The notes under the pieces: generated by a model
The model's database searches: none
Seen by the model: the letters and a program-made list of their open reading frames with translations, nothing else
What the model was told of the DNA's origin: nothing
Made by a program: the position numbers and the translations under genes
In this document: in pieces, positions 1 through 64,000 of the stretch
How the letters are laid out: each line of letters starts with the position of its first letter
Numbering within the stretch: the first letter of the stretch is position 1
NCBI RefSeq assembly: GCF_002952775.1
Contig: NZ_CP025066.1
Coordinates: 372,001 to 436,000, forward strand
Source of the DNA: Halalkaliarchaeum desulfuricum
Lineage (GTDB): Archaea > Halobacteriota > Halobacteria > Halobacteriales > Haloferacaceae
Direction of reading: 5' to 3'
Length of the DNA: 64,000 bases

Positions 1-273
1 ACGCTCGCGGAGATGGTGACCGACGAAGCGGGCGTCGACGTCTCGCTTCCGGACCGGACCGCGGCGTTCGAGGAGGCGCCAGGACGGCTCGTCGTGGAGA
101 CGACCGACCCGGACGCAGTCAGGGGGGCTGTCGGGGACACCGTCCCGGTGGAATCTCCGGGGGAGCCCACAGACGTCGGTCGCTTCTCTCTGTCCGTGGA
201 CGGCGAGACAGTGACGCTGTCTGCCGTCGAGATCGCCACAAAACGGGCGGTCATCGAACGGGAACTCTCATAG
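1..273 (+). CDS. purL: Phosphoribosylformylglycinamidine synthase subunit PurL, C-terminal fragment
   Basis: The frame is open from the first base, so this is the last 91 codons of a gene cut by the window edge. The remaining residues fit the C-terminal lobe of PurL (AIR-synthase-related fold), with the segment FEEAPGRLVVET and then a short domain ending in an alternating beta pattern. PurL catalyses the ATP- and glutamine-dependent amidation of FGAR to FGAM in purine synthesis, in the cytoplasm. The active-site part lies outside the window. The assignment rests on a short fragment and a family resemblance from memory; another AIR-synthase-fold protein such as PurM or HypE is less likely. Confidence 0.7.
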   Translation, partial: TLAEMVTDEAGVDVSLPDRTAAFEEAPGRLVVETTDPDAVRGAVGDTVPVESPGEPTDVGRFSLSVDGETVTLSAVEIATKRAVIERELS

Positions 274-370
274 CCCGGAGTTTCGGCGATTTGAGACGTG
301 CCTGGTTCGACCGCTGTGAACTTTTCTTTCGAAGTAATAATAATAAGCAATACGACACAACTTCCGAACG

Positions 371-1258
371 ATGCACCAGTTGATCGACATCCACGACCTG
401 ACCCGCGAGGAGATCGAATCGCTGTTCGAATGCACCGATCAGATGAAATCCACGCCGGTGAAGTTCTCCTCGGCGCTGAAAAACAACACGCTCGTAATGC
501 TGTTTGCGAAACCCTCGACGCGGACGCGGCTGTCCTTCGAAACCGGAATGACAGAGCTCGGCGGTCACGCCATCTTCTTCGAGATGGGGGAGTCCCAGCT
601 CGGGCGGGGCGAGCCGATATCAGACACGAGCAAAGTGATGTCCCGGTACGAGGACGCGATCATGGCCCGGCTATTCGATCACGAGGAGATCGTCGAACTG
701 GCCAAACACGCGACCGTTCCGGTCATCAACGGCTTGACCGATTTCCTCCATCCGTGTCAGGCACTCACCGACCTGTACACCCTGTACGAGCGGGACCTGT
801 TGGACACCGTCGCGTTCGTGGGTGACGGGAACAACGTCGCCCACTCATTAATGCAGGCCTGTGGAAAGCTGGATGTGTCCTGTCGCGTCGCCACACCCCC
901 GGAGATGGAGCCCGACGAAACGATCCAGAACCGGGTTCGCGACGCCGACGTGGTGGTCACAAACGACCCCTACGAGGCCGTCGACGGGGCCAGCGCGGTG
1001 TACACCGACGTGTGGGTGAGCATGGGCGAAGAGGAACAGCGCGAGGAGAAACTCGCCGCGTTCGAGGGGTATCAGGTCGATCGAGATCTGATGGACGCCG
1101 CCCGCGATGACGCCGTGTTCATGCACTGTCTCCCGGCACATCGCGGCGAGGAAGTGAGCGCCGAAGTCATCGACGGCCCACAGTCGATCGTCTTCGATCA
1201 GGCGGAAAACAGGATGCACGTCCAGAAAGCGCTGCTGTACACGCTGCTCGAGGAGTGA
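371..1258 (+). CDS. argF: Ornithine carbamoyltransferase
   Basis: This 295-residue protein, the normal length for the family, transfers the carbamoyl group of carbamoyl phosphate to ornithine to give citrulline in arginine synthesis (or runs in reverse in arginine fermentation). The carbamoyl-phosphate motif STRTR lies near residue 48, the HPCQ motif near residue 124, and the ornithine-binding loop HCLPAHRG near residue 256. An AT-rich stretch at 331-351 (repeated taataa) is placed as a TATA region for a short leader, which supports the ATG at 371. No other arginine gene is next to it, so it appears to be transcribed alone, convergent with the following minus-strand gene seven bases away. Confidence 0.95.
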   Translation: MHQLIDIHDLTREEIESLFECTDQMKSTPVKFSSALKNNTLVMLFAKPSTRTRLSFETGMTELGGHAIFFEMGESQLGRGEPISDTSKVMSRYEDAIMARLFDHEEIVELAKHATVPVINGLTDFLHPCQALTDLYTLYERDLLDTVAFVGDGNNVAHSLMQACGKLDVSCRVATPPEMEPDETIQNRVRDADVVVTNDPYEAVDGASAVYTDVWVSMGEEEQREEKLAAFEGYQVDRDLMDAARDDAVFMHCLPAHRGEEVSAEVIDGPQSIVFDQAENRMHVQKALLYTLLEE

Positions 1259-1265
1259 AAACTGG

Positions 1266-2609
1266 CTACAGACCCAGAACGTCTGCGTGCTCTTCGAGGA
1301 CGGCTTCGAAGTCGAGGTCGCCCCTTTCCTCGATCTCATAGCGAACGCGCACGATCGGCGTGTCGACGTCGACGATCTTCGAGAGGTCGATGGGCGTGCC
1401 GGCCAGGACGACATCACAGTCGACGTTCGCGATCGACTGCTCCAACTCGGCGAGCTGTTGCTCGCTGTATCCCATCGCCGGGAGGACGTTACCGAGGTGG
1501 TCGTAGTCCTCGAACACGTCGGCGATGCTGCCGACGGCGTGCGGGCGAGGATCGACGACTTCCCCCGCCCCGAACTGCTCGGCCGCGATCGACGCTGCAC
1601 CCACCGAGGTTCCGCCGTGGGTGAGCGTGGGTCCGTCCTCGACGGCGAGAACGCGGGCGTCCTTGACCGCCGCCTCGTCTTCGACGGTGATGACGGAGTC
1701 GGCGTGGATGATGCCGGCGTCGGGGTTCGCGGACTCGACGTTGTCGACGATCGTCTGGATGTCTTCCTCGTTTGCGGTGTTCTCCTTGTTGATCACGACG
1801 TAGTCGGCGATCCGGAGGTTCGCCTCGCCAGGATGATACCGCAGTTCGTGCCCCGGCCGGTGGGGATCAGCGAGCACGAAGTGAACGTCGGGAACGTAAA
1901 AGGGGAGTTCGTTGTTGCCGCCGTCCCACAGGAGGATATCGGCTTCCTCCTCGACTTCCGCGAGGATGTCCTCGTAGTCGACCCCCGCGTAGACTACGTG
2001 TCCTTCCTCGATGTGGTGTTCGTACTCTTCGCGCTCTTCGATGGTGACGTCGTGGCGTTCGAGGTCCTCGAGCGTCTCGAACCGCTGGACGCGCTGGTTC
2101 TCGAGGTCGCCGTACGGCATCGGCTCGCGGACCACTATCACCTCCTTGTCGGTCTCCTCGCGGAGGATTGACGCTAGTTTCCGGGCGGCCTGTGACTTCC
2201 CACAGCCGGTCCGGACGGCGTCGACGGCCACGACCGGGATGTCGGCCTCGTACATCATCCGGGTGCCGACGAGGCGGAAGTCAGCGCCCGCCGAAATCGC
2301 GCGCGAGGCCTGGTTCATCACGTACTCGTGGGAGAGATCCGAATACGACAACACGACCTCGTCCACGTCGCGCTCTTCGACGATCGTTTCCAGTTCGGAC
2401 TCCGGGAGGATCGGTACCCCGTCCGGATAGTTCTCCCCCGCGAGTGAGGCAGGATACGTCCGCTCGGGTATCTCGTCGAGTTCGCCGATGTTCTGGGAGA
2501 ACGTCTGTGTGAACGCGACGACCTCGTGGTCGTCGTCCTCGCGAAACACCGAGTTGAAGTCCTGAAAGTCCCGCCCTGCAGCGCCCATGATGACGACTCG
2601 TCGGGTCAT
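1266..2609 (-). CDS. COG2403-type GTPase, cyclic 2,3-diphosphoglycerate synthetase-like
   Basis: This 447-residue cytoplasmic protein resembles the archaeal COG2403 family, which is annotated as a predicted GTPase or as related to cyclic 2,3-diphosphoglycerate synthetase. The N-terminus has a nucleotide-binding Rossmann-like motif (VVIMGAAGRDFQDFN). A P-loop-like segment near residue 136 reads DAVRTGCGKSQAARKL, followed by a DGGNNE motif near residue 232. The frame is open for 42 codons further upstream, but the ATG at 2609 is preferred: homologues begin at MTRRVV, and an AT-rich TATA-like tract (AAATTTTATC on the minus strand) lies about 35 bases upstream. The family assignment is solid, but the reaction in haloarchaea is not established, so no symbol is given. 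Confidence 0.75.
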   Translation of the reverse strand: MTRRVVIMGAAGRDFQDFNSVFREDDDHEVVAFTQTFSQNIGELDEIPERTYPASLAGENYPDGVPILPESELETIVEERDVDEVVLSYSDLSHEYVMNQASRAISAGADFRLVGTRMMYEADIPVVAVDAVRTGCGKSQAARKLASILREETDKEVIVVREPMPYGDLENQRVQRFETLEDLERHDVTIEEREEYEHHIEEGHVVYAGVDYEDILAEVEEEADILLWDGGNNELPFYVPDVHFVLADPHRPGHELRYHPGEANLRIADYVVINKENTANEEDIQTIVDNVESANPDAGIIHADSVITVEDEAAVKDARVLAVEDGPTLTHGGTSVGAASIAAEQFGAGEVVDPRPHAVGSIADVFEDYDHLGNVLPAMGYSEQQLAELEQSIANVDCDVVLAGTPIDLSKIVDVDTPIVRVRYEIEERGDLDFEAVLEEHADVLGL

Positions 2610-2795
2610 AGTTGCAGTTCGTCTGTTTCGCCAGTGAAAAGATAAAATTTCGGGCAATAACGTGTGCCGTATCTGGACGGGCCGATCATCGACATGTCCG
2701 ACACTCTCCGGCCCGAAACCGATCGAAGCTGACACTGAAAAGTCGACGGGCTATTGCACAGAGAGGTTTCCCAGCGACTGAATCCGAGCGACATA

Positions 2796-2815
2796 CTTTT
2801 AGGTCCTCCTAAAAG
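2796..2815. promoter_or_regulatory. Iron-box-like palindrome (DtxR/SirR-type operator)
   Basis: The sequence CTTTTAGGTCCTCCTAAAAG is a perfect inverted repeat with eight-base arms and a four-base centre. The core TTAGG-N4-CCTAA resembles DtxR/IdeR/SirR-family iron-dependent repressor sites. It overlaps a TATA-like TACTTTTA at 2794-2801 and sits 100 bases before the ABC ATPase start, the right place to block transcription when iron is plentiful. Binding by such a repressor is inferred from the motif only. Confidence 0.65.
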
Positions 2816-2829
2816 ACCTACTGGTAACG

Positions 2830-2928
2830 ATGGCTCCTCGCGTCCCCCACAGGCCGACACCTTGTCGCTGTTGGATGGCAGGATCGGTGTCACAGCCGGA
2901 AGTCGGAGAGTCACATGTCACACAGTAA
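2830..2928 (+). CDS. Possible 32-residue leader peptide before the ABC ATPase
   Basis: An ATG about 30 bases after the TATA-like sequence inside the iron box opens a 32-codon frame. It ends at TAA 2926-2928, overlapping the ATPase start at 2915 in another frame. If transcription begins near 2825 this would be a nearly leaderless small ORF, and the ATPase would be read from its own GGAG site at about 2905. The peptide contains the cluster PCRCW and no recognisable domain. Such an ORF can occur by chance in GC-rich DNA, so this is a candidate only. Confidence 0.25.
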   Translation: MAPRVPHRPTPCRCWMAGSVSQPEVGESHVTQ

Positions 2929-4087
2929 GCCACTGCAGCACGACCGGCCGGACGCCCGAACGACCGCCCCGGAGACCGAAACCGGGAGCGAGGCGTCCCG
3001 CGAGCCGGAGGGAGAAACCCTCCTCGAACTCGACGGCGTGTTCAAGGAGTACGACGCCGAAACCGCGGTCGAAGACGTCTCACTTACCGTAAAACAGGGA
3101 GAGCTTTTGACCCTCCTGGGTCCGTCGGGCTGTGGGAAGACGACGACGCTGCGTCTCATCGCGGGACTCGAGCGGCCGACGCGAGGGACAGTCACGATCG
3201 GTGCAGAAACCGTCGCCGGGGGCTCGGCGTTTGTCACCCCCGAAGCCCGTGACGTCGGTATCGTGTTTCAGGACTTCGCGCTGTTTCCGCATCTGACCGT
3301 CAAGGAGAACGTCGCATTCGGGCTGACCGACGCCGACGAAGAGGAGCGGGGCGCCAGAGTCGAGGAACTGCTCGATCTCGTGAACCTCCCGGAACACGGC
3401 GAGAAGACGCCGGACCAGCTCTCCGGGGGACAGAAACAGCGCGTCGCGCTCGCCCGGTCGCTGGCGCCGGAGCCGGAGGTGTTGCTGCTCGACGAACCGT
3501 TTTCGAACCTCGACGTCCGCCTCCGCGTGGAGATGCGCGAGGAGGTCCGCCGAATCCTCAAGGAGGCAGGGGTTACCGCGGTCTCCGTCACTCACGACCA
3601 GGAAGAGGCGCTGTCGATCTCCGACCGGGTCGCGGTGATGAACGAGGGACGCGTAGAGCAGATCGGCGATCCGGCCGCGGTGTTCGAACAGCCGGAATCG
3701 AAGTTCGTCGCCTCCTTCCTGGGGCGGGCGAGCTTCCTCGAGGGGCGGCTGTCCGAGGGGAAAGTCGAAACGGGGATCGGCCGGTTCGACGCCGCGACGC
3801 TGGAGGGGTACGACACCACCTACGACAACGCCCCCGTCGACGTCCTCGTTCGTCCGGACGACGTGCGCGCGACGCCCGCCACCGGCGAGGAAGCCGACGG
3901 CTACGTGCTCAGACGCCAGTACGTCGGCCCGTCGTTCATCTATCGGGTCGAACTCGACTCCGGTGAAACCGTCCACTGCCTCCACAACCACGTCGAGAAC
4001 TTCGAGACGGACCAGCGGGTAGCGGTCGATCTCGTCGCCGACCATCCGCTCGCGTGGTATCCCCGTCAGGAAGAGCCGCCGCGATAG
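2915..4087 (+). CDS. ABC transporter ATP-binding protein, Fe(III)/spermidine (FbpC/PotA) type
   Basis: This 390-residue protein is the ATPase of a binding-protein-dependent importer. After a polar tail of about 40 residues it has Walker A GPSGCGKTTT (near residue 70), the Q-loop FQDFALFPHL, signature LSGGQKQR, Walker B LLLDEPFSNLD and the H-loop VTHDQEE. A C-terminal TOBE-like domain of about 120 residues is usual for iron, thiamine, phosphonate and polyamine importers. No permease or binding protein adjoins it, and the ABC set at 7.6-14.9 kb has its own ATPase, so this one is an orphan that probably serves a permease elsewhere. The upstream iron-box-like operator suggests an Fe(III) importer repressed by iron. 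GGAGAG just before the ATG supports the start. Confidence 0.85.
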   Translation: MSHSKPLQHDRPDARTTAPETETGSEASREPEGETLLELDGVFKEYDAETAVEDVSLTVKQGELLTLLGPSGCGKTTTLRLIAGLERPTRGTVTIGAETVAGGSAFVTPEARDVGIVFQDFALFPHLTVKENVAFGLTDADEEERGARVEELLDLVNLPEHGEKTPDQLSGGQKQRVALARSLAPEPEVLLLDEPFSNLDVRLRVEMREEVRRILKEAGVTAVSVTHDQEEALSISDRVAVMNEGRVEQIGDPAAVFEQPESKFVASFLGRASFLEGRLSEGKVETGIGRFDAATLEGYDTTYDNAPVDVLVRPDDVRATPATGEEADGYVLRRQYVGPSFIYRVELDSGETVHCLHNHVENFETDQRVAVDLVADHPLAWYPRQEEPPR

Positions 4088-4092
4088 TCCAG

Positions 4093-4239
4093 TCAGGCCA
4101 GCGCGAGCGGGACGCCGAAGGCGATCGCGAGCCCGACGAGCAGTACGACCAGCCCGAGCCCGACCTGCTTCGTCGTGAACTCCTGCATCGGGGAAGTGAC
4201 GCGCGCGTCCGGGTCCGGTTCGTCGTCGTGATCTGCCAT
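4093..4239 (-). CDS. Small single-span membrane protein (DUF7550-like)
   Basis: This frame encodes 48 residues. An acidic, histidine-containing N-terminus (MADHDDEPDPDARV) is followed by a short amphipathic stretch and one hydrophobic segment from about residue 26 to the end. The layout matches a family of tiny haloarchaeal membrane proteins that I recall as DUF7550; the family name should be checked. The function is unknown. It is convergent with the ABC ATPase, with five bases between the two stop codons, and diverges from the DUF7344 gene. Confidence 0.65.
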   Translation of the reverse strand: MADHDDEPDPDARVTSPMQEFTTKQVGLGLVVLLVGLAIAFGVPLALA

Positions 4240-4446
4240 ACTCGACGGTGCGAACGGTGGGTACTAAAACGCATCCGTTCGATCCCGATGAGCTATCCCA
4301 AATGATAGACTAATTGATAATTAATGGAAGCGTTTATGTCAATATAATCATAATGTATGGACGTAAATAATGGGATTGCAAATAGAGATAGATCCCGCTT
4401 CAAAGTTCACGGCGAGTGACCGCCGTCTGAGCGAGTTGGGGGACTG
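4240..4446. promoter_or_regulatory. AT-rich divergent promoter region
   Basis: This 207-base gap separates the small membrane protein gene (leftward) from the DUF7344 gene (rightward). The stretch 4300-4380 is far richer in A and T than its surroundings, with several TATA-like words (TTGATAATTAAT, CAATATAATCATAATG). It most likely holds the promoters of both genes; no ORF with haloarchaeal codon use was seen in it. Confidence 0.5.
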
Positions 4447-5019
4447 ATGGGTACGGACGCCCCTGACCTCTCGACGGCGTCCGGAGGGGAAAACGCGACC
4501 GAGAACACCGAGGTCGGTCTCACGAAAGACGAAATCTTCGGAACGCTGAGCAACGCCCGTCGCCGATACGTGCTTTCGGAGCTGAAGCAGTCCCCCGAGG
4601 GGGAATCGACGATACGGGACCTCTCACGGGCGATCGCCGGACTGGAGAACGACATCGAGCCCGAGGAGGCGACGTACGCACAGCGCAAGCGGGTGTACAC
4701 GTCCCTGTACCAGTCTCACGTGCCCCAACTGGCCCGGCGGGGGATCATCGACTTCGACGCACGCAGCGGGACTGTCACGCTGACGGACGTTGCAACCACC
4801 TTCGACGTCTACCTCGAGGTCGTCGAGGAAAAGGAACTGACGTGGGCCGAGTTCTACGTGCTGCTTTCGGGTTTCTCAGCCGTGCTTCTGCTCGCCGTCG
4901 CCGTCGAGGCGGTGTTTTTCGCCGGTCTGTCCGGCCTCGCCGCGGCGACGCTCATCGCAGTTGGCTTTGGGTGTGCGTCGATCGCCCAGCTGTACCAGAC
5001 GCGAAAGAATCGCATTTGA
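4447..5019 (+). CDS. DUF7344 winged-helix regulator with C-terminal membrane segments
   Basis: The 190-residue protein begins with a polar linker, then a winged-helix-like domain at about residues 26-125 (KDEIFGTLSNARRRYVLSEL, later a VYTSLYQSHVPQLARRGII recognition region). It ends in two hydrophobic segments at about 137-157 and 159-178. This is the usual plan of the haloarchaeal DUF7344 group, thought to be DNA-binding proteins that can be membrane-anchored; the ligand or signal is unknown. GGGGGA just before the ATG is a plausible ribosome site. It converges with the F420-type oxidoreductase, 18 bases apart. Confidence 0.75.
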   Translation: MGTDAPDLSTASGGENATENTEVGLTKDEIFGTLSNARRRYVLSELKQSPEGESTIRDLSRAIAGLENDIEPEEATYAQRKRVYTSLYQSHVPQLARRGIIDFDARSGTVTLTDVATTFDVYLEVVEEKELTWAEFYVLLSGFSAVLLLAVAVEAVFFAGLSGLAAATLIAVGFGCASIAQLYQTRKNRI

Positions 5020-5037
5020 TCCGCGTCGATCGGGCGA

Positions 5038-6039
5038 TCAGGGCGACAGCGCATCGAGCGTCGCGCCGATTGCCTCCTGCTTTGCGCCACGCGGGAACGA
5101 CACCGCGACGGCGTCGACTCCCTCGAGCGCCTCGAACTCTGCGACCCGCGATGTTACCTCCTCGGGCGTCCCCGCAGCCGCGAGTTCCTCGAGGAGTTCG
5201 TCGTCGATCGCAGAGAGTGCGGCCCGCCGGTCACCCTCCTGCCAGGCGTCGTGGACCCGGGTTGCAGTTTCCTCGTACCCCTGCCTGGCCAGCGCGTCGC
5301 GGTAGAACGTCCCCATCCCGCCGACGTAGAAGGCGAGATGCTGGCGGACGAGGTCGCGAGCGGGTTCCGGATCCGGAAGCGCACAGCAGGTGACCGAAAG
5401 CGTCACCCGAATATTGTCGGGGTCCCGCCCGCCGAGTTCGGCGCCGCGCCGGAGATCCTCGAGTCGGTCCGCGAGCCCGTCGGGCGTCAAAAGCAGCGCG
5501 TGCCAGCCGTCGGCGAACCGTCCCGCCAGTTCGACCGACTTCGGTCCGAGCCCGGCTGCGTCGACCGGCGGCGCCGGCTCCGGCGGATCGAACCGGAGCC
5601 GGAAGCCAGAGAGGTCGAAGATCTCCCCGTCGTAGTCGACCTCCTCGCCCGCACAGACGCTCCGCACGATCTCGGCGTACTCCCGGGTCCGCCGCAGCGG
5701 GCTCTCGAACGACTGACCGTGCCACTGCTGGATCACGGCCGGACCGGACGGGCCCAACCCCAGACGGAAGCGTCCCTCACTGGCCTCCTGCAGCGTCGCT
5801 GCGGTCTGTCCGACCAGGGCTGGCGACCGAGAGTAGACGTTCGTGATGCTCGTCCCGAGGCCGATCTCGTCGGTCCGTTCGGCGGCGACCGAAAGCGTCG
5901 TCACCGCGTCCCGCCCCCACGTCTCCGGGAGCCAGACCCGATCGTAGCCCGCGTTTTCGGCGCGTTCGACCATCGAGACGATCGCCTCGAGGGACGGCTG
6001 TGCGGCCACCGGCAGCGAGAGGTCGCGTGCGGCGTCCAT
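5038..6039 (-). CDS. F420-dependent LLM-class oxidoreductase (Mer-like)
   Basis: This 333-residue protein belongs to the luciferase-like monooxygenase superfamily, in the branch near 5,10-methylenetetrahydromethanopterin reductase. Seen are the N-terminal barrel start (LSLPVAAQPSLEAIV), AGYDRVWLPET, LGTSITNVYSRSP and the GRFRLGLGPSGP loop, which are typical of F420-binding members. Haloarchaea have F420 and use folate-type C1 carriers, so reduction of a methylene-tetrahydrofolate or of another small molecule is possible; the substrate cannot be read from the sequence. It diverges from the photolyase gene across an 80-base gap with a palindrome. Confidence 0.8.
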   Translation of the reverse strand: MDAARDLSLPVAAQPSLEAIVSMVERAENAGYDRVWLPETWGRDAVTTLSVAAERTDEIGLGTSITNVYSRSPALVGQTAATLQEASEGRFRLGLGPSGPAVIQQWHGQSFESPLRRTREYAEIVRSVCAGEEVDYDGEIFDLSGFRLRFDPPEPAPPVDAAGLGPKSVELAGRFADGWHALLLTPDGLADRLEDLRRGAELGGRDPDNIRVTLSVTCCALPDPEPARDLVRQHLAFYVGGMGTFYRDALARQGYEETATRVHDAWQEGDRRAALSAIDDELLEELAAAGTPEEVTSRVAEFEALEGVDAVAVSFPRGAKQEAIGATLDALSP

Positions 6040-6071
6040 GTTCGGGACTGCTCACACGAGGCACATGAAGA

Positions 6072-6088
6072 TAGGGGACGATCCCCTA
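6072..6088. promoter_or_regulatory. Palindrome in the divergent oxidoreductase-photolyase promoter
   Basis: TAGGGGACGATCCCCTA has perfect seven-base arms around a three-base centre. It lies 33 bases from the oxidoreductase start and 32 bases from the photolyase start, in the middle of an 80-base gap. The position suits an operator acting on both genes, although an RNA hairpin is also possible. No known regulator was recognised. Confidence 0.45.
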
Positions 6089-6119
6089 CCTTCAGGGGAG
6101 TGGCGCCCCATCGGCATCC

Positions 6120-7589
6120 ATGGATCTGTTCTGGCACCGGCGGGACCTGCGGGTCGCCGACAACCGGGGGCTCGCAGCCGCCGGAGACGACACTGGCGAG
6201 GTCGCCTCGATCTTCGTCTTCGACGACGCCGTCCTCGAGCACGCCGCGCCGCCGCGGGTCGCGTTCATGCTCGATGCGCTGTCGGCGCTGCGGGACCGGT
6301 ATCGAGAGCGCGACTCGCAGCTACTGCTCGCCCGTGGCGATCCGTCGACGATCCTGCCGGCCGTTGCGACGGAGCTGGAGGTCGACCGGGTCGTCTGGAA
6401 CCGCGACTACTCCGGGCTCGCGCGCGAACGCGACGCCGGCGTCCACCGGGCACTCGACGCAGTCGACGTCCCTCGGGAGGCGTTTCACGACGCCGTCCAT
6501 CACGACCCCGACGCGATCCGGACGAACGCCGGCGATCCCTACTCGGTGTTTACCTACTACTGGAAGAAGTGGCGCGAACGCGAGAAGTCACCGCCGTATC
6601 CGGCCCAAACACCGGAGGATCTCGTGGACGCCAACGCGGTTCGGGAGGCAACCGCCGAACTGGACGCAGCACTCGAGACGCTCCCGTCGATCGAAGACCT
6701 CGGCTTCGGCGAGCCCGAGGCGGAGCTCCAGTCGGCCGGCACGGCGGCGGCGAGGCGGCGACTCCAGGAGTTCTGTGACGGACCGATCTACCGGTACGAA
6801 AGTCGGCGAGACTACCCCGCAGACGACGCGACCTCGCGGCTGTCGACCGACCTGAAGTGGGGGACGATCGGCGTCCGGGAGGTGTGGGAGGCGACCGCCG
6901 AGGCAGCCGAAACCGCCGAATCCATGACGGAGACGGACGTCGGCGAGAGCGATCCGGAAGCCGCGGTCGAGGAGTTCCAGTCACAGCTCGCCTGGCGGGA
7001 GTTCTACACGCAGGTGCTGTTTCACAACCCCGAGGTCGTCTCGGAGAATTATCGCGCGTACGAGAACCCGATCGAGTGGGAGAACGACCCCGAACTGATC
7101 GACGCCTGGAGGGACGGCGAAACGGGGTATCCGATCGTCGACGCCGGGATGCGACAGCTCCGTACAGAGGCGTACATGCACAACCGGGTGCGGATGATCG
7201 TCGCCTCGTTCCTGACGAAAGATCTGCTGATCGACTGGCGACACGGCTACGATTGGTTCAAAACGAAGCTCGCGGATCACGACACCGGAAACGACACCGG
7301 CGGCTGGCAGTGGGCCGCCTCGACCGGGACGGACGCCCAGCCGTACTTCCGGATCTTCAACCCGATGACCCAGGGCGAGCGGTACGATCCCGACGCGGAG
7401 TACATTCAGACGTACGTGCCGGAACTTTCCGGCGTCGAGCCGAAGGTGATCCACGAGTGGCACGAACTGTCGGAGACGGAGCGTCACCGGATCGCGCCCG
7501 GTTACCCCGAACCGATCGTGGATCACTCCCGGCGGCGGGAGGCGGCACTGGAGATGTTCGAGCGGGCGCGGGGGGAGACGGAGGAATAA
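6120..7589 (+). CDS. phr: Deoxyribodipyrimidine photolyase / cryptochrome family protein
   Basis: This 489-residue flavoprotein uses blue or near-UV light to reverse cyclobutane pyrimidine dimers. The N-terminal antenna domain starts with LFWHRRDLRVADNRGL. The C-terminal FAD domain has LKWGTIGVREVW, QLAWREFYTQV, TGYPIVDAGMRQL, the NRVRMIVASFL helix and GGWQWAASTGTDAQPYFRIF. The length and the intact FAD region fit a class I CPD photolyase. The usual ANN before GGWQW is replaced by NDT, which is conservative at the end of the loop. Many archaeal members use a deazaflavin (F420-type) antenna, which could link it to the divergent F420-type oxidoreductase; that link is inference. It converges with the permease gene at 7609. 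Confidence 0.93.
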   Translation: MDLFWHRRDLRVADNRGLAAAGDDTGEVASIFVFDDAVLEHAAPPRVAFMLDALSALRDRYRERDSQLLLARGDPSTILPAVATELEVDRVVWNRDYSGLARERDAGVHRALDAVDVPREAFHDAVHHDPDAIRTNAGDPYSVFTYYWKKWREREKSPPYPAQTPEDLVDANAVREATAELDAALETLPSIEDLGFGEPEAELQSAGTAAARRRLQEFCDGPIYRYESRRDYPADDATSRLSTDLKWGTIGVREVWEATAEAAETAESMTETDVGESDPEAAVEEFQSQLAWREFYTQVLFHNPEVVSENYRAYENPIEWENDPELIDAWRDGETGYPIVDAGMRQLRTEAYMHNRVRMIVASFLTKDLLIDWRHGYDWFKTKLADHDTGNDTGGWQWAASTGTDAQPYFRIFNPMTQGERYDPDAEYIQTYVPELSGVEPKVIHEWHELSETERHRIAPGYPEPIVDHSRRREAALEMFERARGETEE

Positions 7590-7608
7590 TACGTAAGAGA
7601 CAACGTGA

Positions 7609-9435
7609 CTACCGACGCTGGAGATCGTGGAAGCTGATCCCCATCTGCCGCAGTCCCAGCAGTATGAAGAAGGTCATCCCGATGAACAGCGTCGAGAGCG
7701 CAGACACCAGTTCCAGGTTCGCCTCCTTCGTCCAGAGGTGGAACACTTCGATCGCGATGACCTCCGTTCCCGACGTGTACGTCATGATCGGGATCGTGAG
7801 TAGCTGGAAGATGTGGATCAACAGGTAAAACCAGATGACTGCAGCAGTGTTCCTGAACAGCGGCAGGAACACCTCGCGCATCCCCTGGAGCCACGAGGCA
7901 CCGAACAGCCGGGCGGATTCCTCCAGTTCGTCGTGGATCTGTACGACGTTACCGATCGCAATGCGCGAGGCGTACGGAATGAAGACGATGATACAGCCGA
8001 TCATGATGATCCACAACGTTCCGTACAGATCGAAGATCGGGTGTATTTTCCCGACCCACAGCCCCGTGAAGATGACCGCTGTGCCCATGATGATACCGGG
8101 GACCGCAAGCGGAGACAGACAGAGGAAATCGACGATTCCCCGCCCTCGATATTCTGTCCGTTCGGTAAAATACGCGACAGCCACGACCAGTGCAGTCCCG
8201 AGCGTTGCGCCACCCAGAGAAATAGCGATACTGTTCAGGAACGCCCGACGAACGTTTCGGTCGGTCACCGCCTCGAGGTAGTGTGCCAGTGTGAGGTCGG
8301 AAAGCGTCGGGATCCCCGTCCAGAAGGAGTGAAACGAAACGAGAATCATCACCAACACCGGGAGGACCCAGACGATGAAAAGCACTCCCCAGATCGACAG
8401 CGCCAGCGGCCAGCGCCAGCTCCCGAGTTCCCACTTCTTCGGCTTGTAGGACCGTCCAGTCACGGTCATATAATCTTCTTTCCGACTCGTCACGGACCGA
8501 TAGTAATAGGTGAGCACGGCGGTTACGGCGATGAGACTGAACGAGAGCGCTGCCGCCATCCCGTACTCCGGGGGCGCCCGCAGCGAGACTGCAGACCAGA
8601 TGGCTGTCGCGTACACGTCGAATCCCTCCGGCGCCCCGAGGATCGCGACGACCGAAAACTCACCCAACCCCCTGAGGAACGTCACCGTGAAGGCAGCCAG
8701 GATCGCCGGAACGACCAGCGGGAAGCTGATCGATCTAATCGTTCGGAGGATGCCCGCACCGTGGATCCGGCTCACCTCCTCGAGCTTCGGATCCATCTGC
8801 TGGAGCGCCGGAGCCGTGAGAAGGTAAAACGACGTCACAGCGTTGATACCGACGACGAACGCGATTCCCCAGCCAGTGAAGAGATGGCTCGACACAGCCT
8901 GGACGCCGGGCACCCAGCTCAGCGCCGACGTCACGAGCCCGTTATTCGGCCCGTAGGTCGCGATGTACATGATCGCGTAGATGTATCCCGGAACCGCGTA
9001 CGGGGAAACGATCACCAGCTCCATTGCACCCCGCGTCGGCAGGTCTGTCCGCACGAAGAGCCAGGCGAATCCCAGCCCGAACGTCATCGCGATCAGCGTC
9101 ATGCCGACGGCGACGAAAAGCGAATTCGCGAACAGCCCGGTGACGTCGTAAACTTGTTCGAGATACACCAGTTCGAAGTTTTCAAGGGTGAACGAGCCGC
9201 TGAAATCCCCCGGAAACCCGGACCAGAGACTCGACCAGAGCAGAAAGACGAGCGGAACGACGGTCAACACGACGAGCGCGACGACGGCTCCTCCGAGAAT
9301 GCCGTGTTTGACGACAGTGCCTCGAGTCACGCTTTCGACCGTGTCGGGAGCCATACCTGGCATCACGCCGATCGCACGGAGTGTCAGCTCACGGAGGGAG
9401 CTCACTGTCGCTTTGGCCGCTTTTTTGCCGTCCAT
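7609..9435 (-). CDS. ABC importer permease, Fe(III) (FbpB) family, two fused halves
   Basis: The 608-residue membrane protein has two homologous permease halves of about six spans each, the usual form of FbpB/AfuB-type permeases. Each half has an EAA loop that docks on the ATPase: EVSRIHGAGILRTIRS (about residue 220) and EESARLFGASWLQGMR (about residue 515). It lies downstream of the binding protein gene on the same strand, with a strong hairpin between them; the ATPase at 13681-14859 completes the importer. The family carries iron, thiamine, phosphonate or related anions. With three decarboxylase-family genes next door the substrate here may be organic, which is inference. Confidence 0.88.
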   Translation of the reverse strand: MDGKKAAKATVSSLRELTLRAIGVMPGMAPDTVESVTRGTVVKHGILGGAVVALVVLTVVPLVFLLWSSLWSGFPGDFSGSFTLENFELVYLEQVYDVTGLFANSLFVAVGMTLIAMTFGLGFAWLFVRTDLPTRGAMELVIVSPYAVPGYIYAIMYIATYGPNNGLVTSALSWVPGVQAVSSHLFTGWGIAFVVGINAVTSFYLLTAPALQQMDPKLEEVSRIHGAGILRTIRSISFPLVVPAILAAFTVTFLRGLGEFSVVAILGAPEGFDVYATAIWSAVSLRAPPEYGMAAALSFSLIAVTAVLTYYYRSVTSRKEDYMTVTGRSYKPKKWELGSWRWPLALSIWGVLFIVWVLPVLVMILVSFHSFWTGIPTLSDLTLAHYLEAVTDRNVRRAFLNSIAISLGGATLGTALVVAVAYFTERTEYRGRGIVDFLCLSPLAVPGIIMGTAVIFTGLWVGKIHPIFDLYGTLWIIMIGCIIVFIPYASRIAIGNVVQIHDELEESARLFGASWLQGMREVFLPLFRNTAAVIWFYLLIHIFQLLTIPIMTYTSGTEVIAIEVFHLWTKEANLELVSALSTLFIGMTFFILLGLRQMGISFHDLQRR

Positions 9436-9485
9436 CAGTGTGTCGAAGGCGATATCGTTGTCTCGAAATCAGCCGGGGTTAGATC

Positions 9486-9516
9486 GGGTCGAACCGATTC
9501 ATCGACGGTTCGATCC
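9486..9516 (-). other. Intercistronic stem-loop between binding protein and permease genes
   Basis: TCGAACCG at 9489-9496 pairs with CGGTTCGA at 9506-9513 around a nine-base loop, and the stem extends by GGG against TCC (one G-U) to eleven pairs. It lies 15 bases after the binding protein stop and about 50 bases before the permease start. Such hairpins often stabilise binding-protein mRNA or attenuate read-through, so that binding protein exceeds permease. No T-run follows it, so a classical terminator is less likely. Confidence 0.5.
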
Positions 9517-9530
9517 ATCGTCTGACCCGA

Positions 9531-10763
9531 TTACCGGTCTTCGATGACGTTTGCGATCACTCGCTCGCCGACAGCGGTAAACTCGCCCTCATCCTCGAAG
9601 GTAACCAGAGAGACGTCCGCGTTCAGTAACTCTTCGTAGTACGGATCCACGTCGAGATCCGAGTAGTCGACATCGAGCCGACTGGGTGCAAACAGGTCGA
9701 CGTCCTCGAGGATCCGACGCTGGACCGGGACTTCGACCGCCGCGCTCAAGAGGAACCGGGCGGCCCACGGGTTCGGAGCTTCGCTGTTGATCGCCAGGTG
9801 TCCGGAGCTCATCAGCGCCTGGATGTCGTCGGGGTAATGGATCTCGACCGGCAGGTCGTCGATCACCTGACGGACCGTCCACGGGAAGTTGTAGAACATG
9901 AACGGAATGTTCCCCTGTCCGACCTCCCTGGCACCCCGCGTGTGGCTCTCGACGCCTTTGAAGTCGAGGTGATCCATCATCTCGTGTAGCCACTCCTCGT
10001 CGTCCATACCGAGCTGCTCGGCGTGGTGTCGGACGATCCAGCCGATCCGGCTCGGCACCACATACGACGGGAAACACGTTTCGAGGCCCTCGTACTGTTC
10101 GTCCAGCAGGTCGTTCCAGGTGTCCGGATAGTCGAGCCCACGCTCCTCGAATATGTCCGCGTTGATCGCCATGCACGTCGACGGACCGCCGTTGAGCGCC
10201 GACACGTACCAGGGTTCGGTCATCTCGTCGGGGAGCGCCTCGGAGAACCAGAAGTTCTCGTCGATGCCGAGTTCGTAGTAGTCGCCAGCCTCCATGTCCT
10301 CCTCGTGGATCTGGTCGTACAGCGCCGTCCCCTGTGAGATGATGTCGGCCTGGTCCCGGTCGGCCTGCCGTTCCTGGATCACTCGTTGGGCGACGTCGCC
10401 GCCGTCGCTGACGTACAGGTCAGGATCCAGGGAGGTACCGAACTCGTCGTTGACGACCTCGACGAGTTGCGTCCACGCGTCGCGGGTGCCGGCCGCCGCG
10501 TAGATAGTGAAGTCGGGGTCGTCGCCGACGACTTCAGACAGTTCCTCGGTCGTCCACGGCGGCTCGGGGGCGTTCTCCTCCTCGGTTTCCCCGTCGTCTG
10601 CGGTGCCGAGAAGACCGGTACATCCTGCAAGCGCCGTCAACGCCGCCGCACCGCCCCCGGCAACGACGGCGCGCCGCGAACGGGACATCGACACTCCGTC
10701 CCGGGACCTCTCGTCTTCCGTTTCCGTGTCCGCCTCCGGTACGGCACCTGATTCGGAATTCAT
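9531..10763 (-). CDS. ABC transporter substrate-binding lipoprotein, Fe(III)-type family
   Basis: This 410-residue protein has a twin-arginine lipoprotein signal: RSRRAVVAGG near residue 29, a hydrophobic run, and a lipobox LAGC near residue 48. The mature protein begins with an acidic, flexible stretch and then a type 2 periplasmic-binding fold (FTIYAAAGTRDAWTQLVE, GPSTCMAINADIF, GNIPFMFYNFPW). It would be exported folded and lipid-anchored outside the cell to capture the ligand for the downstream permease. The paired tyrosines of DPYYEE recall those of iron-binding homologues, but ligand residues cannot be assigned with confidence. A TATA-like TTTTTATTATC about 30 bases upstream and an operator over the start region mark its own promoter. 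Confidence 0.88.
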   Translation of the reverse strand: MNSESGAVPEADTETEDERSRDGVSMSRSRRAVVAGGGAAALTALAGCTGLLGTADDGETEEENAPEPPWTTEELSEVVGDDPDFTIYAAAGTRDAWTQLVEVVNDEFGTSLDPDLYVSDGGDVAQRVIQERQADRDQADIISQGTALYDQIHEEDMEAGDYYELGIDENFWFSEALPDEMTEPWYVSALNGGPSTCMAINADIFEERGLDYPDTWNDLLDEQYEGLETCFPSYVVPSRIGWIVRHHAEQLGMDDEEWLHEMMDHLDFKGVESHTRGAREVGQGNIPFMFYNFPWTVRQVIDDLPVEIHYPDDIQALMSSGHLAINSEAPNPWAARFLLSAAVEVPVQRRILEDVDLFAPSRLDVDYSDLDVDPYYEELLNADVSLVTFEDEGEFTAVGERVIANVIEDR

Positions 10764-10768
10764 TTCTA

Positions 10769-10789
10769 TGTTATAGGATTTCTGTAATA
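10769..10789. promoter_or_regulatory. Operator-like inverted repeat at the binding protein promoter
   Basis: TGTTATA-N7-TGTAATA lies six bases from the binding protein ATG, directly after its TATA-like box on the minus strand. The right arm is identical to that of the palindrome at 14915-14935, the spacing is the same (seven bases), and the left arms agree at five of seven positions. This suggests one regulator acting at both promoters. The position over the start site fits repression. Confidence 0.5.
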
Positions 10790-10835
10790 GATAATAAAAA
10801 CCTTCCGCTGTTCGTTTCCTCGGATCTCACGCGGG

Positions 10836-11837
10836 TCACAGAGACAGCGTCGAATCGACGAACAGTTTCTCGGGCGCGACCTCTCGGTGAATCAGTCCCT
10901 GCTGGTGGGCGTATTCGAGAAACGTCTCCAACTCGATCCGGGTTTTTTCAATGATCCCGTACTCCCACACCGACGCTTCGGCACCCAGAGCCTGTCGCTG
11001 TCTCGCGGCTTCGATGTGCCCCCACGTGAGCGCCATGTGGGTGCTAGGACTCCGGGCCCGCTCGAGACCGAAATCTCGCGCAGCACAGAACGCGTCGTAC
11101 AGGTTCACCGCAACCCAGGGATGTTCCTCGAGCACCTCATCGCGGATTGCGATTACGTGCATAATCGGGTGGATCCCGGTTTCCTCGAAATAGGCCTGCT
11201 CTTCGGCCTTCGGGTCATCGAAGAAGAACTCCACCTCCTCGGCGTCGGCGACGGCGTGAAACAGCGATCCCGCCGGATCCATGGCGGCGTCCAGTTCTCC
11301 CGAAAACAGCAGTTCCGTCATGTCCGCTGGATCATCGACAGCGTCGGGGTCCGAACCGCCGGAGAGCGAACGGATCTCGAACCGATCGGGGAGTTCGACT
11401 GGAACGTCGTCTTCCCGACGGCGGACCCAGGTTACCGCCTCCAGATCCAGTCCGTAGTGTTCCGCAAAGATCCCGCGGAGCCAGACGTTTGCGGTGGTTT
11501 GCCAGGACTGCACACCCACCTTCTTTCCGGCCAGATCGGCGGGCTCCGCCGCATCGACGTCGGTGTGTTTGTAAAAAAACGAGTGCCGGAACCGTCGACT
11601 CGGGAAGACGGGTATCGCCGTGAACGGATACTCCTCAGGTTTTGCACGCGAGGAGACGTACGACGCAAGCGACACTTCACACACGTCGAACTCCCGGTGT
11701 CGGAAGAACCGGCGGTGCCGACGGGGAGGGTACTCCGTCATCGCGGTCAGATCGACGCCGTCGGGTTCGATCTCGCCGGTGAGCAACGCCCGGGTGAGAT
11801 CGCTATCGCTGCCGCAGAACGTCAGTTCGACGGACAT
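10836..11837 (-). CDS. 4,5-dihydroxyphthalate decarboxylase-family protein, paralogue A
   Basis: This 333-residue protein has the type 2 periplasmic-binding fold but no signal peptide: it starts MSVELTF and is therefore cytoplasmic. Motifs agree closely with 4,5-dihydroxyphthalate decarboxylase and its relatives: RALLTGEIEPDGVDL, EYPFTAIPVFPSRRFRH, GKKVGVQSWQTTANVW, EETGIHPIMH and LEEHPWVA. Characterised members remove CO2 from dihydroxylated aromatic dicarboxylates; the true substrate here is unknown. It lies upstream of the binding protein gene on the same strand and diverges from paralogue B across 79 bases. The frame is open upstream, but the ATG at 11837 matches the start of paralogue B exactly in length and alignment. 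The alternative reading, an ABC binding protein, is disfavoured by the absence of an export signal. Confidence 0.8.
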   Translation of the reverse strand: MSVELTFCGSDSDLTRALLTGEIEPDGVDLTAMTEYPPRRHRRFFRHREFDVCEVSLASYVSSRAKPEEYPFTAIPVFPSRRFRHSFFYKHTDVDAAEPADLAGKKVGVQSWQTTANVWLRGIFAEHYGLDLEAVTWVRRREDDVPVELPDRFEIRSLSGGSDPDAVDDPADMTELLFSGELDAAMDPAGSLFHAVADAEEVEFFFDDPKAEEQAYFEETGIHPIMHVIAIRDEVLEEHPWVAVNLYDAFCAARDFGLERARSPSTHMALTWGHIEAARQRQALGAEASVWEYGIIEKTRIELETFLEYAHQQGLIHREVAPEKLFVDSTLSL

Positions 11838-11916
11838 ACCGTGGAGTGCTTGTGTGTCGTCCGTAGTTCTGTCGTTTTCCCACCAGCTATTTATTCGCGG
11901 TGCAGAGATCCGACCT

Positions 11917-12918
11917 ATGGCGGTCGAACTCACGCTCAACTGCGACGACACCGACATCACCCGGGCGCTGTTGACGGGGGAGGTCGACCCCGACGGGATC
12001 GACCTGACCGCGGACACGACATACCCGCCGCGGCGCCACCGGCGGTTCTGCCGCACCGACGCCTACGACGTCGCCGAGCTCTGTCTCGCCTCCTACGTCG
12101 CCTCCCGGGCCGAACCCGAGGAATACCCCTTCACGGCGATCCCGGTGTTCCCGAGCAAAACCTTCAGACACGCCTTCTTTTACAGGCACGTCAACGCCGA
12201 CGTGGACGAGCCGGCCGACCTGGCGGGAAAGAAAGTGGGCGTGCAGTCCTGGCAAACCGCGGCCAACGTCTGGATGCGCGGGATCTCCACGGAGCATCAC
12301 GGACTCGACCTGGAGAGCGTGACGTGGTACCGGCGCCGACAAGACGACGTCGACCGGACCGCCCCCGACCGGTACGACGTCCGGCCGGTTCCGGGCTCCC
12401 AGGGCGGCGATGCGATCGACGAGCCGCGCGACATGCGGGAGCTGTTGTTTGCGGGCGAGCTGGACGCGGTCATGGACCCGTCGGGCTCCCTGCTCGAGGC
12501 AGTCTTCGACTCCGACGATGTCGAGTTCGTGTTCGACGACCCACTGGCGGCCGAACGCGACTACTTCGAAGAAACTGGACTGCACCCGATCATGCACGTG
12601 GTGGCGATCCGCGACGAGGTGCTCGAGGAACATCCGTGGGTCGCCGAGCGGATGTACGAGGCGTTCTGTGAGGCACGCGACGTGGGACTCGAACGAGTCC
12701 GGCGACCGAGCTACAACATGTCGCTCACGTGGGCACACCTCCACCGCCTCGACCAACGCGAAATCATGGGCCCCGGCGAGGAGGTTTGGGAGTACGGGGT
12801 AACGGAGCGAACACGACGAGAACTGTCGAAGTTCGTCGAATACGCCGACGACCAGGGAATAGCCGATCGGGAATACGAGCCCGAAGAGCTGTTCGTCGCT
12901 GATCTGGCCGCCGAGTGA
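11917..12918 (+). CDS. 4,5-dihydroxyphthalate decarboxylase-family protein, paralogue B
   Basis: This protein is also 333 residues and is the closest relative of paralogue A, with long identical stretches such as YPPRRHRRF, EEYPFTAIPVFPS and ADLAGKKVGVQSWQT. Like A it lacks any signal peptide. A TATA-like CTATTTATT at 11887-11895 puts the transcript start at or near the ATG, so it is probably leaderless. The flavin reductase gene follows after 67 bases on the same strand, which suggests a shared transcript and perhaps a flavin-dependent step in the same pathway. A and B probably arose by an inverted duplication and may act on different substrates or form a hetero-oligomer; both ideas are inference. 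Confidence 0.8.
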   Translation: MAVELTLNCDDTDITRALLTGEVDPDGIDLTADTTYPPRRHRRFCRTDAYDVAELCLASYVASRAEPEEYPFTAIPVFPSKTFRHAFFYRHVNADVDEPADLAGKKVGVQSWQTAANVWMRGISTEHHGLDLESVTWYRRRQDDVDRTAPDRYDVRPVPGSQGGDAIDEPRDMRELLFAGELDAVMDPSGSLLEAVFDSDDVEFVFDDPLAAERDYFEETGLHPIMHVVAIRDEVLEEHPWVAERMYEAFCEARDVGLERVRRPSYNMSLTWAHLHRLDQREIMGPGEEVWEYGVTERTRRELSKFVEYADDQGIADREYEPEELFVADLAAE

Positions 12919-12985
12919 CCGTCTCCCCCTGAGACGATCCGAACGGAATAGACACCCTCTTGTTCGTAAAACCGAACGAAGGGAC

Positions 12986-13645
12986 ATGTCGCAGCCGACA
13001 CCGACCGACCGCTTCGACGAAATCTCCGGCATCGACTCCAAGGCCCTCCTGAAGCCGAAGCCGATTGCGCTCGTTGTGACTCAAAGCGAGACCGAGGGAC
13101 CGAACCTGATGACTGCAGCGTGGTGGATGGTCGCGGGGTACAACCCGTTCCGGTATCTGCTGGGAGTGAGCCAGAAGACCTACACCTACGATCTCATCGA
13201 GGAGAATCCCGAGTTCGTTCTGTCGGTTCCGTCGACGGAGCTGATCGACGCGATGATACTCTCCGGAATGGTCAGCGGACGGGAACTCGACAAGATCGAC
13301 CACCTGGACCTCGAGACGATCCCCGGCGCGGAGATCGACGTCCCGATCCTCGCGGACGCCGTCGGCAACATCGAGTGTCGCGTCCTCGACTCCTTCGAGT
13401 TCGAGAACACCACCTACTACTTCGGAGGCGTAGAGAAAGCGTGGGTCACCGAAGGTGGCATGGACGGACGCCTGCTCTCGCTGGAAGAAGACGTGCTCGC
13501 GTACATGGGCAGCGACTGGGCCGACGAGGACGACGACACCAAACACCGCTTTTACGCCGACCTAAGCCCGGAGAACCTCGAATCGTTCCCGGGCGACGAC
13601 GTGCTCGAGGGGCTCCCGGAGGAGCTACAGGAAAAACACCGGTAG
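12986..13645 (+). CDS. Flavin reductase family protein (FMN-binding split barrel)
   Basis: The 219-residue protein has the flavin reductase-like plan: an N-terminal KPKPIALVVT strand, then NLMTAAWWMVAGYNPFRYLLGV and FVLSVPSTELIDAM, regions that bind FMN in the DIM6/NTAB family. Family members reduce free flavin with NAD(P)H for a partner monooxygenase or act directly as flavoprotein reductases; no partner monooxygenase is seen nearby. The acidic C-terminal extension of about 50 residues is typical of haloarchaeal versions. It follows paralogue B and converges with the ABC ATPase gene (35 bases between stops). A role in turning over the imported substrate is inferred from context. Confidence 0.82.
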   Translation: MSQPTPTDRFDEISGIDSKALLKPKPIALVVTQSETEGPNLMTAAWWMVAGYNPFRYLLGVSQKTYTYDLIEENPEFVLSVPSTELIDAMILSGMVSGRELDKIDHLDLETIPGAEIDVPILADAVGNIECRVLDSFEFENTTYYFGGVEKAWVTEGGMDGRLLSLEEDVLAYMGSDWADEDDDTKHRFYADLSPENLESFPGDDVLEGLPEELQEKHR

Positions 13646-13680
13646 TACACCGATGATACGGGACGGTTCCGGCACCGCCA

Positions 13681-14859
13681 TCACTCGCCTGCCGAATACA
13701 GTTTGATCGCGTCTGCGGGCGCTCGGAGGAGAACACGATCCCCACGGTCGAAGTCGCGGACACGATCCGACCGGACGACCACCTCGGTATCGGCGTCCTC
13801 GAACCCGACGGTCACCTCGTAGAGATCCCGCGAAAGTCCCGCCGCGAGAACCGTCCCCCGACGGGAGAGCGCGGCGGGCGCGTCGCCCGCCCCGACGACG
13901 TCGGCACCGACGAAGATGCCGTCTGTACCGGCTGCGCGTCCGCCGTCGGCTGCAGACTCCCGCTGGACGGCGGCGTCCCTGGGCCGAAGGAAACAGTGGA
14001 CGGGGCCGTCAACGTTCGCCGAGTGGACGACGTCGACTGCGTCGACGGGCACCGTACCGAGATCGGTCCGGACGACCCTGCTCCCATCCGAGTCCCACTC
14101 GACCGAGCCGTCGAGGCGGTTCCATTGGCCGACGAAGTCGCGGGTGAACGCCGAAGACGGGCGACGATACAGTTCCCTTGGCGCCCCCCGTTCGACGATA
14201 TCGCCCTCGTTCATCACCAGTACCTTGTCGGCCAGGTAGAACGCCTCCTCCTGGTCGTGCGTGACGTACAGCATACTCACCCCGACCTCCTGCTGGAGCT
14301 TCTGGAGCTCGTACCGCATGTTCGCCCGGAGCTTCTTGTCGAGATTCGACAGCGGCTCGTCGAGCAACAGGAGGTCCGGATCGTGCGCCAGCGCACGCGC
14401 CAGCGCAGTGCGTTGCTGTTGTCCCCCGCTGAGATCCGTCGCAGGCTGGTGTTTCAGCTCGGCGATGTCGACCAGTTCCAGAAGCCAGTCCACCCGTGAC
14501 TCGTACTCGTCTTTCGAAAACGAATGGTCGGCATACTTCAGCGGGAACACCACGTTCTCGTAGACGGACTTGTGTGGCCAGATCGCGTAGTTCTGGTACA
14601 CCATCCCGATTTCCCGATCCTCGGGGGGATGCGACACGTCCGACGAGTACACCGTCTCGCCATCGATTGTGATCTCGCCCCCGTCAGGGGACTCGACGCC
14701 CGCGATACACCGCAGCGTCGTGGTTTTCCCGCAGCCGCTGGGGCCCAGCAACGCCACGATCTCGTCTTCGGCGACGTCGAAACTGACCGCCGAAAGGATC
14801 GACTCCTCCCCGAAGCTCTTGTCGAGGTCACGCACCTGGAGCCGGTTCGTCTCTGTCAT
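13681..14859 (-). CDS. ABC importer ATP-binding protein, Fe(III)/spermidine type
   Basis: The 392-residue ATPase has Walker A GPSGCGKTTT, a Q-loop in MVYQNYAIWPHKSV, the signature LSGGQQQR, Walker B LLLDEPLSNLD and the H-loop VTHDQEE. A TOBE-like C-terminal domain of about 150 residues follows. It is the natural partner of the permease at 7609-9435 and the lipoprotein at 9531-10763, although three genes separate them. It diverges from decarboxylase paralogue C, and a palindrome in the shared 108-base gap overlaps a TATA-like TTTATTAC for this gene. The ATPase at 2915-4087 has the same architecture but a different promoter motif, so the two probably serve different importers. Confidence 0.87.
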   Translation of the reverse strand: MTETNRLQVRDLDKSFGEESILSAVSFDVAEDEIVALLGPSGCGKTTTLRCIAGVESPDGGEITIDGETVYSSDVSHPPEDREIGMVYQNYAIWPHKSVYENVVFPLKYADHSFSKDEYESRVDWLLELVDIAELKHQPATDLSGGQQQRTALARALAHDPDLLLLDEPLSNLDKKLRANMRYELQKLQQEVGVSMLYVTHDQEEAFYLADKVLVMNEGDIVERGAPRELYRRPSSAFTRDFVGQWNRLDGSVEWDSDGSRVVRTDLGTVPVDAVDVVHSANVDGPVHCFLRPRDAAVQRESAADGGRAAGTDGIFVGADVVGAGDAPAALSRRGTVLAAGLSRDLYEVTVGFEDADTEVVVRSDRVRDFDRGDRVLLRAPADAIKLYSAGE

Positions 14860-14914
14860 GTGTGGAGTAGGTCGCCTGACCGATGTGCCGCCGGGATCGA
14901 CCGTTCGTATTCCA

Positions 14915-14935
14915 TATTACAAGTTCCATGTAATA
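14915..14935. promoter_or_regulatory. Palindromic operator between ABC ATPase and paralogue C
   Basis: TATTACA-N7-TGTAATA is a perfect inverted repeat with seven-base arms in the divergent gap between the ATPase and decarboxylase paralogue C. It overlaps TATA-like sequences in both directions. The arms and spacing match the site at 10769-10789, so one regulator could co-ordinate uptake and conversion genes. No regulator gene was recognised within the locus. Confidence 0.6.
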
Positions 14936-14967
14936 AACGATGGGGTTCCCGATCGTTCGGTGCGAAT

Positions 14968-15960
14968 ATGGTTCACGGGCAGAAACCCCAGAGCATGCTC
15001 GACCTCTCGCTTGCGTGTGGTCGGTACGAGTGGACCCGCGGACTGTGGGATGGGAACGTCTCGCCGGAGGGAATCGACCTCTCGATCCTGGAGTATCACA
15101 ACCCCGAGCGGTTCGTGCGGATGGCGAACAATCTGGAGTTCGACGCATGCGAACTCTCCATGGGCACGTACCTCGCAACCCGATTCCGCCCGGAACAGTA
15201 CCCGTTTACGGCGATCCCGGTGTTTCCGCACCGACGATTCAGACATTCGTACATTTACAGGCGGATCGACGCCGACATCGACACACCACAGGATCTGGAG
15301 GGAAAACGCGTCGGCGTCGTAAACTGGCAGACGACGACCGGAATCTGGCAGCGCGGGATCCTGCGGGAGCAGTACGGACTCGACACGAGGAGCGTCGACT
15401 GGCACCGCGTCGGATCCGAGATCGTCCCGATCGAAATCCCCAATGAGTATTCGGTGACGGATCTCGATCCGGGCGGCGGAACCGTTCCGTACATGGAGGA
15501 ACTGCTTCGATCGGGTGACCTGGACGCAGTGTTGCATCCCGTGCCGTTGCAGGTGCCGGAGGCCGAACGATTGTTCGAAGAACCCATCGCCGAAGAGCAG
15601 GCCTATTTCGAGGAAACCGGGATCTTTCCGATCATGCACGCGATCGTCCTGAAGGACGAACTCCTCGCGGAACACCCGTGGATCGTCCAGAAGCTCTACG
15701 ACGCTTTCGAAAACGCAAAACAGGAGTGCCTTCGACGGCTGGAGCGTCCACAGTGGGTCCCGCTTCTGTGGGCCGATATCCACGCCGAACGACAGCGCGA
15801 ACTACTCGAGGATCCCTGGGAATACGGACTGACGGAGACCAACCGGAACGTACTGAACACGCTGGTGGAGTACGCACACCGACAGGGAATCGCAGACCGT
15901 CGGTACGACCTCGAGGAACTGTTCGCCACCGAATCGCTGGAAATCGGGACGTTCGGTTGA
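14968..15960 (+). CDS. 4,5-dihydroxyphthalate decarboxylase-family protein, paralogue C
   Basis: This 330-residue protein is more distant from A and B but keeps the family pattern: GNVSPEGIDLS, EFDACELSMGTYL, QYPFTAIPVFPHRRFRH, EETGIFPIMHAIV and AEHPWIV. The C-terminal YDLEELFATESLE is like bacterial dihydroxyphthalate decarboxylases. It has no signal peptide. An in-frame ATG at 14995 aligns better with the starts of A and B, so the true protein may be nine residues shorter. It diverges from the ABC ATPase across the palindromic operator. As for A and B the substrate is unknown; decarboxylation is inferred from family and context. Confidence 0.8.
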   Translation: MVHGQKPQSMLDLSLACGRYEWTRGLWDGNVSPEGIDLSILEYHNPERFVRMANNLEFDACELSMGTYLATRFRPEQYPFTAIPVFPHRRFRHSYIYRRIDADIDTPQDLEGKRVGVVNWQTTTGIWQRGILREQYGLDTRSVDWHRVGSEIVPIEIPNEYSVTDLDPGGGTVPYMEELLRSGDLDAVLHPVPLQVPEAERLFEEPIAEEQAYFEETGIFPIMHAIVLKDELLAEHPWIVQKLYDAFENAKQECLRRLERPQWVPLLWADIHAERQRELLEDPWEYGLTETNRNVLNTLVEYAHRQGIADRRYDLEELFATESLEIGTFG

Positions 15961-16027
15961 GACCCGCCGCTCTCGAAGCGAACCTCAAAAACGGAAAAAC
16001 GACGACGAAAAACGGTCGTTTCCGCGG

Positions 16028-16156
16028 TTATTCGCCGTCCGGACCGAACCGGGAGGCGAGTTTTTCGAACGGACTCTGCGTCTGCGACAGCAGTTCCGAA
16101 TCGACTGTTCCCATCAACTGTACGTTTTCGAACGAACGTGCGCTCTTATGCGACAT
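16028..16156 (-). CDS. Possible 42-residue protein of unknown function
   Basis: A minus-strand ATG opens a 42-codon frame with haloarchaeal codon use, ending FGPDGE. A TATA-like GGTTTATCC lies about 30 bases upstream, which would suit a leaderless transcript. It is polar with no membrane segment or metal motif, and I do not recognise it. It fills the gap after paralogue C and converges with it. It could be a chance ORF. Confidence 0.35.
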   Translation of the reverse strand: MSHKSARSFENVQLMGTVDSELLSQTQSPFEKLASRFGPDGE

Positions 16157-16502
16157 CGTATGTAAACTTAGTACCTAGAACCGGATAAACCCTTTCGTAC
16201 ATAGTTTTAAATTCGGAAAAATAACCCAAACGTTCATACTATACATCGAACAATCATGAACGATTTTCGAAAGGACTGGGCCAGCACGTGTCGTCGAAAG
16301 AGAACTCGTATCGGTCGGCGATTCCGATCTCGGTTCCCACGTCGATGTCGACGCATGGAATCTTCAAACGAAAATTTATTAATATACATACATTTGGAAG
16401 AAAATATGAACACCGAGTATTGATCGGCGGAGTGCTCCTCACCTAAATACCCTTGCGCACCAGGCAGCAACCTCTTGAGGGTGGTATAAGTTATTATGGG
16501 AC
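16157..16502. other. AT-rich gap with a possible gene remnant
   Basis: About 345 bases without a convincing gene. AT-rich flanks surround a GC-richer island at 16254-16360. Read on the minus strand, this gives a protein-like stretch (VDIDVGTEIGIADRYEFSF) running to a stop, but the upstream half of that frame is of different, non-haloarchaeal composition. This looks like the decayed end of an old gene; I could not identify it. TATA-like words near 16485 (GGTATAAGTTATTA) probably serve the next gene. Confidence 0.35.
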
Positions 16503-16697
16503 ATGGATGTACTTCTGAACGAAGTCACACACACGGTACACAAATACGAACGGGACAAGTCGGATTTTCAAACCGAGTGTGGGATCCATCACCACCTCTC
16601 TCATGACAATCTCCAACCCACCTCGGACGACCAGCTACTGACTGCAAAAAACGCCAGTAAATGCGGCCGATGCTTCGATGGCGAAGGCGGCTACTGA
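16503..16697 (+). CDS. Small Cys/His-containing haloarchaeal protein
   Basis: The 64-residue protein has a Cys and His pattern suggestive of a small zinc-binding fold: TECG near residue 24, HHH near residue 29, and a C-terminal CGRCFDGEGGY. Similar small proteins ending in CGRCF recur in haloarchaeal genomes as I recall, with no known function. A TATA-like GGTATAAGTT lies about 20 bases upstream, so the mRNA is nearly leaderless. It converges with the next minus-strand ORF, with a strong hairpin in between. Confidence 0.55.
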   Translation: MDVLLNEVTHTVHKYERDKSDFQTECGIHHHLSHDNLQPTSDDQLLTAKNASKCGRCFDGEGGY

Positions 16698-16728
16698 CGT
16701 AGGTGTTCTAAAGGAAACAGCGAGAGTT

Positions 16729-16750
16729 CCACGGGTCACCCGACCCGTGG
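16729..16750. terminator. Strong hairpin between two convergent small genes
   Basis: CCACGGGTC and GACCCGTGG form a perfect nine-pair stem around a four-base loop, midway between two convergent genes (stops at 16697 and 16775). It could end transcription from both sides. Similar GC-rich hairpins also mark the ends of IS200/IS605-type elements, so an insertion-sequence scar is an alternative. No transposase remnant was seen. Confidence 0.4.
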
Positions 16751-16774
16751 TCGTTTACTTCCCGGGAGCCGTAC

Positions 16775-16969
16775 TTATTTGTCGTCGAGGTCAGTAGCCA
16801 GTTCGTCAATCACCACGTCCCAGGCGTGCGTTCTTCCGTTCGTTTGAAACTCCCAGGCACCGCGCACATCCACGTCTGCCTGGACGGCTTGCTCGATGGC
16901 CTCGGCGAGAACCGCCTCGAAGTCGTCGCCACTGGTAATCGAAATGTCGCGGTGTTGATCGCGTGTCAT
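16775..16969 (-). CDS. Small conserved haloarchaeal protein, unknown function
   Basis: The 64-residue acidic protein has the pattern DDFEAVLAEAIEQAVQ (amphipathic helix) and then VDVRGAWEFQTNG-HAWDVVIDEL, which I recall from a widespread family of short haloarchaeal hypothetical proteins. There is no signal peptide or metal motif. It sits alone between the hairpin and the Bat-type regulator promoter region. Function unknown; the repeated occurrence of this pattern supports a real gene. Confidence 0.55.
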   Translation of the reverse strand: MTRDQHRDISITSGDDFEAVLAEAIEQAVQADVDVRGAWEFQTNGRTHAWDVVIDELATDLDDK

Positions 16970-17190
16970 GATTTGATGACCACAAGCCTCAACTCGAAGA
17001 GATGGGGACTACCCGCGACCACATCCTCACCACGTCGGCCACACTTCGCGAAGGGCGTTCGGTCCATCTGCTTTCAGCGACACACACCTTAAGGGCTGTC
17101 GCTCTGCATGGCTCACCATGCTTTTCTCCCCGGGTTGGTCAACCAGGCCACCTATATTTACCAGTATCGATCACAATCATCGATCAAGGA
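16970..17190. promoter_or_regulatory. Leader/promoter region of the Bat-type regulator
   Basis: This 221-base gap has no likely gene. It contains a GCATGG-CTCA-CCATGC hairpin followed by TTTT at 17106-17125, a GGTTG-GT-CAACC palindrome at 17133-17144 and a TATA-like CCTATATTTACC at 17151-17162, 29 bases before the ATG at 17191. The direct repeat ATCGATCA occurs twice just before the ATG (17167-17174 and 17180-17187). The palindrome immediately upstream of the TATA box is a candidate operator. Confidence 0.45.
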
Positions 17191-17877
17191 ATGGCAGTCA
17201 TCGCGCATCTTCGGGTTCCGGCTGACTCGTTCGAACTCGGTCGGATCCTCGAACTGGAAGCCGACGGAACGATCGAACTCGAAAACATGATTCCGATGGG
17301 CGAGAAAGCCGTTCCGTTCTTCTCAGTGAGCGAGGACGTCCGAGAATCCTTCGAGCGAAACGTCGAGAATCACCCATCGGTCGATCGCATCGTCGAAGTG
17401 ACGCGCCACGACAGCGAGCGACTGTATTCGCTGGACTGGAACGTTTCCCGCGACGTATTCTTCCAGGGGATCATCGATCTGCAGGGACAACTCCTGAGTG
17501 GCACTGGAACAGTCGACACGTGGGAGTTCGAGATTCGGTTTCTCACCCACGAGAGACTCGGTGAGTTTCAAGACCACTGTTCGAATGCGCACATCCCCCT
17601 CGAAGTCGGACGCATCTACAACCCCGTCCGTCCGGGGACCGGTATGTGGTACGGAGTGACAGGACCGCAGCGTGAAGCGCTCATGTGTGCTGTGCAGGGT
17701 GGATACTACTCGATTCCGCGAGAGATGTCCACGCAGGAACTGGCTGACGAACTCGGGATCTCCGATCAGGCTGCCACAGAACGACTGCGGCGGGCGATCG
17801 AGACGCTCACCGAAAATACACTCGTTGCAATGCAAGAAGAGCGCGACGAGGAGTTCGAGCAACCCCTGGATTCCTGA
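17191..17877 (+). CDS. Bat-type helix-turn-helix transcription regulator
   Basis: This 228-residue protein matches the bacterio-opsin-activator-like family of haloarchaea. An N-terminal sensor-like domain of about 150 residues is followed by the HTH_10 domain from residue about 155 (TGPQREALMCAVQGGYY, then STQELADELGISDQAATERLRRA). It would bind DNA and activate or repress in response to a signal taken by the N-terminal domain. The frame is open further upstream, but the ATG at 17191 has a well-placed TATA box 29-40 bases before it. The large double histidine kinase follows 160 bases downstream on the same strand, but no receiver domain links them, so a functional pairing is only suggested. 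Confidence 0.85.
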   Translation: MAVIAHLRVPADSFELGRILELEADGTIELENMIPMGEKAVPFFSVSEDVRESFERNVENHPSVDRIVEVTRHDSERLYSLDWNVSRDVFFQGIIDLQGQLLSGTGTVDTWEFEIRFLTHERLGEFQDHCSNAHIPLEVGRIYNPVRPGTGMWYGVTGPQREALMCAVQGGYYSIPREMSTQELADELGISDQAATERLRRAIETLTENTLVAMQEERDEEFEQPLDS

Positions 17878-18038
17878 TGCGTCTCCTCCCTCTTCGGACT
17901 CGGGTGAGGACTACTGTTTCGTGTACTACTTAATAACAATTGTACATCATGCATCGAAAAGAACCGTGAGAGAACTGTATAGAAGCGCATGAGAATATTG
18001 TCTCGATTTCATCAAAGCGAGCCTGAGGCGAAGGCACT

Positions 18039-21000
18039 ATGACCGCACCAGTAACGGACGGGGCTACGACAGCAACACCCAAAGCGGCCAGAAAAGAACT
18101 CTACGAGATCTTCCGAGAGGACACTCCCTTCGAACAGAAAGCGCGTGAAGCCCTCGAACTCGGCAGGCAGTACCTCGGCGTAGACAACGGGCATCTCACC
18201 AGGATCGATCAGGAAACCGACCACTGGGAAGCGATCGTCAGCACCGACTCGTCAGATGGACGCTTTCCCACAGGGCTGGAACTCGATCTCGGCACCACAT
18301 ACTGCCGTCGAACGATCGAGACCAACGCTCAGCACACACTCCACGATGCACCGAACCAGGGGTGGGAAGACGACCCGGCGTTCGAAGCCCACGGCCTGGC
18401 CTGCTATCATGGCACGTCACTCGTTCTCGATGATGAACCCTACGGTACGGTTTGTTTCGTCGGTGAAGACCCGCGAGATCCGTTCAGTGACGACGAAAGC
18501 ATGTTTGCAGAACTCATCGCCCGGAATCTCGAACGCGAACTCGAACGCGAGCACCACGAAGCCCAACTCACGAGACAGACCAACCTCGCCACGGTTCTCA
18601 ACCGGGTGCTTCGACACAATCTCAAAAACGACATGTCCGTCATTCGGGGGTATACTCAGCTCATGTCCGACGAGTTGGGCGCTCCGTCGTACAGTAAGAC
18701 CACACTCGACAACATCGATAACCTTCTCGACTTGAGCGAGAAGGCCCGCGAGTTGAATCGGTTCGTCAATACCGACTTCGAGCGCACACCCACAGAAATT
18801 ACGGAACTCGTCGAGGACCTGGCCCAAACGGTGCGTGCGAACTATCCAGATGTGTCAATCACTGTCGAATACGACGACGACATCACCGCCGCAGTCCTTC
18901 CGAGTCTGGACCGGGCGCTGACCGAACTGATCGATAACGCCGCCAAGCACGGCGGCGACACGGCCATCGTGACGGTCACTGTCGCGTCCGTGCCGAACGC
19001 CGTCGAGATCCGAATCGTGGATGACGGACCTGGGCTGGACGACGAAGAAGCCGAGGTACTGAAGACGGGGAGCGAGACGCCGTTAGTTCACGGCAGCGGA
19101 CTCGGATTGTGGCTGGCTCACTGGATCGTCTCCAGTCACGGCGGGTCGATCGACGCAACCAGCTCCGACGACGGGACGAGCATGACGGTTTCCGTCCCGC
19201 GAAAGCCGACGGCAAACGTCGACGAAGAACTGACGAAACTCACGCAGGCCCGCGACCAGTATCAGGCCGCCTTCGAAGGGGCTTACGACGCGATGATCAT
19301 CGTCAATGACGACGCCCAAATCATCGATGCCAATTCGAAAGCAAGCCAGATCTACGGTATGGACGAACAGGAGTTGCTCGGACAACCACTCGCACGCTTC
19401 TTCCCGGACGACTTCGATTTCGACGCGTTCTGGCGGCAGTCCCACGAGCAAGGAACGGACCTGAACACGATGATGCTCCTCGGTGCGGATGGCGTCGAAC
19501 GGACCGTCGAATACTCTGCCGCAAACAAGATCGTCCCCGGCCAGACCCTCCTCGTCAGTCGGAACGTTACCGATCGCCTCGAACGAGAGCAGGCACTACA
19601 GGAGACGACCCAGCAACTCGACGCGGTTTTCGACGCGTCTCCGGATCCGATCATTGCTGTTGATATTGACGGAAGTATCCAGCTGTGGAACGACTCCGCC
19701 GAATCCCTGTTTGGCTACAGCCAAGGGGAAGTCAAGGGCCAGCAGATCCAGGGTCTCGACCTGTTTCCTGCCGGGACGGAATCTGACTTCCAGGCCCGCT
19801 TCGAACGGGCACTGGATGGCGAGGTGTTCGAGAATCTCGAAGTCGAGCAACGCAGCAGGGACGGTAAACTGATCGATCTCAGCATCTCGACGGCCCCACT
19901 CCGCGACGAGATGGGTGAGGTCTCCGGGATCATGGCCGTTGTCACAGACATCACCGAACGCAAAGAGCGCGAACGGGGGTTACGCGAAACGAAACAGCGT
20001 CTCGACCTGGCGCTCCAGGGATCTGACACGGGTGTCTGGGACTGGAACATGGACACTGACGACCTCTACTGGGATGAGACCATGGAACGACTATTCGCCC
20101 TCGAACCCGGCACCTTCGAGGGAACGCTCGACGCGTTTATCCGACGAATCCATCCGGCTGACCGAAGCCATGTCGAGACTGCCATCCAGGAGAGCATCGA
20201 GTCCGAAGAAGGGTACGAAGCCACATTCCGTATCCAGCGTGACGATGGCGAACAACGCTGGATGAACGGCCGCGGTGAAGTCTGCTTCAATGACGGTTGC
20301 GAGCGATTGATCGGTGTCCTCACCGACGTCACCCAACGGAAGGAACACGAACTTGCGGTGGAATCGGCAACAGAGCGATACGAGTCCTTACTGGACGCAG
20401 CTCCGGATCCGGTGTTCGTCGCGGATACTGAGACGGGTGAGATACTCGAGGCCAACGAGGCTGCCGAAACACTGACCGGAGAACCGAAGGAACACCTCAT
20501 CGGCCGTCACCACTCGACAATTCATCCCACTGGGGACGCCGAGTTGCATCGGGAGGCGTTCACACGGGCCAAGGAAGAACGGACGACTGTCCAGGCGCTG
20601 TCGGATGGCTCGCAGCTGGAGATGGAAACAGCCGACGGGGGCACCATCCCAATCGAGATCAGCGTCAATACGGTCTCACTCCCGGATGGGGATGTCACGT
20701 TCGGTATCTTTCGAGACCTGGAACTGGCACAGAAAAAAGAGCGGCTGGAAGCGGTCGCCAGTATCCTGTCTCACGACCTCCGAAACCCACTCAACGTCGC
20801 CCAGGGGCGGTTGGATCTACTGAAAGAGGAGTACCAAAGTGAGCATATAGCACCCATCGAGAATGCGCACGATCGCATCGAAGTGCTGATCGAAGACGTG
20901 TTGACACTCGCCCGCAACGGTGACACGGTGGGGGAAACGGAGCCACTCTTGCTTTCGGACCTCGTCGAGTCCTGTTGGAGGACCGTTGACACGGCAGACG

Positions 21001-21398
21001 CCTCGCTCGTCGTCGAGACGGAACGGACGATCCAAGCCGACAAGAGTCGTCTGCGGCAACTCGTCGAGAACGTGTTCCGGAACAGCGTGGAACATAGTTC
21101 CACGAGCAATCGGCCGCAGGCCGATGACGCGATCGACCACGGTGGTGACGACGTGACGATCACTGTTGGTGATCTGGATGACGGATTCTACATCGGAGAC
21201 AACGGCCCCGGTTTCCCGGCAGACGAGCGCGATCGAGTCTTCGAATTTGGCTACTCGACGACCACCGAGGGGACGGGCTTGGGCCTTGCGATCGTCCAGG
21301 AAATCGCCGAGGCACACGGCTGGGATATCTCCGTCACCGAGAGCGATTCCGGTGGGGCACGATTCGAAATGACTGGCGTTGCGGTCGCTGCAGAATAG
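18039..21398 (+). CDS. Multi-sensor protein with two complete histidine kinase modules
   Basis: The 1119-residue soluble protein carries, in order: a GAF-like domain (about 30-165); a first kinase with H193 in LRHNLKND, ATP-site motifs DDGPGLDDE and GSGLGLW (to about 390); about four PAS domains (about 400-890); and a second kinase with H912 in LSHDLRNPLNV, DNGPGF and GTGLGLAI. No transmembrane segment or receiver domain was seen, so it senses internal cues such as redox, light or small ligands. Single-kinase proteins of this kind are common in haloarchaea; two intact catalytic modules in one chain are unusual. The frame is continuous and both H- and G-box motifs look intact. No response regulator is adjacent. 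Confidence 0.9.
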   Translation: MTAPVTDGATTATPKAARKELYEIFREDTPFEQKAREALELGRQYLGVDNGHLTRIDQETDHWEAIVSTDSSDGRFPTGLELDLGTTYCRRTIETNAQHTLHDAPNQGWEDDPAFEAHGLACYHGTSLVLDDEPYGTVCFVGEDPRDPFSDDESMFAELIARNLERELEREHHEAQLTRQTNLATVLNRVLRHNLKNDMSVIRGYTQLMSDELGAPSYSKTTLDNIDNLLDLSEKARELNRFVNTDFERTPTEITELVEDLAQTVRANYPDVSITVEYDDDITAAVLPSLDRALTELIDNAAKHGGDTAIVTVTVASVPNAVEIRIVDDGPGLDDEEAEVLKTGSETPLVHGSGLGLWLAHWIVSSHGGSIDATSSDDGTSMTVSVPRKPTANVDEELTKLTQARDQYQAAFEGAYDAMIIVNDDAQIIDANSKASQIYGMDEQELLGQPLARFFPDDFDFDAFWRQSHEQGTDLNTMMLLGADGVERTVEYSAANKIVPGQTLLVSRNVTDRLEREQALQETTQQLDAVFDASPDPIIAVDIDGSIQLWNDSAESLFGYSQGEVKGQQIQGLDLFPAGTESDFQARFERALDGEVFENLEVEQRSRDGKLIDLSISTAPLRDEMGEVSGIMAVVTDITERKERERGLRETKQRLDLALQGSDTGVWDWNMDTDDLYWDETMERLFALEPGTFEGTLDAFIRRIHPADRSHVETAIQESIESEEGYEATFRIQRDDGEQRWMNGRGEVCFNDGCERLIGVLTDVTQRKEHELAVESATERYESLLDAAPDPVFVADTETGEILEANEAAETLTGEPKEHLIGRHHSTIHPTGDAELHREAFTRAKEERTTVQALSDGSQLEMETADGGTIPIEISVNTVSLPDGDVTFGIFRDLELAQKKERLEAVASILSHDLRNPLNVAQGRLDLLKEEYQSEHIAPIENAHDRIEVLIEDVLTLARNGDTVGETEPLLLSDLVESCWRTVDTADASLVVETERTIQADKSRLRQLVENVFRNSVEHSSTSNRPQADDAIDHGGDDVTITVGDLDDGFYIGDNGPGFPADERDRVFEFGYSTTTEGTGLGLAIVQEIAEAHGWDISVTESDSGGARFEMTGVAVAAE

Positions 21399-21491
21399 AC
21401 GCTCTTGATTCGGCGGGTGAGCTGATCCGGGATCGAGCGAGTCGAGAGACGTCGATCCTCTTCATGGCGGAAGACGTCAACTACCAGACGT

Positions 21492-21770
21492 TCACGTGGC
21501 ACTCGGTCCACCGTCTCTGTAGATTCGAACCTCCTCGGCAGTGATTGCGACCCAGTGACCCCAGATGCGGGTGCTCAGACGAACCGGGCGGCAAGTCCAG
21601 TCGAGAGTCTCGAAGACGTCAGCCTCGACCCAATCGTGGAGCGTCGTCGGTTTCTCGTGTACATCGACCTCGACAGCGAGGAAGGCATTTACTACTGCCT
21701 CAGTTATTTCCTCTCCGCTACTAAGCGAGTACGAAACCAGGAGATCGGGTTTCCGTTCGCTCGAGGACAT
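21492..21770 (-). CDS. HalOD1 output domain protein
   Basis: The protein of about 92 residues resembles the halobacterial output domain HalOD1: LSSGEEITEAVVNAFLAVE, a short proline-containing linker (usually PPL, here KPTTL), a DVFETLDW helix, and a C-terminal pair of strands (HWVAITAEEVRIY). HalOD1 proteins occur near two-component genes in haloarchaea, with unknown biochemical role. The frame runs on to a GTG at 21815, but the ATG at 21770 better fits the TATA-like AATAAAAA at about 21824-21831 and the usual domain start. It lies between the double kinase (convergent) and the oxidoreductase gene (same strand). Confidence 0.6.
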   Translation of the reverse strand: MSSSERKPDLLVSYSLSSGEEITEAVVNAFLAVEVDVHEKPTTLHDWVEADVFETLDWTCRPVRLSTRIWGHWVAITAEEVRIYRDGGPSAT

Positions 21771-21841
21771 GCTCGAAATTGGACGGTCAATACAGAAATC
21801 ATACTGGTCTTGCACACCAGGGTTTTTATTTGAACCACCAC

Positions 21842-23536
21842 TCAGGGCGAATCTACTGCCGGAACGGCCCCCGCGTCGACCGCGTCGTCGGGAACAGTCC
21901 CGTCGGGGTTCCAGCCGCGTTCCTCGTAGTACTCTTCGATCGCCGCCGCGAGATCGGGGATTTCGTAAGGTAGTCGGTCGTCCGCACGATCTTTCCCCCG
22001 TTTGTTGTTGAAGTGACGCTCCCGTTCGACCGTCCTGGCGCCCACTGCGAGCAGGTTCTCGTAGTCCGCACCGAGAAGCGCCGCCAGTCGCTCGTCTGTG
22101 ATGTAATCACCTGAGAACGCACAGATGATGGCCGAATCCCGAACCGCGTTGCGGTTCTCCTTTTTCACCAGCAGTTCGCTTTTCCCGAGTGTTCCCTCTG
22201 GATCGATCTCGCCGTTATACTCCGGACCCAGCATCCCGCCGTACATGTGGTCTGCACCGCGGTTGGCCACCGCATACGACAGACCCTGCCCGTGGAGCAC
22301 GCGGCCGTCGTGGGCGGCGAACTCCATCCCTTTTACCGTGTAGTTGTCGACGCCGAGTTCCTCGTGGGCGCGGGAGACCCCCTCCGCGAGCAGGTCGCCG
22401 ATTCCCTCCCGGTGGGCGATCCGTTCGGTCACCTGGCGTGCGAGTTCGGCGTCGCCGAAGGCGTCCTCGCTTTTGAGGTACGCGGCGACGGTCACGCCCG
22501 CCGAGATGGTGTCCATCCCGAGTTCGTCACACAGCTCGTTTGCCTTCATCACGTCCACGATGTCGCCGACGCCCTGGCTGGAGCCGAACGCGTACACCGT
22601 CTCGAACTCCGGGCCTTCGGTCTCGATCCCTTCCGTCTCGTCGCGAGTGGGGAGCTTGCAGGCGTAGGCACACGACGAGCAGGTGCCGGTGCGATACTTC
22701 TTCTCCTCGACTGCGTCGCCGCCGATCCCCGCGGCGTCCTCGAAGTGGTACTCCTCGAAGTATCGGGTCGGAAGCGAGAAGTTCTCGTTGATGAACTCCG
22801 TGCCGCCGGTGGTGCCCTGGCGTTTCATCCGGTCGTCCGAGGTCGCCGCCTCCCGGTGGATCTCCGACTCCGGCGGATCGGGAACCTCGAGTTCGGGTCG
22901 GGAGTCGCCAGCGAAGGTGACGCACTTGACGTTCTTCGAGCCCAGCACCGCGCCGAGGCCGCCGCGACCGAACGCCCGCGAGTCGAACGTCATCACGGAC
23001 GCGAACCGGACCAGGTTCTCGCCCGCCGGGCCGATCGCAATGCAGTTTTCGGGTCCGAGATCGTGGTAGTCCTCCATGTAGTCGGACGTCTCCGAGACGG
23101 TCGCTCCCTCGAGTTCGGGGACGGATTCGAACGTGACACGGGGTCGGCCCTCCCCGTCGGAATCGCGAACGTGTACTGCGAGTAGTTCGTCGCTCGCGCC
23201 GACGAGTTCGAACACCGAGTAGCCGGTGTCCGCGAAGTTCCGCGAGAGGAATCCCCCGGCGTTCGTCGAGGCGAGCCCGTCGGAAAGCGGCGACAGCCCG
23301 GTCATCGACATGCGTCCGGTGAACGACGTTTGACTCGTCTGTAACGGCCCCGTCGCGAGGTACGCCCGGTTTTCGGGCCCGAACGGATCGGCGTCGAACG
23401 GGATCCGCTCGTGGGCCAGCGCGGTCGCGACCGCCCGGCCGCCGATGTGGCTAGCGAGGAGGTCGTCGATCTCGGTTGCGGTTGCGGTCCGCTCGCTCAC
23501 GTCGACGGTGAGAAGCGGCCCCTTCGCGTGGAGCAT
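21842..23536 (-). CDS. Aldehyde:ferredoxin oxidoreductase (tungstopterin enzyme)
   Basis: This 564-residue cytoplasmic enzyme belongs to the AOR family, which oxidises aldehydes to acids with ferredoxin as acceptor, using tungsten-bis-pterin and one [4Fe-4S] cluster. Cluster ligands are CSSCAYAC near residue 288 and a distal cysteine in IICAFSG near residue 485. The N-terminal domain shows the GPLLTVDVSERTATATEI start and SDGLASTNAGGF. The start is set at the ATG coding MLHAKGPL, since the extra 17 upstream codons do not look like the family. Several paralogues are usual in haloarchaea. An amino acid importer lies upstream on the same strand; oxidation of amino-acid-derived aldehydes is possible but inferred. 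Confidence 0.9.
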   Translation of the reverse strand: MLHAKGPLLTVDVSERTATATEIDDLLASHIGGRAVATALAHERIPFDADPFGPENRAYLATGPLQTSQTSFTGRMSMTGLSPLSDGLASTNAGGFLSRNFADTGYSVFELVGASDELLAVHVRDSDGEGRPRVTFESVPELEGATVSETSDYMEDYHDLGPENCIAIGPAGENLVRFASVMTFDSRAFGRGGLGAVLGSKNVKCVTFAGDSRPELEVPDPPESEIHREAATSDDRMKRQGTTGGTEFINENFSLPTRYFEEYHFEDAAGIGGDAVEEKKYRTGTCSSCAYACKLPTRDETEGIETEGPEFETVYAFGSSQGVGDIVDVMKANELCDELGMDTISAGVTVAAYLKSEDAFGDAELARQVTERIAHREGIGDLLAEGVSRAHEELGVDNYTVKGMEFAAHDGRVLHGQGLSYAVANRGADHMYGGMLGPEYNGEIDPEGTLGKSELLVKKENRNAVRDSAIICAFSGDYITDERLAALLGADYENLLAVGARTVERERHFNNKRGKDRADDRLPYEIPDLAAAIEEYYEERGWNPDGTVPDDAVDAGAVPAVDSP

Positions 23537-23621
23537 ACTCGAAGCATCCGACCGGGCAGTCTTAAACGCTGGCGTGGGGGGCGACACTGCCGGGACGACC
23601 GACCCGCCACGAGTCGGCCGC

Positions 23622-24566
23622 TCACCGCTCGCTTCCGGTGCCGACCCCGGGAATCGCGGTCTTCCGTTCGATCCATGCCATCACGTTGGAGGCAGTGAGC
23701 ACCAAGGCGAGATACAGTAGGCCGACGACGACGAATATCGCGGTGTACCGGAACGTATCGGAGGCGATCGCGAACGCCCGGTAGTACAGTTCGGGGACAG
23801 TGATGAATGCCGCGAGCGAGGAGTACTTGATGAGGTAGACGAACTCGTTGGTCCAGGAGGGGATCGCGTACCGGAGCCCTTGCGGGAGAACGACGTAGTA
23901 GATCGTCTCGATCTTCGTGAGCCCGATCGCCCGACCCGCGGTTATCTGTCCCGTCTCGACGCTCTCTAACGATCCACGGATGTACTCCGCCTGATAGGCG
24001 GCGCCGTTGAGGATGAACCCGACGATCGCGACCCACACGACGTTCCGCGGGAACACCCCTTCGAGGAACGTCGGGACGTATCCGCCGATGTTGAGACCGA
24101 AGTGGAGCACGAACAGCTGTGCGAGAAGCGGCGTCCCCCGAAGCAGTTCCGTGTACGCGAGTGAAGCGTACGCCGAATAGTTGCCGTACACACGCGTCAC
24201 CGCGAGCGGAACTGCAATGAAGAAGCCGACGAAGAGGCTCGACAGCGTGATCAACACGGTGAGCCACAGCCCGCCCGCAAGTCGGGGGAGCGTCTCGACG
24301 GCGAAGGCGATCCCGCCGGCGTAGGCTCCCATCACCGGCAGTCCCGCCAGTGCCGCTTCTACTGCCGCCGCTGGAACCATCGGCTCCCCGTCGGGCACGA
24401 ACGGCTCCCCGAGCCACCGGTTCACCCACCGGAACAGCACCCATCCCCAGAACACCGCGCCGGCGACGTACAGCGCCAGCCGACCGACCGAGGGCGTCGC
24501 CTCGTCGACGCGGCCCCGAATCGTCGCGGGACGGGTCGTACCCGAGGGTGTGGTGGTGTCTGGCAT
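23622..24566 (-). CDS. Polar amino acid ABC transporter permease (second)
   Basis: The 314-residue membrane protein matches the HisM/GlnP permease family, with an extra N-terminal span and an insertion before the core. The permease core has VPLAVTRVYGNYSAYASLAYTELLRGTPLL and the EAA loop with GQITAGRAIGLTKIE. It is the last gene of a four-gene operon, starting one base after the ATPase stop. Together with the permease at 25359-26132 it forms the heterodimeric channel. Substrate is most likely a polar or charged amino acid. Confidence 0.87.
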   Translation of the reverse strand: MPDTTTPSGTTRPATIRGRVDEATPSVGRLALYVAGAVFWGWVLFRWVNRWLGEPFVPDGEPMVPAAAVEAALAGLPVMGAYAGGIAFAVETLPRLAGGLWLTVLITLSSLFVGFFIAVPLAVTRVYGNYSAYASLAYTELLRGTPLLAQLFVLHFGLNIGGYVPTFLEGVFPRNVVWVAIVGFILNGAAYQAEYIRGSLESVETGQITAGRAIGLTKIETIYYVVLPQGLRYAIPSWTNEFVYLIKYSSLAAFITVPELYYRAFAIASDTFRYTAIFVVVGLLYLALVLTASNVMAWIERKTAIPGVGTGSER

Positions 24567-24567
24567 G

Positions 24568-25362
24568 TCAGTCGTGGAGCTGCGTGATCCGGCTGAGAAA
24601 CTGCGCGGTCCGATCGCGCTCGGGGTGTTCGAACAGCTGTTCGGGGGGCCCGCGCTCGACGACGGCGCCGCCGTCGAGGAAGACGATTTCGTCGGCGACA
24701 GATCGGGCGAAGCTCATCTCGTGGGTGACCACGAGCATCGTCATGCCCTCCTCGACGAGGTCGTGCATTACCTCGAGCACCTCGCCGACGAGTTCGGGGT
24801 CCAGCGCGCTGGTCGGCTCGTCGAACAGCATCAGCTTCGGCTCCATCGCCAGCGCCCGCGCGATGCCGACCCGCTGTTTCTGCCCGCCGGAGAGCTCCGC
24901 CGGATACGAGTCGACCTGCGGGGCGAGTCCGACCTGTTCGAGCTGCCGTCGGGCACGATCGCGGGCCGTCTGCTTGTCGAGGTCCAGCACGCGCTGTGGC
25001 CCGAGAGCGACGTTCCCGAGTGCAGTGAGGTGAGCGAAGAGATTGATGTCCTGAAACACCATCCCGACCTCGCGGCGGAGACGATTTACGTCCATGTCGG
25101 ATGCGGTGACCAGTTCGCCGTCGAGGTAGATGTCGCCCTCCTGGGCGTCAGTGAGTCGGTTTACACACCGGAGCATGGTCGACTTCCCGCTGCCGCTGGG
25201 GCCGATAAGCACGGTGACGTCGCCTTTCTCCATCTCGAAGCTGACCTCTCGCAACACCTGCTCGTCCCCGTACCACTTCGAGACGTTCTCGACCCGCAGT
25301 AGGTCGTCCTGTACGCCGTCCAGTTTCCGTTCGGTGTCTGTACTCGTGTCGTCTCGTCTCAT
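24568..25362 (-). CDS. Polar amino acid ABC transporter ATP-binding protein
   Basis: This 264-residue protein is a GlnQ/HisP-type ATPase: Walker A GPSGSGKSTML, Q-loop VFQDINLFAHLTAL, signature LSGGQKQR, Walker B LMLFDEPTSALDPE and VTHEMSFAR. Its start overlaps the end of the upstream permease gene by four bases (ATGA), which points to translational coupling. It lacks the TOBE domain found on the Fe(III)-type ATPases elsewhere in the window. It energises uptake for the adjacent permeases. Confidence 0.92.
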   Translation of the reverse strand: MRRDDTSTDTERKLDGVQDDLLRVENVSKWYGDEQVLREVSFEMEKGDVTVLIGPSGSGKSTMLRCVNRLTDAQEGDIYLDGELVTASDMDVNRLRREVGMVFQDINLFAHLTALGNVALGPQRVLDLDKQTARDRARRQLEQVGLAPQVDSYPAELSGGQKQRVGIARALAMEPKLMLFDEPTSALDPELVGEVLEVMHDLVEEGMTMLVVTHEMSFARSVADEIVFLDGGAVVERGPPEQLFEHPERDRTAQFLSRITQLHD

Positions 25363-26132
25363 GTCGTCTCACCCGAGGGGATCGCGTAGTAGTCGCTGAC
25401 GTAATCCAGCGCGCGGTTCGTCGAGAACGTGAGCACGAAGTAGATCGCACTGATAAACAGGATGATCTCCAGCACCGCGGTGTTGCCCTCCGCGGTGGTG
25501 AACAGCTGATAGCTGCGGGTCAGTAGCTCCGCGAGGCCGATCGCGAAGACAATACTCGTGTCCTTTAACACGATGGTCACTTCGTTTTGAAAGCCCGGCA
25601 CCGAGCGTCGGAGCGCCTGCGGAACGACGACGTGTCGAACCGCATTGCGTTTCGTCATGCCGATGGCCCTGGCCGCCTCGAGCTGGCCGCTGTGGACGCT
25701 TTGTAAAGACGCGCGAAAGATCTGTGACTGGTAGGCGCCGCTACGGAGGCCGAGCCCGAGGATGCCGGCGACGACCGCGCCGGAGATGGTCGTAAAGCCG
25801 AAGTAGAGGTCCGGAGCGCGAAGGATGAAGTACATGAAAATCAGGATAACGACGATCGGTGTTCCCCGGAGAACGATACCGACCGTCTCGACGAACGTCC
25901 GGCTGTACCGGCCGCCGTACACCTCGATCGCGCCTGCCGGGAAGCCGACTGCAAATCCCAGGAGGATGCTCGCGATCGTCAACCCGATCGTGACGACCAG
26001 CCCGCCGAAGAGGTAATCCAGGTTGTCGAGGACGTACAGCCAGTCCTCGAGGTCGCCGACGAACAACAGCGTGTCGGCTACTGGACCGAATAGCGAGCCC
26101 GGGATCGTCACGGAACCCGCCGCGGACGGCAT
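25359..26132 (-). CDS. Polar amino acid ABC transporter permease (first)
   Basis: The 257-residue membrane protein has the five- to six-span fold of the amino acid permease family: GLVVTIGLTIASILLG, a GTPIVVILIFMYF segment and the EAA loop SGQLEAARAIGMTKR that contacts the ATPase. Its ATG overlaps the stop of the binding protein gene by one base, and its end overlaps the ATPase gene. The pairing with a second permease gene in the same operon is typical of histidine, glutamine and arginine importers. Confidence 0.9.
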   Translation of the reverse strand: MPSAAGSVTIPGSLFGPVADTLLFVGDLEDWLYVLDNLDYLFGGLVVTIGLTIASILLGFAVGFPAGAIEVYGGRYSRTFVETVGIVLRGTPIVVILIFMYFILRAPDLYFGFTTISGAVVAGILGLGLRSGAYQSQIFRASLQSVHSGQLEAARAIGMTKRNAVRHVVVPQALRRSVPGFQNEVTIVLKDTSIVFAIGLAELLTRSYQLFTTAEGNTAVLEIILFISAIYFVLTFSTNRALDYVSDYYAIPSGETT

Positions 26133-26920
26133 TACTCGCCGAACCAGCGGGCGGTGATCTCCTCGTAGGTTCCGTCGTCCTGGACCACAGCGAGGCCATC
26201 GTTGAGCCCGGCCTGGACGTCTTCGTCGGCCTGCCGGATGCCGAACCCGAACTGCTCGCCAGTCTCGAAGACGAACGCGACCTCGACGTCACGCTGGGCG
26301 GCGAACGTCTCGGCCACCGGCTGGTCGAGTACGATCGCGTCGATGTTCTCGTTTTCGAGGTCCTGGACTGCCAGCACGTAGTTCCCGTACCGACTGAAGT
26401 CGTCCTCGGTGATGATCCCCGGCTCGATGAGCTCGCTTTCGACGACACCCGCTCCGGTGGTCCCCTCCTGGGCGCCGACCGTCACACCATCGAAGTCGCC
26501 GAAGGAGGTCGGCTGGAAGTCGCCGCCCTCACGGACGAGAACCGTCTGGTCTGCGCTGTAGTACGGGTTCGAGAAGGCGATCGACTCCTGGCGATCCTCG
26601 GTGATCGTCATCGCGGCGGCGATCACGTCGATCCGCTCGTTTTGCAGCGCCGGAATGAGCGAGGAGAACTCGAACTCCTCCCACTCGTCGAGTTCGTAGT
26701 CGGTCTCGGCGACGACCGCCTCGAGCAGGTCGATGTCGTACCCGACAAGTTCGCCGTCCTCGATCATCTCGAACGGCGGGAAGCCCGGGGCGGTGCCCGG
26801 CGTCAGCAGGTCGTCGCCACCCAGACAGCCTGCGGTGGCAGTCAATCCGGCGACGGCGGACCCTCCAGTCAGTTGCAAGTACGTCCGACGGCTTACGGAA
26901 TCGGTGACGTGGCGTGTCAT
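26132..26920 (-). CDS. Polar amino acid-binding lipoprotein of an ABC importer
   Basis: The 262-residue protein begins with a twin-arginine lipoprotein signal (SRRTYLQLTGG, then a lipobox ending AGC near residue 32). The mature part has the family-3 solute-binding fold: GTAPGFPPFEMIEDGELVGYDID, FSSLIPALQNERIDVIAAAM and GFGIRQADEDVQ. The motif order is that of binding proteins for glutamine, arginine or histidine. An ATG at 26920 is preferred over the TTG four codons upstream. It is the first gene of the operon followed by permease, ATPase and permease. Confidence 0.9.
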   Translation of the reverse strand: MTRHVTDSVSRRTYLQLTGGSAVAGLTATAGCLGGDDLLTPGTAPGFPPFEMIEDGELVGYDIDLLEAVVAETDYELDEWEEFEFSSLIPALQNERIDVIAAAMTITEDRQESIAFSNPYYSADQTVLVREGGDFQPTSFGDFDGVTVGAQEGTTGAGVVESELIEPGIITEDDFSRYGNYVLAVQDLENENIDAIVLDQPVAETFAAQRDVEVAFVFETGEQFGFGIRQADEDVQAGLNDGLAVVQDDGTYEEITARWFGE

Positions 26921-27024
26921 ACTCAGTTGCAACGGCGAGGAGCGGTTTCAACCTTTCTGGTGTCGACGCACTCGCAAATTTTGCACGGGCAAGGCGACAA
27001 CCGGCGATGATTCGACTCGGCGGA

Positions 27025-27906
27025 TCAGTCCGCATCCGTCACGCCGGAACGCGAAGCCGACGTTGGAGATTCCCGCCCGAGCAGCCACGCGGCGGCGGCG
27101 ACGCCGACGAGCGCCCCGGCGAGCACGAGCAGGTTGACGAGTTGCCACGTCGCGTCGTAGAGAACCAAGTCACGACCGAGCAACAGCGTCCCAACGAGCA
27201 GCGCGATCGCGGCGATGGTGAGAGCGCGGACCCGGTCCGAACCGGGAAATCCGCCCCGTTCGTACGTGTCAACCACGACCGAGAGCAGCGCCAGATATCC
27301 GGAAAGCGACAGACCGTAAAACCACGCTTGCGCCCCGGGGGAGTACGTGAGCAGGGGGATCGCCCGGGAGAAGACTGCGCCGGCCAAAAGCAATCCGAGC
27401 GCGGCGAAAAGCGTCAGCCGAACCCGGCGAACCGAGGGGCCCCTACCGTCGGATCCGGCCCAGAACGTCGCGAGCCCGAGAAACGTGAAGATGAGCAGCG
27501 CGACCACCAGATGGAGCGCATGAGTCGACATCGTGTAGCCGCCGGGGACGAGCCCGCCGACGGTGACGGTGACGGCCCCGACTGCGATCTGCAGCGGCAA
27601 CACGACCACTGCGAGGGTGGCTGCAAGCCGGATTCGGCGGTCGTCCAGTCGCCACGCCCAGCCCGCCATGCCGATGATGAAAAACCCGGTGACCATCGCC
27701 CACACGCGGTGGAACCACTCCACGAAGTCGGGATTGAACGTGAGCGCCGGCACCAGCTGATCGGAACAGAGGGGCCACTGCGCCTGACACGCCAGCCCGG
27801 ATCCGGTCGCGGCCGTGTACACGCCGATTGCAAACAGCGCGAGCGTCATCCCGGTGGTGAGGCCCGCGTACCGCCGAAACGTGAGCCAATCGGGGCGGAG
27901 ACTCAT
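27025..27906 (-). CDS. ctaA: CtaA/COX15-type heme A synthase homologue
   Basis: The 293-residue membrane protein has about eight spans. The first half carries the family signature: the extracellular cysteine pair in GSGLACQAQWPLC, a heme-ligand histidine in EWFHRVWAM and a second in STHALHLVVAL. CtaA oxidises heme O to heme A for terminal oxidases. In Bacillus CtaA each half supplies two histidines; the second half here has no histidine at all, so only one heme site of the usual type can form. The ATG at 27906 is chosen because the upstream part of the frame is not family-like. It diverges from the M24 homologue. Confidence 0.82.
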   Translation of the reverse strand: MSLRPDWLTFRRYAGLTTGMTLALFAIGVYTAATGSGLACQAQWPLCSDQLVPALTFNPDFVEWFHRVWAMVTGFFIIGMAGWAWRLDDRRIRLAATLAVVVLPLQIAVGAVTVTVGGLVPGGYTMSTHALHLVVALLIFTFLGLATFWAGSDGRGPSVRRVRLTLFAALGLLLAGAVFSRAIPLLTYSPGAQAWFYGLSLSGYLALLSVVVDTYERGGFPGSDRVRALTIAAIALLVGTLLLGRDLVLYDATWQLVNLLVLAGALVGVAAAAWLLGRESPTSASRSGVTDAD

Positions 27907-28018
27907 TGAAACACTGTCGGGGTGGCGGCTACTTGAGCGTTTCAGTCGCAGGAGTCCACCTGATTCGAATCCCGCAGGGCACACGCCGCATTCAAGTCGG
28001 CGACAACGAAGCTACAGT

Positions 28019-29164
28019 ATGGTCGATCTCGACGAACGGGCCGCCCGACTCGACGGATTCCTCGAGGAACGTGGCCTCGAGGCAGTGTGGTTCGCCCGAC
28101 CCAACGGCTTCGCGTGGCTCACCGGCGGCAGCAACGTCGTCGATCGCGACGCCCCGGTCGGCGTCGCCGCCGCCGGCTACGACGGGGAGTTCCGCGTCGT
28201 AACCGACAACATCGAAGGGGAGCGCATCGCCGCGGAGGCGGTTCCCGACGCCTTCACTGTCGAGGAAACACCCTGGTATTCGAGCAGTCTCGCAGAAGCC
28301 GTCGCCGAACACTCCCCGACCCCGGCGGCGGCGGACGTTCCAGTTCCCGGATTCGACGAGTTCGACCCGGGTCGGCTCCGGCAGCCGCTCTCCGAGACGG
28401 ACACGGATCAGTATCGCGAACTCGGAGGGGAGGTCGCCGCAGCCGTCGAGAGTGTCTGTCGGGAACTCGAACCCGGGGACACGGAACACGAAGTCGCCGC
28501 GGGGATCCGGATTGCGCTTGCCGCCGGGAACGTCGAGGCGCCGGTCGTGCTCGTCGGCGGCGGCGAACGCGCACGGAAGTACCGACATTACACGCCCACC
28601 GACGCCGAACTCGGCGACTACGCGCTGGTATCGGTCACCGCCGAGCGGGGCGGGCTGTACGTCTCCTGTACACGAACCGTCGCGTTCGATCCGCCCGACT
28701 GGCTCCGCGAGCGGTTCCGGACTGCTGCACGAGTCGAAGCGACGGCGCTTGCGGCCACGCGGGCGGCCGCTGAACGCGGCACAAACGAACCAGGGACGAA
28801 CGGCACTCCCGAAACCGCCGGCGACGTGTTCGCAGCGATCCAGCGGGCGTACGACGCGCTCGGCTGGAACGGAGAGTGGCGCGACCACCATCAGGGAGGC
28901 GCCGCCGGCTACGCCGGCCGGGAATGGATCGCAACGCCGGACGCCGAAGAGCCGGTGTACGCGCCGATGGCGTACGCCTGGAACCCCACCGTCCAGGGAG
29001 CCAAAAGCGAGGACACCGTCCTGATCGACGATGGATTCGAAACGCTGACGGAAACCGGAGACTGGCCGACCCTCGAGGTGGAGGCTGTCCCGGAAGCGCT
29101 ACCGGAATCGGTCGAGTCACCCACGCTGAGCCGACACGCTCCGGTCGATTTCAGTGGCCGATGA
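28019..29164 (+). CDS. M24 (creatinase/Xaa-Pro peptidase) family protein lacking metal ligands
   Basis: The 381-residue cytoplasmic protein has a creatinase-type N-terminal domain (ARLDGFLEERGLEAVWFARPNGFAWLTGG) and a pita-bread C-terminal domain. Metal-dependent members need two aspartates in a D-G--Y--D-TRT context; here that site reads VTAERGGLYVSCTRTV, so both are replaced. The H of DHHQGG is kept, but the central E-x-G is AYAWNP. It is therefore likely a catalytically altered or metal-independent member, as creatinase itself is. No partner gene suggests a substrate. Confidence 0.72.
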   Translation: MVDLDERAARLDGFLEERGLEAVWFARPNGFAWLTGGSNVVDRDAPVGVAAAGYDGEFRVVTDNIEGERIAAEAVPDAFTVEETPWYSSSLAEAVAEHSPTPAAADVPVPGFDEFDPGRLRQPLSETDTDQYRELGGEVAAAVESVCRELEPGDTEHEVAAGIRIALAAGNVEAPVVLVGGGERARKYRHYTPTDAELGDYALVSVTAERGGLYVSCTRTVAFDPPDWLRERFRTAARVEATALAATRAAAERGTNEPGTNGTPETAGDVFAAIQRAYDALGWNGEWRDHHQGGAAGYAGREWIATPDAEEPVYAPMAYAWNPTVQGAKSEDTVLIDDGFETLTETGDWPTLEVEAVPEALPESVESPTLSRHAPVDFSGR

Positions 29165-29200
29165 GAAACCTATTTGTCGAAGGGCTGATACAGGGCGGAC

Positions 29201-30277
29201 ATGACCTGGTACGCGATCGACGCGGTCGACGACGCGATCGACGCGACCCGTCGGTTCCTGTTCCCGTTTAGCCTGGTCCGCTGGGTCAAACTCGCGGTGA
29301 TCGTCCTCTTCATCGGCGGCGGCAGCGCGAGCAACGCCTCGAACGTTCCCTCCGCGGGCGGGGAGTTCACGCTGCCCGACGGGTTTCCGGCAGACGGACC
29401 CGCGGCTCCGAACGGAGCCGCTCTGCCCGGCGATCCGTTCGCCGTACCGGAGTTCCTCCTCGCGATCGTCGCCGGGATCGTCGTCCTTGCGGTGTTGCTT
29501 TCGATCGTCTCGACGGTACTGGAGTTCGTCTTCTATGACGCCCTCCGGACGAACGACGTCCTGCTTTGGGATCCGTTCAAGCGTCGGTTCCTCCAGGGCA
29601 TCCGGCTCATCCTCTTTCAGATCGGCGTCAGCGTGCTGGTCTTTGCGCCGGTTGCCCTGGCGGGCTACGGCCTGTACGTGGCCGACCCGGCGGTTCCCTC
29701 CCGGCTGGCGGTGTTCGTTCTGGCCGGCCTGGTGCTGTTGGGAGTGTTCCTGCTCTGGCTGCTGGTGTTGACCTTCACTGACGACTTCGTCGTCCCGATC
29801 ATGGTGCTCGAAGACGAGACCGTCCTCGGCGCCTGGAGCCGGTTCTGGCCGACGCTTTCGGGCGAGTGGGTGCAGTTTCTGGTGTACCTGGTGGTGTACT
29901 TCCTTCTGGCGCTCGGCATCGGCATCGGCCAGAGCATCGTGACGCTCGTTCTGGCGGGGATCGTGGTCGCGCTGGGAGCGATCGCCGGGCTGGTGATCGT
30001 CGGTCTCATGGGTGGTCTCGCCGTCGCAGTCGAATCCGCAGTCGGCCTTGCGCTTCTGGGACTGCTGGTGCTGTTCGTGATCCTCGCGCTGGCCGTGGTG
30101 ATCCTCCCCATCCGGATCCTGGTGGTAACCTACCTGACGACCTACCAGCTTGCGGTTCTGGGCGGCGCAAATCGGACGTTCATGCTGCTTCCCGACTCGG
30201 TACTCCCGGATCCCGACGCGATAGACGACGGTGGGGACCGCGGCGGGAATCGAGGCGAGGCCGACAGCCCAGCCTAG
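29201..30277 (+). CDS. Haloarchaeal multi-span membrane protein (DUF7544-like)
   Basis: The 358-residue protein starts with a conserved MTWYAIDAVDDAIDATRRFLFPF segment that I associate with DUF7544, then about six hydrophobic segments, including an inward loop FVFYDALRTNDVLLWDPFKRR. Related bacterial proteins are loosely called glycerophosphoryl diester phosphodiesterase membrane domains, but no enzyme motif is present. Function unknown. It follows the M24 homologue on the same strand and converges with adkA. Confidence 0.65.
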   Translation: MTWYAIDAVDDAIDATRRFLFPFSLVRWVKLAVIVLFIGGGSASNASNVPSAGGEFTLPDGFPADGPAAPNGAALPGDPFAVPEFLLAIVAGIVVLAVLLSIVSTVLEFVFYDALRTNDVLLWDPFKRRFLQGIRLILFQIGVSVLVFAPVALAGYGLYVADPAVPSRLAVFVLAGLVLLGVFLLWLLVLTFTDDFVVPIMVLEDETVLGAWSRFWPTLSGEWVQFLVYLVVYFLLALGIGIGQSIVTLVLAGIVVALGAIAGLVIVGLMGGLAVAVESAVGLALLGLLVLFVILALAVVILPIRILVVTYLTTYQLAVLGGANRTFMLLPDSVLPDPDAIDDGGDRGGNRGEADSPA

Positions 30278-30298
30278 CGGAACGGAACCGGCCTGGCG

Positions 30299-30877
30299 TC
30301 ACTCGACGGGATCGCCCTCGGTGACGATGGCGACGAGGTCCGCGGCTGCGTCCTCGATGGAGGACTCGTTTTCGACCATTCGAACCGGCGCGTCCGTCTG
30401 CATGGCGTACGACATCGCCGCCGTGCGGGTCAGGTCCTGATGGAAATCGATCGAGTGGACGCCGGTCTCGCGGTAGGACCGGTAGCTCGCCTCCTCGCGT
30501 CGCGAGGCAATCGTCTCCGGCGACGCCTCGATCAACACGAACCGGTCGGGATCGACGTCCCGAAGCGACGACCTGGACAGCCCGGGCAGATAGCCGTGGA
30601 CCGTCGCGACCGCGAGATGAGTGTTGAGGATCACTGCCCGTCCGCGGGCGCGACCTGCGACGTACTCGGCAGATCGACGCTGCAACAGCTGGAGGTCGCG
30701 CTGACTCAGCTTCGAAAGTTCGTCACGGTCCCTCGTGAGACCGCGGGCGGCGGCCTTCTCGAGCATTACGTCGCCGAAGTTGATGAGTTCGTATCCGTCG
30801 CCGAGTTCCGCCCGTGCGGTTCGACACACCTCCGAGGCGCCGACACCGGGGACGCCGGAAACGACAGTGAGATCCAT
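30299..30877 (-). CDS. adkA: Archaeal-type adenylate kinase AdkA
   Basis: The 192-residue enzyme equilibrates ATP and AMP with ADP. It follows the AdkA pattern of archaea: LTVVSGVPGVGASEV at the N-terminus, INFGDVMLEKA, a TRDRDELSKL segment, ILNTHLAVATVHGYLPGL and a RR near residue 117. The P-loop lysine of most kinases is absent (GVPGVGAS), but archaeal AdkA proteins as a group have GVPGVGGT- or GVPGVGST-like loops, so this is not a defect. The ATG overlaps the stop of the DUF5789 gene by one base, so the two are likely one operon. Confidence 0.88.
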   Translation of the reverse strand: MDLTVVSGVPGVGASEVCRTARAELGDGYELINFGDVMLEKAAARGLTRDRDELSKLSQRDLQLLQRRSAEYVAGRARGRAVILNTHLAVATVHGYLPGLSRSSLRDVDPDRFVLIEASPETIASRREEASYRSYRETGVHSIDFHQDLTRTAAMSYAMQTDAPVRMVENESSIEDAAADLVAIVTEGDPVE

Positions 30878-31158
30878 CAAAACGACACCTCCTCGTCGGT
30901 TTCGGGGTTCATGCCCCTGTCGTCGTAGAACTTCCGTCCGATGTACTGCTCGCCCACGAACGTGATCAGCGCGTCGTACAGTTCGTCGACGCTGTCGAAC
31001 TCCGCCTGATCGGTGCGGGAAAGCACCTCAGCGATGGTCTCTGGATCGCCATACATCGCGTCGAGTTCGACATCGCCGACCCCCTCGATTACGGTGTCCC
31101 GATGGGCCGGGAAGTCGAACTCGCGGATGAACAGGTCCCGGGTCTGTGGAAGTCTCAT
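30877..31158 (-). CDS. DUF5789-like small protein
   Basis: The 93-residue acidic protein fits the haloarchaeal DUF5789 group, related to DUF2795: EFDFPAHRDTVIEGVGDVELDA, an EVLSRTDQAEFDSVDELYDAL helix and YIGRKFYDDR. Such proteins are small helical bundles of unknown function, often beside housekeeping genes. The ATG at 31158 is preferred over an upstream in-frame alternative because it aligns with the domain start. It is translationally coupled to adkA. Confidence 0.7.
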   Translation of the reverse strand: MRLPQTRDLFIREFDFPAHRDTVIEGVGDVELDAMYGDPETIAEVLSRTDQAEFDSVDELYDALITFVGEQYIGRKFYDDRGMNPETDEEVSF

Positions 31159-31253
31159 GCAGATTGTTATTGTCCCACATGACATATAAGTGTGTCAGGC
31201 CCCCATCACCGCAACCGAAACGCTTTCACGGCGATGTACGGAAGCGATAGACG

Positions 31254-31763
31254 ATGCGGAAAAGTGGTCCGCCGAAGGGGTTGATCTCGTATCTCGTGCT
31301 CGAACTACTCGAAGAGAAACCCCGATACGGGTACGAGATACTCAAGGAAATTTCCGAAATAAGCGGGGATCACTGGGAACCGTCGTACGGGTCGGTGTAT
31401 CCGATCCTTTATAAGTTCGAGGAGAAGGAGTGGGCCCGGCGGATCGAACGGGAGGACGAACCGGACCGCAAGTACTTCGAACTCACCGACGACGGCCGGG
31501 CCGAACTCGAGGGGAAGCGGACCGAGACCGCCGGGAAAGCCAAGGACTTCGCCGACGTCATTCTGGGTTTCTATCACGTGTACGCCGCCGTCGGGACCGA
31601 CGACCGCTTTCGGGTTCCCCAGCGGGACGGTGAGTGGCAGTTCGACGAGGAGTTCAGCGCGTGGATCGTCGAACAGATGATCCGCCACCACGAGCGCGAC
31701 TTCGGGGAGTTCGAGCGGATCGACCTCACGCCCGAGGAGTTCACAGAACGGCACGGACTGTGA
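31254..31763 (+). CDS. PadR family transcription regulator
   Basis: The 169-residue protein has the PadR winged helix at residues about 8-85: LISYLVLELLEEKPRYGYEILKEI, WEPSYGSVYPILYKFEEK and RKYFELTDDGRAEL. A C-terminal helical part of about 75 residues, probably for dimerisation, follows. PadR proteins repress nearby genes and are relieved by small ligands; lipA lies downstream on the same strand 80 bases on, but no operator was recognised. AT-rich sequence with a TATA-like GACATATAAG at about 31180 lies upstream. Confidence 0.85.
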   Translation: MRKSGPPKGLISYLVLELLEEKPRYGYEILKEISEISGDHWEPSYGSVYPILYKFEEKEWARRIEREDEPDRKYFELTDDGRAELEGKRTETAGKAKDFADVILGFYHVYAAVGTDDRFRVPQRDGEWQFDEEFSAWIVEQMIRHHERDFGEFERIDLTPEEFTERHGL

Positions 31764-31843
31764 GCCCCTCGATCCGAGAGGTCGGCTCCCGTCACGGAGC
31801 AGTCGATCCGCACGTTTTTGATTCCACGCACCAACAGTAGCGT

Positions 31844-32776
31844 ATGAGCACCAGGCGCAAGCCGGAGTGGCTGAAGATGCAGGCGCCATCGGGCAACCGG
31901 TTTACGGAGGTCAAATCAGCCCTCCGCGACCGGGATCTCCACACGGTGTGTGAGGAGGCAAACTGCCCGAACATGGGCGAGTGTTGGAGCGGACGCGACG
32001 GCCCCGGAACGGCGACGTTCATGCTGATGGGCGAACGCTGCTCGCGCGGGTGCAACTTCTGTGACGTCCAGACCGGCGGGATGGACCCGCTGGATCCCGA
32101 CGAGCCCGCCGACGTCGCGGCGGCAGTCGAGGAGATCGGACTCGACTACGTCGTCCTCACCTCCGTCGACCGCGACGACCTCCCCGATCAGGGCGCGGGC
32201 CACTTCGCCGAGACGATCAGGGAAATAACGCGGGCGGCCCCCGAAACCCTCGTGGAGGTGTTGATCCCGGATTTTCAAGGCGAGCCCGACCTGGTCCGGA
32301 AGATCATCGACGCCGAGCCCGACGTGATCGCACACAACGTCGAGACCGTCGAACGGCTCCAGTGGCCCGTCAGGGATCGGCGGGCCGGCTACGAACAGTC
32401 GCTTTCCGTGCTCGATCAGGTCCGCCGCGAGTCGGACGCGTACACGAAAACCAGCATCATGCTCGGACTCGGAGAGTACGACCACGAGGTGTACCAGACG
32501 CTCGTCGACCTCAGGGAGATCGGCGTCGACATCGTCACGTTCGGCCAGTACCTGCAGCCCTCCAGGTCACACCTCGACGTTTTCGCGTACGTCCACCCCG
32601 ACGTCTTCGATACCTGGCGGCGGGTCGCAGAGGAGGAACTCGGCTTCAGCTACTGCGCCTCGGGCCCGATGGTCAGATCCTCCTACAGGGCCGGCGAACT
32701 GTTCGTGGAGGCGCTGGCCCGGGAAGAAGAAAATCTCGACGAGGCCCGTCGCATCGCCCGAGCAGCGAGCCAGTAG
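31844..32776 (+). CDS. lipA: Lipoyl synthase (radical SAM)
   Basis: This 310-residue enzyme inserts two sulfurs into protein-bound octanoyl groups to make lipoate. It has the auxiliary cluster motif CEEANCPNMGEC (residues about 36-47), the radical SAM motif CSRGCNFC (about 66-73) and the C-terminal RSSY. It sits just before pdhA-pdhB-pdhC-lpd, whose E2 subunit needs lipoate, so the genes form a functional unit. The TATA-like CGTTTTTGATT at about 31812 supports the ATG. Confidence 0.95.
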   Translation: MSTRRKPEWLKMQAPSGNRFTEVKSALRDRDLHTVCEEANCPNMGECWSGRDGPGTATFMLMGERCSRGCNFCDVQTGGMDPLDPDEPADVAAAVEEIGLDYVVLTSVDRDDLPDQGAGHFAETIREITRAAPETLVEVLIPDFQGEPDLVRKIIDAEPDVIAHNVETVERLQWPVRDRRAGYEQSLSVLDQVRRESDAYTKTSIMLGLGEYDHEVYQTLVDLREIGVDIVTFGQYLQPSRSHLDVFAYVHPDVFDTWRRVAEEELGFSYCASGPMVRSSYRAGELFVEALAREEENLDEARRIARAASQ

Positions 32777-32895
32777 CTGGATCAACGGCGACCCCGGTAC
32801 CGTGGCCGGCAGTATTTCTCCCCATGAAAAATTATTTACGAAACTTCTATTACTCGAGCGGCGAGATTCACCCGTATGCGTAGGTGGGTCCGACC

Positions 32896-34005
32896 GTGAG
32901 CGTACTCGAGCGCGATCCAAGGGACGACATGTATCGAATTCTCGACGAGGACGGCACGGCTGTCGGTGAGGTTCCCGATCTCGAGGAAGAAACGCTGGTC
33001 GGCATGTATCGGCACATGAAACTCGCCCGCCACTTCGACAAGCGGGCGGTCAGCCTCCAGCGCCAGGGGCGGATGGGGACGTATCCGCCGCTGTCCGGAC
33101 AGGAGGCCTCCCAGATCGGGAGCGCGTACGCGCTGGACGAGGACGACTGGATGATCCCCAGCTACCGCGAGCACGGTGGGGCGCTCGTTCGGGGACTCCC
33201 GCTGGAGAAGACGCTGTTGTACTGGATGGGTCACGAGGCGGGCAACTCAGCCCCCGAGGAGGCGAACATCTTCCCGGTCGCGGTGCCGATAGCCTCCCAG
33301 ATCCCGCACGCGACGGGGGCAGCGTGGGCCTCCAAACTCCGCGGCGAGGACGACAAAGCGTTTATCTGTTACTTCGGGGACGGCGCCACTTCCGAGGGCG
33401 ACTTCCACGAGGGGCTCAATTTCGCGGGCGTGTTCGATACCCCGAACGTCTTCTTCTGTAACAACAACCAGTGGGCGATCTCGGTTCCCCGCGAACGTCA
33501 GACCAAATCGGAGACGCTCGCACAGAAGGCCACAGCCTACGGCTTCGAGGGGATCCAGGTCGACGGGATGGATCCGCTGGCGGTCTACGAAGTCACGCGG
33601 GAGGCCGTCGAGAAGGCGAAAGATCCCGACGAGGGCCAGCGCCGACCGACGATGATCGAGGCGGTGCAGTACCGGTTCGGCGCACACACAACCGCCGACG
33701 ATCCCAGCGTCTACCGCGACGAAGAGGAAGTCGAACGCTGGCGGCAGAAAGATCCGATCCCGCGGCTGGAGACGTATCTGAAAAGCGAGGGAATCCTCGA
33801 CGACGACCGGATCGAGGGGATACAGGAGTCGATCGAAGCTCAGGTGGCCGACGCGATCGACGCCGCGGAGTCGACTGCGCGCCCCACCCCCGACGAGATG
33901 TTCGAGAGCGCGTACGCGGAGCTGCCCGATCGGCTCCAAAAGCAGTACGAACAGTTCGAACAGCTTCGCGAAGAACTCGGTGACGAAGCGTTCCTGGAGG
34001 AGTAA
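32896..34005 (+). CDS. pdhA: 2-oxoacid dehydrogenase E1 alpha subunit
   Basis: The 369-residue subunit binds thiamine diphosphate with the motif GDGATSEGDFHEGLNFAGVF (residues about 160-180) and has QRQGRMGTYPPLSGQEASQ near residue 54. With E1 beta it decarboxylates a 2-oxoacid and passes the acyl group to the lipoyl domain of E2. GTG at 32896 is chosen: it gives the usual MSVLERDPR start, and GGTGG lies about ten bases upstream. A GTG at 32884 is an alternative. Haloarchaea mostly oxidise pyruvate with ferredoxin enzymes, so a branched-chain or other 2-oxoacid may be the real substrate. Confidence 0.92.
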   Translation: MSVLERDPRDDMYRILDEDGTAVGEVPDLEEETLVGMYRHMKLARHFDKRAVSLQRQGRMGTYPPLSGQEASQIGSAYALDEDDWMIPSYREHGGALVRGLPLEKTLLYWMGHEAGNSAPEEANIFPVAVPIASQIPHATGAAWASKLRGEDDKAFICYFGDGATSEGDFHEGLNFAGVFDTPNVFFCNNNQWAISVPRERQTKSETLAQKATAYGFEGIQVDGMDPLAVYEVTREAVEKAKDPDEGQRRPTMIEAVQYRFGAHTTADDPSVYRDEEEVERWRQKDPIPRLETYLKSEGILDDDRIEGIQESIEAQVADAIDAAESTARPTPDEMFESAYAELPDRLQKQYEQFEQLREELGDEAFLEE

Positions 34006-34007
34006 TC

Positions 34008-35006
34008 ATGGCAAGCGAACGAGAGACACAGAACCTCACGCTGGTACAGGCGGTACGGGACGGACTCTACACCGAGATGCAACGCGACGAGGAAGTGATC
34101 GTTCTCGGCCAGGACGTCGGGAAGAACGGCGGCGTCTTCCGTGCGACTGAGGGCCTCTGGGAGGAGTTCGGCGAACAGCGGGTGATCGACACGCCGCTGG
34201 CGGAGTCGGGGATCATCGGCACCTCCGTCGGTATGGCCGCGATGGGAATGCGTCCGGTGCCGGAGATCCAGTTTTCGGGCTTCATGTATCCCGGTTTCGA
34301 CCAGATCATCTCCCACATGGCCCGGATGCGAACCCGCACCCGAGGACGGTACACGCTCCCGATGACGCTTCGAGCCCCGTACGGCGGCGGGATCCGCGCG
34401 CCAGAGAGCCACTCGGAGTCGAAGGAGGCGTTCTACGTCCACGAGGCCGGCCTCAAAGTCGTCGTTCCCTCGACGCCGTACGACGCAAAAGGGCTTCTTT
34501 CGGCCTCGATACGGGATCCCGACCCAGTGGTCTTCCTCGAACCGAAACTCATCTACCGGGCGTTCCGGGAGCAAGTGCCCGAAGGCGAGTACACCATCGA
34601 ACTCGGCGAGGCGAAGACTCGAAGGGAGGGCGAAGACGTCGCCGTGTTCACCTGGGGAGCGATGGCGCGCAGGACGCTGGAGGCCGCAGAGAACCTCGCC
34701 GAGGACGGCATCGAGTGTGAGGTGGTCGACCTCCGGACGCTGTCCCCCCTCGACGAGGGGGCGATCCTCGAGGCGTTCAAGAAGTGCGGCCGTGCGGCGG
34801 TCGTCCACGAGGCGCCCCGAACCGGCGGACTCGCCGGAGAGATCACGAGTATCATCCAGGAGGAGGCGCTTGCCTACCAGGAAGCCCCCGTAACGCGGAT
34901 AACCGGTTTCGACGTGCCGTATCCGCTGTACGCGCTGGAGGATTACTACCTGCCGAACGAAGCCCGGATCGAGGCGGGCATCAGGGAGGCGGTCGAGTTC
35001 CCATGA
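34008..35006 (+). CDS. pdhB: 2-oxoacid dehydrogenase E1 beta subunit
   Basis: This 332-residue subunit completes the E1 tetramer. It contains LGQDVGKNGGVFRATEGL near the N-terminus, the substrate-side DTPLAESGIIG, FMYPGFDQIISHMARMR and the C-terminal transketolase domain with EVVDLRTLSPLD and HEAPRTGG. It begins two bases after pdhA and overlaps pdhC by four bases, a tight operon. The sequence looks intact at the usual length. Confidence 0.95.
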   Translation: MASERETQNLTLVQAVRDGLYTEMQRDEEVIVLGQDVGKNGGVFRATEGLWEEFGEQRVIDTPLAESGIIGTSVGMAAMGMRPVPEIQFSGFMYPGFDQIISHMARMRTRTRGRYTLPMTLRAPYGGGIRAPESHSESKEAFYVHEAGLKVVVPSTPYDAKGLLSASIRDPDPVVFLEPKLIYRAFREQVPEGEYTIELGEAKTRREGEDVAVFTWGAMARRTLEAAENLAEDGIECEVVDLRTLSPLDEGAILEAFKKCGRAAVVHEAPRTGGLAGEITSIIQEEALAYQEAPVTRITGFDVPYPLYALEDYYLPNEARIEAGIREAVEFP

Positions 35007-36637
35007 GCACCAAAGAATTCAAGCTCCCGGACGTCGGCGAAGGGGTCGCGGAGGGGGAACTCGTCTCCTGGCTCGTCGAACCCGGCGACGCCGTAAGCGA
35101 GGACCAGCCGGTCGCCGAGGTAGAGACCGACAAGGCGCTCGTGGAAGTGCCCTCGCCGTACAACGGCACCGTAAAGCAACTGTACGTCGAGGAAGGCGAG
35201 ATGGTTCCGGTCGGCGACGTGATCATCAGTTTCGAACTCGACGATGGCGACGACGACGACGGCGACGAGACAGTCGAGGCGGCCGTCGAACCCGACGACA
35301 CCGAAATGGAGGCGGCCGAACCCGAAACGGAACCCGAACCCGCCGCCGAACCGGAGCCGGCGGGAGTCGAGTCAACCGACGGGGAAACAGCGGACGTCGA
35401 AACGCCCGAGGGTCGGGTGTTCGCGCCGCCGTCGGCCCGTCGGATCGCCCGCGAACTCGGCGTCGACATCGCGGCAGTGTCCGGCAGCGGACCGGGAGGC
35501 CGCATCACGGAGACCGACGTTCGCGAACACGCCGAGGCGACGGCGTCTGTGGAGCCCGAACCGACGCCGACCACGGAAGTCGAGACCAGAGACGCCGAGA
35601 CCAGAGACGCCGAGACCAGAGACGCCGCGACTGGAGAGGCCCGGACCGCAGAGGCCGCGACCCCGACCGGCGTCGAACCCGCAGGCAGGGACAACACGCT
35701 CGCGGTGCCGGCGACGCGCCGGATCGCCCGCGAGGAGGGCGTCGACATCGACGATGTCCCGACCGACCTGACCCGGGACGGGGAGCCCTTCGTCACCGAA
35801 CAGCAGGTCCGGGAGTACGCCCGGGCCCTCGAGGCGGCTGTCGAGGCCGAAGCGGCTGCGGAGCCGACCGCGGGGACGGATACCGCCGACGCGGGCGTCG
35901 AAACCGCGACGCCAACCCCCGGAGAGCCCGGGACTGCCCAACGGCCCGAAGAGACAGTTCCGTATCGCGGGGTCAGGCGAACGATCGGCGAACAGATGGA
36001 GGAGTCGAAGTACACAGCGCCACACGTTACCCACCACGACACGGTCGAGGTGTCGGCACTCGCGGATGCGCGCGAACGCCTGAAACCCCGCGCAGAAGAG
36101 CAGGGCGTCTCGCTGACGTATCTCCCGTTCGTGATGAAAGCGGTCGTGAAGGGATTGAAGGAGTACCCCATCCTCAATTCCCAACTCCGGGAGGAGGACG
36201 AAGAGATCGCACTCAAAAAGTATTACAACGTCGGCATCGCGGTCGCGACCGACGCCGGACTGATGGTGCCGGTCGTCGAAAACGTCGACGAAAAGGGGCT
36301 CTTCGAGCTCTCGAGGGAGGTTCACGACCTCGCCTCCCGGGCGCGGGAGCGGAAACTCGATCTCGAAGAGATGCGCGGCGGGACGTTCACGATCACGAAC
36401 TTCGGGGCGATCGGCGGCGAGTACGCGACACCGATCATCAACTACCCCGAGACCGCGATCCTCGGGCTGGGTGCAATCGAGAAGCGTCCTGTCGTCGAGG
36501 ACGACGAAGTGGTCGCTCGCCCGACGCTGCCGCTGTCGTTGACCATCGACCACCGCGTCATCGACGGCGCCGAGGCGGCGGCGTTCACCAACACGGTGAT
36601 GTCCTCCCTGAACGAGCCATTGTTGTTGTTAGAGTAG
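35003..36637 (+). CDS. pdhC: 2-oxoacid dehydrogenase E2, dihydrolipoamide acyltransferase
   Basis: The 544-residue core subunit has one lipoyl domain (residues 1-80, lysine in ETDKALVEVP), a long acidic linker, and then two peripheral subunit-binding domains. These are PSARRIARELGVDIAAVSG near 143 and PATRRIAREEGVDIDDV near 234. The catalytic domain runs from about 315 (PYRGVRRTIGEQMEESKYTA) with the active-site DHRVIDGA near 515. One binding domain is usual, so two E1/E3 docking sites per chain is notable. Between them lie three perfect 15-base repeats encoding ETRDA. The ATG overlaps the pdhB stop (ATGA). Confidence 0.93.
   Translation: MSTKEFKLPDVGEGVAEGELVSWLVEPGDAVSEDQPVAEVETDKALVEVPSPYNGTVKQLYVEEGEMVPVGDVIISFELDDGDDDDGDETVEAAVEPDDTEMEAAEPETEPEPAAEPEPAGVESTDGETADVETPEGRVFAPPSARRIARELGVDIAAVSGSGPGGRITETDVREHAEATASVEPEPTPTTEVETRDAETRDAETRDAATGEARTAEAATPTGVEPAGRDNTLAVPATRRIAREEGVDIDDVPTDLTRDGEPFVTEQQVREYARALEAAVEAEAAAEPTAGTDTADAGVETATPTPGEPGTAQRPEETVPYRGVRRTIGEQMEESKYTAPHVTHHDTVEVSALADARERLKPRAEEQGVSLTYLPFVMKAVVKGLKEYPILNSQLREEDEEIALKKYYNVGIAVATDAGLMVPVVENVDEKGLFELSREVHDLASRARERKLDLEEMRGGTFTITNFGAIGGEYATPIINYPETAILGLGAIEKRPVVEDDEVVARPTLPLSLTIDHRVIDGAEAAAFTNTVMSSLNEPLLLLE
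35582..35626 (+). repeat. Three tandem 15-base repeats in the pdhC linker
   Basis: GAGACCAGAGACGCC occurs three times head to tail and encodes ETRDA each time, within the flexible linker between the two subunit-binding domains. A fourth, degraded unit follows. The copy number keeps the frame, so length changes by slippage would be tolerated. Confidence 0.9.
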
Positions 36638-36676
36638 CGGTTCGACGGCGCGGGTTGTTGTTGGAGTAGCGGTTCG
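36622..36676 (+). repeat. Duplicated 23-base segment spanning the pdhC stop
   Basis: The segment at 36622-36644, which holds the last codons and stop of pdhC, is repeated at 36654-36676 with one base different out of 23, nine bases downstream. The second copy is non-coding. This is a recent local duplication in the pdhC-lpd gap. Confidence 0.8.
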
Positions 36677-36737
36677 CCTTGCGAGGAATCCAACCGACCG
36701 ACTTAAGGAACGATTCGACGCATATCATACACGAACA

Positions 36738-38165
36738 ATGGTTGTTGGAGACATCTCAACCGGAACGGACGTACTGGTTATCGGCGCCGGACCGGGCGGC
36801 TACGTCGCCGCCATCCGCGCGGCGCAACACGGCCTCGACACCACGCTCGTCGAGCGTGACGCCTACGGCGGGGTCTGTCTGAACTACGGCTGCATCCCCT
36901 CGAAGGCGCTGATCACCGGCGCAGGGCTGGCCCACGAGGCGGGCAACGCCGAACACATGGGGATTCACGCCGACCCCGCAGTGGACATGGAGGGGCTCGG
37001 CGGCTGGAAGGACGACGTCGTCGACCAGCTCACCGGCGGCGTCGAGAAACTGTGCAAGGCCAACGGCGTCAACCTCGTGGAGGGCGAGGCGTCGTTCGCG
37101 GACGAAAACACCGTCCGCGTCGCCCACGGCGGCGACGGGCAGGGATCGGAGTCGATCGAGTTCGAACACGCGATCGTCGCCACCGGCTCGCAGCCGATCG
37201 AACTCCCAGGTTTCGACTTCACGGACGAGGAGGTGTGGACCTCGCGGGACGCGCTCGCGGCAGACACGATCCCCGACCGGCTCGTCGTGGTCGGCGCGGG
37301 CTACATCGGCATGGAGCTGGCGACCGTATTTGCAAAGCTCGGTACCGACGTCACGGTCGTGGAGATGCTCGACGACGCGTTGCCGATGTACGAATCCGAC
37401 GTCGCGCGAGTGGTCCGAAAGCGCGCGAAGGATCTCGGCATCGAGTTCCAGTTCGGCGAGGGCGCAAGCGAGTGGCAGGAGTCGCCCGACGGCGGCATCC
37501 AGGTCGTCACCGAGACCGAGGACGGTGTCGAGTCGACCTACGCCGCGGACAAGGTGCTCGTCGCCGTCGGACGCCGGCCCGTCACCGAAGGCGTCGGGCT
37601 CGAGGCGGCCGGGATCGAGACCGACGACAACGGGTTCATCGAGGTCGACGACCGAATGCGCACGAACAGAGACCACGTGTTCGCGATCGGTGACGTCGCC
37701 GGCGAGCCAATGCTCGCCCACGTCGCGAGCCACGAGGGGATCGTCGCCAGCGAGGTGATCGCCGGCGAGCCCGCCGCGATGGACGCCCAGGCGGTGCCTG
37801 CGGCGGTGTTTACCGATCCCGAGGTCGCCACGGTCGGCATGACCGAGGCCGAAGCCGAGGAGGAGGGATTCGAGCCGGTCGTCGGCGAGATGCCGTTCCG
37901 GGCCTCCGGCCGGGCGCTCACCGCCGACCACACCGACGGCTTCGTCCGGATCGTCGCCGACGAGGAGACGGGACTCGTGCTCGGCGGACAGATCGTCGGC
38001 CCCGAGGCCTCCGAACTGATCGCGGAGGTGTCACTGGCCGTGGAGATGGGCGCGACGCTCGAAGACGTCGGATCGACGATCCACACTCACCCGACGCTTG
38101 CGGAGGCGGTCATGGAGGCCGCCGAGAACGCACAGGGGCAGGCGATTCATACCCTGAACCGCTGA
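36738..38165 (+). CDS. lpd: Dihydrolipoyl dehydrogenase (E3)
   Basis: This 475-residue FAD enzyme reoxidises the dihydrolipoyl arm of E2 with NAD. It shows the FAD-binding GAGPGGYVAAIRAAQ, the redox disulfide CLNYGCIPSK, a second Rossmann motif VVVGAGYIGMELATVF and the C-terminal active-site HTHPTLAEAV. It is the last gene of the lipA-pdh group, 100 bases after pdhC, with its own TATA-like CTTAAGG at about 36702, so it may also be transcribed alone. Confidence 0.95.
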   Translation: MVVGDISTGTDVLVIGAGPGGYVAAIRAAQHGLDTTLVERDAYGGVCLNYGCIPSKALITGAGLAHEAGNAEHMGIHADPAVDMEGLGGWKDDVVDQLTGGVEKLCKANGVNLVEGEASFADENTVRVAHGGDGQGSESIEFEHAIVATGSQPIELPGFDFTDEEVWTSRDALAADTIPDRLVVVGAGYIGMELATVFAKLGTDVTVVEMLDDALPMYESDVARVVRKRAKDLGIEFQFGEGASEWQESPDGGIQVVTETEDGVESTYAADKVLVAVGRRPVTEGVGLEAAGIETDDNGFIEVDDRMRTNRDHVFAIGDVAGEPMLAHVASHEGIVASEVIAGEPAAMDAQAVPAAVFTDPEVATVGMTEAEAEEEGFEPVVGEMPFRASGRALTADHTDGFVRIVADEETGLVLGGQIVGPEASELIAEVSLAVEMGATLEDVGSTIHTHPTLAEAVMEAAENAQGQAIHTLNR

Positions 38166-38206
38166 GACTGCCGAACAGCTGAACAGTCCACCCGTCGAAC
38201 CGCGTT

Positions 38207-41200
38207 TCAGTCGTCGCCGGTCGCCTTCGCCGGCTTCCGTCGGTCGCTTCTGGGCCCCTCGGCGTCGACATCGGGGAGGTGATCGCGGAGATATCGGCCG
38301 GTGTACGACGCCTCGACTCGGGCGATCTCCTCGGGCGTGCCGGTGGCGACGACCTCGCCGCCGCCTTCGCCGCCCTCCGGCCCGAGGTCGATCACGTGGT
38401 CGGCGTTCTTCACGAGGTCGAGTTCGTGTTCGATCACGACGACGCTGTTGCCGTCGGCGGTGAGCCGGTGGAGTACGTCGATCAGCTTCCGTTCGTCCTC
38501 CTTGTGGAGCCCGGTCGTCGGCTCGTCCAGCAGGTAGAGGGTGTCGCCGCTGTCCTTCTTGCCGAGTTCCTCGGCGAGTTTCACGCGCTGGGCCTCCCCG
38601 CCGGAGAGGGTCGTCGAGGGCTGGCCCAGTTGCATGTAGCCGAGTCCGACGTCCTTCAGTAGCTTCAGCCGGCGGCGGATCCCGGTGTGCCCCTCGAAGA
38701 AGTCGTACGCCTCGGCGACGCTCATCTCGAGGACGTCGGCGATCGTCGCGTCCTTGTAGGTCACCTCCAGCGTCTCGTCGTTGTACCGGGCACCGTCACA
38801 CTCCTCACAGGGGACGTACACGTCCGACAGGAAGTTCATCTCGATCTTGACGGTCCCCTGGCCGCCACACTCCTCACAGCGGCCGCCCTTCACGTTGAAG
38901 GAGAACCGACCCTTCTCGTAGCCGCGCTGTTTGGAGCGTTTGGTCTCGGCGAACAGCTCCCGGATGTGATCGAAGACGCCAGTGTAGGTGGCCGGGTTCG
39001 ATCGGGGGGTCCGGCCGATCGGCGACTGATCGATGAGCCGGACGGTCTCGATCTCCTCGAGGCCGTCGATCGCGTCGTGCTCGCCGGGGTTGACGTCAGT
39101 GTCGTTCATCCGCCGGACGAGTCCTTTATAAAGAACCTCGTGGACGAGCGTCGACTTCCCGGATCCGGAGACCCCCGTGACCGCAGTGAACTGACCGATC
39201 GGGATCTCGACGTCGAGATTCGACAGGTTGTGCTGGCGCGCGCCGCGGACGACCAGTTCGCCGTCGCGCTCGCGGCGCTCGTCCGGGACAGGGATCTCCC
39301 GTCTCCCAGCGAGGTAGTCGCCGGTGATCGACTCCTCGCAGTCGACGACGTCCTCGAAGTCGCCCTGGACGACGACCTCGCCGCCGCGCTTTCCGGGGCC
39401 GGGACCCATATCGATGATCGAATCCGCCCGGCGCATCGTCTCCTCGTCGTGTTCGACTACGAGCAGCGTGTTGCCCAGATCACGCAGCCCCTCGAGGGTG
39501 TTCAAAAGGCGGTCGTTGTCGCGCTGGTGGAGCCCGATCGACGGTTCGTCGAGGACGTACAACACGCCGACGAGCCCGGAACCGACCTGGGTAGCAAGGC
39601 GGATCCGCTGGCTCTCCCCGCCCGAGAGTGTTGAGGCCTCCCGATCGAGCGTGAGATACTCCAGGCCGACCTCCTCCATGAATCCCAGCCGGGCCCTGAT
39701 CTCCTTGAGGATCTCTTCGGCGATCGTGCGTTCGCGGTCGGTCAGTTCGGCTTCCAGCCCCTCGAAGTGAGCGAGCGCGTCGCCGATGCTCATCCGGTTG
39801 ACCTCGGTGATCGAGGTGCCGGCGACGAGCACCGACCGCGACTGGGGGTTGAGCCGAGTCCCCTCACACGCCGGACACGTCGTCACCGCCATGTAGTCCT
39901 CGATGTGTTCGCGGGTGCGTTCGGACTCGGTTTCGACGTATCGCCGTTCCAGGTTCGGGAGAACCCCTTCGAACCGCTTTTCCTTCCGGCGGACGCCGTT
40001 TTTGGTCTCCCGCCTGAAGACCACCTGCTCGTCGGTGCCGTAGAGGAACTGGCGTTGCACGTCATCGGGGAGTTCCTCGAACGGGGTGTCGACGCTCACG
40101 CCGAAGTGCTCCGCGACTGCGTCGAGTCGGGTCCGGTAGTACGACCGGCTGTAGCTCCACGCCTCAAAAACGTCCCTGATGGGTTTCGAGGTGTCCCGGA
40201 CCACCAGCTTCTCGTCGATCTCCTTGGTTTCGCCGATGCCGTCACACTCCGGACACGCCCCGTGCGGGGAGTTGAAGGAAAACGACCGCGTCTCGATCTC
40301 CGAAAAGTCGATCCCGCAGTGGGAACACGCGAGTTCCTCGGAGAACTCGACGTCGAGGCGGTCCTTCCCGGCGTCGCCGTCACCGTCCCAGGAGGACGAC
40401 GCGTCATCGCCCGCGGTGTCTGTGTCGGCGTCGTCCGCCCCCGAGAGGTCCCCGGTCGCCCGGGCGACGGAGCCGCCGAGCTGCTCGCCAGCTCCGTCCG
40501 GCGGATCGGGAACGATCAGCTTCAACACTCCCTGCGCCTTCTCGAGGGCAGTCTCCACGGAGTCGGTGATCCGGGAGCGTTCCTCCTCGCGGATCACGAT
40601 CCGGTCGACGATCACGTCGATCGTGTGATCGTAGTTCTCGTCGAGGTCGGGGCGGTCGAACGAGAGGTCGAACGACTCGCCGTCGACCTCCACGCGGGTG
40701 TACCCCTCCGCGACGAGGTCGTCGAACAGATCCTCGAAGGCACCCTTCTGGTCGCGCACGACCGGGGCGGCGATCATCGCTCGGGTCCCCTCCGGCAACG
40801 CCATCACCCGTTGGACCATCTGCTGGGCGGACTGCTCGCCCACCTCGCGGCCACACTCCGGACAGTGCGGCGTCCCCACGCGGGCGTAAAGCAACCGGAG
40901 ATAGTCGTGGAGTTCCGTGACGGTGCCGACCGTCGAACGCGGGTTGTTTGCGGCGTTCTTCTGGTCGATCGATATCGCCGGCGAGAGACCCTCGACGGCC
41001 TCCACCTGCGGTTTGTCCATCTGTCCGAGGAAGTTCCTGGCGTACGCCGACAGCGATTCGATGTAGCGGCGCTGTCCCTCCGCGTAGACCGTCTGGAACG
41101 CGAGCGACGACTTCCCGGATCCCGACAGGCCGGTGACGACGTTGAACTGTTCGCGCGGAATCGAGATGTCGAGATCCTTCAGGTTGTGCTCCTCGGCTCC

Positions 41201-41227
41201 CCGGACGTCGATGTAGTCTTTGCTCAT
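38207..41227 (-). CDS. uvrA: Excinuclease ABC subunit A
   Basis: The 1006-residue damage-recognition ATPase of nucleotide excision repair has two ABC modules: GLSGSGKSSLAF near residue 32 and TGVSGSGKSTLVHEV near residue 690. ABC signatures are LSGGESQRIRLA and LSGGEAQRVKLA, and zinc-binding pairs include CSHCGID-CPECDG and CEECGGQG-CEECDG. An acidic insertion of about 50 residues near residue 260 is typical of haloarchaeal versions. The ATG at 41227 gives the normal MSKDYIDVRGAEEHNL start; the open frame upstream is not conserved. It diverges from arsR. Confidence 0.95.
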   Translation of the reverse strand: MSKDYIDVRGAEEHNLKDLDISIPREQFNVVTGLSGSGKSSLAFQTVYAEGQRRYIESLSAYARNFLGQMDKPQVEAVEGLSPAISIDQKNAANNPRSTVGTVTELHDYLRLLYARVGTPHCPECGREVGEQSAQQMVQRVMALPEGTRAMIAAPVVRDQKGAFEDLFDDLVAEGYTRVEVDGESFDLSFDRPDLDENYDHTIDVIVDRIVIREEERSRITDSVETALEKAQGVLKLIVPDPPDGAGEQLGGSVARATGDLSGADDADTDTAGDDASSSWDGDGDAGKDRLDVEFSEELACSHCGIDFSEIETRSFSFNSPHGACPECDGIGETKEIDEKLVVRDTSKPIRDVFEAWSYSRSYYRTRLDAVAEHFGVSVDTPFEELPDDVQRQFLYGTDEQVVFRRETKNGVRRKEKRFEGVLPNLERRYVETESERTREHIEDYMAVTTCPACEGTRLNPQSRSVLVAGTSITEVNRMSIGDALAHFEGLEAELTDRERTIAEEILKEIRARLGFMEEVGLEYLTLDREASTLSGGESQRIRLATQVGSGLVGVLYVLDEPSIGLHQRDNDRLLNTLEGLRDLGNTLLVVEHDEETMRRADSIIDMGPGPGKRGGEVVVQGDFEDVVDCEESITGDYLAGRREIPVPDERRERDGELVVRGARQHNLSNLDVEIPIGQFTAVTGVSGSGKSTLVHEVLYKGLVRRMNDTDVNPGEHDAIDGLEEIETVRLIDQSPIGRTPRSNPATYTGVFDHIRELFAETKRSKQRGYEKGRFSFNVKGGRCEECGGQGTVKIEMNFLSDVYVPCEECDGARYNDETLEVTYKDATIADVLEMSVAEAYDFFEGHTGIRRRLKLLKDVGLGYMQLGQPSTTLSGGEAQRVKLAEELGKKDSGDTLYLLDEPTTGLHKEDERKLIDVLHRLTADGNSVVVIEHELDLVKNADHVIDLGPEGGEGGGEVVATGTPEEIARVEASYTGRYLRDHLPDVDAEGPRSDRRKPAKATGDD

Positions 41228-41454
41228 ACTCTCTCGTTCGGCGTGTTCCGACAATTGGCGACGGTCGGATCGCGCTTCGTCATTATCCAACGTCAGGGGT
41301 TGCGGACACTTATCGTATCGGATCCGCTCCAGCGAAACACCGTTCATCCTCCACCCTAGTCCCCTTCCTTCAACCTCTACCCTCTCACCTCAGTCCCCGC
41401 CGATCGACCAGAAGACGGAACACTTATTTGAACAAACATGCAAATTTTCTCATA

Positions 41455-41847
41455 ATGACTGAATCCGTCGAACGGCTTCGCCGATATCTGGAGGACGAAC
41501 TCGGCGAGTGCCGGAGCGAGGACCTGCAGGGGCGCATCGAGGAGCTCGACGATCTCGAATCCCTGCTCGATCCCGACGTCATCTCCACCGACGTGGAGAC
41601 GCTCTCGGCACTCGGCAACGACACCCGGTACACGCTCGTCCGGCTGCTGGTCGAGGCGGACGGGGAGCTGTGCGTCTGCGAGATCACGCCGCTGCTCGAC
41701 GTCAGCGACAGCGCAATCAGCCACGCGCTGTCGACGCTTGCGGACGCTGGACTGGTGACGAAACGCAAGGATGGACGGTGGCGGAAATACCGGGCGACGA
41801 ACCGGGCGAACGCGATCCTCGCCGTTCTCGACGGGACTCGGACGTAA
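41455..41847 (+). CDS. arsR: ArsR family repressor with CVC metal-binding motif
   Basis: This 130-residue winged-helix repressor has the arsenic-site motif ELCVCEI near residue 72 at the start of the recognition helix, as in ArsR proteins that sense As(III) and Sb(III), and a helix-turn-helix DVSDSAISHALSTLADAG. A TTGAACAAACATGCAAA segment just before the ATG is a possible self-regulatory site related to the acr3 operator. It precedes acr3 on the same strand, 243 bases apart. Confidence 0.88.
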   Translation: MTESVERLRRYLEDELGECRSEDLQGRIEELDDLESLLDPDVISTDVETLSALGNDTRYTLVRLLVEADGELCVCEITPLLDVSDSAISHALSTLADAGLVTKRKDGRWRKYRATNRANAILAVLDGTRT

Positions 41848-41970
41848 GTCTCGACGGGATTTGAACGTTAATCTCGACCCGACTCGTTTTAAAGGAAAGA
41901 CCACCCGTAAGAGCGTTTCGGTGTTTTCGAAGGGGTGAGAACCCAATTCCGAGAGCGGAGCATTTATAGA

Positions 41971-41984
41971 TGAACAGTTGTTCA
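41971..41984. promoter_or_regulatory. ArsR operator-like palindrome at the acr3 promoter
   Basis: TGAACAGTTGTTCA is a near-perfect inverted repeat (TGAACA / TGTTCA) directly after the TATA-like CATTTATAGA at 41961-41970. The same motif with small changes (TGAACTGTTGTTTG) lies before arsD at 56725-56738. Its place just after the TATA box fits repression by an ArsR protein. Confidence 0.6.
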
Positions 41985-41992
41985 AGTGAGAT

Positions 41993-42094
41993 ATGAGACG
42001 TTTGCGTCGGGAAAGCGAACCAACAACGTTCCGTGACGGGACGGCGACGGTTCAGACAGTTTCCGCCAGATCGATGGAGGGGAGACAACGATGA
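41993..42094 (+). CDS. Possible 33-residue leader ORF coupled to acr3
   Basis: An ATG about 25 bases after the acr3 TATA box opens a 33-codon arginine-rich frame. Its TGA overlaps the acr3 ATG (ATGA), and GGAGGGGAG near its end would serve as the acr3 ribosome site. If transcription starts near 41990 this peptide would be read leaderless and acr3 by coupling. It may equally be a plain 100-base leader. Confidence 0.3.
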
Positions 42095-43314
42095 GCGAAC
42101 TCGATCACGAACACGGGCCGGATTGTGATTGTCCGGACTGCGGAGATCCGCGGTCGATGGACTTCCTCGACAAGTACCTCACCGTCTGGATCTTCCTGGC
42201 GATGGCGATCGGGGTCGGGCTCGGGTTCCTGGCCCCCTCCGTCGTCGACCCGATCCAGCAGTACCACCTCGTCGAGATCGGGCTCATCATGATGATGTAT
42301 CCGCCGCTGGCGAAGGTCAACTACCGGCAACTCCCGCTGGTGTTCAGCAAGTGGCGGGTGTTGAGCCTGAGCCTGATTCAAAACTGGTTGATCGGGCCGA
42401 CGCTGATGTTCGCGCTGGCGGTGATCTTCTTCAGCGGGATCGTCCCGTGGTTCCCCGCCCGGCCGGAGTACTTCCTCGGGTTGATCTTCATCGGAATGGC
42501 GCGGTGTATCGCGATGGTGCTGGTCTGGAACGACCTCGCGGAGGGTTCAAGCGAGTACGCTGCAGGCCTGGTGGCGTTCAACAGCGTCTTCCAGATCCTC
42601 ACCTACGGGGTGTACATCTGGTTCTTCGCGCTGTTCCTTCCGCCAGTACTGGGGCTGGACGCAATGGTCGTCGGGATTGACGCCTTCGACATCACCGTCG
42701 AGCAGGTGTTCTGGGCGATCGCCATCTTCCTCGGGATTCCCTTCGCTGGGGGCATCCTCACCCGTCTAGGCGGCGTTCGTTCCAAGGGCGAAGAGTGGTA
42801 CGAAGAGCAGTTCGTGCCGAAGATCAGCCCCGTCACCCTCATCGCGCTGCTGTTTACGGTGATCGTGATGTTCGCCACGCAGGGAGACAATATCGTCGCC
42901 CAGCCGCTAGACATCGTCTGGCTCGCCGTGCCGCTCACGATCTACTTCGTGGTGATGTTCCTCGTGAGCTTCGGGATGGGCCGGGGGATCGGCGCCGACT
43001 ACTCGACGACGACCGCGATCGGCTTCACCGCCGCCTCGAACAACTTCGAACTCGCGATCGCCGTCGCAGTCGCCGTCTTCGGCGTCGGCTCCGGGGTCGC
43101 ATTCGCGACCGTCGTGGGCCCGCTGATCGAGGTGCCGGTGTTGCTGGCGCTGGTAAACGTCGCCATCTACTTCCAGGAGAAGTTCGACTGGGCCGGCTAC
43201 GAGACCGGCCAGCTGGAAAGCACCAAGCCGGCAAGCGAAGGCACCAAGCCGGCAAGCGAAGGCACCAAGCCGGCAAGCGAGGAATCGACACCCTCCAAAA
43301 CTGACGACGACTGA
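42091..43314 (+). CDS. acr3: Acr3-type arsenite efflux transporter
   Basis: The 407-residue membrane protein exports As(III)-hydroxide. It has about ten spans with the family pattern: [46 protein letters not shown] with the essential cysteine, and [18 protein letters not shown]. Two additions are unusual: an N-terminal [14 protein letters not shown], a possible metal-binding tail, and a C-terminal tail with three TKPASE repeats. GGAGGGGAG precedes the ATG. The operator upstream matches the arsD one, tying it to the second arsenic locus 14 kb away. Confidence 0.94.
43219..43281 (+). repeat. Three 21-base tandem repeats in the acr3 tail
   Basis: Three nearly identical 21-base units (43219-43239, 43240-43260, 43261-43281) encode [SG]TKPASE three times in the cytoplasmic tail of Acr3. 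Right after the stop codon a 14-base unit (TGAATMCCGACAAC, M being A or C) is also repeated twice at 43312-43339. Both look like replication slippage. Confidence 0.9.
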
Positions 43315-43354
43315 ATACCGACAACTGAATCCCGACAACTGAACACTAATTACG

Positions 43355-44284
43355 ATGACATTCGAAACTCTCCTGATTCCGACCGACGGCAGCGATCGCG
43401 CAGAAACCGCCGGGCGTCGAGGGTTGGACCTGGCCGGCGCACTCGACGCGAGCGTCCACGTTCTCTCGGTTGCGGACAGCTCCGTGGCGACGGGGACGGG
43501 CTATTCGGGCGATTCGCCCAGGGTCCGCGAACGGCTTCGAGAGCAAGCGAACGCCCGAGCGACCTCCTTCAGTGAGGAAGCCGCCTCGCGGGGGCTGGAG
43601 GCGACCGCTGCAGTCCGGGAGGGGATCCCGGCCCGAGAGATCGTCGACTACGCCGACGAACACGGGATCGACGCCATCGTCATGGGCACCTCCGGCCGGG
43701 GCGCGGTCGTGCGGGCGATCGTCGGGAGCGTCGCCGACAAAGTGGTCCGCACCGCGTCCGTTCCCGTCATGACGATCAACTCGGAGGTGGTCGATCCGAA
43801 GGTGACCCGGCCGACGGCGACCTCCGCGGGAATCGAGACAATACTCCTCCCGACAGACGGGAGCGAACCCGCGAATGTCGCGGCCAGCCGGGGGCTGGAT
43901 CTGGCAGCCCAACTGGACGCAACTGTCCACCTGCTGTCCGTTGCCGACGCTGACGTCGTGGACGCCCTGATCTCGGCGTTCGACGGCGAGAAGGGCCGTG
44001 CGGAGCTGGTCGAGCAAGCGAGCGAGAACCTCGCCGCGACCGGAGAGGAGGCCCACGACCGTGGGATCGAGTTCGTGACGGCGACCACCGAGGGGAATCC
44101 CGCCGAGGAAATCGTCGACTACGCCGACGAACACGGAGTCGACGCCATCGTGATGGGGACACACGGACGCGGCGGGTTCGAACGGTTCGCCGTCGGCAGC
44201 GTGGCCGACGGGGTCGTCCGGACCGCGTCCGTGCCCGTCCTCACGGTCACGTCGTCCCTGTCGGCGGAAACCGACGACGACTGA
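43355..44284 (+). CDS. Tandem universal stress protein (two UspA domains)
   Basis: The 309-residue protein is two UspA domains in line, each of about 145 residues. Each ends in the ATP-binding loop: GTSGRGAVVRAIVGSVADKVV and GTHGRGGFERFAVGSVADGVV. Both loops look intact. It follows acr3 by 40 bases on the same strand and may be co-transcribed. Universal stress proteins bind nucleotide and help cells survive stress; a role in arsenic stress is only suggested by position. Confidence 0.88.
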   Translation: MTFETLLIPTDGSDRAETAGRRGLDLAGALDASVHVLSVADSSVATGTGYSGDSPRVRERLREQANARATSFSEEAASRGLEATAAVREGIPAREIVDYADEHGIDAIVMGTSGRGAVVRAIVGSVADKVVRTASVPVMTINSEVVDPKVTRPTATSAGIETILLPTDGSEPANVAASRGLDLAAQLDATVHLLSVADADVVDALISAFDGEKGRAELVEQASENLAATGEEAHDRGIEFVTATTEGNPAEEIVDYADEHGVDAIVMGTHGRGGFERFAVGSVADGVVRTASVPVLTVTSSLSAETDDD

Positions 44285-44358
44285 TAGTAGCGGTCGTATT
44301 TGATATGGACGACTGGATCGCCGCCAGAGCTTAACCGACGGCGTCCCTTTTGGGAACG

Positions 44359-45414
44359 ATGAGTTCCCGGGAAGACCCGATCCAGGCTGCGGTCGACGAC
44401 GACGATCGGGACCTGTACGACGTCGCCACCTGGGAAGAACGGACCTCTCTCGACGGGCTGGCGGTGGCGCTCCACTGGCTGTTCGTCCGGGGGGCGAAAC
44501 TCGCGGTCGTCCTGCTTGCGGCGCTGATCCTGGTTTCTATCGGTGCGATCGGGGTGCTCTCGGAGCCGCCGATCGCGTTTCTGACCCTTCTGTCGGCGAT
44601 CCCGGCGCTGGGGCTGACCGGCTACGTCTGGTACTCGGACGTGACCACCAGCGAACCGCTCTCGCTTTTGGTTGCGACGTTCCTGCTTGCGGTGTTGACC
44701 GCGACGTTCGCCGCCGTCGTCAACGGGCTCGCCCAGGGGCTGTTCGCGCCGCTCGGCGGGCTCGGACTCCTCCTGTTTTTCTATCTCGTGGTCGGCCCGG
44801 TCGAAGAGACCGTCAAACTGCTCGCGGTTCGGCTGTACGCGTACACCGACAAGCGGTTCGACGCCGTCATCGACGGCGCGGTGTACGGCGCAGTCGCGGG
44901 GTTGGGGTTCGCCACGATCGAAAACTCGCTGTATATCGCCCGGAACGTCGAAATCGCCGACCTGACGCTCGGCATCGCACTCGTGGGTGCCGGAGACGGC
45001 ATCGCCGGGATCCGTGCGCTTGCGGGGCCGGGACACGTGATCTACTCGGCGTATGCCGGCTACTACCTCGGGCTCGCGAAGTTCAACCCGGAAAACAGGG
45101 GGCCGATCATCATCAAGGGGCTGTTGATCGCGGCGGTCATCCACGCGACGTACAACGCGACCGCCGGGTTCGGCACCGCGACGATCATGGCTGGGACCGG
45201 CCTCCCGTTCCTCGCGGCGTTTGCCCTCTTCGTAGTGCTCTATCAGGGCTTCTTCGGCGGAATCCTGTTGCGGAAGCTGTGGCAATACCGGACCGTGTAT
45301 CTGGAGACGAGAGGGGGTACGGGAGCGGAGACGGCAGCCGGTCGGGCCAACGCTGACGAGGACCCGACCGAGCCTGAAGCGGCGGAGCCCGAACTGACGG
45401 AGTTCGAGGAGTAG
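44359..45414 (+). CDS. PrsW-type intramembrane metalloprotease family protein
   Basis: The 351-residue membrane protein has about eight spans and the PrsW/CPBP-type motifs: EETVKLL near residue 154, GFATIENSLYI, GPGHVIYSAYAGYY and HATYNA. These supply glutamates and histidines of an intramembrane metal site. In Bacillus PrsW cleaves an anti-sigma factor, but archaea have no sigma factors, so the substrate here is unknown. An ATG at 44359 is preferred over the TTG three codons upstream. Confidence 0.83.
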   Translation: MSSREDPIQAAVDDDDRDLYDVATWEERTSLDGLAVALHWLFVRGAKLAVVLLAALILVSIGAIGVLSEPPIAFLTLLSAIPALGLTGYVWYSDVTTSEPLSLLVATFLLAVLTATFAAVVNGLAQGLFAPLGGLGLLLFFYLVVGPVEETVKLLAVRLYAYTDKRFDAVIDGAVYGAVAGLGFATIENSLYIARNVEIADLTLGIALVGAGDGIAGIRALAGPGHVIYSAYAGYYLGLAKFNPENRGPIIIKGLLIAAVIHATYNATAGFGTATIMAGTGLPFLAAFALFVVLYQGFFGGILLRKLWQYRTVYLETRGGTGAETAAGRANADEDPTEPEAAEPELTEFEE

Positions 45415-45439
45415 CCGGGAACGGACGTCTACCGCCGAG

Positions 45440-45790
45440 CTACAGTTTCTCGCGGGAGATCCTGACGCCCGTCGGCGTCAAAACCAGCTGGTCGTCGCCT
45501 TTCTGGACGATGTCGCCGTCGACCTCGCGGGCGACCTGCCGGAGTTCGTCGACGATGTGTTCGATCGTCCGATCGCTCGTCGAGTGGCGGGTGATGTCCG
45601 CAATGACGAAGTCGCCGTCGTACACGGCGTCCTTGATCGGGATGACATCGCTTTGATCGCTGATCTCGGCGATGTGGACCGACATGTTGCTTTCGGTGAC
45701 TGCTGCTTCCGCGTCGTCGATATCGAGTTCGACGTAGTCCTCGGTGCTGTGGCTTCCACCCGCTCCGAGGATCTTGCTCATGATGCCCAT
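45440..45790 (-). CDS. sepF: Cell division protein SepF
   Basis: The 116-residue protein matches archaeal SepF (DUF552): an N-terminal MGIMSKILG membrane-targeting helix, a linker, and then VHIAEISDQSDVIPIKDAVYDGD and DRTIEHIVDELRQVAREVDGDIVQKGDDQ. In Haloferax SepF anchors FtsZ to the membrane at the division site. The ATG coding MGIMSK is chosen because the amphipathic helix starts there. It converges with the PrsW homologue and diverges from the subtilase gene. Confidence 0.92.
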   Translation of the reverse strand: MGIMSKILGAGGSHSTEDYVELDIDDAEAAVTESNMSVHIAEISDQSDVIPIKDAVYDGDFVIADITRHSTSDRTIEHIVDELRQVAREVDGDIVQKGDDQLVLTPTGVRISREKL

Positions 45791-45927
45791 AGGATACACA
45801 CGCGGCGTTGTAACAATAGTTCTTGCGTCAGACGCACAGCACGCATACAGGTTCGAGTACGGGAAAATTTTCTCTCACATTTCGGAAGATAACATTAAGA
45901 AGGCAGAGTGACAGGATAAGCTACCGC

Positions 45928-47742
45928 ATGTCACGAGAGGGCATATCAAGGCGAGAGGTGCTGAGATACACGGGCGGAGCCGTGGGGGCGGCGGGCCTCG
46001 CAGGAACAGCGGCGGCCGACGATCACGTCGAGGTGAACGTCGGATTTGCAAACAATCGGGGGCGACGAGCAGCGCTGGAAGTGGCGGTGTCGGTCAAACG
46101 GGAGTTCTCCTTCAACGCGCTGACGATGACAGTCCCGGAGGAGGCCGTCGACGGGTTGGCGGCGGATCGGAACGTCCGGTACGTCGAGGAGAACGGCGAG
46201 ATGTATGCTCACGACCAGACGACGCCATATGGGATCGAGATCACGGATGCCGACGTCGCGATCGACGACGGCAACACGGGCGAGGGGGTGTCGGTCGCGA
46301 TCCTCGACACCGGGATCGACGCCCAGCACGAGACGCTCGAGGAGAACCTCGGCGAGGGGTGGGCGACCGACGACGCCGAATGTACCACCGATTGTCAGGG
46401 TGGTCCGTTCGGCGGCAACAACATCGACGAATGTCTCGAGGAGTGGGACGACGACAACGACCACGGCAGCCACGTCGCCGGGACGGCCGCCGCGGCCGAC
46501 AACGGTGTCGGCGTGCTCGGCGTGGCTCCGGACGCGACCCTCCACGCGGTGAAGGTACTGGAGTGTGACGGCGGTGGAACCTTTGATGACATCGCTGCGG
46601 GAATCGAGTGGTCGGCCGACCAGGGGCACGACGTACAGAACATGAGTCTCGGGGCGGATTCCGATTCGGAAGTTGTCTCCGACGCGATCGAAGACGCCGC
46701 CGACAAGGGCGTCGTGCTGGTCGCTTCCGCTGGTAACGACGGGGAGTGTACCGACTGCGTCGGATTCCCGGCGCGACACCCGGAGGTAATCGCGGTGTCG
46801 GCAACCGACGAGGACGACGAACTCGCCGACTTCTCTTCGACGGGCCCCGAAGTCGAACTCGCCGCGCCGGGCGTGGACACGCTTTCGACCATTCCCAGGG
46901 ACGACTACGATGAGTTCTCCGGCACGTCGATGTCCGCGCCGCACGTCTCCGGCGCGGCCGCGACGGTGATCGCCGACGGGACGACCGACCGCGAGGAGGT
47001 CCGTGAGCAACTGAAGGAAGCGGCCGACGACATCGGCCTCGACGAAAACGAGCAGGGTGCCGGTCGACTGAACGTTGCCGATGCCGTGGACGCCGAAAGC
47101 GACGATGATGACGACGATGACGACAAGGAAGAAGAGGAGAACGTCTCAGTCGTCACTGACGAGGCGACAGACGTCGGCGAGACGTCAGCCACCTTGAACG
47201 GCGAGGTGACGGAACTGGAGAACGCCGACGAGGCCGACGTCGGCTTCGAGTACGACGAAAGCGGCGGCGATCTTTCGAACACAGTCGACGCCGGCACCGT
47301 CTCCGGAACCGAGAAGTTCGATGCGACGGTGGACGGACTCGATTCCGGCACCGAGTACGAGTTCCGCGCGGTCGCGGAGACTGCAGAGGACAGCGACGAG
47401 GGCGACGTACTGGCGTTTACGACCGACGAAGAAGAGGATGATGACGAGGAATCGACGGCTCCCGTGATCGACCAGTTCGACCTGACGGACACGAGCAACC
47501 CCCGGTGGGCCCGCGTCGAAGTCGACTGGGCCGTCTCGGACGACGACGGGAACCTCGATGAAGTCACGTCAGTGCTGAAAGACGGCATCGACAGCGAGAC
47601 CTCGTCCGTCAGCGGCGACGCAGCTTCGGGCACACACGAACTCCGCGAACGTGACGGCCACGGCGAGGCCGAGGTGACGCTCACCGTCACCGACACCGAC
47701 GGGAACGAGACCAGCGACACGAAGTCAATTACGCTCGGGTAA
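45928..47742 (+). CDS. Secreted subtilisin-family (S8) serine protease
   Basis: The 604-residue protease has a twin-arginine signal (SRREVLRYTGG) and a propeptide of about 70 residues. The catalytic domain has D127 (ILDTGID), H179 (DHGSHVAGT) and S334 (GTSMSAPHVSG). After an aspartate-rich linker come a fibronectin type III-like domain (SVVTDEATDVGETSATLNGE) and a C-terminal Ig-like domain. The plan is that of halolysins with extra C-terminal domains. It would be exported folded by Tat and matured outside the cell. Confidence 0.93.
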   Translation: MSREGISRREVLRYTGGAVGAAGLAGTAAADDHVEVNVGFANNRGRRAALEVAVSVKREFSFNALTMTVPEEAVDGLAADRNVRYVEENGEMYAHDQTTPYGIEITDADVAIDDGNTGEGVSVAILDTGIDAQHETLEENLGEGWATDDAECTTDCQGGPFGGNNIDECLEEWDDDNDHGSHVAGTAAAADNGVGVLGVAPDATLHAVKVLECDGGGTFDDIAAGIEWSADQGHDVQNMSLGADSDSEVVSDAIEDAADKGVVLVASAGNDGECTDCVGFPARHPEVIAVSATDEDDELADFSSTGPEVELAAPGVDTLSTIPRDDYDEFSGTSMSAPHVSGAAATVIADGTTDREEVREQLKEAADDIGLDENEQGAGRLNVADAVDAESDDDDDDDDKEEEENVSVVTDEATDVGETSATLNGEVTELENADEADVGFEYDESGGDLSNTVDAGTVSGTEKFDATVDGLDSGTEYEFRAVAETAEDSDEGDVLAFTTDEEEDDDEESTAPVIDQFDLTDTSNPRWARVEVDWAVSDDDGNLDEVTSVLKDGIDSETSSVSGDAASGTHELRERDGHGEAEVTLTVTDTDGNETSDTKSITLG

Positions 47743-47864
47743 CCTACCCGTAGCACTCACTAACTACGATCGGCGCTTCAGATATTATTTAAAAGAATTA
47801 CGTTTCAGCGTCCGCTTTTTGAGTTCCGTATACTTCATACCAATTTCGGGCTAATTGAGTAGAC

Positions 47865-48722
47865 ATGCAAGTCCTGATTACTGGGGCCCACGGTCAGGTT
47901 GGCGACGGGCTGAAACGGTATCTCGGAGATCGAGGAGACTACGAGTTGACGTACCTCGACCGCGACGATCATCCCGACTACGACACCCACGTCGCCGACG
48001 TGAACGATTACGACGCGATTCGACCGGCCTTCGACGGGCAAGACGCGGTCATCCATCTGGCTGCGTATCCGACGACCGACGGGACGTGGGAGCAGATCAG
48101 GGACAGCAACCTCCACGGCACTCATAACGTGCTCGAGGCAGCGGCGGACGCCGGTGTGAGCCAGTTCGTCTTCGCCTCCTCGATTCACGCTGCCGGGATG
48201 TACGAAGAAGAACACGCACCCGAACTGTACGAACTGGACTTCGATCTGACGGTTACCCATGAGGATCCCGAGCGTCCCGACTCCTACTACGGCGCCTCGA
48301 AAGCCTTCGGCGAAGACTGGGGCCGGTATTTCATCGAATGTCGTGAGTACCCCGAACAGTTCTACGCCATCCGGATCGCGAGCATCCGGGAACCGCCATA
48401 CGACAACCCGTACGGCGACGCAGAGAAGGGCGTCGAACGCGGCGACTGGGAGCGCGGAAGCCACGAGTACGAAACACAGGTCAAGCGGCTACAGGGGACG
48501 TGGCTCTCGCAGCGTGACTGGGTGCAACTGGTCGAGTTGTGTTTGGCAGACGACGAACTGGAGTTCGGGATCTTCTTTGCGACGAGCGAAAACGAACGCG
48601 GCTGGTACGACATCACGCACGCGAAAGACGTGCTGGGCTACGAGCCACAGGACCAGGGCGAAGCGTGGACCGAGCCCCCGCAGGACCTCGTCGAACACGT
48701 AGAAAACAACCGAGAAATCTGA
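47865..48722 (+). CDS. Extended SDR NAD(P)-dependent sugar dehydrogenase/epimerase
   Basis: This 285-residue Rossmann enzyme has the nucleotide site GAHGQVG at residue 7, HLAAYPTTDG, and the catalytic YYGASK near residue 143. The overall pattern is close to uronate dehydrogenases and to the haloarchaeal NAD-dependent glucose-6-phosphate dehydrogenase Azf, so oxidation of a sugar acid or sugar phosphate is more likely than epimerisation. TATA-like sequences (TATACTTCATACC) lie about 35 bases upstream. Substrate not determined. Confidence 0.75.
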   Translation: MQVLITGAHGQVGDGLKRYLGDRGDYELTYLDRDDHPDYDTHVADVNDYDAIRPAFDGQDAVIHLAAYPTTDGTWEQIRDSNLHGTHNVLEAAADAGVSQFVFASSIHAAGMYEEEHAPELYELDFDLTVTHEDPERPDSYYGASKAFGEDWGRYFIECREYPEQFYAIRIASIREPPYDNPYGDAEKGVERGDWERGSHEYETQVKRLQGTWLSQRDWVQLVELCLADDELEFGIFFATSENERGWYDITHAKDVLGYEPQDQGEAWTEPPQDLVEHVENNREI

Positions 48723-48820
48723 GGAGAGTTGCTCTACTCCCCGATTTGGGGTACTGACGTCAATTTATTCTATAGAAACCAATAATATGCCCAATAGTTA
48801 TGATTCGGGAGTGGAAATTT

Positions 48821-48834
48821 TATATCGCGATATA
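48821..48834. promoter_or_regulatory. Perfect 14-base palindrome before the DUF5783 gene
   Basis: TATATCGCGATATA is fully self-complementary and lies about 61 bases before the next start codon in an AT-rich gap. It may be an operator or part of the core promoter. No matching regulator is known to me. Confidence 0.35.
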
Positions 48835-48894
48835 GGATTTATCCCCCCTGCTCGGTCGCGTAACCGTTATTCCCGTCGGGCGGAACCGTGATGC

Positions 48895-49224
48895 ATGGCC
48901 GACTTCGATCCCGAGCAGTTCGAGGACAAGTACGCGAACTACTTCCCCGAACTCCAGCGCGCGTACAAGAGTGCTTTCGAGACAATGAACGACGAGTACG
49001 ACTCCGAACTGATCCACGCGATCGATCAGGCCGTACTCAACGAATCGGAGCCGTTCTACCGGGAGGGTGAATTCGTCGTGGAACTCCCGAAGAATCCCCA
49101 CGACCGGATCGAAGGGGTGGGCGTGATCGTCGAGGAGGATCGGGTCGAACCCGTTCTCGATCGGTACGTCGATGAGATCGAAGGAGAACTGCACAGGGTA
49201 TTCGGGGTCGAGCGAACCGACTGA
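48895..49224 (+). CDS. DUF5783-like small protein
   Basis: The 109-residue acidic protein matches a haloarchaeal family that I recall as DUF5783: PEQFEDKYANYFPELQRAYKSAFETMN, then SELIHAIDQAVLNESEPFY. It is soluble, helical and of unknown function, conserved beside the NifU-type gene in several haloarchaea as far as I recall. The nifU-like gene starts 49 bases downstream. Confidence 0.7.
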   Translation: MADFDPEQFEDKYANYFPELQRAYKSAFETMNDEYDSELIHAIDQAVLNESEPFYREGEFVVELPKNPHDRIEGVGVIVEEDRVEPVLDRYVDEIEGELHRVFGVERTD

Positions 49225-49273
49225 CCCGGAGACCAACCAAAGCCTTTAGCCCATACATCGCTAACTCCGGCGT

Positions 49274-49639
49274 ATGAGCACCGACTCGGCGGATGCGGAA
49301 AGCGAGCTTCGCGAGGAGATCACCAACTTCCTGCGCCGGAACTTCCCGCAGATTCAGATGCACGGCGGAAGTGCCGCGATCAGCCACCTCGACACCGAAA
49401 CCGGCGAAGTCCACGTCCAACTGGGCGGCGCCTGCTCGGGGTGTGGCATCTCCCCGATGACGATCCAGGCGATCAAGTCCCGGATGGTCAAGGAGATTCC
49501 CGAAATCGAGGAAGTTCACGCGGACACCGGCCTCAACGGCGGCGGTGGCGGCGGCATGGGCGGAATGAGCCCATCGTTCCCGGGCGAGGAGGGCGACGAC
49601 GCCGGCGAGGAAGACGAAGGTCCGCAGGCGCCGTTCTAG
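49274..49639 (+). CDS. NifU-family Fe-S scaffold protein
   Basis: The 121-residue protein has the C-terminal NifU domain: VHVQLGGACSGCGISPMTIQ with the CxxC pair that binds a labile [4Fe-4S] cluster for transfer to apoproteins. A glycine-rich and acidic tail of about 35 residues follows the domain. The mRNA is probably leaderless (TATA-like CCTTTAGCCC at about 49243). T-run sequence right after the stop (TAGCTTTTTTCG) looks like a terminator. Confidence 0.88.
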   Translation: MSTDSADAESELREEITNFLRRNFPQIQMHGGSAAISHLDTETGEVHVQLGGACSGCGISPMTIQAIKSRMVKEIPEIEEVHADTGLNGGGGGGMGGMSPSFPGEEGDDAGEEDEGPQAPF

Positions 49640-49850
49640 CTTTTTTCGCGCTTGTAGAGCAACGGCAGTCGACGTAGGCTGTTTGTCGAAATCGGGCCTC
49701 AGGAACGGTAGTTCTGCCCATCTCGTACGAGCCGACGTCGGTGCCTCGCGCGCTTAATAAACTACATTTCGCGATAACAAATCGGTGGCCGAACCACTTC
49801 GCTGGGAACCTGGGATGCAGTAGCGTGGGGCTATTTTTTCGGTTCAGGTA
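49640..49850. other. Gap with no recognisable gene
   Basis: This 211-base gap between the nifU-like gene and the arsC remnant shows a T-run at 49641-49647, probably a terminator of the nifU-like gene, and an AT-rich patch at 49755-49780. No ORF with haloarchaeal codon use or RNA gene was recognised. Confidence 0.5.
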
Positions 49851-50146
49851 CTATCGAGCTGACTCGATTTCGTCGAAGAGGGAACGTACTCGCCGTTCGA
49901 TCTCGTCCCGGATTTCGGTGACCTTCGTCGGCGATTCCCCGGCGGGATCCTCCAGGTCCCAGTCCCGGTTCTCCCCGGCCTACCCGGCAGGATAGACGTC
50001 CTCTGCCGAACAGCCCATCGTGATGACGTAACGAGTGCGATCTCGCGGCTGCGCCCCCGACGCGTTACCTTAACGTTTCCCGCACGCGTAGGCCATCTGT
50101 GGTCGACCGGCGTTCTGGACGCAGACGAACACGATCCGTATCGTAT
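49851..50146 (-). pseudogene. arsC: Decayed arsC (thioredoxin-coupled arsenate reductase)
   Basis: On the minus strand one frame reads IRIVFVCVQNAGRPQMAYACGKR and then a stop, which is the N-terminal phosphatase-loop region of low-molecular-weight-type ArsC (normally C-x5-R, here CVQNAGR). A second frame resumes at RYVITMGCSAEDVYPAG, hits an in-frame stop, and continues AGENRDWDLEDPAGE to a normal C-terminus. About 60 codons of the middle are missing between the two parts. There is no usable start codon. The gene has been inactivated by a deletion, a frame change and a nonsense mutation. It lies just downstream of arsR2 on the same strand, in the place an arsC would have. Confidence 0.85.
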
Positions 50147-50240
50147 TTTCCGACTGGCCGTTCGGGTCAATATATCGGAGCCTCGACTGGGCGGGAATAA
50201 AACAAGAGATCTCGAGAGGGTCAGGTCTTGACGACCTCCG

Positions 50241-50576
50241 TCAACAGAGACGATGGACGATATCGACGACATCCTCGCCGCACTCGGTCGGTCGGTACGT
50301 CACGTAGTTACCCTCCCGGTCGGCCGTGACGAGTCCCGCCTCCTTGAGTTGTTTGAGGTGATAGGAGAGTTTCGAGTACTCGATGTCGAACAGTTCGACG
50401 AGGTCACAGACGCAAAGCTCCGATTCCTCGAGCAATCGCAAGATGAGGATTCGGCGATCGTCAGCGAGGGCCTTGAAGATGCGGTGAGCCGTCTCGACGT
50501 CACACGTCGAGACGATCGCCTCCATCTCGGCCATCGTCTCCGAGGAAACCCGGAAGTCGTTCGATTGTGAGGACAT
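50241..50576 (-). CDS. arsR: ArsR family repressor, second copy
   Basis: This 111-residue winged-helix repressor has ELCVCDLVELFDIEYSKLSYHLKQL, with the CVC arsenic-sensing motif and the recognition helix. It is not a close copy of the ArsR at 41455. It is the last intact gene of the minus-strand run from permease through thioredoxin-fold protein. The ATG at 50576 (MSSQSND) is chosen since the open frame further upstream is not ArsR-like. Confidence 0.9.
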   Translation of the reverse strand: MSSQSNDFRVSSETMAEMEAIVSTCDVETAHRIFKALADDRRILILRLLEESELCVCDLVELFDIEYSKLSYHLKQLKEAGLVTADREGNYVTYRPTECGEDVVDIVHRLC

Positions 50577-50648
50577 GCGTTTCCGTGTGCGGATACGGGC
50601 CACCCACAAATTAGTGTGTGCATCCGGCCGGTGCCGACAGGAACGCAC

Positions 50649-50891
50649 CTATGTCGCCCGGAAGAGTTCGACGAGTTCCTCGACCTCGGGAATCTCACCC
50701 TCGATCTCGATCTCCTCGTCGACGGCGACGGCGGGGGTGTGCATCACGCCGCGATCAATGATCTCCATCTGTTTGTCGATTTTCTCGACGTCCGCGTCGA
50801 CATCGTCGTCGAGCCGATCGAGTGCCAGGATCACGTGCTGTTCTGTCTTCTTGCACCTGGGACAGCCAGGTCCGATGACTTCGATTTTCAT
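50649..50891 (-). CDS. Thioredoxin-fold protein with CPRC motif
   Basis: The 80-residue protein has the small glutaredoxin/thioredoxin-like fold: MKIEVIGPGCPRCKKTEQHV with the redox-active CxxC, and a cis-proline segment HTPAVAVDEE. Proteins of this type often sit beside the ArsP-like permease and an ArsR gene in archaea and bacteria. It could hand metal or metalloid to the permease or keep its cysteines reduced. It lies 55 bases downstream of the permease gene on the same strand. Confidence 0.88.
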   Translation of the reverse strand: MKIEVIGPGCPRCKKTEQHVILALDRLDDDVDADVEKIDKQMEIIDRGVMHTPAVAVDEEIEIEGEIPEVEELVELFRAT

Positions 50892-50946
50892 GGTTGGGTT
50901 GGATCGTATTTCCGTGTCGTGTTCGTGTTGGACAGCTGTCGAATCG

Positions 50947-52110
50947 TTACAGCAGCAGGCCCCACATGAGGGCCGCGACCGTCGAGGCGACCGCGACGAG
51001 GGCGATATAGAGGGCAGTCTGTTTGGTGCCGATCGTCTTCCAGATGACGATCATGTTCGGCAACGACAGCGAGGGGCCCGCAAGCAGCAGCGCCAGCGCG
51101 GGACCGTCAGCCATCAGGCCGTTCGTGTAGCCGAACAGCGAGCCGACGATCGGAACCTCGAGCAACGTCGGCATGTACAGCACCGCGCCGATGACCGACG
51201 CCACCCCTGCCGACAGGACCGTCGTTTCGCCGAAGAGTTCCTGGGTCAACAGCCCGGGCGCGACCTGATGGGCGGCGAAGGTCTCGCCGCCGTTGGTCGT
51301 GACAGTCTCGAGGGGAGCCATCCCCTGGGCCACCGCGGCGATCCCACCGATGATCCCGATGATAAACGTCCCGACGATCAACAGCGGAAAGATCGTCCGG
51401 GTGAAAAACCACGTCTCCTGGAGCCAGTCGTCGATCTCGTCGCGGGAAAACTCCGAGTACAGTAGATACCCCAGCATCGCGAACAACGGTGCGAGGATCG
51501 GAGCCTTGATCGCCCAGGTGAGCAGCCCAGTCGCCGCGATCAGCAGGATCGCGACCTGCGTGCCGAAGAAGCCGGCAGTCACCCATTTCGGGCGCTGGGA
51601 CTCGGCGGCGTACCCCCCGTCGGTGGCGACGGTCTGGTTCTCGGGGCGATCCTCGTCGTCATCGCTCACGAAGACCAGCGCCATCGTCAGTCCGATTGCA
51701 GCGGCCATCACGACCGCGAAAAACGCTCGCGCACCGCCGAGGGGCAGTCCGAGGACGCGAGCAGTAAACACGACCGCCAGCACATTGATCGCCGGCCCCG
51801 AAAACAGGAAGGCGGTTGCAGGGCCGATCCCCGCGCCCTTCTTGTACAGGCCGGCGAACATGGGCAGGATCGTACAGCTACACACCGCGAGTGCGACGCC
51901 CGAAACCGACGCGATGGAGTAGGCCTGCAACTTCGGGGCCTCCGCGCTCAGGTACTTCGTGATGAAATGGTCGGAGAGGACCGCCGAGATCCCGCCGGCG
52001 ATAAAAAACGCCGGCACGAGACACGTGAGGACGTGTAGCGTAAGGTACGACAACGTCTCGTCGATTCCTGCCCGCAATATCTCAACGAGGAGTTCGATCT
52101 CCGGAACCAT
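50947..52110 (-). CDS. ArsP-like permease (DUF318 / COG0701 metal or metalloid efflux)
   Basis: The 387-residue membrane protein has about ten spans and the permease-family segments VALAVCSCTILPMFAGLYKK with closely spaced cysteines, GIGPATAFLFSGPAIN and the repeated GPSLSLPNMIVIWKTIG. Relatives export trivalent organoarsenicals (ArsP) or copper and zinc. A soluble loop near residues 165-190 is acidic. It is followed by the thioredoxin-fold protein and ArsR. A TTCAA-N7-TAGAA site lies directly before the ATG, matching the ferredoxin promoter site. Substrate is inferred from context. Confidence 0.85.
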   Translation of the reverse strand: MVPEIELLVEILRAGIDETLSYLTLHVLTCLVPAFFIAGGISAVLSDHFITKYLSAEAPKLQAYSIASVSGVALAVCSCTILPMFAGLYKKGAGIGPATAFLFSGPAINVLAVVFTARVLGLPLGGARAFFAVVMAAAIGLTMALVFVSDDDEDRPENQTVATDGGYAAESQRPKWVTAGFFGTQVAILLIAATGLLTWAIKAPILAPLFAMLGYLLYSEFSRDEIDDWLQETWFFTRTIFPLLIVGTFIIGIIGGIAAVAQGMAPLETVTTNGGETFAAHQVAPGLLTQELFGETTVLSAGVASVIGAVLYMPTLLEVPIVGSLFGYTNGLMADGPALALLLAGPSLSLPNMIVIWKTIGTKQTALYIALVAVASTVAALMWGLLL

Positions 52111-52127
52111 TTCAATTAATCTTAGAA
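52111..52127. promoter_or_regulatory. TTCAA-N7-TAGAA site at the permease start
   Basis: The element abuts the permease ATG. It has the same layout as TTCAA-N7-TTGAA at 52560-52576 beside the ferredoxin gene, and eleven bases around the two starts are identical (CCATTTCAATT on the plus strand). A shared regulator, probably ArsR-like, is inferred. Confidence 0.45.
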
Positions 52128-52175
52128 CGAAGGTAGGATATGTGTTTTTTGGTTTTTAATTATTTTAAAACGATT

Positions 52176-52194
52176 GTCCGCGCCTATCGCGGAC
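52176..52194 (-). terminator. Terminator-like hairpin after the ferredoxin gene
   Basis: GTCCGCG-N5-CGCGGAC forms a perfect seven-pair stem, five bases after the ferredoxin stop. On the minus strand it is followed by a TTTTAAAATAA tract. It would separate the ferredoxin transcript from the permease gene, which has its own AT-rich promoter. Confidence 0.55.
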
Positions 52195-52199
52195 CCGAC

Positions 52200-52559
52200 T
52201 CAATCCCCTGCCGACCTCGCTCCGAACTCGTCTTCGAGTTGCTCGCGGGCCCGGGCGAGCAACCCGTGTTCGCGAATCAGTTCCCCGACGTACTCCTCGT
52301 CCGGGAACTCGATCGCCCCGGTCGGACAGTACGTCCCACACGTCGTGCATCCGACCTTGCACCGGTACGGGTTTTCGACAGTAGCCACCTCCTGCTCGTC
52401 GTCGTATCCGAGAACGTTCCGGCCGCAATTGATTACACAGAGGCCACACCCCCCACAGGAGTCCGAATCGATCGTCGGATGCCACTCGATGGTTCGTCGG
52501 TCGAGACCCATCCACTCGGCGAATTTCTCGGGGAGATCTCCGGACCGGTTACTCACCAT
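52200..52559 (-). CDS. Two-cluster [4Fe-4S] ferredoxin-like protein in the ars island
   Basis: The 119-residue protein has two cluster motifs: CGGCGLCVINCG (CxxCxxCxxxC, about residue 35) and CKVGCTTCGTYCP (CxxxCxxCxxxCP, about residue 67). A charged N-terminal part of about 30 residues (EKFAEWMGLDRRTIEW) and a C-terminal helix flank them. It is not a standard stand-alone ferredoxin. It lies between the M20 peptidase and the permease, with its own promoter and TTCAA-N7-TTGAA site. A redox role in arsenic handling or in permease function is inferred from position. Confidence 0.78.
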   Translation of the reverse strand: MVSNRSGDLPEKFAEWMGLDRRTIEWHPTIDSDSCGGCGLCVINCGRNVLGYDDEQEVATVENPYRCKVGCTTCGTYCPTGAIEFPDEEYVGELIREHGLLARAREQLEDEFGARSAGD

Positions 52560-52576
52560 TTCAATTTATATTTGAA
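52560..52576. promoter_or_regulatory. TTCAA-N7-TTGAA operator at the ferredoxin start
   Basis: TTCAA-TTTATAT-TTGAA is a perfect five-base inverted repeat abutting the ferredoxin ATG. It has the same spacing as the site at the permease start. AT-rich sequence with a TATA-like TTTAAATAAATTTTA lies upstream on the minus strand. Confidence 0.55.
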
Positions 52577-52618
52577 TGGTCCGGGAGATAAGCATTCCAG
52601 CTTAAAATTTATTTAAAA

Positions 52619-53875
52619 TCATTCGTCAAAAGAGCGTGTGGCAAACAACGGCGGTAGCTCCAGATACCACGCGGCCGTTCGTTCGAGTGCCTCGACGGAA
52701 ACGTACTCGTCGACCTCGTGGGCGGTTCCGCTACCGACGGCAGACTCGACGGCCGGAACGCCCGCGCCGCGAAGCTTCTTCGCGTCGCCGCCGCCGGTCG
52801 CACAGCGGGCAAGCGGCCGGTCCGGGAGGACGTCCTCGGCCGCCGCAGTGACGGCCTCGACGATCGGAGCCGACGGCTCGACGTAGGTTCCCTCGGCCCA
52901 GGAAACGTCCCGGATCGAGACGCTCTCCCGGGCGTCGATACACGACCGGATCTGATCCAGGACAGCCTCGGTTGACGCCCCCGGCGTTACCCGAACGTCG
53001 AGTTCGGCGGTCGCAGTCTGTGGGACGCTGTTGACGGTGTTGCCCCCGACCAGACGCCCGAGGTTGAACGTGGGGTGTTCGAAGAGCTCCTCGAGGTGTG
53101 TCCCCGCCCCGCATGGACAGGATCCGTAGTACGCCCGAGACTCCTCAAGGATCCGTTCGATCGCCGGATCGTACTCCAGTCGACGTGACGTAATCGACTC
53201 CCGACAGGAATCGATCACCGAGTAGAGGTAATCGATCGCGTTCTCGCCGTTCATCGGCCGGGAGCCGTGGGCGGCACGGCCGGTCGCCTCGAGGGTGAGC
53301 CAGATCCGGCCCTTGTCGGCGACGGCGATCGAGTAGCGGTCGTCGACGCAGGTCGTCTCTCCCACGACGGCCCCGTCGGCGCCGATCGCGTCGGCCTCGA
53401 GGACGGCGTCGATGCCGTGGGTCCCGCCGGTCTCCTCGTCGCTGACGAATGCGAACTGCAACGTGACCGGCGGCGGTTCCGCCGCCGTCGCAAACGCCCG
53501 CAGCGTTTCGAGCATCACCGCGACGGTCCCCTTCATGTCGGTCGCCCCGCGGCCGTAGACGCGGCCGTCACGGATCTCCCCGAGGGGATCGAGAGACCAC
53601 GCCTCGCGGTCGAACGGCACCGTGTCGAGGTGCCCCTCGTACAGCAGTGTCCGGTCGGATCTTCCGGATAACGTCGCGACGAGGTTCGGCCTGGAAGGAT
53701 CGGGCGCGATCCATTCGGTTTCGACGTCGAACTGCGAGACGCGTTCGCGCACCCACTCCAGGACCGACCGCGTGTCCCCCGGCGGATTCTGGGTGTCGAA
53801 GGACAACAGCTCCGCTGTCGAGTCGAGGAGGCGCTCACGCCGCCGGTCCGTTCTGTGGATCTGGTTTCGATTCAT
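52619..53875 (-). CDS. M20 family metallopeptidase (ArgE/DapE type)
   Basis: The 418-residue enzyme shows the M20 metal-site motifs: GHLDTVPFD (residue about 85), GRGATDMKG, DEETGGTHGI with the catalytic glutamate, and the dimerisation lid (WLTLEATGRAAHGSRP). It hydrolyses amide bonds of an N-acylated amino acid or dipeptide-like substrate. A CPC motif in YYGSCPCGAG at about residue 265 is an unusual addition in the lid domain. It sits inside the arsenic run, but no direct arsenic role is known for the family. Confidence 0.85.
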   Translation of the reverse strand: MNRNQIHRTDRRRERLLDSTAELLSFDTQNPPGDTRSVLEWVRERVSQFDVETEWIAPDPSRPNLVATLSGRSDRTLLYEGHLDTVPFDREAWSLDPLGEIRDGRVYGRGATDMKGTVAVMLETLRAFATAAEPPPVTLQFAFVSDEETGGTHGIDAVLEADAIGADGAVVGETTCVDDRYSIAVADKGRIWLTLEATGRAAHGSRPMNGENAIDYLYSVIDSCRESITSRRLEYDPAIERILEESRAYYGSCPCGAGTHLEELFEHPTFNLGRLVGGNTVNSVPQTATAELDVRVTPGASTEAVLDQIRSCIDARESVSIRDVSWAEGTYVEPSAPIVEAVTAAAEDVLPDRPLARCATGGGDAKKLRGAGVPAVESAVGSGTAHEVDEYVSVEALERTAAWYLELPPLFATRSFDE

Positions 53876-53923
53876 TTGCGTGCTCCCGATAGCGCGTTCA
53901 GTGGACACCCCCGCGCGACTCGA

Positions 53924-54112
53924 TCAGCAACAACTGTCGTCGCCACACACCGCCCCGTAGTCGATCCCGATCTCCTGTTCGATTGCCTGGTTACAGCGCA
54001 TCACGAGGCCGAAGAACCGCTTGCGGTCGAGGTCCTCCTGTTCGGCAGCGAGGGCGTCACCGAACGCCTCGGCGGCCTCGAGCACGTCGGATTCGGCGGT
54101 AGTCAACAGCAC
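53924..54112 (-). CDS. Tiny Cys-Cys-tailed protein in the ars island
   Basis: About 62 residues: a helical AESDVLEAAEAFGDALAAEQEDLDRK stretch, FFGLVMRCNQAIEQEIG, and a tail with VCGDDSCC at the extreme C-terminus. I do not recognise the family. It starts inside the end of the YlbF-like gene, at GTG 54112 or TTG 54106, after GGAGGTG, so it is translationally coupled to it. The two last cysteines and the CxxxxC before them could bind As(III) or an Fe-S cluster. The neighbour upstream ends in GGGCC in the same way. Confidence 0.55.
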   Translation of the reverse strand: MLLTTAESDVLEAAEAFGDALAAEQEDLDRKRFFGLVMRCNQAIEQEIGIDYGAVCGDDSCC

Positions 54113-54486
54113 CCACCTCCCATCGACCGGGCGAACTCCTCGCCGATCCGGTCGCTGATCACGTCGTTGGTCCGGTCGAGCAGTGCGATCAGTTCCTCTT
54201 CGGCTTGCATGTACTCGCTGATCGTTTCGTCGTCGTTCATTTCCTGTTGGATGTCCCGAAGTTCGGCCATCACTTCGGGATCGTGGCCGCCGCGTTGCAG
54301 TTGCATCTGTTTCTGCTGGAACCGTCGGAGCAGTTGCTGTGCCCCCTCGTCGTCGTCGAGACGTTCTCGCGCGTCGACGAATCGCCGATACTGTTTCGAA
54401 TCCCTGATCGCCTCCACGAACTCGTGCAATCGCGCGTTGACCTCGTCGTGAGTCGATTGTTGTTCGCTCATGGGTTGTTCGCTCAT
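54103..54486 (-). CDS. YlbF/YmcA-family protein with Cys-Cys tail
   Basis: The 127-residue helical protein matches the YlbF/YmcA family: QQSTHDEVNARLHEFVEAIRDSKQYRRF, LLRRFQQKQMQLQ and a middle coiled-coil region, ending GGGCC. In Bacillus, YlbF, YmcA and YaaT form an Fe-S-containing complex that controls RNase Y; the archaeal role is unknown. The ATG overlaps the arsA stop (ATGA), and its end overlaps the tiny Cys-Cys protein. Its place between ArsA and another Cys-Cys protein suggests a role linked to metalloid or Fe-S handling. Confidence 0.72.
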   Translation of the reverse strand: MSEQPMSEQQSTHDEVNARLHEFVEAIRDSKQYRRFVDARERLDDDEGAQQLLRRFQQKQMQLQRGGHDPEVMAELRDIQQEMNDDETISEYMQAEEELIALLDRTNDVISDRIGEEFARSMGGGCC

Positions 54487-56387
54487 TGGAGTTCCGGCTG
54501 TGGTTTCTCTGCGGTTGGTTCACCGAGTATCTCGGCCCCGAACGACTGGAGGTCGTCCAGGCCGGTCGGTTCGTCCTTTCGCAACGGGACGAGCAGCATC
54601 GGTACCTCGAAGCGGTCGTCGATCCGGTCGAGATACTCCCGCTGTTGCCGGCGGCGGCTCTCGAAGAAGGCGTTATCGCCGTACTCCTCGGGGAGCAGGT
54701 AGTTGACCGCCACCAGCGAAGTCTCGATCCCCACCTGATCGCGGAGGTCCTCCGCGGCCCGATAGGCCTCCATCATCGGCGTGTACTCGGGATACATCAC
54801 GAAGACGAACGAACTCCGCTCGGGATCGCGCATCGTCTCGATGACCCGATCGTAGCGCTGTCCCGATTCGGAGGCCTCCTTCGTGAGCGAACCGAGATCC
54901 ATAAAGCCCTTCCAGTCGGAAGGCAGTTCCAGCAACCGAAGCGTGTGGCCCGTCGGCGCGGTGTCGAAGACGACCACGTCGTACCCCTCGACCTCGAAGT
55001 AGTCGACGAACTTCTCCAGTGCGGCCATCTCTTCGGCACACGGCGACTCCAACTCCTCTAAGACCTGCTGTTGGGCCGCTTCGAGGTCCCCGCCCTCGAA
55101 GGACTGTTCGACCTGTTCGAGCGTCCGCGCTTTGTACTCTTCGAGGGCCTTCTCCTGGTCGATCCGGGCGGCATGCAGCCCGTCGAGACCGACCGCCGTC
55201 GGTTCGTGCTCCACCTCGGTTCCGAATACGTCCTTGAGGTGGGCTGCCGGGTCGGTCGTCACGATCAACGTCTCGTAGCCCCGTTGCGCGAGTGAGGTTG
55301 CCGCCGTCGCCGCGGTCGTGCTCTTTCCGACGCCACCCTTGCCGGTGAAAAACAGGTATCGGGTGTCCTCGTGTGGTCGAAGCTGCTCCATGACGGCGTC
55401 GGTGTCGGTCGTCGCATCGAGGGTTCCGACGGCGTCGCCGCCCGACGGAGTCGATTCGACGTCGATCGTCGGCTCGAACCCCTCATACAGGGCTGCGGCA
55501 ACGTCCGAGAGTAGCTCCGAGCCCGTGATCTCGCCGGGTCGGAGCGGGTACGTCACGACGGGTTCGTCCGCGAACTCGCGCTCGACGTATTCGAGGACCG
55601 CCTGTTCGTCTGCTCGCTTGCTCTCGAAGAAGGGGTCCTCACAGACCTCCTCGGGGAGATAGCCGTTGACGACGACCAGGTCCGTGTCGATTCCCAGCGC
55701 CGCCAGTTCGCCGGCGCTGCGCTCGATCTCGTTGATCGCGGACTCCTCGGGCTTGCCGACGAAGACGAACGAACTCCGGTCGCCCTCCAGCGTTTCGATG
55801 GCGTTCTCGTAGGTTTCTTTCTGGTCGACCAGCGAATCCGCCGGCCCGACACAGGTCGCGCCACCGTCCTCGAGTTCCTCGTTCCACCCACTCGGGAGTT
55901 CCATGAGGCGGATGGTGTGCCCCGTGGGGGCCGTATCGAAGACGATCACGTCGTGGTCGGGATCGTCCATGAACTCGACGAACTTGTCGAAGGCGGCGAT
56001 CTCCTCGACACAGGGGCTGTCGAGTTGTTCTTCGACGGTCTGGAGCTGTTTTTCGTCCAGCAACTCTCGCAACGGTTCGAGGGTCCGCTGGCGGTACTCC
56101 TCGGCGGCCCGATCGGGATCGATCTCGATGGCCTCGAGGTTCTCGACGCCGTGGATCCCCGTCACCGAGTGGCCGATCGACTGGTCGAAGATGTCACCGA
56201 GGTTCGGAGCGGGATCCGTCGTAACGAGCAGGGTGTCATAGCCCTCCTCGGCGAGCCACTGTGCGGTCGCACAGCTCACTGTACTCTTGCCGACGCCCCC
56301 TTTACCGCTGAAGAACACGAACTCGGTCGCGTCGCCGGCTGGTTCGACAAGCTCTCGTGGTGTTTCTCGTGGTGCGTTTTCCGTCAT
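54483..56387 (-). CDS. arsA: ArsA arsenite-transport ATPase, tandem form
   Basis: The 634-residue cytoplasmic ATPase has two homologous halves (A1 and A2). Each carries the P-loop GKGGVGKST and the DTAPTGHT switch. Cysteines in SPCVEE and SPCAEE, one in each half, fit the As(III)-binding site of known ArsA. It receives As(III) from ArsD and energises export through an efflux pump. The ATG at 56387 (MTENAPRE) is chosen since the open frame upstream lacks homology. arsD ends one base upstream and YlbF overlaps downstream, so this is one operon. Confidence 0.95.
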   Translation of the reverse strand: MTENAPRETPRELVEPAGDATEFVFFSGKGGVGKSTVSCATAQWLAEEGYDTLLVTTDPAPNLGDIFDQSIGHSVTGIHGVENLEAIEIDPDRAAEEYRQRTLEPLRELLDEKQLQTVEEQLDSPCVEEIAAFDKFVEFMDDPDHDVIVFDTAPTGHTIRLMELPSGWNEELEDGGATCVGPADSLVDQKETYENAIETLEGDRSSFVFVGKPEESAINEIERSAGELAALGIDTDLVVVNGYLPEEVCEDPFFESKRADEQAVLEYVEREFADEPVVTYPLRPGEITGSELLSDVAAALYEGFEPTIDVESTPSGGDAVGTLDATTDTDAVMEQLRPHEDTRYLFFTGKGGVGKSTTAATAATSLAQRGYETLIVTTDPAAHLKDVFGTEVEHEPTAVGLDGLHAARIDQEKALEEYKARTLEQVEQSFEGGDLEAAQQQVLEELESPCAEEMAALEKFVDYFEVEGYDVVVFDTAPTGHTLRLLELPSDWKGFMDLGSLTKEASESGQRYDRVIETMRDPERSSFVFVMYPEYTPMMEAYRAAEDLRDQVGIETSLVAVNYLLPEEYGDNAFFESRRRQQREYLDRIDDRFEVPMLLVPLRKDEPTGLDDLQSFGAEILGEPTAEKPQPELQ

Positions 56388-56388
56388 A

Positions 56389-56715
56389 TTAGGCCGTTCG
56401 AGTGAGCCGCCGTGAGATCTCGTCGTCGAACTCGTCGTACGTGAGATACGCACCCTCCGCGACGATCTCGTCGTCGACGGTGATGACCGGAAGGACTTCC
56501 GGTCCTTTCTCCTGAACGGTGTCGTAGATCCGCTCGTTCTCGAGGAACACGCCGACATCGTGTGCCAGGCTTGCCCTGGTCACGTCGAGTTCGTCGTACT
56601 CCTCTTCGAGCCTGTCGACCGTTCTCGTGATTCGAACGAGTTCCTCGTCGGGATCGGGACCACAGACTCCCGTCGGACAACACATCGCTTCCTCGAAAAT
56701 GGTTACGTCGATCAT
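56389..56715 (-). CDS. arsD: Arsenic metallochaperone ArsD
   Basis: The 108-residue protein carries Cys12, Cys13 and Cys18 in EEAMCCPTGVCG, exactly the positions used by the R773 ArsD chaperone to bind As(III) and pass it to ArsA. That positional match supports the ATG at 56715. An in-frame ATG at 56796 with AT-rich sequence further upstream would give 27 more residues and cannot be excluded. The gene is first in arsD-arsA-ylbF. An operator related to that of acr3 lies 10 bases before the start. Confidence 0.93.
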   Translation of the reverse strand: MIDVTIFEEAMCCPTGVCGPDPDEELVRITRTVDRLEEEYDELDVTRASLAHDVGVFLENERIYDTVQEKGPEVLPVITVDDEIVAEGAYLTYDEFDDEISRRLTRTA

Positions 56716-56724
56716 ATCTATATT

Positions 56725-56738
56725 TGAACTGTTGTTTG
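56725..56738. promoter_or_regulatory. ArsR operator-like site before arsD
   Basis: TGAACTGTTGTTTG lies 10 bases upstream of the arsD ATG. It agrees with the acr3-promoter palindrome TGAACAGTTGTTCA at twelve of fourteen positions. This suggests that one ArsR controls both loci. If the start at 56796 were used, the site would lie inside the coding region. Confidence 0.5.
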
Positions 56739-56888
56739 AGCGTCGAGAGTGGCTACGGATCCCAGGGAACGTATTTTCCGGGGTATCTGACGCCATCTCG
56801 AGTTAATCGCTACAGAGACATTTTAGCTTTCGTTAAAATAAGGGCTTCGATGATTCTCCGGGAACCGAAATTCGAGTCTCACGTCCCG

Positions 56889-57524
56889 CTATCCGGCCAG
56901 CCGCGTCCCGAAGAACTCCCCGATCCGCTCTGCCGCCCGGCCGTACCGGCCGACGAACAGGTGATCCGCTTCGAACTCGGCGAGTTCGATCACCCGATCG
57001 ACGTCCCCGCCGGACAGTTCTTTTGCCCGGTCGACGACCGGTTCCCAATCGGCGACCGAGTCCCGCGTCCCGTAGACGATCAGGACCGGGGCCGAGATAG
57101 ATTCCAGCGTCCCCTCAGCGTCGACGTCGGCGTTGACCCGGGCGGCCGGCGCCAGCGACGCCACGCCCATCAGGTCGGGCCAGGCGGCAGCAGTCACCAG
57201 TGCGACGGTTCCCCCAAAGGAGAACCCGAACAGTCCGACGCGGTCGTACCGCTCCCGCGCCCAGCCGATCGCGTTGTCGACGTCCGTTGACTCGCCGTAC
57301 CCCTCGTCCCACTCGCCGTAATCGATCCGGAGACAGTCGATCCCCCGTTCGACGAGCGCGTCGCTGACCGCCATCAGCCGGCTGTCCCGACGCGTCCCGC
57401 CCATCTGAGGGTGTGGCGGGCAGGCGACGACGACTGCGTCGGCTCCGTCCGCCCCCGCGGTTTCGGCGCGATCCAGCGACGCCCGGACATCGCGTGCGCC
57501 CGGGATCAGAACGCTGTCACCCAT
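56889..57524 (-). CDS. Alpha/beta hydrolase (dienelactone-hydrolase-like)
   Basis: The 211-residue hydrolase shows the nucleophile elbow GFSFGG (serine near residue 100), the acid in LIVYGTRDSVADWEP, and a histidine in ADHLFVGR near residue 191. It lacks a signal peptide. Substrate unknown; relatives act on esters or on dienelactone. It overlaps nothing and ends 174 bases before arsD. It follows the DUF5806 gene by nine bases, so they likely share a transcript. Confidence 0.8.
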   Translation of the reverse strand: MGDSVLIPGARDVRASLDRAETAGADGADAVVVACPPHPQMGGTRRDSRLMAVSDALVERGIDCLRIDYGEWDEGYGESTDVDNAIGWARERYDRVGLFGFSFGGTVALVTAAAWPDLMGVASLAPAARVNADVDAEGTLESISAPVLIVYGTRDSVADWEPVVDRAKELSGGDVDRVIELAEFEADHLFVGRYGRAAERIGEFFGTRLAG

Positions 57525-57533
57525 GGCGCCGAC

Positions 57534-58280
57534 TCACTCCTGCGGTTCGTGGACGTGTCCGCAGTTCGGACACTCGACTTCGCTCGCACGGAGTTCGGCA
57601 CTCGACTGCCGGACTTCCCGCATCACCTCCGAGATGCGCTCCTCGGTGTCGAGTTCGTCCTCGACTGCGAGGTCGACCCCCTCGACTTCCAGGAGGAACT
57701 TCGCGACCTCGGTCACCTCGTACATCAGGTCGTCGAGTTCCTCGGCGGTGAAAAAGCCAGACATCGCACCGTAGAGGAACGTTGCCCCCGCCTTCGTCAC
57801 CTTGTCTTCGAAGGAGGACCGCGCCTGGTTGACCGCCTGCGGGCTGTAGGTGTCGGTCATGAACGGCACCAGCTCGGGAAGGTTCTCGCCGATTTTGGTC
57901 ATCTCGACACCGGTTTCGGTCCTGAAGTCGGCACACAGTCGGGCGATCGCCCACTCGCGGGCGGTGACGTACGTCCGGTCCCGGAGGAACTGGTTGACCC
58001 GCTCGTACTGGGCCCCGTCCATCTTCTTGAAGCGCTCGTAGCGACGGACGTCGACCGGGATCGCCGTGTTCCCGTCATCGCCCTCGTCTGGGGCGTCCCC
58101 AGCGGTCTCCGTCCCGACATCGTCGTTCGACGCTTCCACCGTATCTGCTCCCGGCTCAGGTTCCGATTCCGAGTCCGGTTTCAGTTCCGGTTCGGAGTCG
58201 GGCACCGGCTCCCGTTCAGCTGGATCCTGATCAGTCTCGTCCGCTTCCGGATCCGACCCCGTCGTTGGGTCCTCGGCCAT
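57534..58280 (-). CDS. DUF5806-like protein
   Basis: The 248-residue protein has an acidic, low-complexity N-terminus of about 75 residues, then a conserved helical domain (VDVRRYERFKKMDGAQYERVN, then YVTAREWAIARLCADFRTETG) and a C-terminal CPNCGH motif that may bind zinc. I recall this family as DUF5806, restricted to haloarchaea. Function unknown. It lies between the membrane DUF1405 protein and the hydrolase on the same strand. Confidence 0.7.
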   Translation of the reverse strand: MAEDPTTGSDPEADETDQDPAEREPVPDSEPELKPDSESEPEPGADTVEASNDDVGTETAGDAPDEGDDGNTAIPVDVRRYERFKKMDGAQYERVNQFLRDRTYVTAREWAIARLCADFRTETGVEMTKIGENLPELVPFMTDTYSPQAVNQARSSFEDKVTKAGATFLYGAMSGFFTAEELDDLMYEVTEVAKFLLEVEGVDLAVEDELDTEERISEVMREVRQSSAELRASEVECPNCGHVHEPQE

Positions 58281-58346
58281 GGGATGGCTTCCGGAGCGGG
58301 GGGCAAAAGGATTGCGTGCCCGTCAACCGACGACCGCCCGTTGCTC

Positions 58347-59066
58347 TCACAGACGTGGGATGTCGGAACCGCCGTCGTCCATCCGGACCTCGAGTTTCTT
58401 CGCCCGCGTCGCGAGCGCAAAGAACGTCGGCAAGACGGTGAGGATCACCGCCGCCCAGGCGGCCGCGAGGAACGCGGTCGTCCCGAGATACGGATCGTTG
58501 GGAGCTGCGGGGAACCAGGTATGGGTAAAGCCACCGAAGACAGGATAGAAGAAGTCGAACGTGAGATCCACGGTGTACCACGCCAGCGCGACCCCGACCG
58601 CCTCCGTCGGGAACTCGGAGATCCGGTGGAGCAGAAACGCCTGCGCGACCATCCCGAGATGGCTCACGAACAGGAACGCGTACATCGGGATCGGATTGAT
58701 CTGGAGGAACTGGTCGGCAAAGACTGCAAGCACCCACGGGGTCCACAGTCCGAGTTTGATGTTGCCGTAAAACGCCAGCGCGTTGAGGTACTCGTTGCGC
58801 CGATCGAGCGCCCACAGCGCGAGCGCCAGCGCGATGAAAAGCGTCGCGAGCGGGCTGTCCGGGACGAACGGCCACCCGGCGATCGGGGTGTTGGAAAGCT
58901 GAACGCGGTAGTACCAGAACCCGAAGGCGGTGCCCAGGAGGTTGATCCCGACGATGACCCACACCCACCGAAGCGCGAACGCCTCGAGCCGGTCGGGCAA
59001 CGGCGCGAGCCAGCGGGGCAGCGACTCGGGCTCCGGCTCCGGTGTCCGGTGACCGCGAGGATCCAT
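58347..59066 (-). CDS. DUF1405 membrane protein
   Basis: The 239-residue protein has about six spans with WVWVIVGINLLGTAFGFWYY and LGLWTPWVLAVFADQF, matching the DUF1405 family known in archaea and Bacillus (YpjA-like). No catalytic residues are known. It lies upstream of the DUF5806 gene by 66 bases and diverges from the next gene. Confidence 0.78.
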   Translation of the reverse strand: MDPRGHRTPEPEPESLPRWLAPLPDRLEAFALRWVWVIVGINLLGTAFGFWYYRVQLSNTPIAGWPFVPDSPLATLFIALALALWALDRRNEYLNALAFYGNIKLGLWTPWVLAVFADQFLQINPIPMYAFLFVSHLGMVAQAFLLHRISEFPTEAVGVALAWYTVDLTFDFFYPVFGGFTHTWFPAAPNDPYLGTTAFLAAAWAAVILTVLPTFFALATRAKKLEVRMDDGGSDIPRL

Positions 59067-59156
59067 ACCGGATCCTGTAGTCCGTGCGACAAAGCAGTAG
59101 TGGTTCCTGGGCGCACCGCCGGTAGGGATTTACCGCGGCCGGACGGTGTGTGTAGT

Positions 59157-59576
59157 ATGACCGACATTCAGGGGATCGAAGCGGAACTCCGGAGCAACGG
59201 GATACACGTCGAATCCATCGACGCGGGCGAGCCCGTCGATCTCACGTACATGACGGCGTTCCCGGGAACGGAAGTCGACCGCGGCGAAGTCGGTCGGGTC
59301 TGCACCACCTTCATCGACCTGTACGAGAACGAACGATGGGAGCCCACCCGGATCGACGCGACGGTCGTGCGCTCGGCCGACGACGTGCTGGCGTACTGGC
59401 ACGCCAACCCCGAGTGGATCGAAGACGTCGCGAGCGGGGAGCTCTCCGAAGTCGAGTTTTCGGCGCTGGTCGTCGAGACGATCACCTACCCCGAGTCGTC
59501 GGGAACGAACCGGGAGGAACGCGAGGCAAACGACGAAAACGACGCAAACGACACAACAGACGGAGGAGAGCCGTGA
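59157..59576 (+). CDS. Conserved haloarchaeal protein, unknown function
   Basis: The 139-residue acidic protein has the pattern IEAELRSNGIHVESIDAGEPVDLTYMTAFPG, then VGRVCTTFIDLYENE, and a low-complexity acidic tail. I associate it with a haloarchaeal domain of unknown function (possibly DUF8159); the name is unverified. Its ATG is set at 59157. It is translationally coupled to the next gene by a GTGA overlap. Confidence 0.65.
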   Translation: MTDIQGIEAELRSNGIHVESIDAGEPVDLTYMTAFPGTEVDRGEVGRVCTTFIDLYENERWEPTRIDATVVRSADDVLAYWHANPEWIEDVASGELSEVEFSALVVETITYPESSGTNREEREANDENDANDTTDGGEP

Positions 59577-60583
59577 CCAGGCGACGACCGATCAATCGGA
59601 GCCAGCGATCGCTTCGCCGTCCGGCCAGGGAGCGGTACGCGGTCCGGCAGGTCGGGTTCGACAGCGACGGAACCCGGGCCCGAGGGTCGCTGTACCTCCC
59701 CGACCGCACCGACACGGCGCCGGTCGTCGTCATGGCGCCGGGGCTGGGTGCCGAACGGTCGTTCGGTTATCCCGCCGTCGCCGAGCGGTTCGCGGAGGCG
59801 GGCTATGCCGCGTTCCTGTTCGATTACCGCCACCACGGGGAAAGCGACGGTCGCCCCAGACGGCTGGTGTCCACGTCGAAACAACTCGCCGACTACGACG
59901 CCGCGATCGATCGCGTCCGCAGGATCGACGAACTGGACGCCGGCAGGATCGCCGTCTGGGGCCACTCGCTTTCGGGTGGACACGCGCTGGTTACCGCCGC
60001 CGACCGCAGCGACGTCCGGGCAGCCGTGACGATCGCACCGTTCACCGACGGGCGGATCTTCCTCCGGACGCGGTCGATTAAATACCTCGCCCGCGCGACG
60101 GCGCTCGGCGCGCGTGACGCGCTCGGCGGACTCCGCGATCGGCTGGTTCGACGGATCCCCGGGGGAAACGGCGCCGACGAGAGGGAATCACGCCGAGCAC
60201 GACGGGTGCCGATCGTCGGTGACACCGATCGGACGGCGGTGATCTCGGAGCCGGGAACGAGGCGGGCGTACCTGGATCTGGTGGATCGACACTCCGAGTG
60301 GGAGAACGCGACGCCTGCGCGGTGCCTGCTCGATCTCGTCCGATACCGGCCGATCGAGCGGTTCGAGGACGTCGACGTCGACGCGTTCGTGTTCGTTCCC
60401 GAAGACGATCGGATCCTCCCGCCTGCCCGGATGACCGCGGCCGTCGAGAACCTCGACCGGGCGACCGTGGTTCGCGCGCCGGCGGATCACTTCAGCGTCC
60501 TGGCCGGGGACTTCGAGGAGACCGTCGCCTACCAGCTCGCGTTTCTGAACCGGGCCGTCGGAAAACCAGAACGTTCACGGTGA
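59573..60583 (+). CDS. Alpha/beta hydrolase (FrsA / acetylxylan-esterase-like)
   Basis: The 336-residue enzyme starts with GTG overlapping the previous stop (GTGA). It has the nucleophile elbow GHSLSGG near residue 131, an acid in FVPEDDRILPP and a histidine in APADHFSVL. The basic N-terminus of about 25 residues is not a signal peptide. Substrate unknown. It converges with the citrate synthase gene with 42 bases between. Confidence 0.78.
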   Translation: MTRRRPINRSQRSLRRPARERYAVRQVGFDSDGTRARGSLYLPDRTDTAPVVVMAPGLGAERSFGYPAVAERFAEAGYAAFLFDYRHHGESDGRPRRLVSTSKQLADYDAAIDRVRRIDELDAGRIAVWGHSLSGGHALVTAADRSDVRAAVTIAPFTDGRIFLRTRSIKYLARATALGARDALGGLRDRLVRRIPGGNGADERESRRARRVPIVGDTDRTAVISEPGTRRAYLDLVDRHSEWENATPARCLLDLVRYRPIERFEDVDVDAFVFVPEDDRILPPARMTAAVENLDRATVVRAPADHFSVLAGDFEETVAYQLAFLNRAVGKPERSR

Positions 60584-60625
60584 GCGTTTCGGAGGCTCCC
60601 GTTCCGGAAACCTCCATTCTGCAAA

Positions 60626-61765
60626 CTACCGTTCCGCAAGCGGCGGATACGACCGGTCGAGTTCGCCGACGTACCGTGCCCGCGGGCGGATCAGTCGGTT
60701 GTCCTCGTACTGTTCGAGCACGTGAGCGATCCAGCCGCCGACCCGTGAGATCGCGAAGATCGGGGTGTACAGGTCGATCGGGATCCCCATCTGGTAGTAC
60801 GTCGTCGCCGAGTAGAAGTCGACGTTCGGCGGGATCCCCTTCTGTTCGGCCATGTACTCCTCGATCGCGACGCTCATCTCGTACCACCTGGTGTCGCCTG
60901 CCGCCTCGCCGAGTTCCTCGCTTTTCCCCCCGAGGATCTTCGCCCGCGGATCCTTCACGTCGTACACACGGTGACCAAACCCGGCGACCCGCTCCCCGCG
61001 GTCGAGCGCGTCATCGACCCAGTCAACCGGATTCATAGCAGAGTCGTCGACCTCTTTCAACATCCGCATCACGTTGGCGTTCGCACCACCGTGAAGGCTC
61101 CCCGACAGCGTCCCGATCGCCGATGTCACTGCGGCGTGAATGTCAGCGAGCGTGGAGGCGGTCACCATCGCCGAGAACGTCGAGGCGTTGAGGCCGTGAT
61201 CCGCGTGCAACACCAGTGCCATGTCGAACGTCTCCGATAGCACCGCGTCGGGAACCTCGCCGTTGAGCATGTACAGGAAGTTCTCGGCGTGATCCATCTC
61301 CGGATCGGGGTCGACCGGCCCGTCGCCGTCCCGGAGCCGCTTGAACGCCGCAAGCGCCGTCGGCATCTTCGCGGTGATCCGCTTGCCCTTCCGGAGGTTC
61401 GCCTCGAGGTCGGTCACCGCCGTTTCGTCCGCGTCTTCGTCAGCTGCCGAAAGTGACGACGTTATCGTCCGGAGCGCAGCCATCGGCTCCTCCCGCTGGT
61501 CGGCAAGCTCGCGAACGACGTCCATCGTCCCCGGCGCGAGGGAACGCTGGGTGGCCATCTCATCGGAGAACCGTTCGAGCTGTGCGGTTGTAGGTAATTC
61601 GCCGTGCCACAGGAGATACAGCACCTCTTCGTAGCTCGCCTCCCGCGCGAGATCCTCGATCGCGTAGCCCCGATAGACGAGTTTCCCGGCCTCGCCATCG
61701 ATGTAGCTCAGCTCCGACTCCGCGACGAGGACGCCTTCCAGCCCCGGTCGTAACTCCTCGGACAT
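60626..61765 (-). CDS. citZ: Citrate synthase
   Basis: The 379-residue enzyme condenses acetyl-CoA and oxaloacetate. Catalytic motifs are LHADHGLNASTFSAMV (histidine), GFGHRVYDVKDPRA (histidine) and PPNVDFYSA (aspartate). HGGANANVM is also seen. The start MSEELRPGLEG gives the normal family N-terminus. It is the TCA-cycle enzyme of a small archaeal-type. The thiolase gene upstream could supply related acyl-CoA chemistry, though 128 bases separate them. Confidence 0.95.
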   Translation of the reverse strand: MSEELRPGLEGVLVAESELSYIDGEAGKLVYRGYAIEDLAREASYEEVLYLLWHGELPTTAQLERFSDEMATQRSLAPGTMDVVRELADQREEPMAALRTITSSLSAADEDADETAVTDLEANLRKGKRITAKMPTALAAFKRLRDGDGPVDPDPEMDHAENFLYMLNGEVPDAVLSETFDMALVLHADHGLNASTFSAMVTASTLADIHAAVTSAIGTLSGSLHGGANANVMRMLKEVDDSAMNPVDWVDDALDRGERVAGFGHRVYDVKDPRAKILGGKSEELGEAAGDTRWYEMSVAIEEYMAEQKGIPPNVDFYSATTYYQMGIPIDLYTPIFAISRVGGWIAHVLEQYEDNRLIRPRARYVGELDRSYPPLAER

Positions 61766-61893
61766 GACGTAGAGATTCACAGACAGGGGGAAAAACATTG
61801 CCGTTGGACAGCCGATTCAACGGCTCGTCAAAGCTGTTTTCGTCGATCGACGAACAAAGTAAGAGCGTGAGAGAACCGCTGGCTGGAGGGCGG

Positions 61894-63036
61894 CTATCGC
61901 GAGAACTCGATGGCCGCACCCTGGCCGAAGCCCACACACAGCGTCGCCAGCCCCCGGTCAGCGTCGCGTTTCAGCATCTCGTGGATGAGGGTCACAGGCA
62001 GGCGCGCCCCGGAGGCGCCTAACGGATGTCCGATTGCGATCGCTCCGCCGTTGACGTTGAACTTTGCTTCGTCGATCCCGAGTTCGCGCCGGGAGTACTC
62101 ACACTGGGAGGCGAACGCTTCGTTGAGTTCGACCAGGTCGTAGTCGTCGATCTCCCGTCCCGCGCGCTCGAGCAGGTTTCTGGTGGCGGGAACTGGACCG
62201 ATACCCATCACGGTCGGATCGACGCCGGCGACGGCATTGCTGCCGATCTCGGCGAGGACGTCGAGGCCGTGGTCCTCGGCGAAGGCGCGGCTGGTCACCA
62301 GAAGCGACGCCGCGCCGTCGGAGATCTGCGAGGAGTTGGCCGCCGTGACGGTGCCGTCGCCCGTAAACGCCGGCGGAAGCTCCGAAATCGTCTCGACGTC
62401 GGTGTCCGGGCGGATCCCCTCGTCCTCGTCGATCAGGCCGTCGTCGGTCTCGACGGGGACGATCTCGTCGTCGAACCGCCCGGATTCGGTCGCCTCCGCC
62501 GCGCGGTGGTGGCTGCGAACCGCGTACTCGTCTTGCGCCTCCCGGCTCACGCCGTACTCCTCGGCGACTTTCTCTGCGGTCATCCCCATCTGGAGCTGGA
62601 ACACGTTGTATTTGTTCGACAGCTCCGGGTGGAGATGCTGGTAGGAGTCGCCGTCCATCGGGACCCGAGTCATGTTCTCGGCGCCGCCGACGAGCACGCA
62701 GTCGCGGTTGCCCGCGCCGATCGCATCGCCCGCGCTGACGATCGCCTGCATCGAGGAGGCACACCATCGGTTGATCGTGGTCGCGGGGGTCCCTTCCCCG
62801 AGCTCCGAGAGGAGCGCGATCACGCGCGCGACGTTGTTGTCCTGTTCCTTGCGCTGCTGGGCGATCCCCCACATCAGGTCGTCGATCTGGTCGGCCGACA
62901 GTCCCGTCTCCGCGAGCACGTGATCGATCAGCGTGACCGACAGGTCCTCCGTTCTGGTCTCCGCGAACACGCCGTCCTCCCGTCCCTGGGGGGTTCGGTA
63001 CGCCGCCGCAACGACCGGTGTGGTATCGTCACTCAT
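61894..63036 (-). CDS. Acetyl-CoA C-acetyltransferase / thiolase
   Basis: The 380-residue enzyme has the thiolase motifs: nucleophilic cysteine in NRWCASSMQAI, NEAFASQ, GGAIAIGHPLGASGAR and the second cysteine in CVGFGQGAA. It makes or cleaves acetoacetyl-CoA or longer 3-oxoacyl-CoA. The complete cysteine pair and catalytic histidine suggest an active enzyme, unlike the SCP-x-type archaeal thiolases that lack the last cysteine. It is transcribed toward citrate synthase. Confidence 0.93.
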   Translation of the reverse strand: MSDDTTPVVAAAYRTPQGREDGVFAETRTEDLSVTLIDHVLAETGLSADQIDDLMWGIAQQRKEQDNNVARVIALLSELGEGTPATTINRWCASSMQAIVSAGDAIGAGNRDCVLVGGAENMTRVPMDGDSYQHLHPELSNKYNVFQLQMGMTAEKVAEEYGVSREAQDEYAVRSHHRAAEATESGRFDDEIVPVETDDGLIDEDEGIRPDTDVETISELPPAFTGDGTVTAANSSQISDGAASLLVTSRAFAEDHGLDVLAEIGSNAVAGVDPTVMGIGPVPATRNLLERAGREIDDYDLVELNEAFASQCEYSRRELGIDEAKFNVNGGAIAIGHPLGASGARLPVTLIHEMLKRDADRGLATLCVGFGQGAAIEFSR

Positions 63037-63321
63037 GTACGGGGGAGTCGTCCCTCACGGTCTTAAAGAGGGATGGAACGTGAAGGAATGGAAAACGAGT
63101 TTTCGATTTAGTCGGCGACGGACGCTATCAACGTGAGTGAGAGGGATCTATCGGTTATCGGTACGTCATGTCCGCCGAGAGCGACACCGATCCGCGAACC
63201 GGCAATTTTCTCGTGCTCAAATATGATATTTGAAAACTCGGTCGATAGACTAATGTTAATGCTATCACCAGTTGAGAGCACTCGATAGCCTTATCGATTC
63301 CAAAAAAACGGTCGTCGTGGA
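63037..63321. promoter_or_regulatory. Divergent promoter region between thiolase and response regulator
   Basis: The 285-base gap holds AT-rich patches at 63200-63260 and 63280-63310, but no recognisable gene. Its main feature is the palindrome at 63217-63233. A promoter for each flanking gene is expected here. Confidence 0.5.
63217..63233. promoter_or_regulatory. Perfect 17-base palindrome
   Basis: TCAAATATGATATTTGA is an exact inverted repeat with eight-base arms and one central base, in the gap before the response regulator gene (89 bases from its start) and 181 bases from the thiolase start. It looks like a strong operator for a dimeric regulator. No matching factor is known to me. Confidence 0.55.
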
Positions 63322-63915
63322 ATGCAGGGGACTATGAAAGAACACGGACCGGAGAGAGATAGCGATTATCGACTGCTGGTGGTCGACGACCAGACGGCGA
63401 TCCGCGACCTGCTGGAACATCGGCTCGAAACCGAGGGATTCGACGTCGAGACGGTGTCCGACGGACGGTCGGCGCTAGATCAACTCCGCGAGGAGGGGAC
63501 CGCCTTTGATGCCGTCGTGCTCGACGTTTCGATGCCGAACATGGACGGCTTCGAGACGCTCCGCCGGATCCAGAACCTGGACCGCCCGCCGCTCACGATG
63601 ATGGTGAGCGGGCGCAAAAGCGAACGCGAACAGATACGGGCGTTCGAACTCGGAGCCGTCGACTACGTGACGAAACCGTTCAAACCACGCGTGCTCGTCG
63701 TTCGACTCGAAAGTCATCTGGATCGCTACTGGGGGAACGCGCCGGGCTCGGACGGGGACTCGACGGCGCGAAAAGCGACGGAGGAAGAGACAACGGCGAA
63801 GACAACATCAGCGGCGGAAACAGGCTCCGAACCGGAAACAGACGCCGAAACAGAGGACAGTGAGGGAGACGACTGGCCAGGCTCCTGGACACCCGGAGTG
63901 GAGGGCGACCAATGA
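63322..63915 (+). CDS. Response regulator with receiver domain only
   Basis: The 197-residue protein has a receiver domain at residues about 15-135: acidic pocket in LLVVDDQTAIRD, phosphoacceptor aspartate in VVLDVSMPNMDGF (about residue 68), a serine in MMVSGRK and the lysine in VTKPFKP. A long acidic, low-complexity tail follows and ends PGVEGDQ. It has no output domain, so it may act by protein contacts. An alternative ATG lies at 63334. The next gene overlaps its stop (ATGA). Confidence 0.88.
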   Translation: MQGTMKEHGPERDSDYRLLVVDDQTAIRDLLEHRLETEGFDVETVSDGRSALDQLREEGTAFDAVVLDVSMPNMDGFETLRRIQNLDRPPLTMMVSGRKSEREQIRAFELGAVDYVTKPFKPRVLVVRLESHLDRYWGNAPGSDGDSTARKATEEETTAKTTSAAETGSEPETDAETEDSEGDDWPGSWTPGVEGDQ

Positions 63916-64000
63916 CGCTGATATCGGCGACAGATGCGCCGGCGGCTGGGGTGCCGGCGACAGGGACCCCGACGCCAGTCGTTCCCGCACAGGCGCTAGA
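63912..64000 (+). CDS. Start of an unidentified gene, cut by the window end
   Basis: The ATG overlaps the response regulator stop, so the gene is coupled to it. Only about 30 residues are visible, rich in alanine, proline and threonine (GVPATGTPTPVVPAQ). This resembles a disordered linker or a region before a membrane or sensor domain. A signalling protein is plausible given its neighbour, but nothing can be assigned. Confidence 0.55.
   Translation, partial: MTLISATDAPAAGVPATGTPTPVVPAQAL

Follow-up and report, generated by a model that had tools for sequence, protein, structure and literature searches.

A receiver-less histidine kinase with two different cores in Halalkaliarchaeum desulfuricum, its fused and split relatives in haloarchaea, and its Bat-type neighbour

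The kinase gene, its domains and the integrity of its frame

We analyzed a stretch of 64,000 nucleotides of Halalkaliarchaeum desulfuricum (contig NZ_CP025066.1, positions 372,001 to 436,000), here called the window, in which one open frame encodes a sensor histidine kinase with two kinase cores, and a gene for a Bat-type regulator lies 161 nt upstream on the same strand. The features are the following, in window coordinates, with the type of evidence in brackets.

16265..21859, no strand: stretch with the Bat and kinase genes, absent in the sister species G001 (genome comparison)
17191..17877, +: Bat-type regulator (BAT + HTH_10), 228 aa, start chosen by us (Pfam)
18039..21398, stop included, +: two-core sensor histidine kinase, 1119 aa (open frame, Pfam)
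18132..18539, +: GAF domain, residues 32-167 (Pfam PF01590)
18552..19238, +: kinase core 1 (HK1), residues 172-400, RHNxRN class (HATPase_c, HisKA, PDB, class alignment)
18615-18617, +: H193 of core 1
19245..20708, +: four PAS domains, residues ~403-890 (PAS-model matches in all four pieces)
20703..21389, +: kinase core 2 (HK2), residues 889-1117, HDLRN class (HisKA, HATPase_c, PDB)
20772-20774, +: H912 of core 2

The kinase frame starts with ATG and has no internal stop. Over the whole chain, Pfam gives the GAF domain, two HATPase_c matches, two HisKA matches, and four PAS stretches (four each with PF00989 and TIGR00229), and a piecewise scan matched HisKA and HATPase_c separately in each core. 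No Response_reg or Hpt match was found in the 1119-aa chain up to E = 1, and a receiver hidden between the cores is ruled out, given that the four PAS domains fill that region. The protein therefore lacks the receiver that lies between the cores in TodS-like kinases and has the make-up of the HK1HK2 type, namely two cores, no REC, and no HPt. An earlier note, made from the letters of the window, had described two complete kinase modules in one chain, with a GAF domain before the first, about four PAS domains between them, and no receiver; Pfam agrees with this domain order, and the two modules hold as anatomy, judging from the H, N, G1, and G2 boxes that each core has for itself. An AlphaFold model built with four aligned sequences was too poor for use (mean pLDDT 45.3, pTM 0.23).

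The earlier note had named an assembly fusion as the finding that would overturn its claim, and this was checked and ruled out. Third-position G+C stays between 0.63 and 0.79 along the frame in 300-nt steps, without any step at a possible join, and at the locus L075 of the genome G043 there is a 1109-aa protein with the same domain order that aligns with residues 11-1119 at 46.5% identity; the proteins of L021 and L077 are also collinear, but with a shorter middle. The collinear homologue and the even composition make an assembly join very unlikely, and we give next to no credence to an assembly or frame artefact as the explanation of the two-core frame.

The same note had called the architecture unusual, which is true within this genome, where 17 HATPase_c matches fall in 16 frames and only the frame at 18039-21398 has two of them; it is not a new type, given that HK1HK2 is a listed one, recorded as rare, with 450 proteins in 310 of 7,609 species (PMC4558063; this and the other sources given by PMC number are cited for the parts covered). 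Among 89 HATPase_c matches in four other haloarchaeal genomes, none shared a frame with another when the listing was read by eye.

Two cores of different classes

Core 2 has all that is expected of a HisKA kinase, with an acidic H+1 residue in its H-box SHDLRN around H912, N, G1, and G2 boxes, and the motifs SHDLRNPL, ENVFRNSVEH, GDNGPGF, and TEGTGLGL; it scores 50.4 bits with HisKA, above the Pfam cut-off of 26.9, and 74.2 bits with HATPase_c. Core 1 also has N, G1, and G2 boxes of its own in the class alignment and an ATP-binding domain, its HATPase_c score being 65.5 bits, above the cut-off of 26.4. Its HisKA score is 23.2 bits, below the cut-off, and its H-box, RHNLKN with H193, reads H-N-L-K-N in place of the pattern H-E/D-x-x-N/T, with the histidine and the H+4 asparagine kept and the acid at H+1 replaced by Asn. 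Consequently, the earlier statement that both histidines lie in proper H-boxes stands for H912 and fails for H193, where Asn instead of Glu or Asp follows the histidine, whereas the separate ATP-binding motifs that it placed after each H-box are indeed there. It was also right that the cores are not close copies: each scores 485 or 492 bits with its own query versus 33-35 bits with the query of the other core, as befits remote relatives. The best PDB match of core 1 is EnvZ (chain 4kp4, 2.5e-12), and that of core 2 is ZraS (9jfj, 4.3e-13), with CpxA and others matched too.

This difference is a property of the two classes. In the core-1 class, whose 57 rows are defined below, H+1 is Asn in 56 rows and Asp in one, whereas it is Asp or Glu in all 24 core-2-class rows; H+4 is Asn in 57/57 and 22/24 rows, respectively, and all 11 fused proteins combine Asn at H+1 of core 1 with Asp in the second core. 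Among the haloarchaeal kinases read, the RHNxRN H-box without an acidic H+1 is frequent, single-core kinases included. In the window's own genome, four of the 11 other single-core kinases read have Asn at H+1; the frame at 749104 (2140 aa) was left out of this reading, and frames in L127, L131, and L132 with weak core matches (scores 19-24) were excluded from the kinase count. A literature search for the strings HNLRN, HNIRN, and HNVRN returned no paper on archaeal kinases, judged by titles.

We did not adopt the view that core 1 is simply dead, since single-core kinases have this H-box as well, and the four in the own genome would have to be dead too. In the Myxococcus kinase CrdS, kinase activity was lost and phosphatase activity spared when the H+1 Glu was changed to Ala, Asp, Gln, or Gly, the H+4 Asn was required for the phosphatase activity only, and Ala mutants of three further HisKA kinases, HK853 among them, agreed with this (PMC3510030). 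The same source reports that an Asn or Thr at H+4 was required for phosphatase activity in the bacterial HisKA kinases tested. With the H+1 Asn of core 1, these mutant data suggest that core 1 may be phosphatase-biased, although Asn was not among the bacterial H+1 substitutions (Ala, Asp, Gln, and Gly), which were made in an H-box context different from that of core 1. Against such a bias stand the four single-core kinases of the own genome with Asn at H+1, and also the HWE/HisKA_2 kinases with a basic residue at H+1, which are active. Being of different types, the two cores possibly do different jobs.

Fused and split forms and their neighbours

Core 1 with the PAS part that follows it was searched in 391 genomes of the window's own class (E <= 1e-50), scoring the best five first-look candidates per genome, and the core-1 class was found at no fewer than 55 places in at least 48 genomes. 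The 57 rows used for counting are these 55 places minus L088, plus two rows of G037 and L110 (a MAG); L088 was left out as one core 1 broken over two matches, L109 and L111 as copies of L063 and L067, and cores under 150 bits were left out of the counts, some loci ending at contig ends. In eleven rows the frame also encodes a second core, 34 rows continue for at least 60 further residues without one, and 12 end at core 1. PAS domains follow core 1 in all 12 scanned of the 34 extended rows and in 11/11 fused ones. Core 1 is a member of a class found in haloarchaea, often with PAS domains after the core. The family search for the full-length architecture that the earlier note had proposed returned the collinear protein of L075 and a two-core form in 11 of 57 rows.

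The fused rows belong to G000, G034 (three rows), G127 (Halorubrum sp. 48-1-W), G043, G109, G219, G303, G230, and G037. Their second core is of the HDLRN or HDLRS kind in nine rows and of RHDIR type in G127 and G037, and ten of the 11 proteins have no receiver, that of G037 having an N-terminal one. In a twelfth case, L084, carried by a plasmid of Halanaeroarchaeum sp. HSR-CO (G357), the gene is interrupted at 7018-7029 by two in-frame stops, after the last PAS domain and just ahead of core 2, and is annotated as two genes in the public record. The loci L024 and L025 of G021, which carry TAG marks, gave no second core. A search of 72,556 plasmid records (E <= 1e-40) gave 123 with a match, none of them reaching 60% identity, and one plasmid place covers at least 80% of the query, spanning two genes.

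The two halves of the protein also exist apart. Residues 1 to ~650 match free-standing GAF-HK1-PAS-PAS genes (L024: residues 4-645, 52%), and the C-terminal remainder matches REC-PAS-HK2 genes, at 33-35% in L080 and L086. In L080, L081, and L086, a GAF-HK1-PAS-PAS gene is followed by a core-2 gene on one strand, with 9, 9, and 62 nt, respectively, from the stop to the first ATG of the core-2 gene, which is REC-PAS-HK2 by Pfam in L080 and L086, the REC of L081 having been found by similarity. As far as alignment reading goes, the REC of L080, L086, and L094 has an Asp at the usual place. Altogether, 45 loci are not fused, with the interrupted L084 set aside, and at ten of them a core-2-class frame lies no more than 600 nt away, in six cases on the same strand. 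Adjacency of kinase genes is supporting evidence only, not proof of partnership, because neighbouring kinase genes occur elsewhere too, one pair of them in the own genome (L120); the same-strand split pairs nonetheless make a functional pairing of the two cores plausible. By its domains, the fused protein looks like a split pair minus the receiver, and the fusion origin suggested in the earlier note is probable, given that the halves match free-standing genes that stand side by side at three loci.

A single origin of the fusion was weighed on two trees. On the core-1 tree, the fused state requires 9 changes, only 2 of them forced by supported branches, and shuffled labels gave a mean of 10.2 changes, with a value as low in 91 of 500 shuffles. 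On the core-2 tree, where 3 of 41 inner branches are starred, the nine fused rows require 9 changes versus a shuffled mean of 8.4, and the fused core-2 sequences are scattered.

The regulator upstream of the kinase belongs to a Bat-HTH_10 family that recurs beside fused kinases. Close homologues (213-235 bits) lie divergently from the kinase at L021 and upstream on the same strand at L075 and L077, and the same Bat neighbour is found in three genera. A close Bat gene thus stands beside 4 of 11 fused loci versus 0 of 46 other core-1 loci (Fisher p = 0.0008, uncorrected for kinship among the loci), with weaker matches (16-23 bits; L076, L080, and L092) excluded from the count, and the other seven fused loci have none. 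Bat is the only neighbour common to window positions 10000-30000 and the other fused loci (frames of at least 100 aa, E <= 1e-8).

Other neighbours occur as well. Two fused kinases of G034 and the interrupted one of Halanaeroarchaeum follow a series of PAS-STAS, STAS, and anti-sigma-type (RsbT-like) ATPase genes, with a SpoIIE phosphatase also read at L023 (G034) and L153 (Halanaeroarchaeum sp. HSR-CO plasmid), in the order of the stressosome modules rsbRSTX. Such a stressosome-like series followed by a large two-core kinase was seen at three loci (L022, L023, and L149 of G034; L153). Stressosome modules have been described in some archaea and, in Vibrio, next to two-component genes (PMC9237108).

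A possible division of labour, its alternatives and the history of the locus

Several known systems resemble this kinase in part. The HK1HK2 census type shares with it two cores without receiver or HPt in one chain; that census gives counts, and the parts of it covered describe neither a class difference between the cores nor a split and fused pairing in haloarchaea (PMC4558063). TodS of Pseudomonas putida (PAS1-HK1-REC-PAS2-HK2) likewise has two PAS-linked cores and no membrane part, but there an essential relay receiver lies between the cores, and the haloarchaeal protein has none (PMC4861429). Archaeal REC-HisK proteins share the PAS array with a HisKA core behind it at the C-terminus, and the core-2 relatives of L080 and L086 are of this kind, whereas in the two-core kinase a GAF-HK1-PAS-PAS module occupies the place of the REC (PMC5847659). 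MsmS and RdmS of Methanosarcina are also archaeal PAS/GAF kinases with linked regulators that lack a receiver, but they have no phosphorylatable histidine, which both cores described here possess (PMC6944256). The parts covered of the archaeal census contain no such haloarchaeal two-core type (PMC5847659), and a literature search on two-core kinases gave no paper on this architecture, judged by titles. Receiver-less two-core kinases are then already known as a type (PMC4558063), and what we add is the core-1 class with its fused and split forms, the class difference at H+1, and the Bat neighbourhood.

Our preferred reading, held tentatively and with somewhat less than even confidence, is that this two-core switch represents, in fused form, a kinase pair that recurs in haloarchaea, with core 2 as the donor and core 1 as the modulating or opposing partner. 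The chain, presumably cytosolic, would act as a homodimer; its GAF domain would supply input to core 1, of the RHNxRN class, and its PAS array would couple core 1 to core 2, the canonical HisKA core of the HDLRN class. Core 2 would be the phosphate-donating kinase, and core 1 would set or oppose the state of its pathway, a role proposed for a core in which the H+4 Asn associated with phosphatase activity is present and the H+1 acid associated with kinase activity is missing. The output would probably reach transcription via the neighbouring Bat-HTH_10 regulator; as neither the kinase nor Bat has a receiver, Bat would be contacted directly or served by a receiver protein in trans. Against Bat as the output stand the seven of 11 fused loci that have no close Bat gene and the stressosome-like neighbours in G034 and Halanaeroarchaeum.

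The main alternative is a TodS-like relay with the receiver in trans, in which core 1 would phosphorylate either a separate receiver or that of a REC-PAS-HK2 kinase, and core 2 would work downstream. TodS does require HK1, receiver, and HK2 in series (PMC4861429), a REC precedes HK2 in split relatives and, as the alignment reads, has its Asp in the usual place in L080, L086, and L094, REC is matched eight times in the own genome, in three cases within a frame that has an HATPase_c match as well, and Galperin et al. proposed REC-HisK proteins as possible cascade intermediates (PMC5847659). However, the chain and the Bat gene both lack a receiver, the closest match to one lies ~42 kb away at window position 63376, and the H+1 residue of core 1 is Asn, and we regard such a relay as possible but rather unlikely. 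It is unlikely, too, that the chain holds two independent kinases, each with its own regulator, which the fusion only keeps in equal amounts or in one place: that second cores of two classes are joined to core 1, and that the fused core-2 sequences do not cluster on their tree, is what loose mixing would give, but the pairing recurs, its order is conserved, and the same Bat neighbour accompanies it in three genera.

Two further readings concern core 1 itself. If the RHNxRN cores formed a haloarchaeal class dedicated to phosphatase or antagonist function, the fused protein would be a single-chain kinase-versus-phosphatase switch, with GAF input to the opposing core, PAS input to the donor core, and their ratio read by the receiver-less Bat-type regulator; we consider this full version doubtful. 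More improbable still would be a core 1 that serves only as a dimerising, ATP-binding structural module without phosphotransfer, which the prevalence of Asn at H+1 and the HisKA score below the cut-off would suit; the histidine and the H+4 Asn kept in 57/57 rows, with the ATP boxes largely kept, tell against it, because a module with only a structural role would be expected to lose them.

The interest of the finding lies in the fact that haloarchaea have many kinases, which are poorly characterised, and that the signal route from them to DNA is an open question, DNA-binding domains being present on only a few archaeal receivers (PMC5847659, PMC6944256). A kinase pair, fused or adjacent, with a consistent difference at H+1, the position that distinguishes kinase from phosphatase activity in the bacterial HisKA proteins tested, and in some cases a Bat neighbour, makes a small test system, in which the division of labour between the cores is addressable with two point mutations.

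With regard to the history of the locus, the flanks are joined in the sister species G001, with 83 nt in place of 16265-21859, and both a gain in the own species and a loss in the sister fit. The G+C content is 0.57 in Bat, 0.59 in the kinase, and 0.51 at 15961-17001, against 0.63 in the window; low G+C is here a weak mark of foreign origin, because L120 in the own genome holds two other kinase genes with values just as low (0.58 and 0.56). Near 16706-16758, a short piece has two other copies in the genome, 90-93% identical, and is possibly a small mobile repeat. Bat has a second copy, with 766 of 790 bases identical between window 17089-17877 and G000:C1:1675926-1676714; the two copies share a long identical middle, and their differences are clustered in the HTH part, as after gene conversion. 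Downstream, at 21842-26132 on the minus strand and thus convergent with the kinase, an aldehyde ferredoxin oxidoreductase gene adjoins an ABC transporter (two permeases and one ATPase), and the sister species has this stretch too.

Follow-up and report, generated by a model that had tools for sequence, protein, structure and literature searches.

HcsL and HcsS, two small proteins encoded behind the arsenical ATPase gene arsA in Halalkaliarchaeum desulfuricum, form a gene pair that is tied to arsD and arsA across Halobacteria, and both end in a conserved vicinal pair of cysteines. By profile comparison the two appear to be paralogues of the YlbF family. We put at close to an even chance the reading that they form a heteromer, which offers ArsA its C-terminal thiol pairs and, in the course of efflux, hands on or retains As(III)/Sb(III). 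The main rivals to such a role in thiol relay or holding are an Fe-S device and a docking factor for ArsA.

In the window, a 64,000-nucleotide stretch of the H. desulfuricum genome (contig NZ_CP025066.1, positions 372,001 to 436,000), the genes follow one another on the minus strand in the order arsD, arsA, hcsL and hcsS. The arsD gene (56389..56715, minus strand) encodes a predicted As(III) metallochaperone with a CCxxxxC motif and no other cysteine (NF033727, 110.7 bits against a cut-off of 90; PF06953), and arsA (54483..56387, minus) a two-domain arsenical ATPase of the ArsA_halo family (NF041417, 1135.6 bits against a cut-off of 800). The product of hcsL (54103..54486, minus; NF041416, PF06133) is a YlbF-family helical protein of 127 aa with the C-terminus MGGGCC, and that of hcsS (53924..54112, minus, with its stop at 53924; NF041415) is a protein of about 60 aa with the C-terminus VCGDDSCC. 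An ATGA overlap is common to the end of arsA and the start of hcsL, whereas hcsS shares sequence with the 3' end of hcsL and not with arsA; hence, hcsS is coupled directly to hcsL, and to arsA solely via hcsL. The sequence-only reading of this DNA had described two overlapping small proteins ending in Cys-Cys, and its coordinates, frames and ends (GGGCC and VCGDDSCC) are accurate; its further statement that both are coupled to arsA holds directly for hcsL, and for hcsS only through hcsL.

Further downstream on the same strand lie a 4Fe-4S ferredoxin-like gene (52200..52559, minus; PF12837, PF00037), situated between a gene for an M20-family metallo-hydrolase and a permease gene and seen at this locus only among the 70 loci examined; the permease itself, of the ArsP_1 (DUF318) family (50947..52110, minus; PF03773, 214.8 bits), which is a candidate membrane partner; and an ArsR/SmtB-like regulator (50241..50570, minus, with an approximate start), recognized by tblastn against annotated ArsR together with its open reading frame. 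Behind arsR, an arsC-like low-molecular-weight phosphatase (49844-50272, minus) looks broken, its matches being split across frames with stops.

Three consecutively numbered NCBIfam models fit the locus, namely NF041415 for HcsS, NF041416 for HcsL and NF041417 for ArsA_halo. HcsL aligns over positions 1-113 of 113 of its model at 154.3 bits (cut-off 140), terminal CC included, and HcsS over 1-55 of 55 at 90.2 bits (cut-off 55), terminal SCC included, which places the window proteins in the same families as the 'halo-CC-star' HcsL and HcsS of NCBIfam. RefSeq plasmid copies bear the hcsL and hcsS labels and show the same order behind ArsA_halo. The families had thus been named previously, and the term 'undescribed' used for them in the sequence-only reading fits their function only, the NCBIfam entries being names without an assigned function; a literature search on these names, and on YlbF in combination with arsA, turned up no relevant paper. 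New here, beyond these names, are the co-occurrence, the tail conservation, the homology of HcsS to HcsL, the absence of RicT, a GGCC tail that appears to be ancestral, the loci outside Halobacteria and the proposed mechanism. ArsD is likewise a small Cys-bearing product of the arsA operon with a vicinal Cys pair. However, both Hcs proteins are of the YlbF type, entirely helical, and match neither PF06953 nor NF033727; they hence lack the ArsD domain with its CCxxxxC motif, and a genuine ArsD is already present in the operon. The C-terminal vicinal cysteines also resemble those of the Sao metal systems, whose proteins end in Cys-Cys-COOH or Cys-Sec (CU) and are encoded in predicted mercury/metalloid operons (PMC13188914); the SaoC model (NF040734) matches neither HcsL nor HcsS. 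Orf7 and orf8 of Bacillus CDB3 were considered as Hcs equivalents and rejected, being HesB-like and phosphatase proteins rather than YlbF.

The distribution of these families was surveyed in 292 Halobacteria genomes, drawn evenly, with presence taken as a score above the model cut-off. HcsS is found in 57, HcsL in 52 and ArsA_halo and ArsD in 53 each, and hcsL-hcsS lies directly behind arsA in about one fifth of haloarchaea. All 52 genomes with HcsL also have HcsS, and the overlaps with ArsA and ArsD amount to 50-52 genomes. Across the 292 genomes the co-occurrence of HcsL with HcsS, of HcsL with ArsA_halo and of HcsS with ArsD shows few exceptions, with Fisher p values of about 1e-50 or below that are descriptive only, since the genomes are related. 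At the 70 loci examined, arsD, arsA, hcsL and hcsS follow one another in this order with few departures, and they are contiguous in nearly all; the ars cluster of Halobacterium salinarum pNRC100 also includes hcsL-hcsS. The earlier proposal of an accessory pair tied to ArsA thus gains support from linkage across Halobacteria. Some exceptions to the linkage are broken genes, i.e., a fragmented HcsL in one genome (G247) and HcsS remnants at three loci (L092, L093, L099). Additionally, a plasmid of Halalkalicoccus jeotgali carries an intact orphan HcsS, and one genome (G129) has ArsA_halo with neither arsD nor Hcs, at a locus (L094) where the neighbours look like what we take to be a Tat-signal molybdopterin oxidoreductase and its 4Fe-4S subunit. 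Mirror-tree correlation is moderate (0.65 for HcsL-ArsA and 0.33 for HcsL-HcsS) and carries no weight in the argument. Other genes near the 70 loci encode ArsR (60), ArsC (46), ArsM (14), Acr3 (12) and a DUF318 permease (about 12).

Absence of the tails near arsA in related genomes had been set beforehand as the observation that would count against the pair; inspection of the relatives shows that the tails are conserved. At 60 homologous loci, CC closes every one of the 55 intact HcsL sequences, and no other cysteine of this protein is conserved. HcsS ends in CC in 53 of the 60, the other seven being without a full CC end, and further has a Cys in the helix in 57 and a Cys ahead of the tail in 59. 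Outside the tails, the proteins diverge among loci by an average of some 42-45% of positions; the conservation of the tail pair is far beyond chance. At the nucleotide level the tail end of hcsL hardly varies, six codons being identical in 35 of 56 loci. In the window, the Gly-Gly-Gly-Cys-Cys codons (54106..54120, minus) read GGA GGT GGG TGC TGT, and their first seven bases constitute a Shine-Dalgarno-like GGAGGTG for hcsS (54120-54114, minus), which can start either at a TTG (54106), 7 nt from this element, or at a GTG (54112), the choice made for RefSeq homologues. The tail codons thus double as translation signals of hcsS, which inflates their conservation, and part of it could be at the nucleotide level. 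Carried to its end, this would make the conserved tail mainly a translation signal, with GGAGGTGGGTGCTGTTGA providing hcsS with its ribosome site and start, and GGGCC arising as a by-product, and the near-frozen codons and the GGAGGTG placed 7 nt ahead of the TTG are what such a constraint might produce. However, CC is kept with the codons TGT TGC in two hcsL genes (L079, L083), at two loci where hcsS starts past the hcsL stop (L123, L124) and in a chromosomal paralogue, which keeps GGCC through changes of codon and has no overlapping gene behind it; together, these cases show selection on the tail at the amino-acid level. The CC end of HcsS itself is also kept without any overlap. Hence, on the basis of the codon swaps and the non-overlapping cases, the translation-signal explanation is largely rejected, and we grant it hardly any likelihood.

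The chromosomal paralogue is a lower-scoring YlbF protein (about 50-73 bits) found in most Halobacteria genomes, such that HcsL and the paralogue together cover 220 of the 292; the genome of the window has no YlbF paralogue above threshold. In all 16 copies inspected (L100-L115) GCC is followed by two final residues, most often giving GGCCQD, and HcsL groups apart from them in a clade with full support. In one family the copies adjoin genes for a MinD/ParA-type ATPase and a DUF7125 protein, in others a divergent dph2, and no ars genes were found in these neighbourhoods. Since a chromosomal YlbF protein without ars context ends in GGCCxD, the GGCC tail is, as judged from these sequences, not arsenic-specific and older than the arsenic link, and the earlier view of the CC tail as an arsenic adaptation is not supported.

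Comparisons of sequence and structure place both proteins in a wider framework. HcsL matches PF06133 at 79.5 bits against a gathering cut-off of 23.9 and has the YlbF helical fold, its AF2 model having a pLDDT of 85; among PDB entries it finds RicF by sequence (E 4e-5), and the top PDB matches of the fold search are RicF, YmcA and SP1372. HcsS has no Pfam match, and its AF2 model is a helical hairpin of moderate quality (pLDDT 74), for which the fold search gave no significant match, a result that does not argue for a new fold. Iterated profiles nevertheless connect HcsL and HcsS, and hhalign aligns HcsS with HcsL 64-122 at a probability of 95.8%, or 84% with the tails removed, as compared with at most 3.8% in 20 column-shuffled profiles and 0.09% for a reversed profile. 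On this profile evidence, HcsS is homologous to the C-terminal half of HcsL, so that the two members of the pair are YlbF paralogues, as are RicF and RicA of Bacillus. The sequence-only reading, which described a YlbF-like protein and an overlapping tiny one, missed that HcsS is itself a half-length YlbF paralogue. The likeness to RicAFT extends to the RicF fold and detectable sequence similarity to RicF in HcsL, and to cysteines near the C-termini of both pairs, whereas HcsS is of half length, the Hcs tails stop exactly at CC and the genes sit in ars operons.

In the RicF-RicA heterodimer, the tail cysteines RicF C134/C146 and RicA C141 ligate [4Fe-4S] cluster 2 with RicT (PMC6751060), and the earlier remark linking YlbF proteins to Fe-S complexes was apt in this regard. 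By this homology and fold match to RicF/YmcA, the HcsL/HcsS tails might hold or repair a [4Fe-4S] cluster, and in this way shield Fe-S enzymes or detect damage by arsenite. The chromosomal GGCC paralogues, in many genomes divergent neighbours of dph2, a gene of diphthamide synthesis, and the 4Fe-4S protein downstream in the window would be in keeping with such a device. However, RicT (PSP1, PF04468), the source of a ligand and of all of cluster 1, is absent from all 116 haloarchaeal genomes searched, that of H. desulfuricum included, in a search whose control finds it in B. subtilis. Further, the linkage is to arsD-arsA and not to Fe-S assembly genes, and the ferredoxin is confined to a single surveyed locus, on account of which we regard the Fe-S explanation as unlikely. 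YlbF family membership, and the action of RicAFT in RNA processing, might alternatively suggest that the pair regulates ars mRNA, as RicA/RicF direct RNase Y; with the RicAFT component that contacts RNase Y, RicT (PMC10470536), missing and ArsR already in the operons, this is quite improbable. The absence of RicT implies that HcsL-HcsS is at most RicAF-like with a different third partner, for which ArsA is by inference the natural candidate.

Loci outside Halobacteria bear on the autonomy of the pair. Two genomes of the same phylum (G356, G477) have, in one direction, arsD, a CMD-domain gene, arsA, hcsL (with GGCC), hcsS and acr3, and at L123 and L124 hcsL-hcsS accordingly has arsA on one side and acr3, which encodes an arsenite exporter, on the other. 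The CMD-domain protein encoded between arsD and arsA at L123 (9241-9606, minus) and L124 contains a CxxC motif. Two further non-halobacterial archaea of one genus (G547, G578) have two tandem hcsL-hcsS pairs (L125, L133), with no arsA or arsD within the stretches read; here, the second HcsL Cys has become Tyr or Arg and the helix Cys of HcsS Met or Val. These sequences suggest that hcsL-hcsS is a unit of its own, whose cysteines may erode without an adjacent ArsA, a pattern drawn from a single genus. A single-sequence scan of genome contigs gave two relatives only, and the comparison therefore rests on the genome searches; a scan of viral contigs found no Hcs relatives. The non-halobacterial gene order is also pertinent to a possible role in docking or assembly, in which the pair would tie ArsA to the membrane pump or stabilise ArsA, its cysteines serving for contact or redox locking only. 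Given that the exporter varies (Acr3 at 12 of 70 loci, DUF318-type at about a fifth), an adaptor could be needed, and both the placement between arsA and acr3 and the MinD/ParA-type ATPase beside the chromosomal YlbF-GGCC gene in one family would suit it. However, it gives no reason for both partners to have retained a terminal pair of adjacent cysteines, and we hold it to be just as unlikely as the Fe-S device.

Turning to the thiol relay or holding role, the remaining components have the requisite cysteines. ArsA C126, C179 and C450 are invariant in 59 sequences and align with C113, C172 and C422 of R773 ArsA (alignment to PDB 1f48), which we take to be the classical metalloid ligands. All 57 ArsD homologues have CCxxxxC and no further Cys. 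With the ArsD site and the three ArsA metalloid-site cysteines present, the putative thiol-transfer chain is present. In R773 ArsD, extra pairs (Cys112-113 and Cys119-120) are reported, and only Cys12-Cys13 is conserved across ArsD homologues (PMC12607644).

The observed linkage, coupling, tail conservation, homology and fold family suggest a mechanism in which HcsS, as a shortened YlbF copy that would retain only the C-terminal helical hairpin, and HcsL probably bind one another, by analogy with RicF-RicA, leaving flexible tails with vicinal cysteines exposed. We infer that the tails most likely adjoin ArsA, with As(III)/Sb(III) bound through their thiolates, and that the metalloid, whatever the direction of transfer, could be handed among ArsD, ArsA and the exporter, or held during ArsA turnover. 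The tails may further supply in trans the sites of the extra R773 ArsD Cys pairs that are absent from haloarchaeal ArsD; the conservation of Cys12-Cys13 alone means that these extra pairs may not matter. Against this mechanism, the chromosomal GGCC paralogue without ars neighbours indicates that tail chemistry need not be arsenic chemistry, and there are pairs without a nearby arsA, ArsA_halo without Hcs and the seven of 60 HcsS without a full CC.

In Halobacterium, deletion of arsADRC confers As(III)/Sb(III) sensitivity, arsB is dispensable and a novel transporter has been proposed (PMC3600143). For a system that confers resistance without a role for ArsB, HcsL and HcsS, which are so tightly linked to this ArsA and are encoded on the same plasmid, are the obvious candidates for what is missing. 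A more far-reaching version of the relay treats HcsL-HcsS as an ArsA partner of a new kind; in it, the CC tails of a YlbF heterodimer would give in trans the thiols missing from ArsD and relay As(III)/Sb(III) from ArsD-ArsA to an interchangeable exporter. This version would explain the unusual arsADRC extrusion, and we consider it rather doubtful in its entirety. If true, the YlbF fold would have been recruited from RNA and Fe-S work into metalloid handling.

Finally, the gene for the M20-family metallo-hydrolase in the window (52619..53908, minus; PF01546) starts 15 nt past hcsS, and such a gene recurs downstream of hcsS in nine of the 70 loci (e.g., L034, at 8259-9518, and also L044, L058, L079, L083, L089 and L096). 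A gene for an Rdx (SelW-like) protein follows hcsS in five other loci, and these M20 and Rdx neighbours possibly hint at a link to thiol metabolism.
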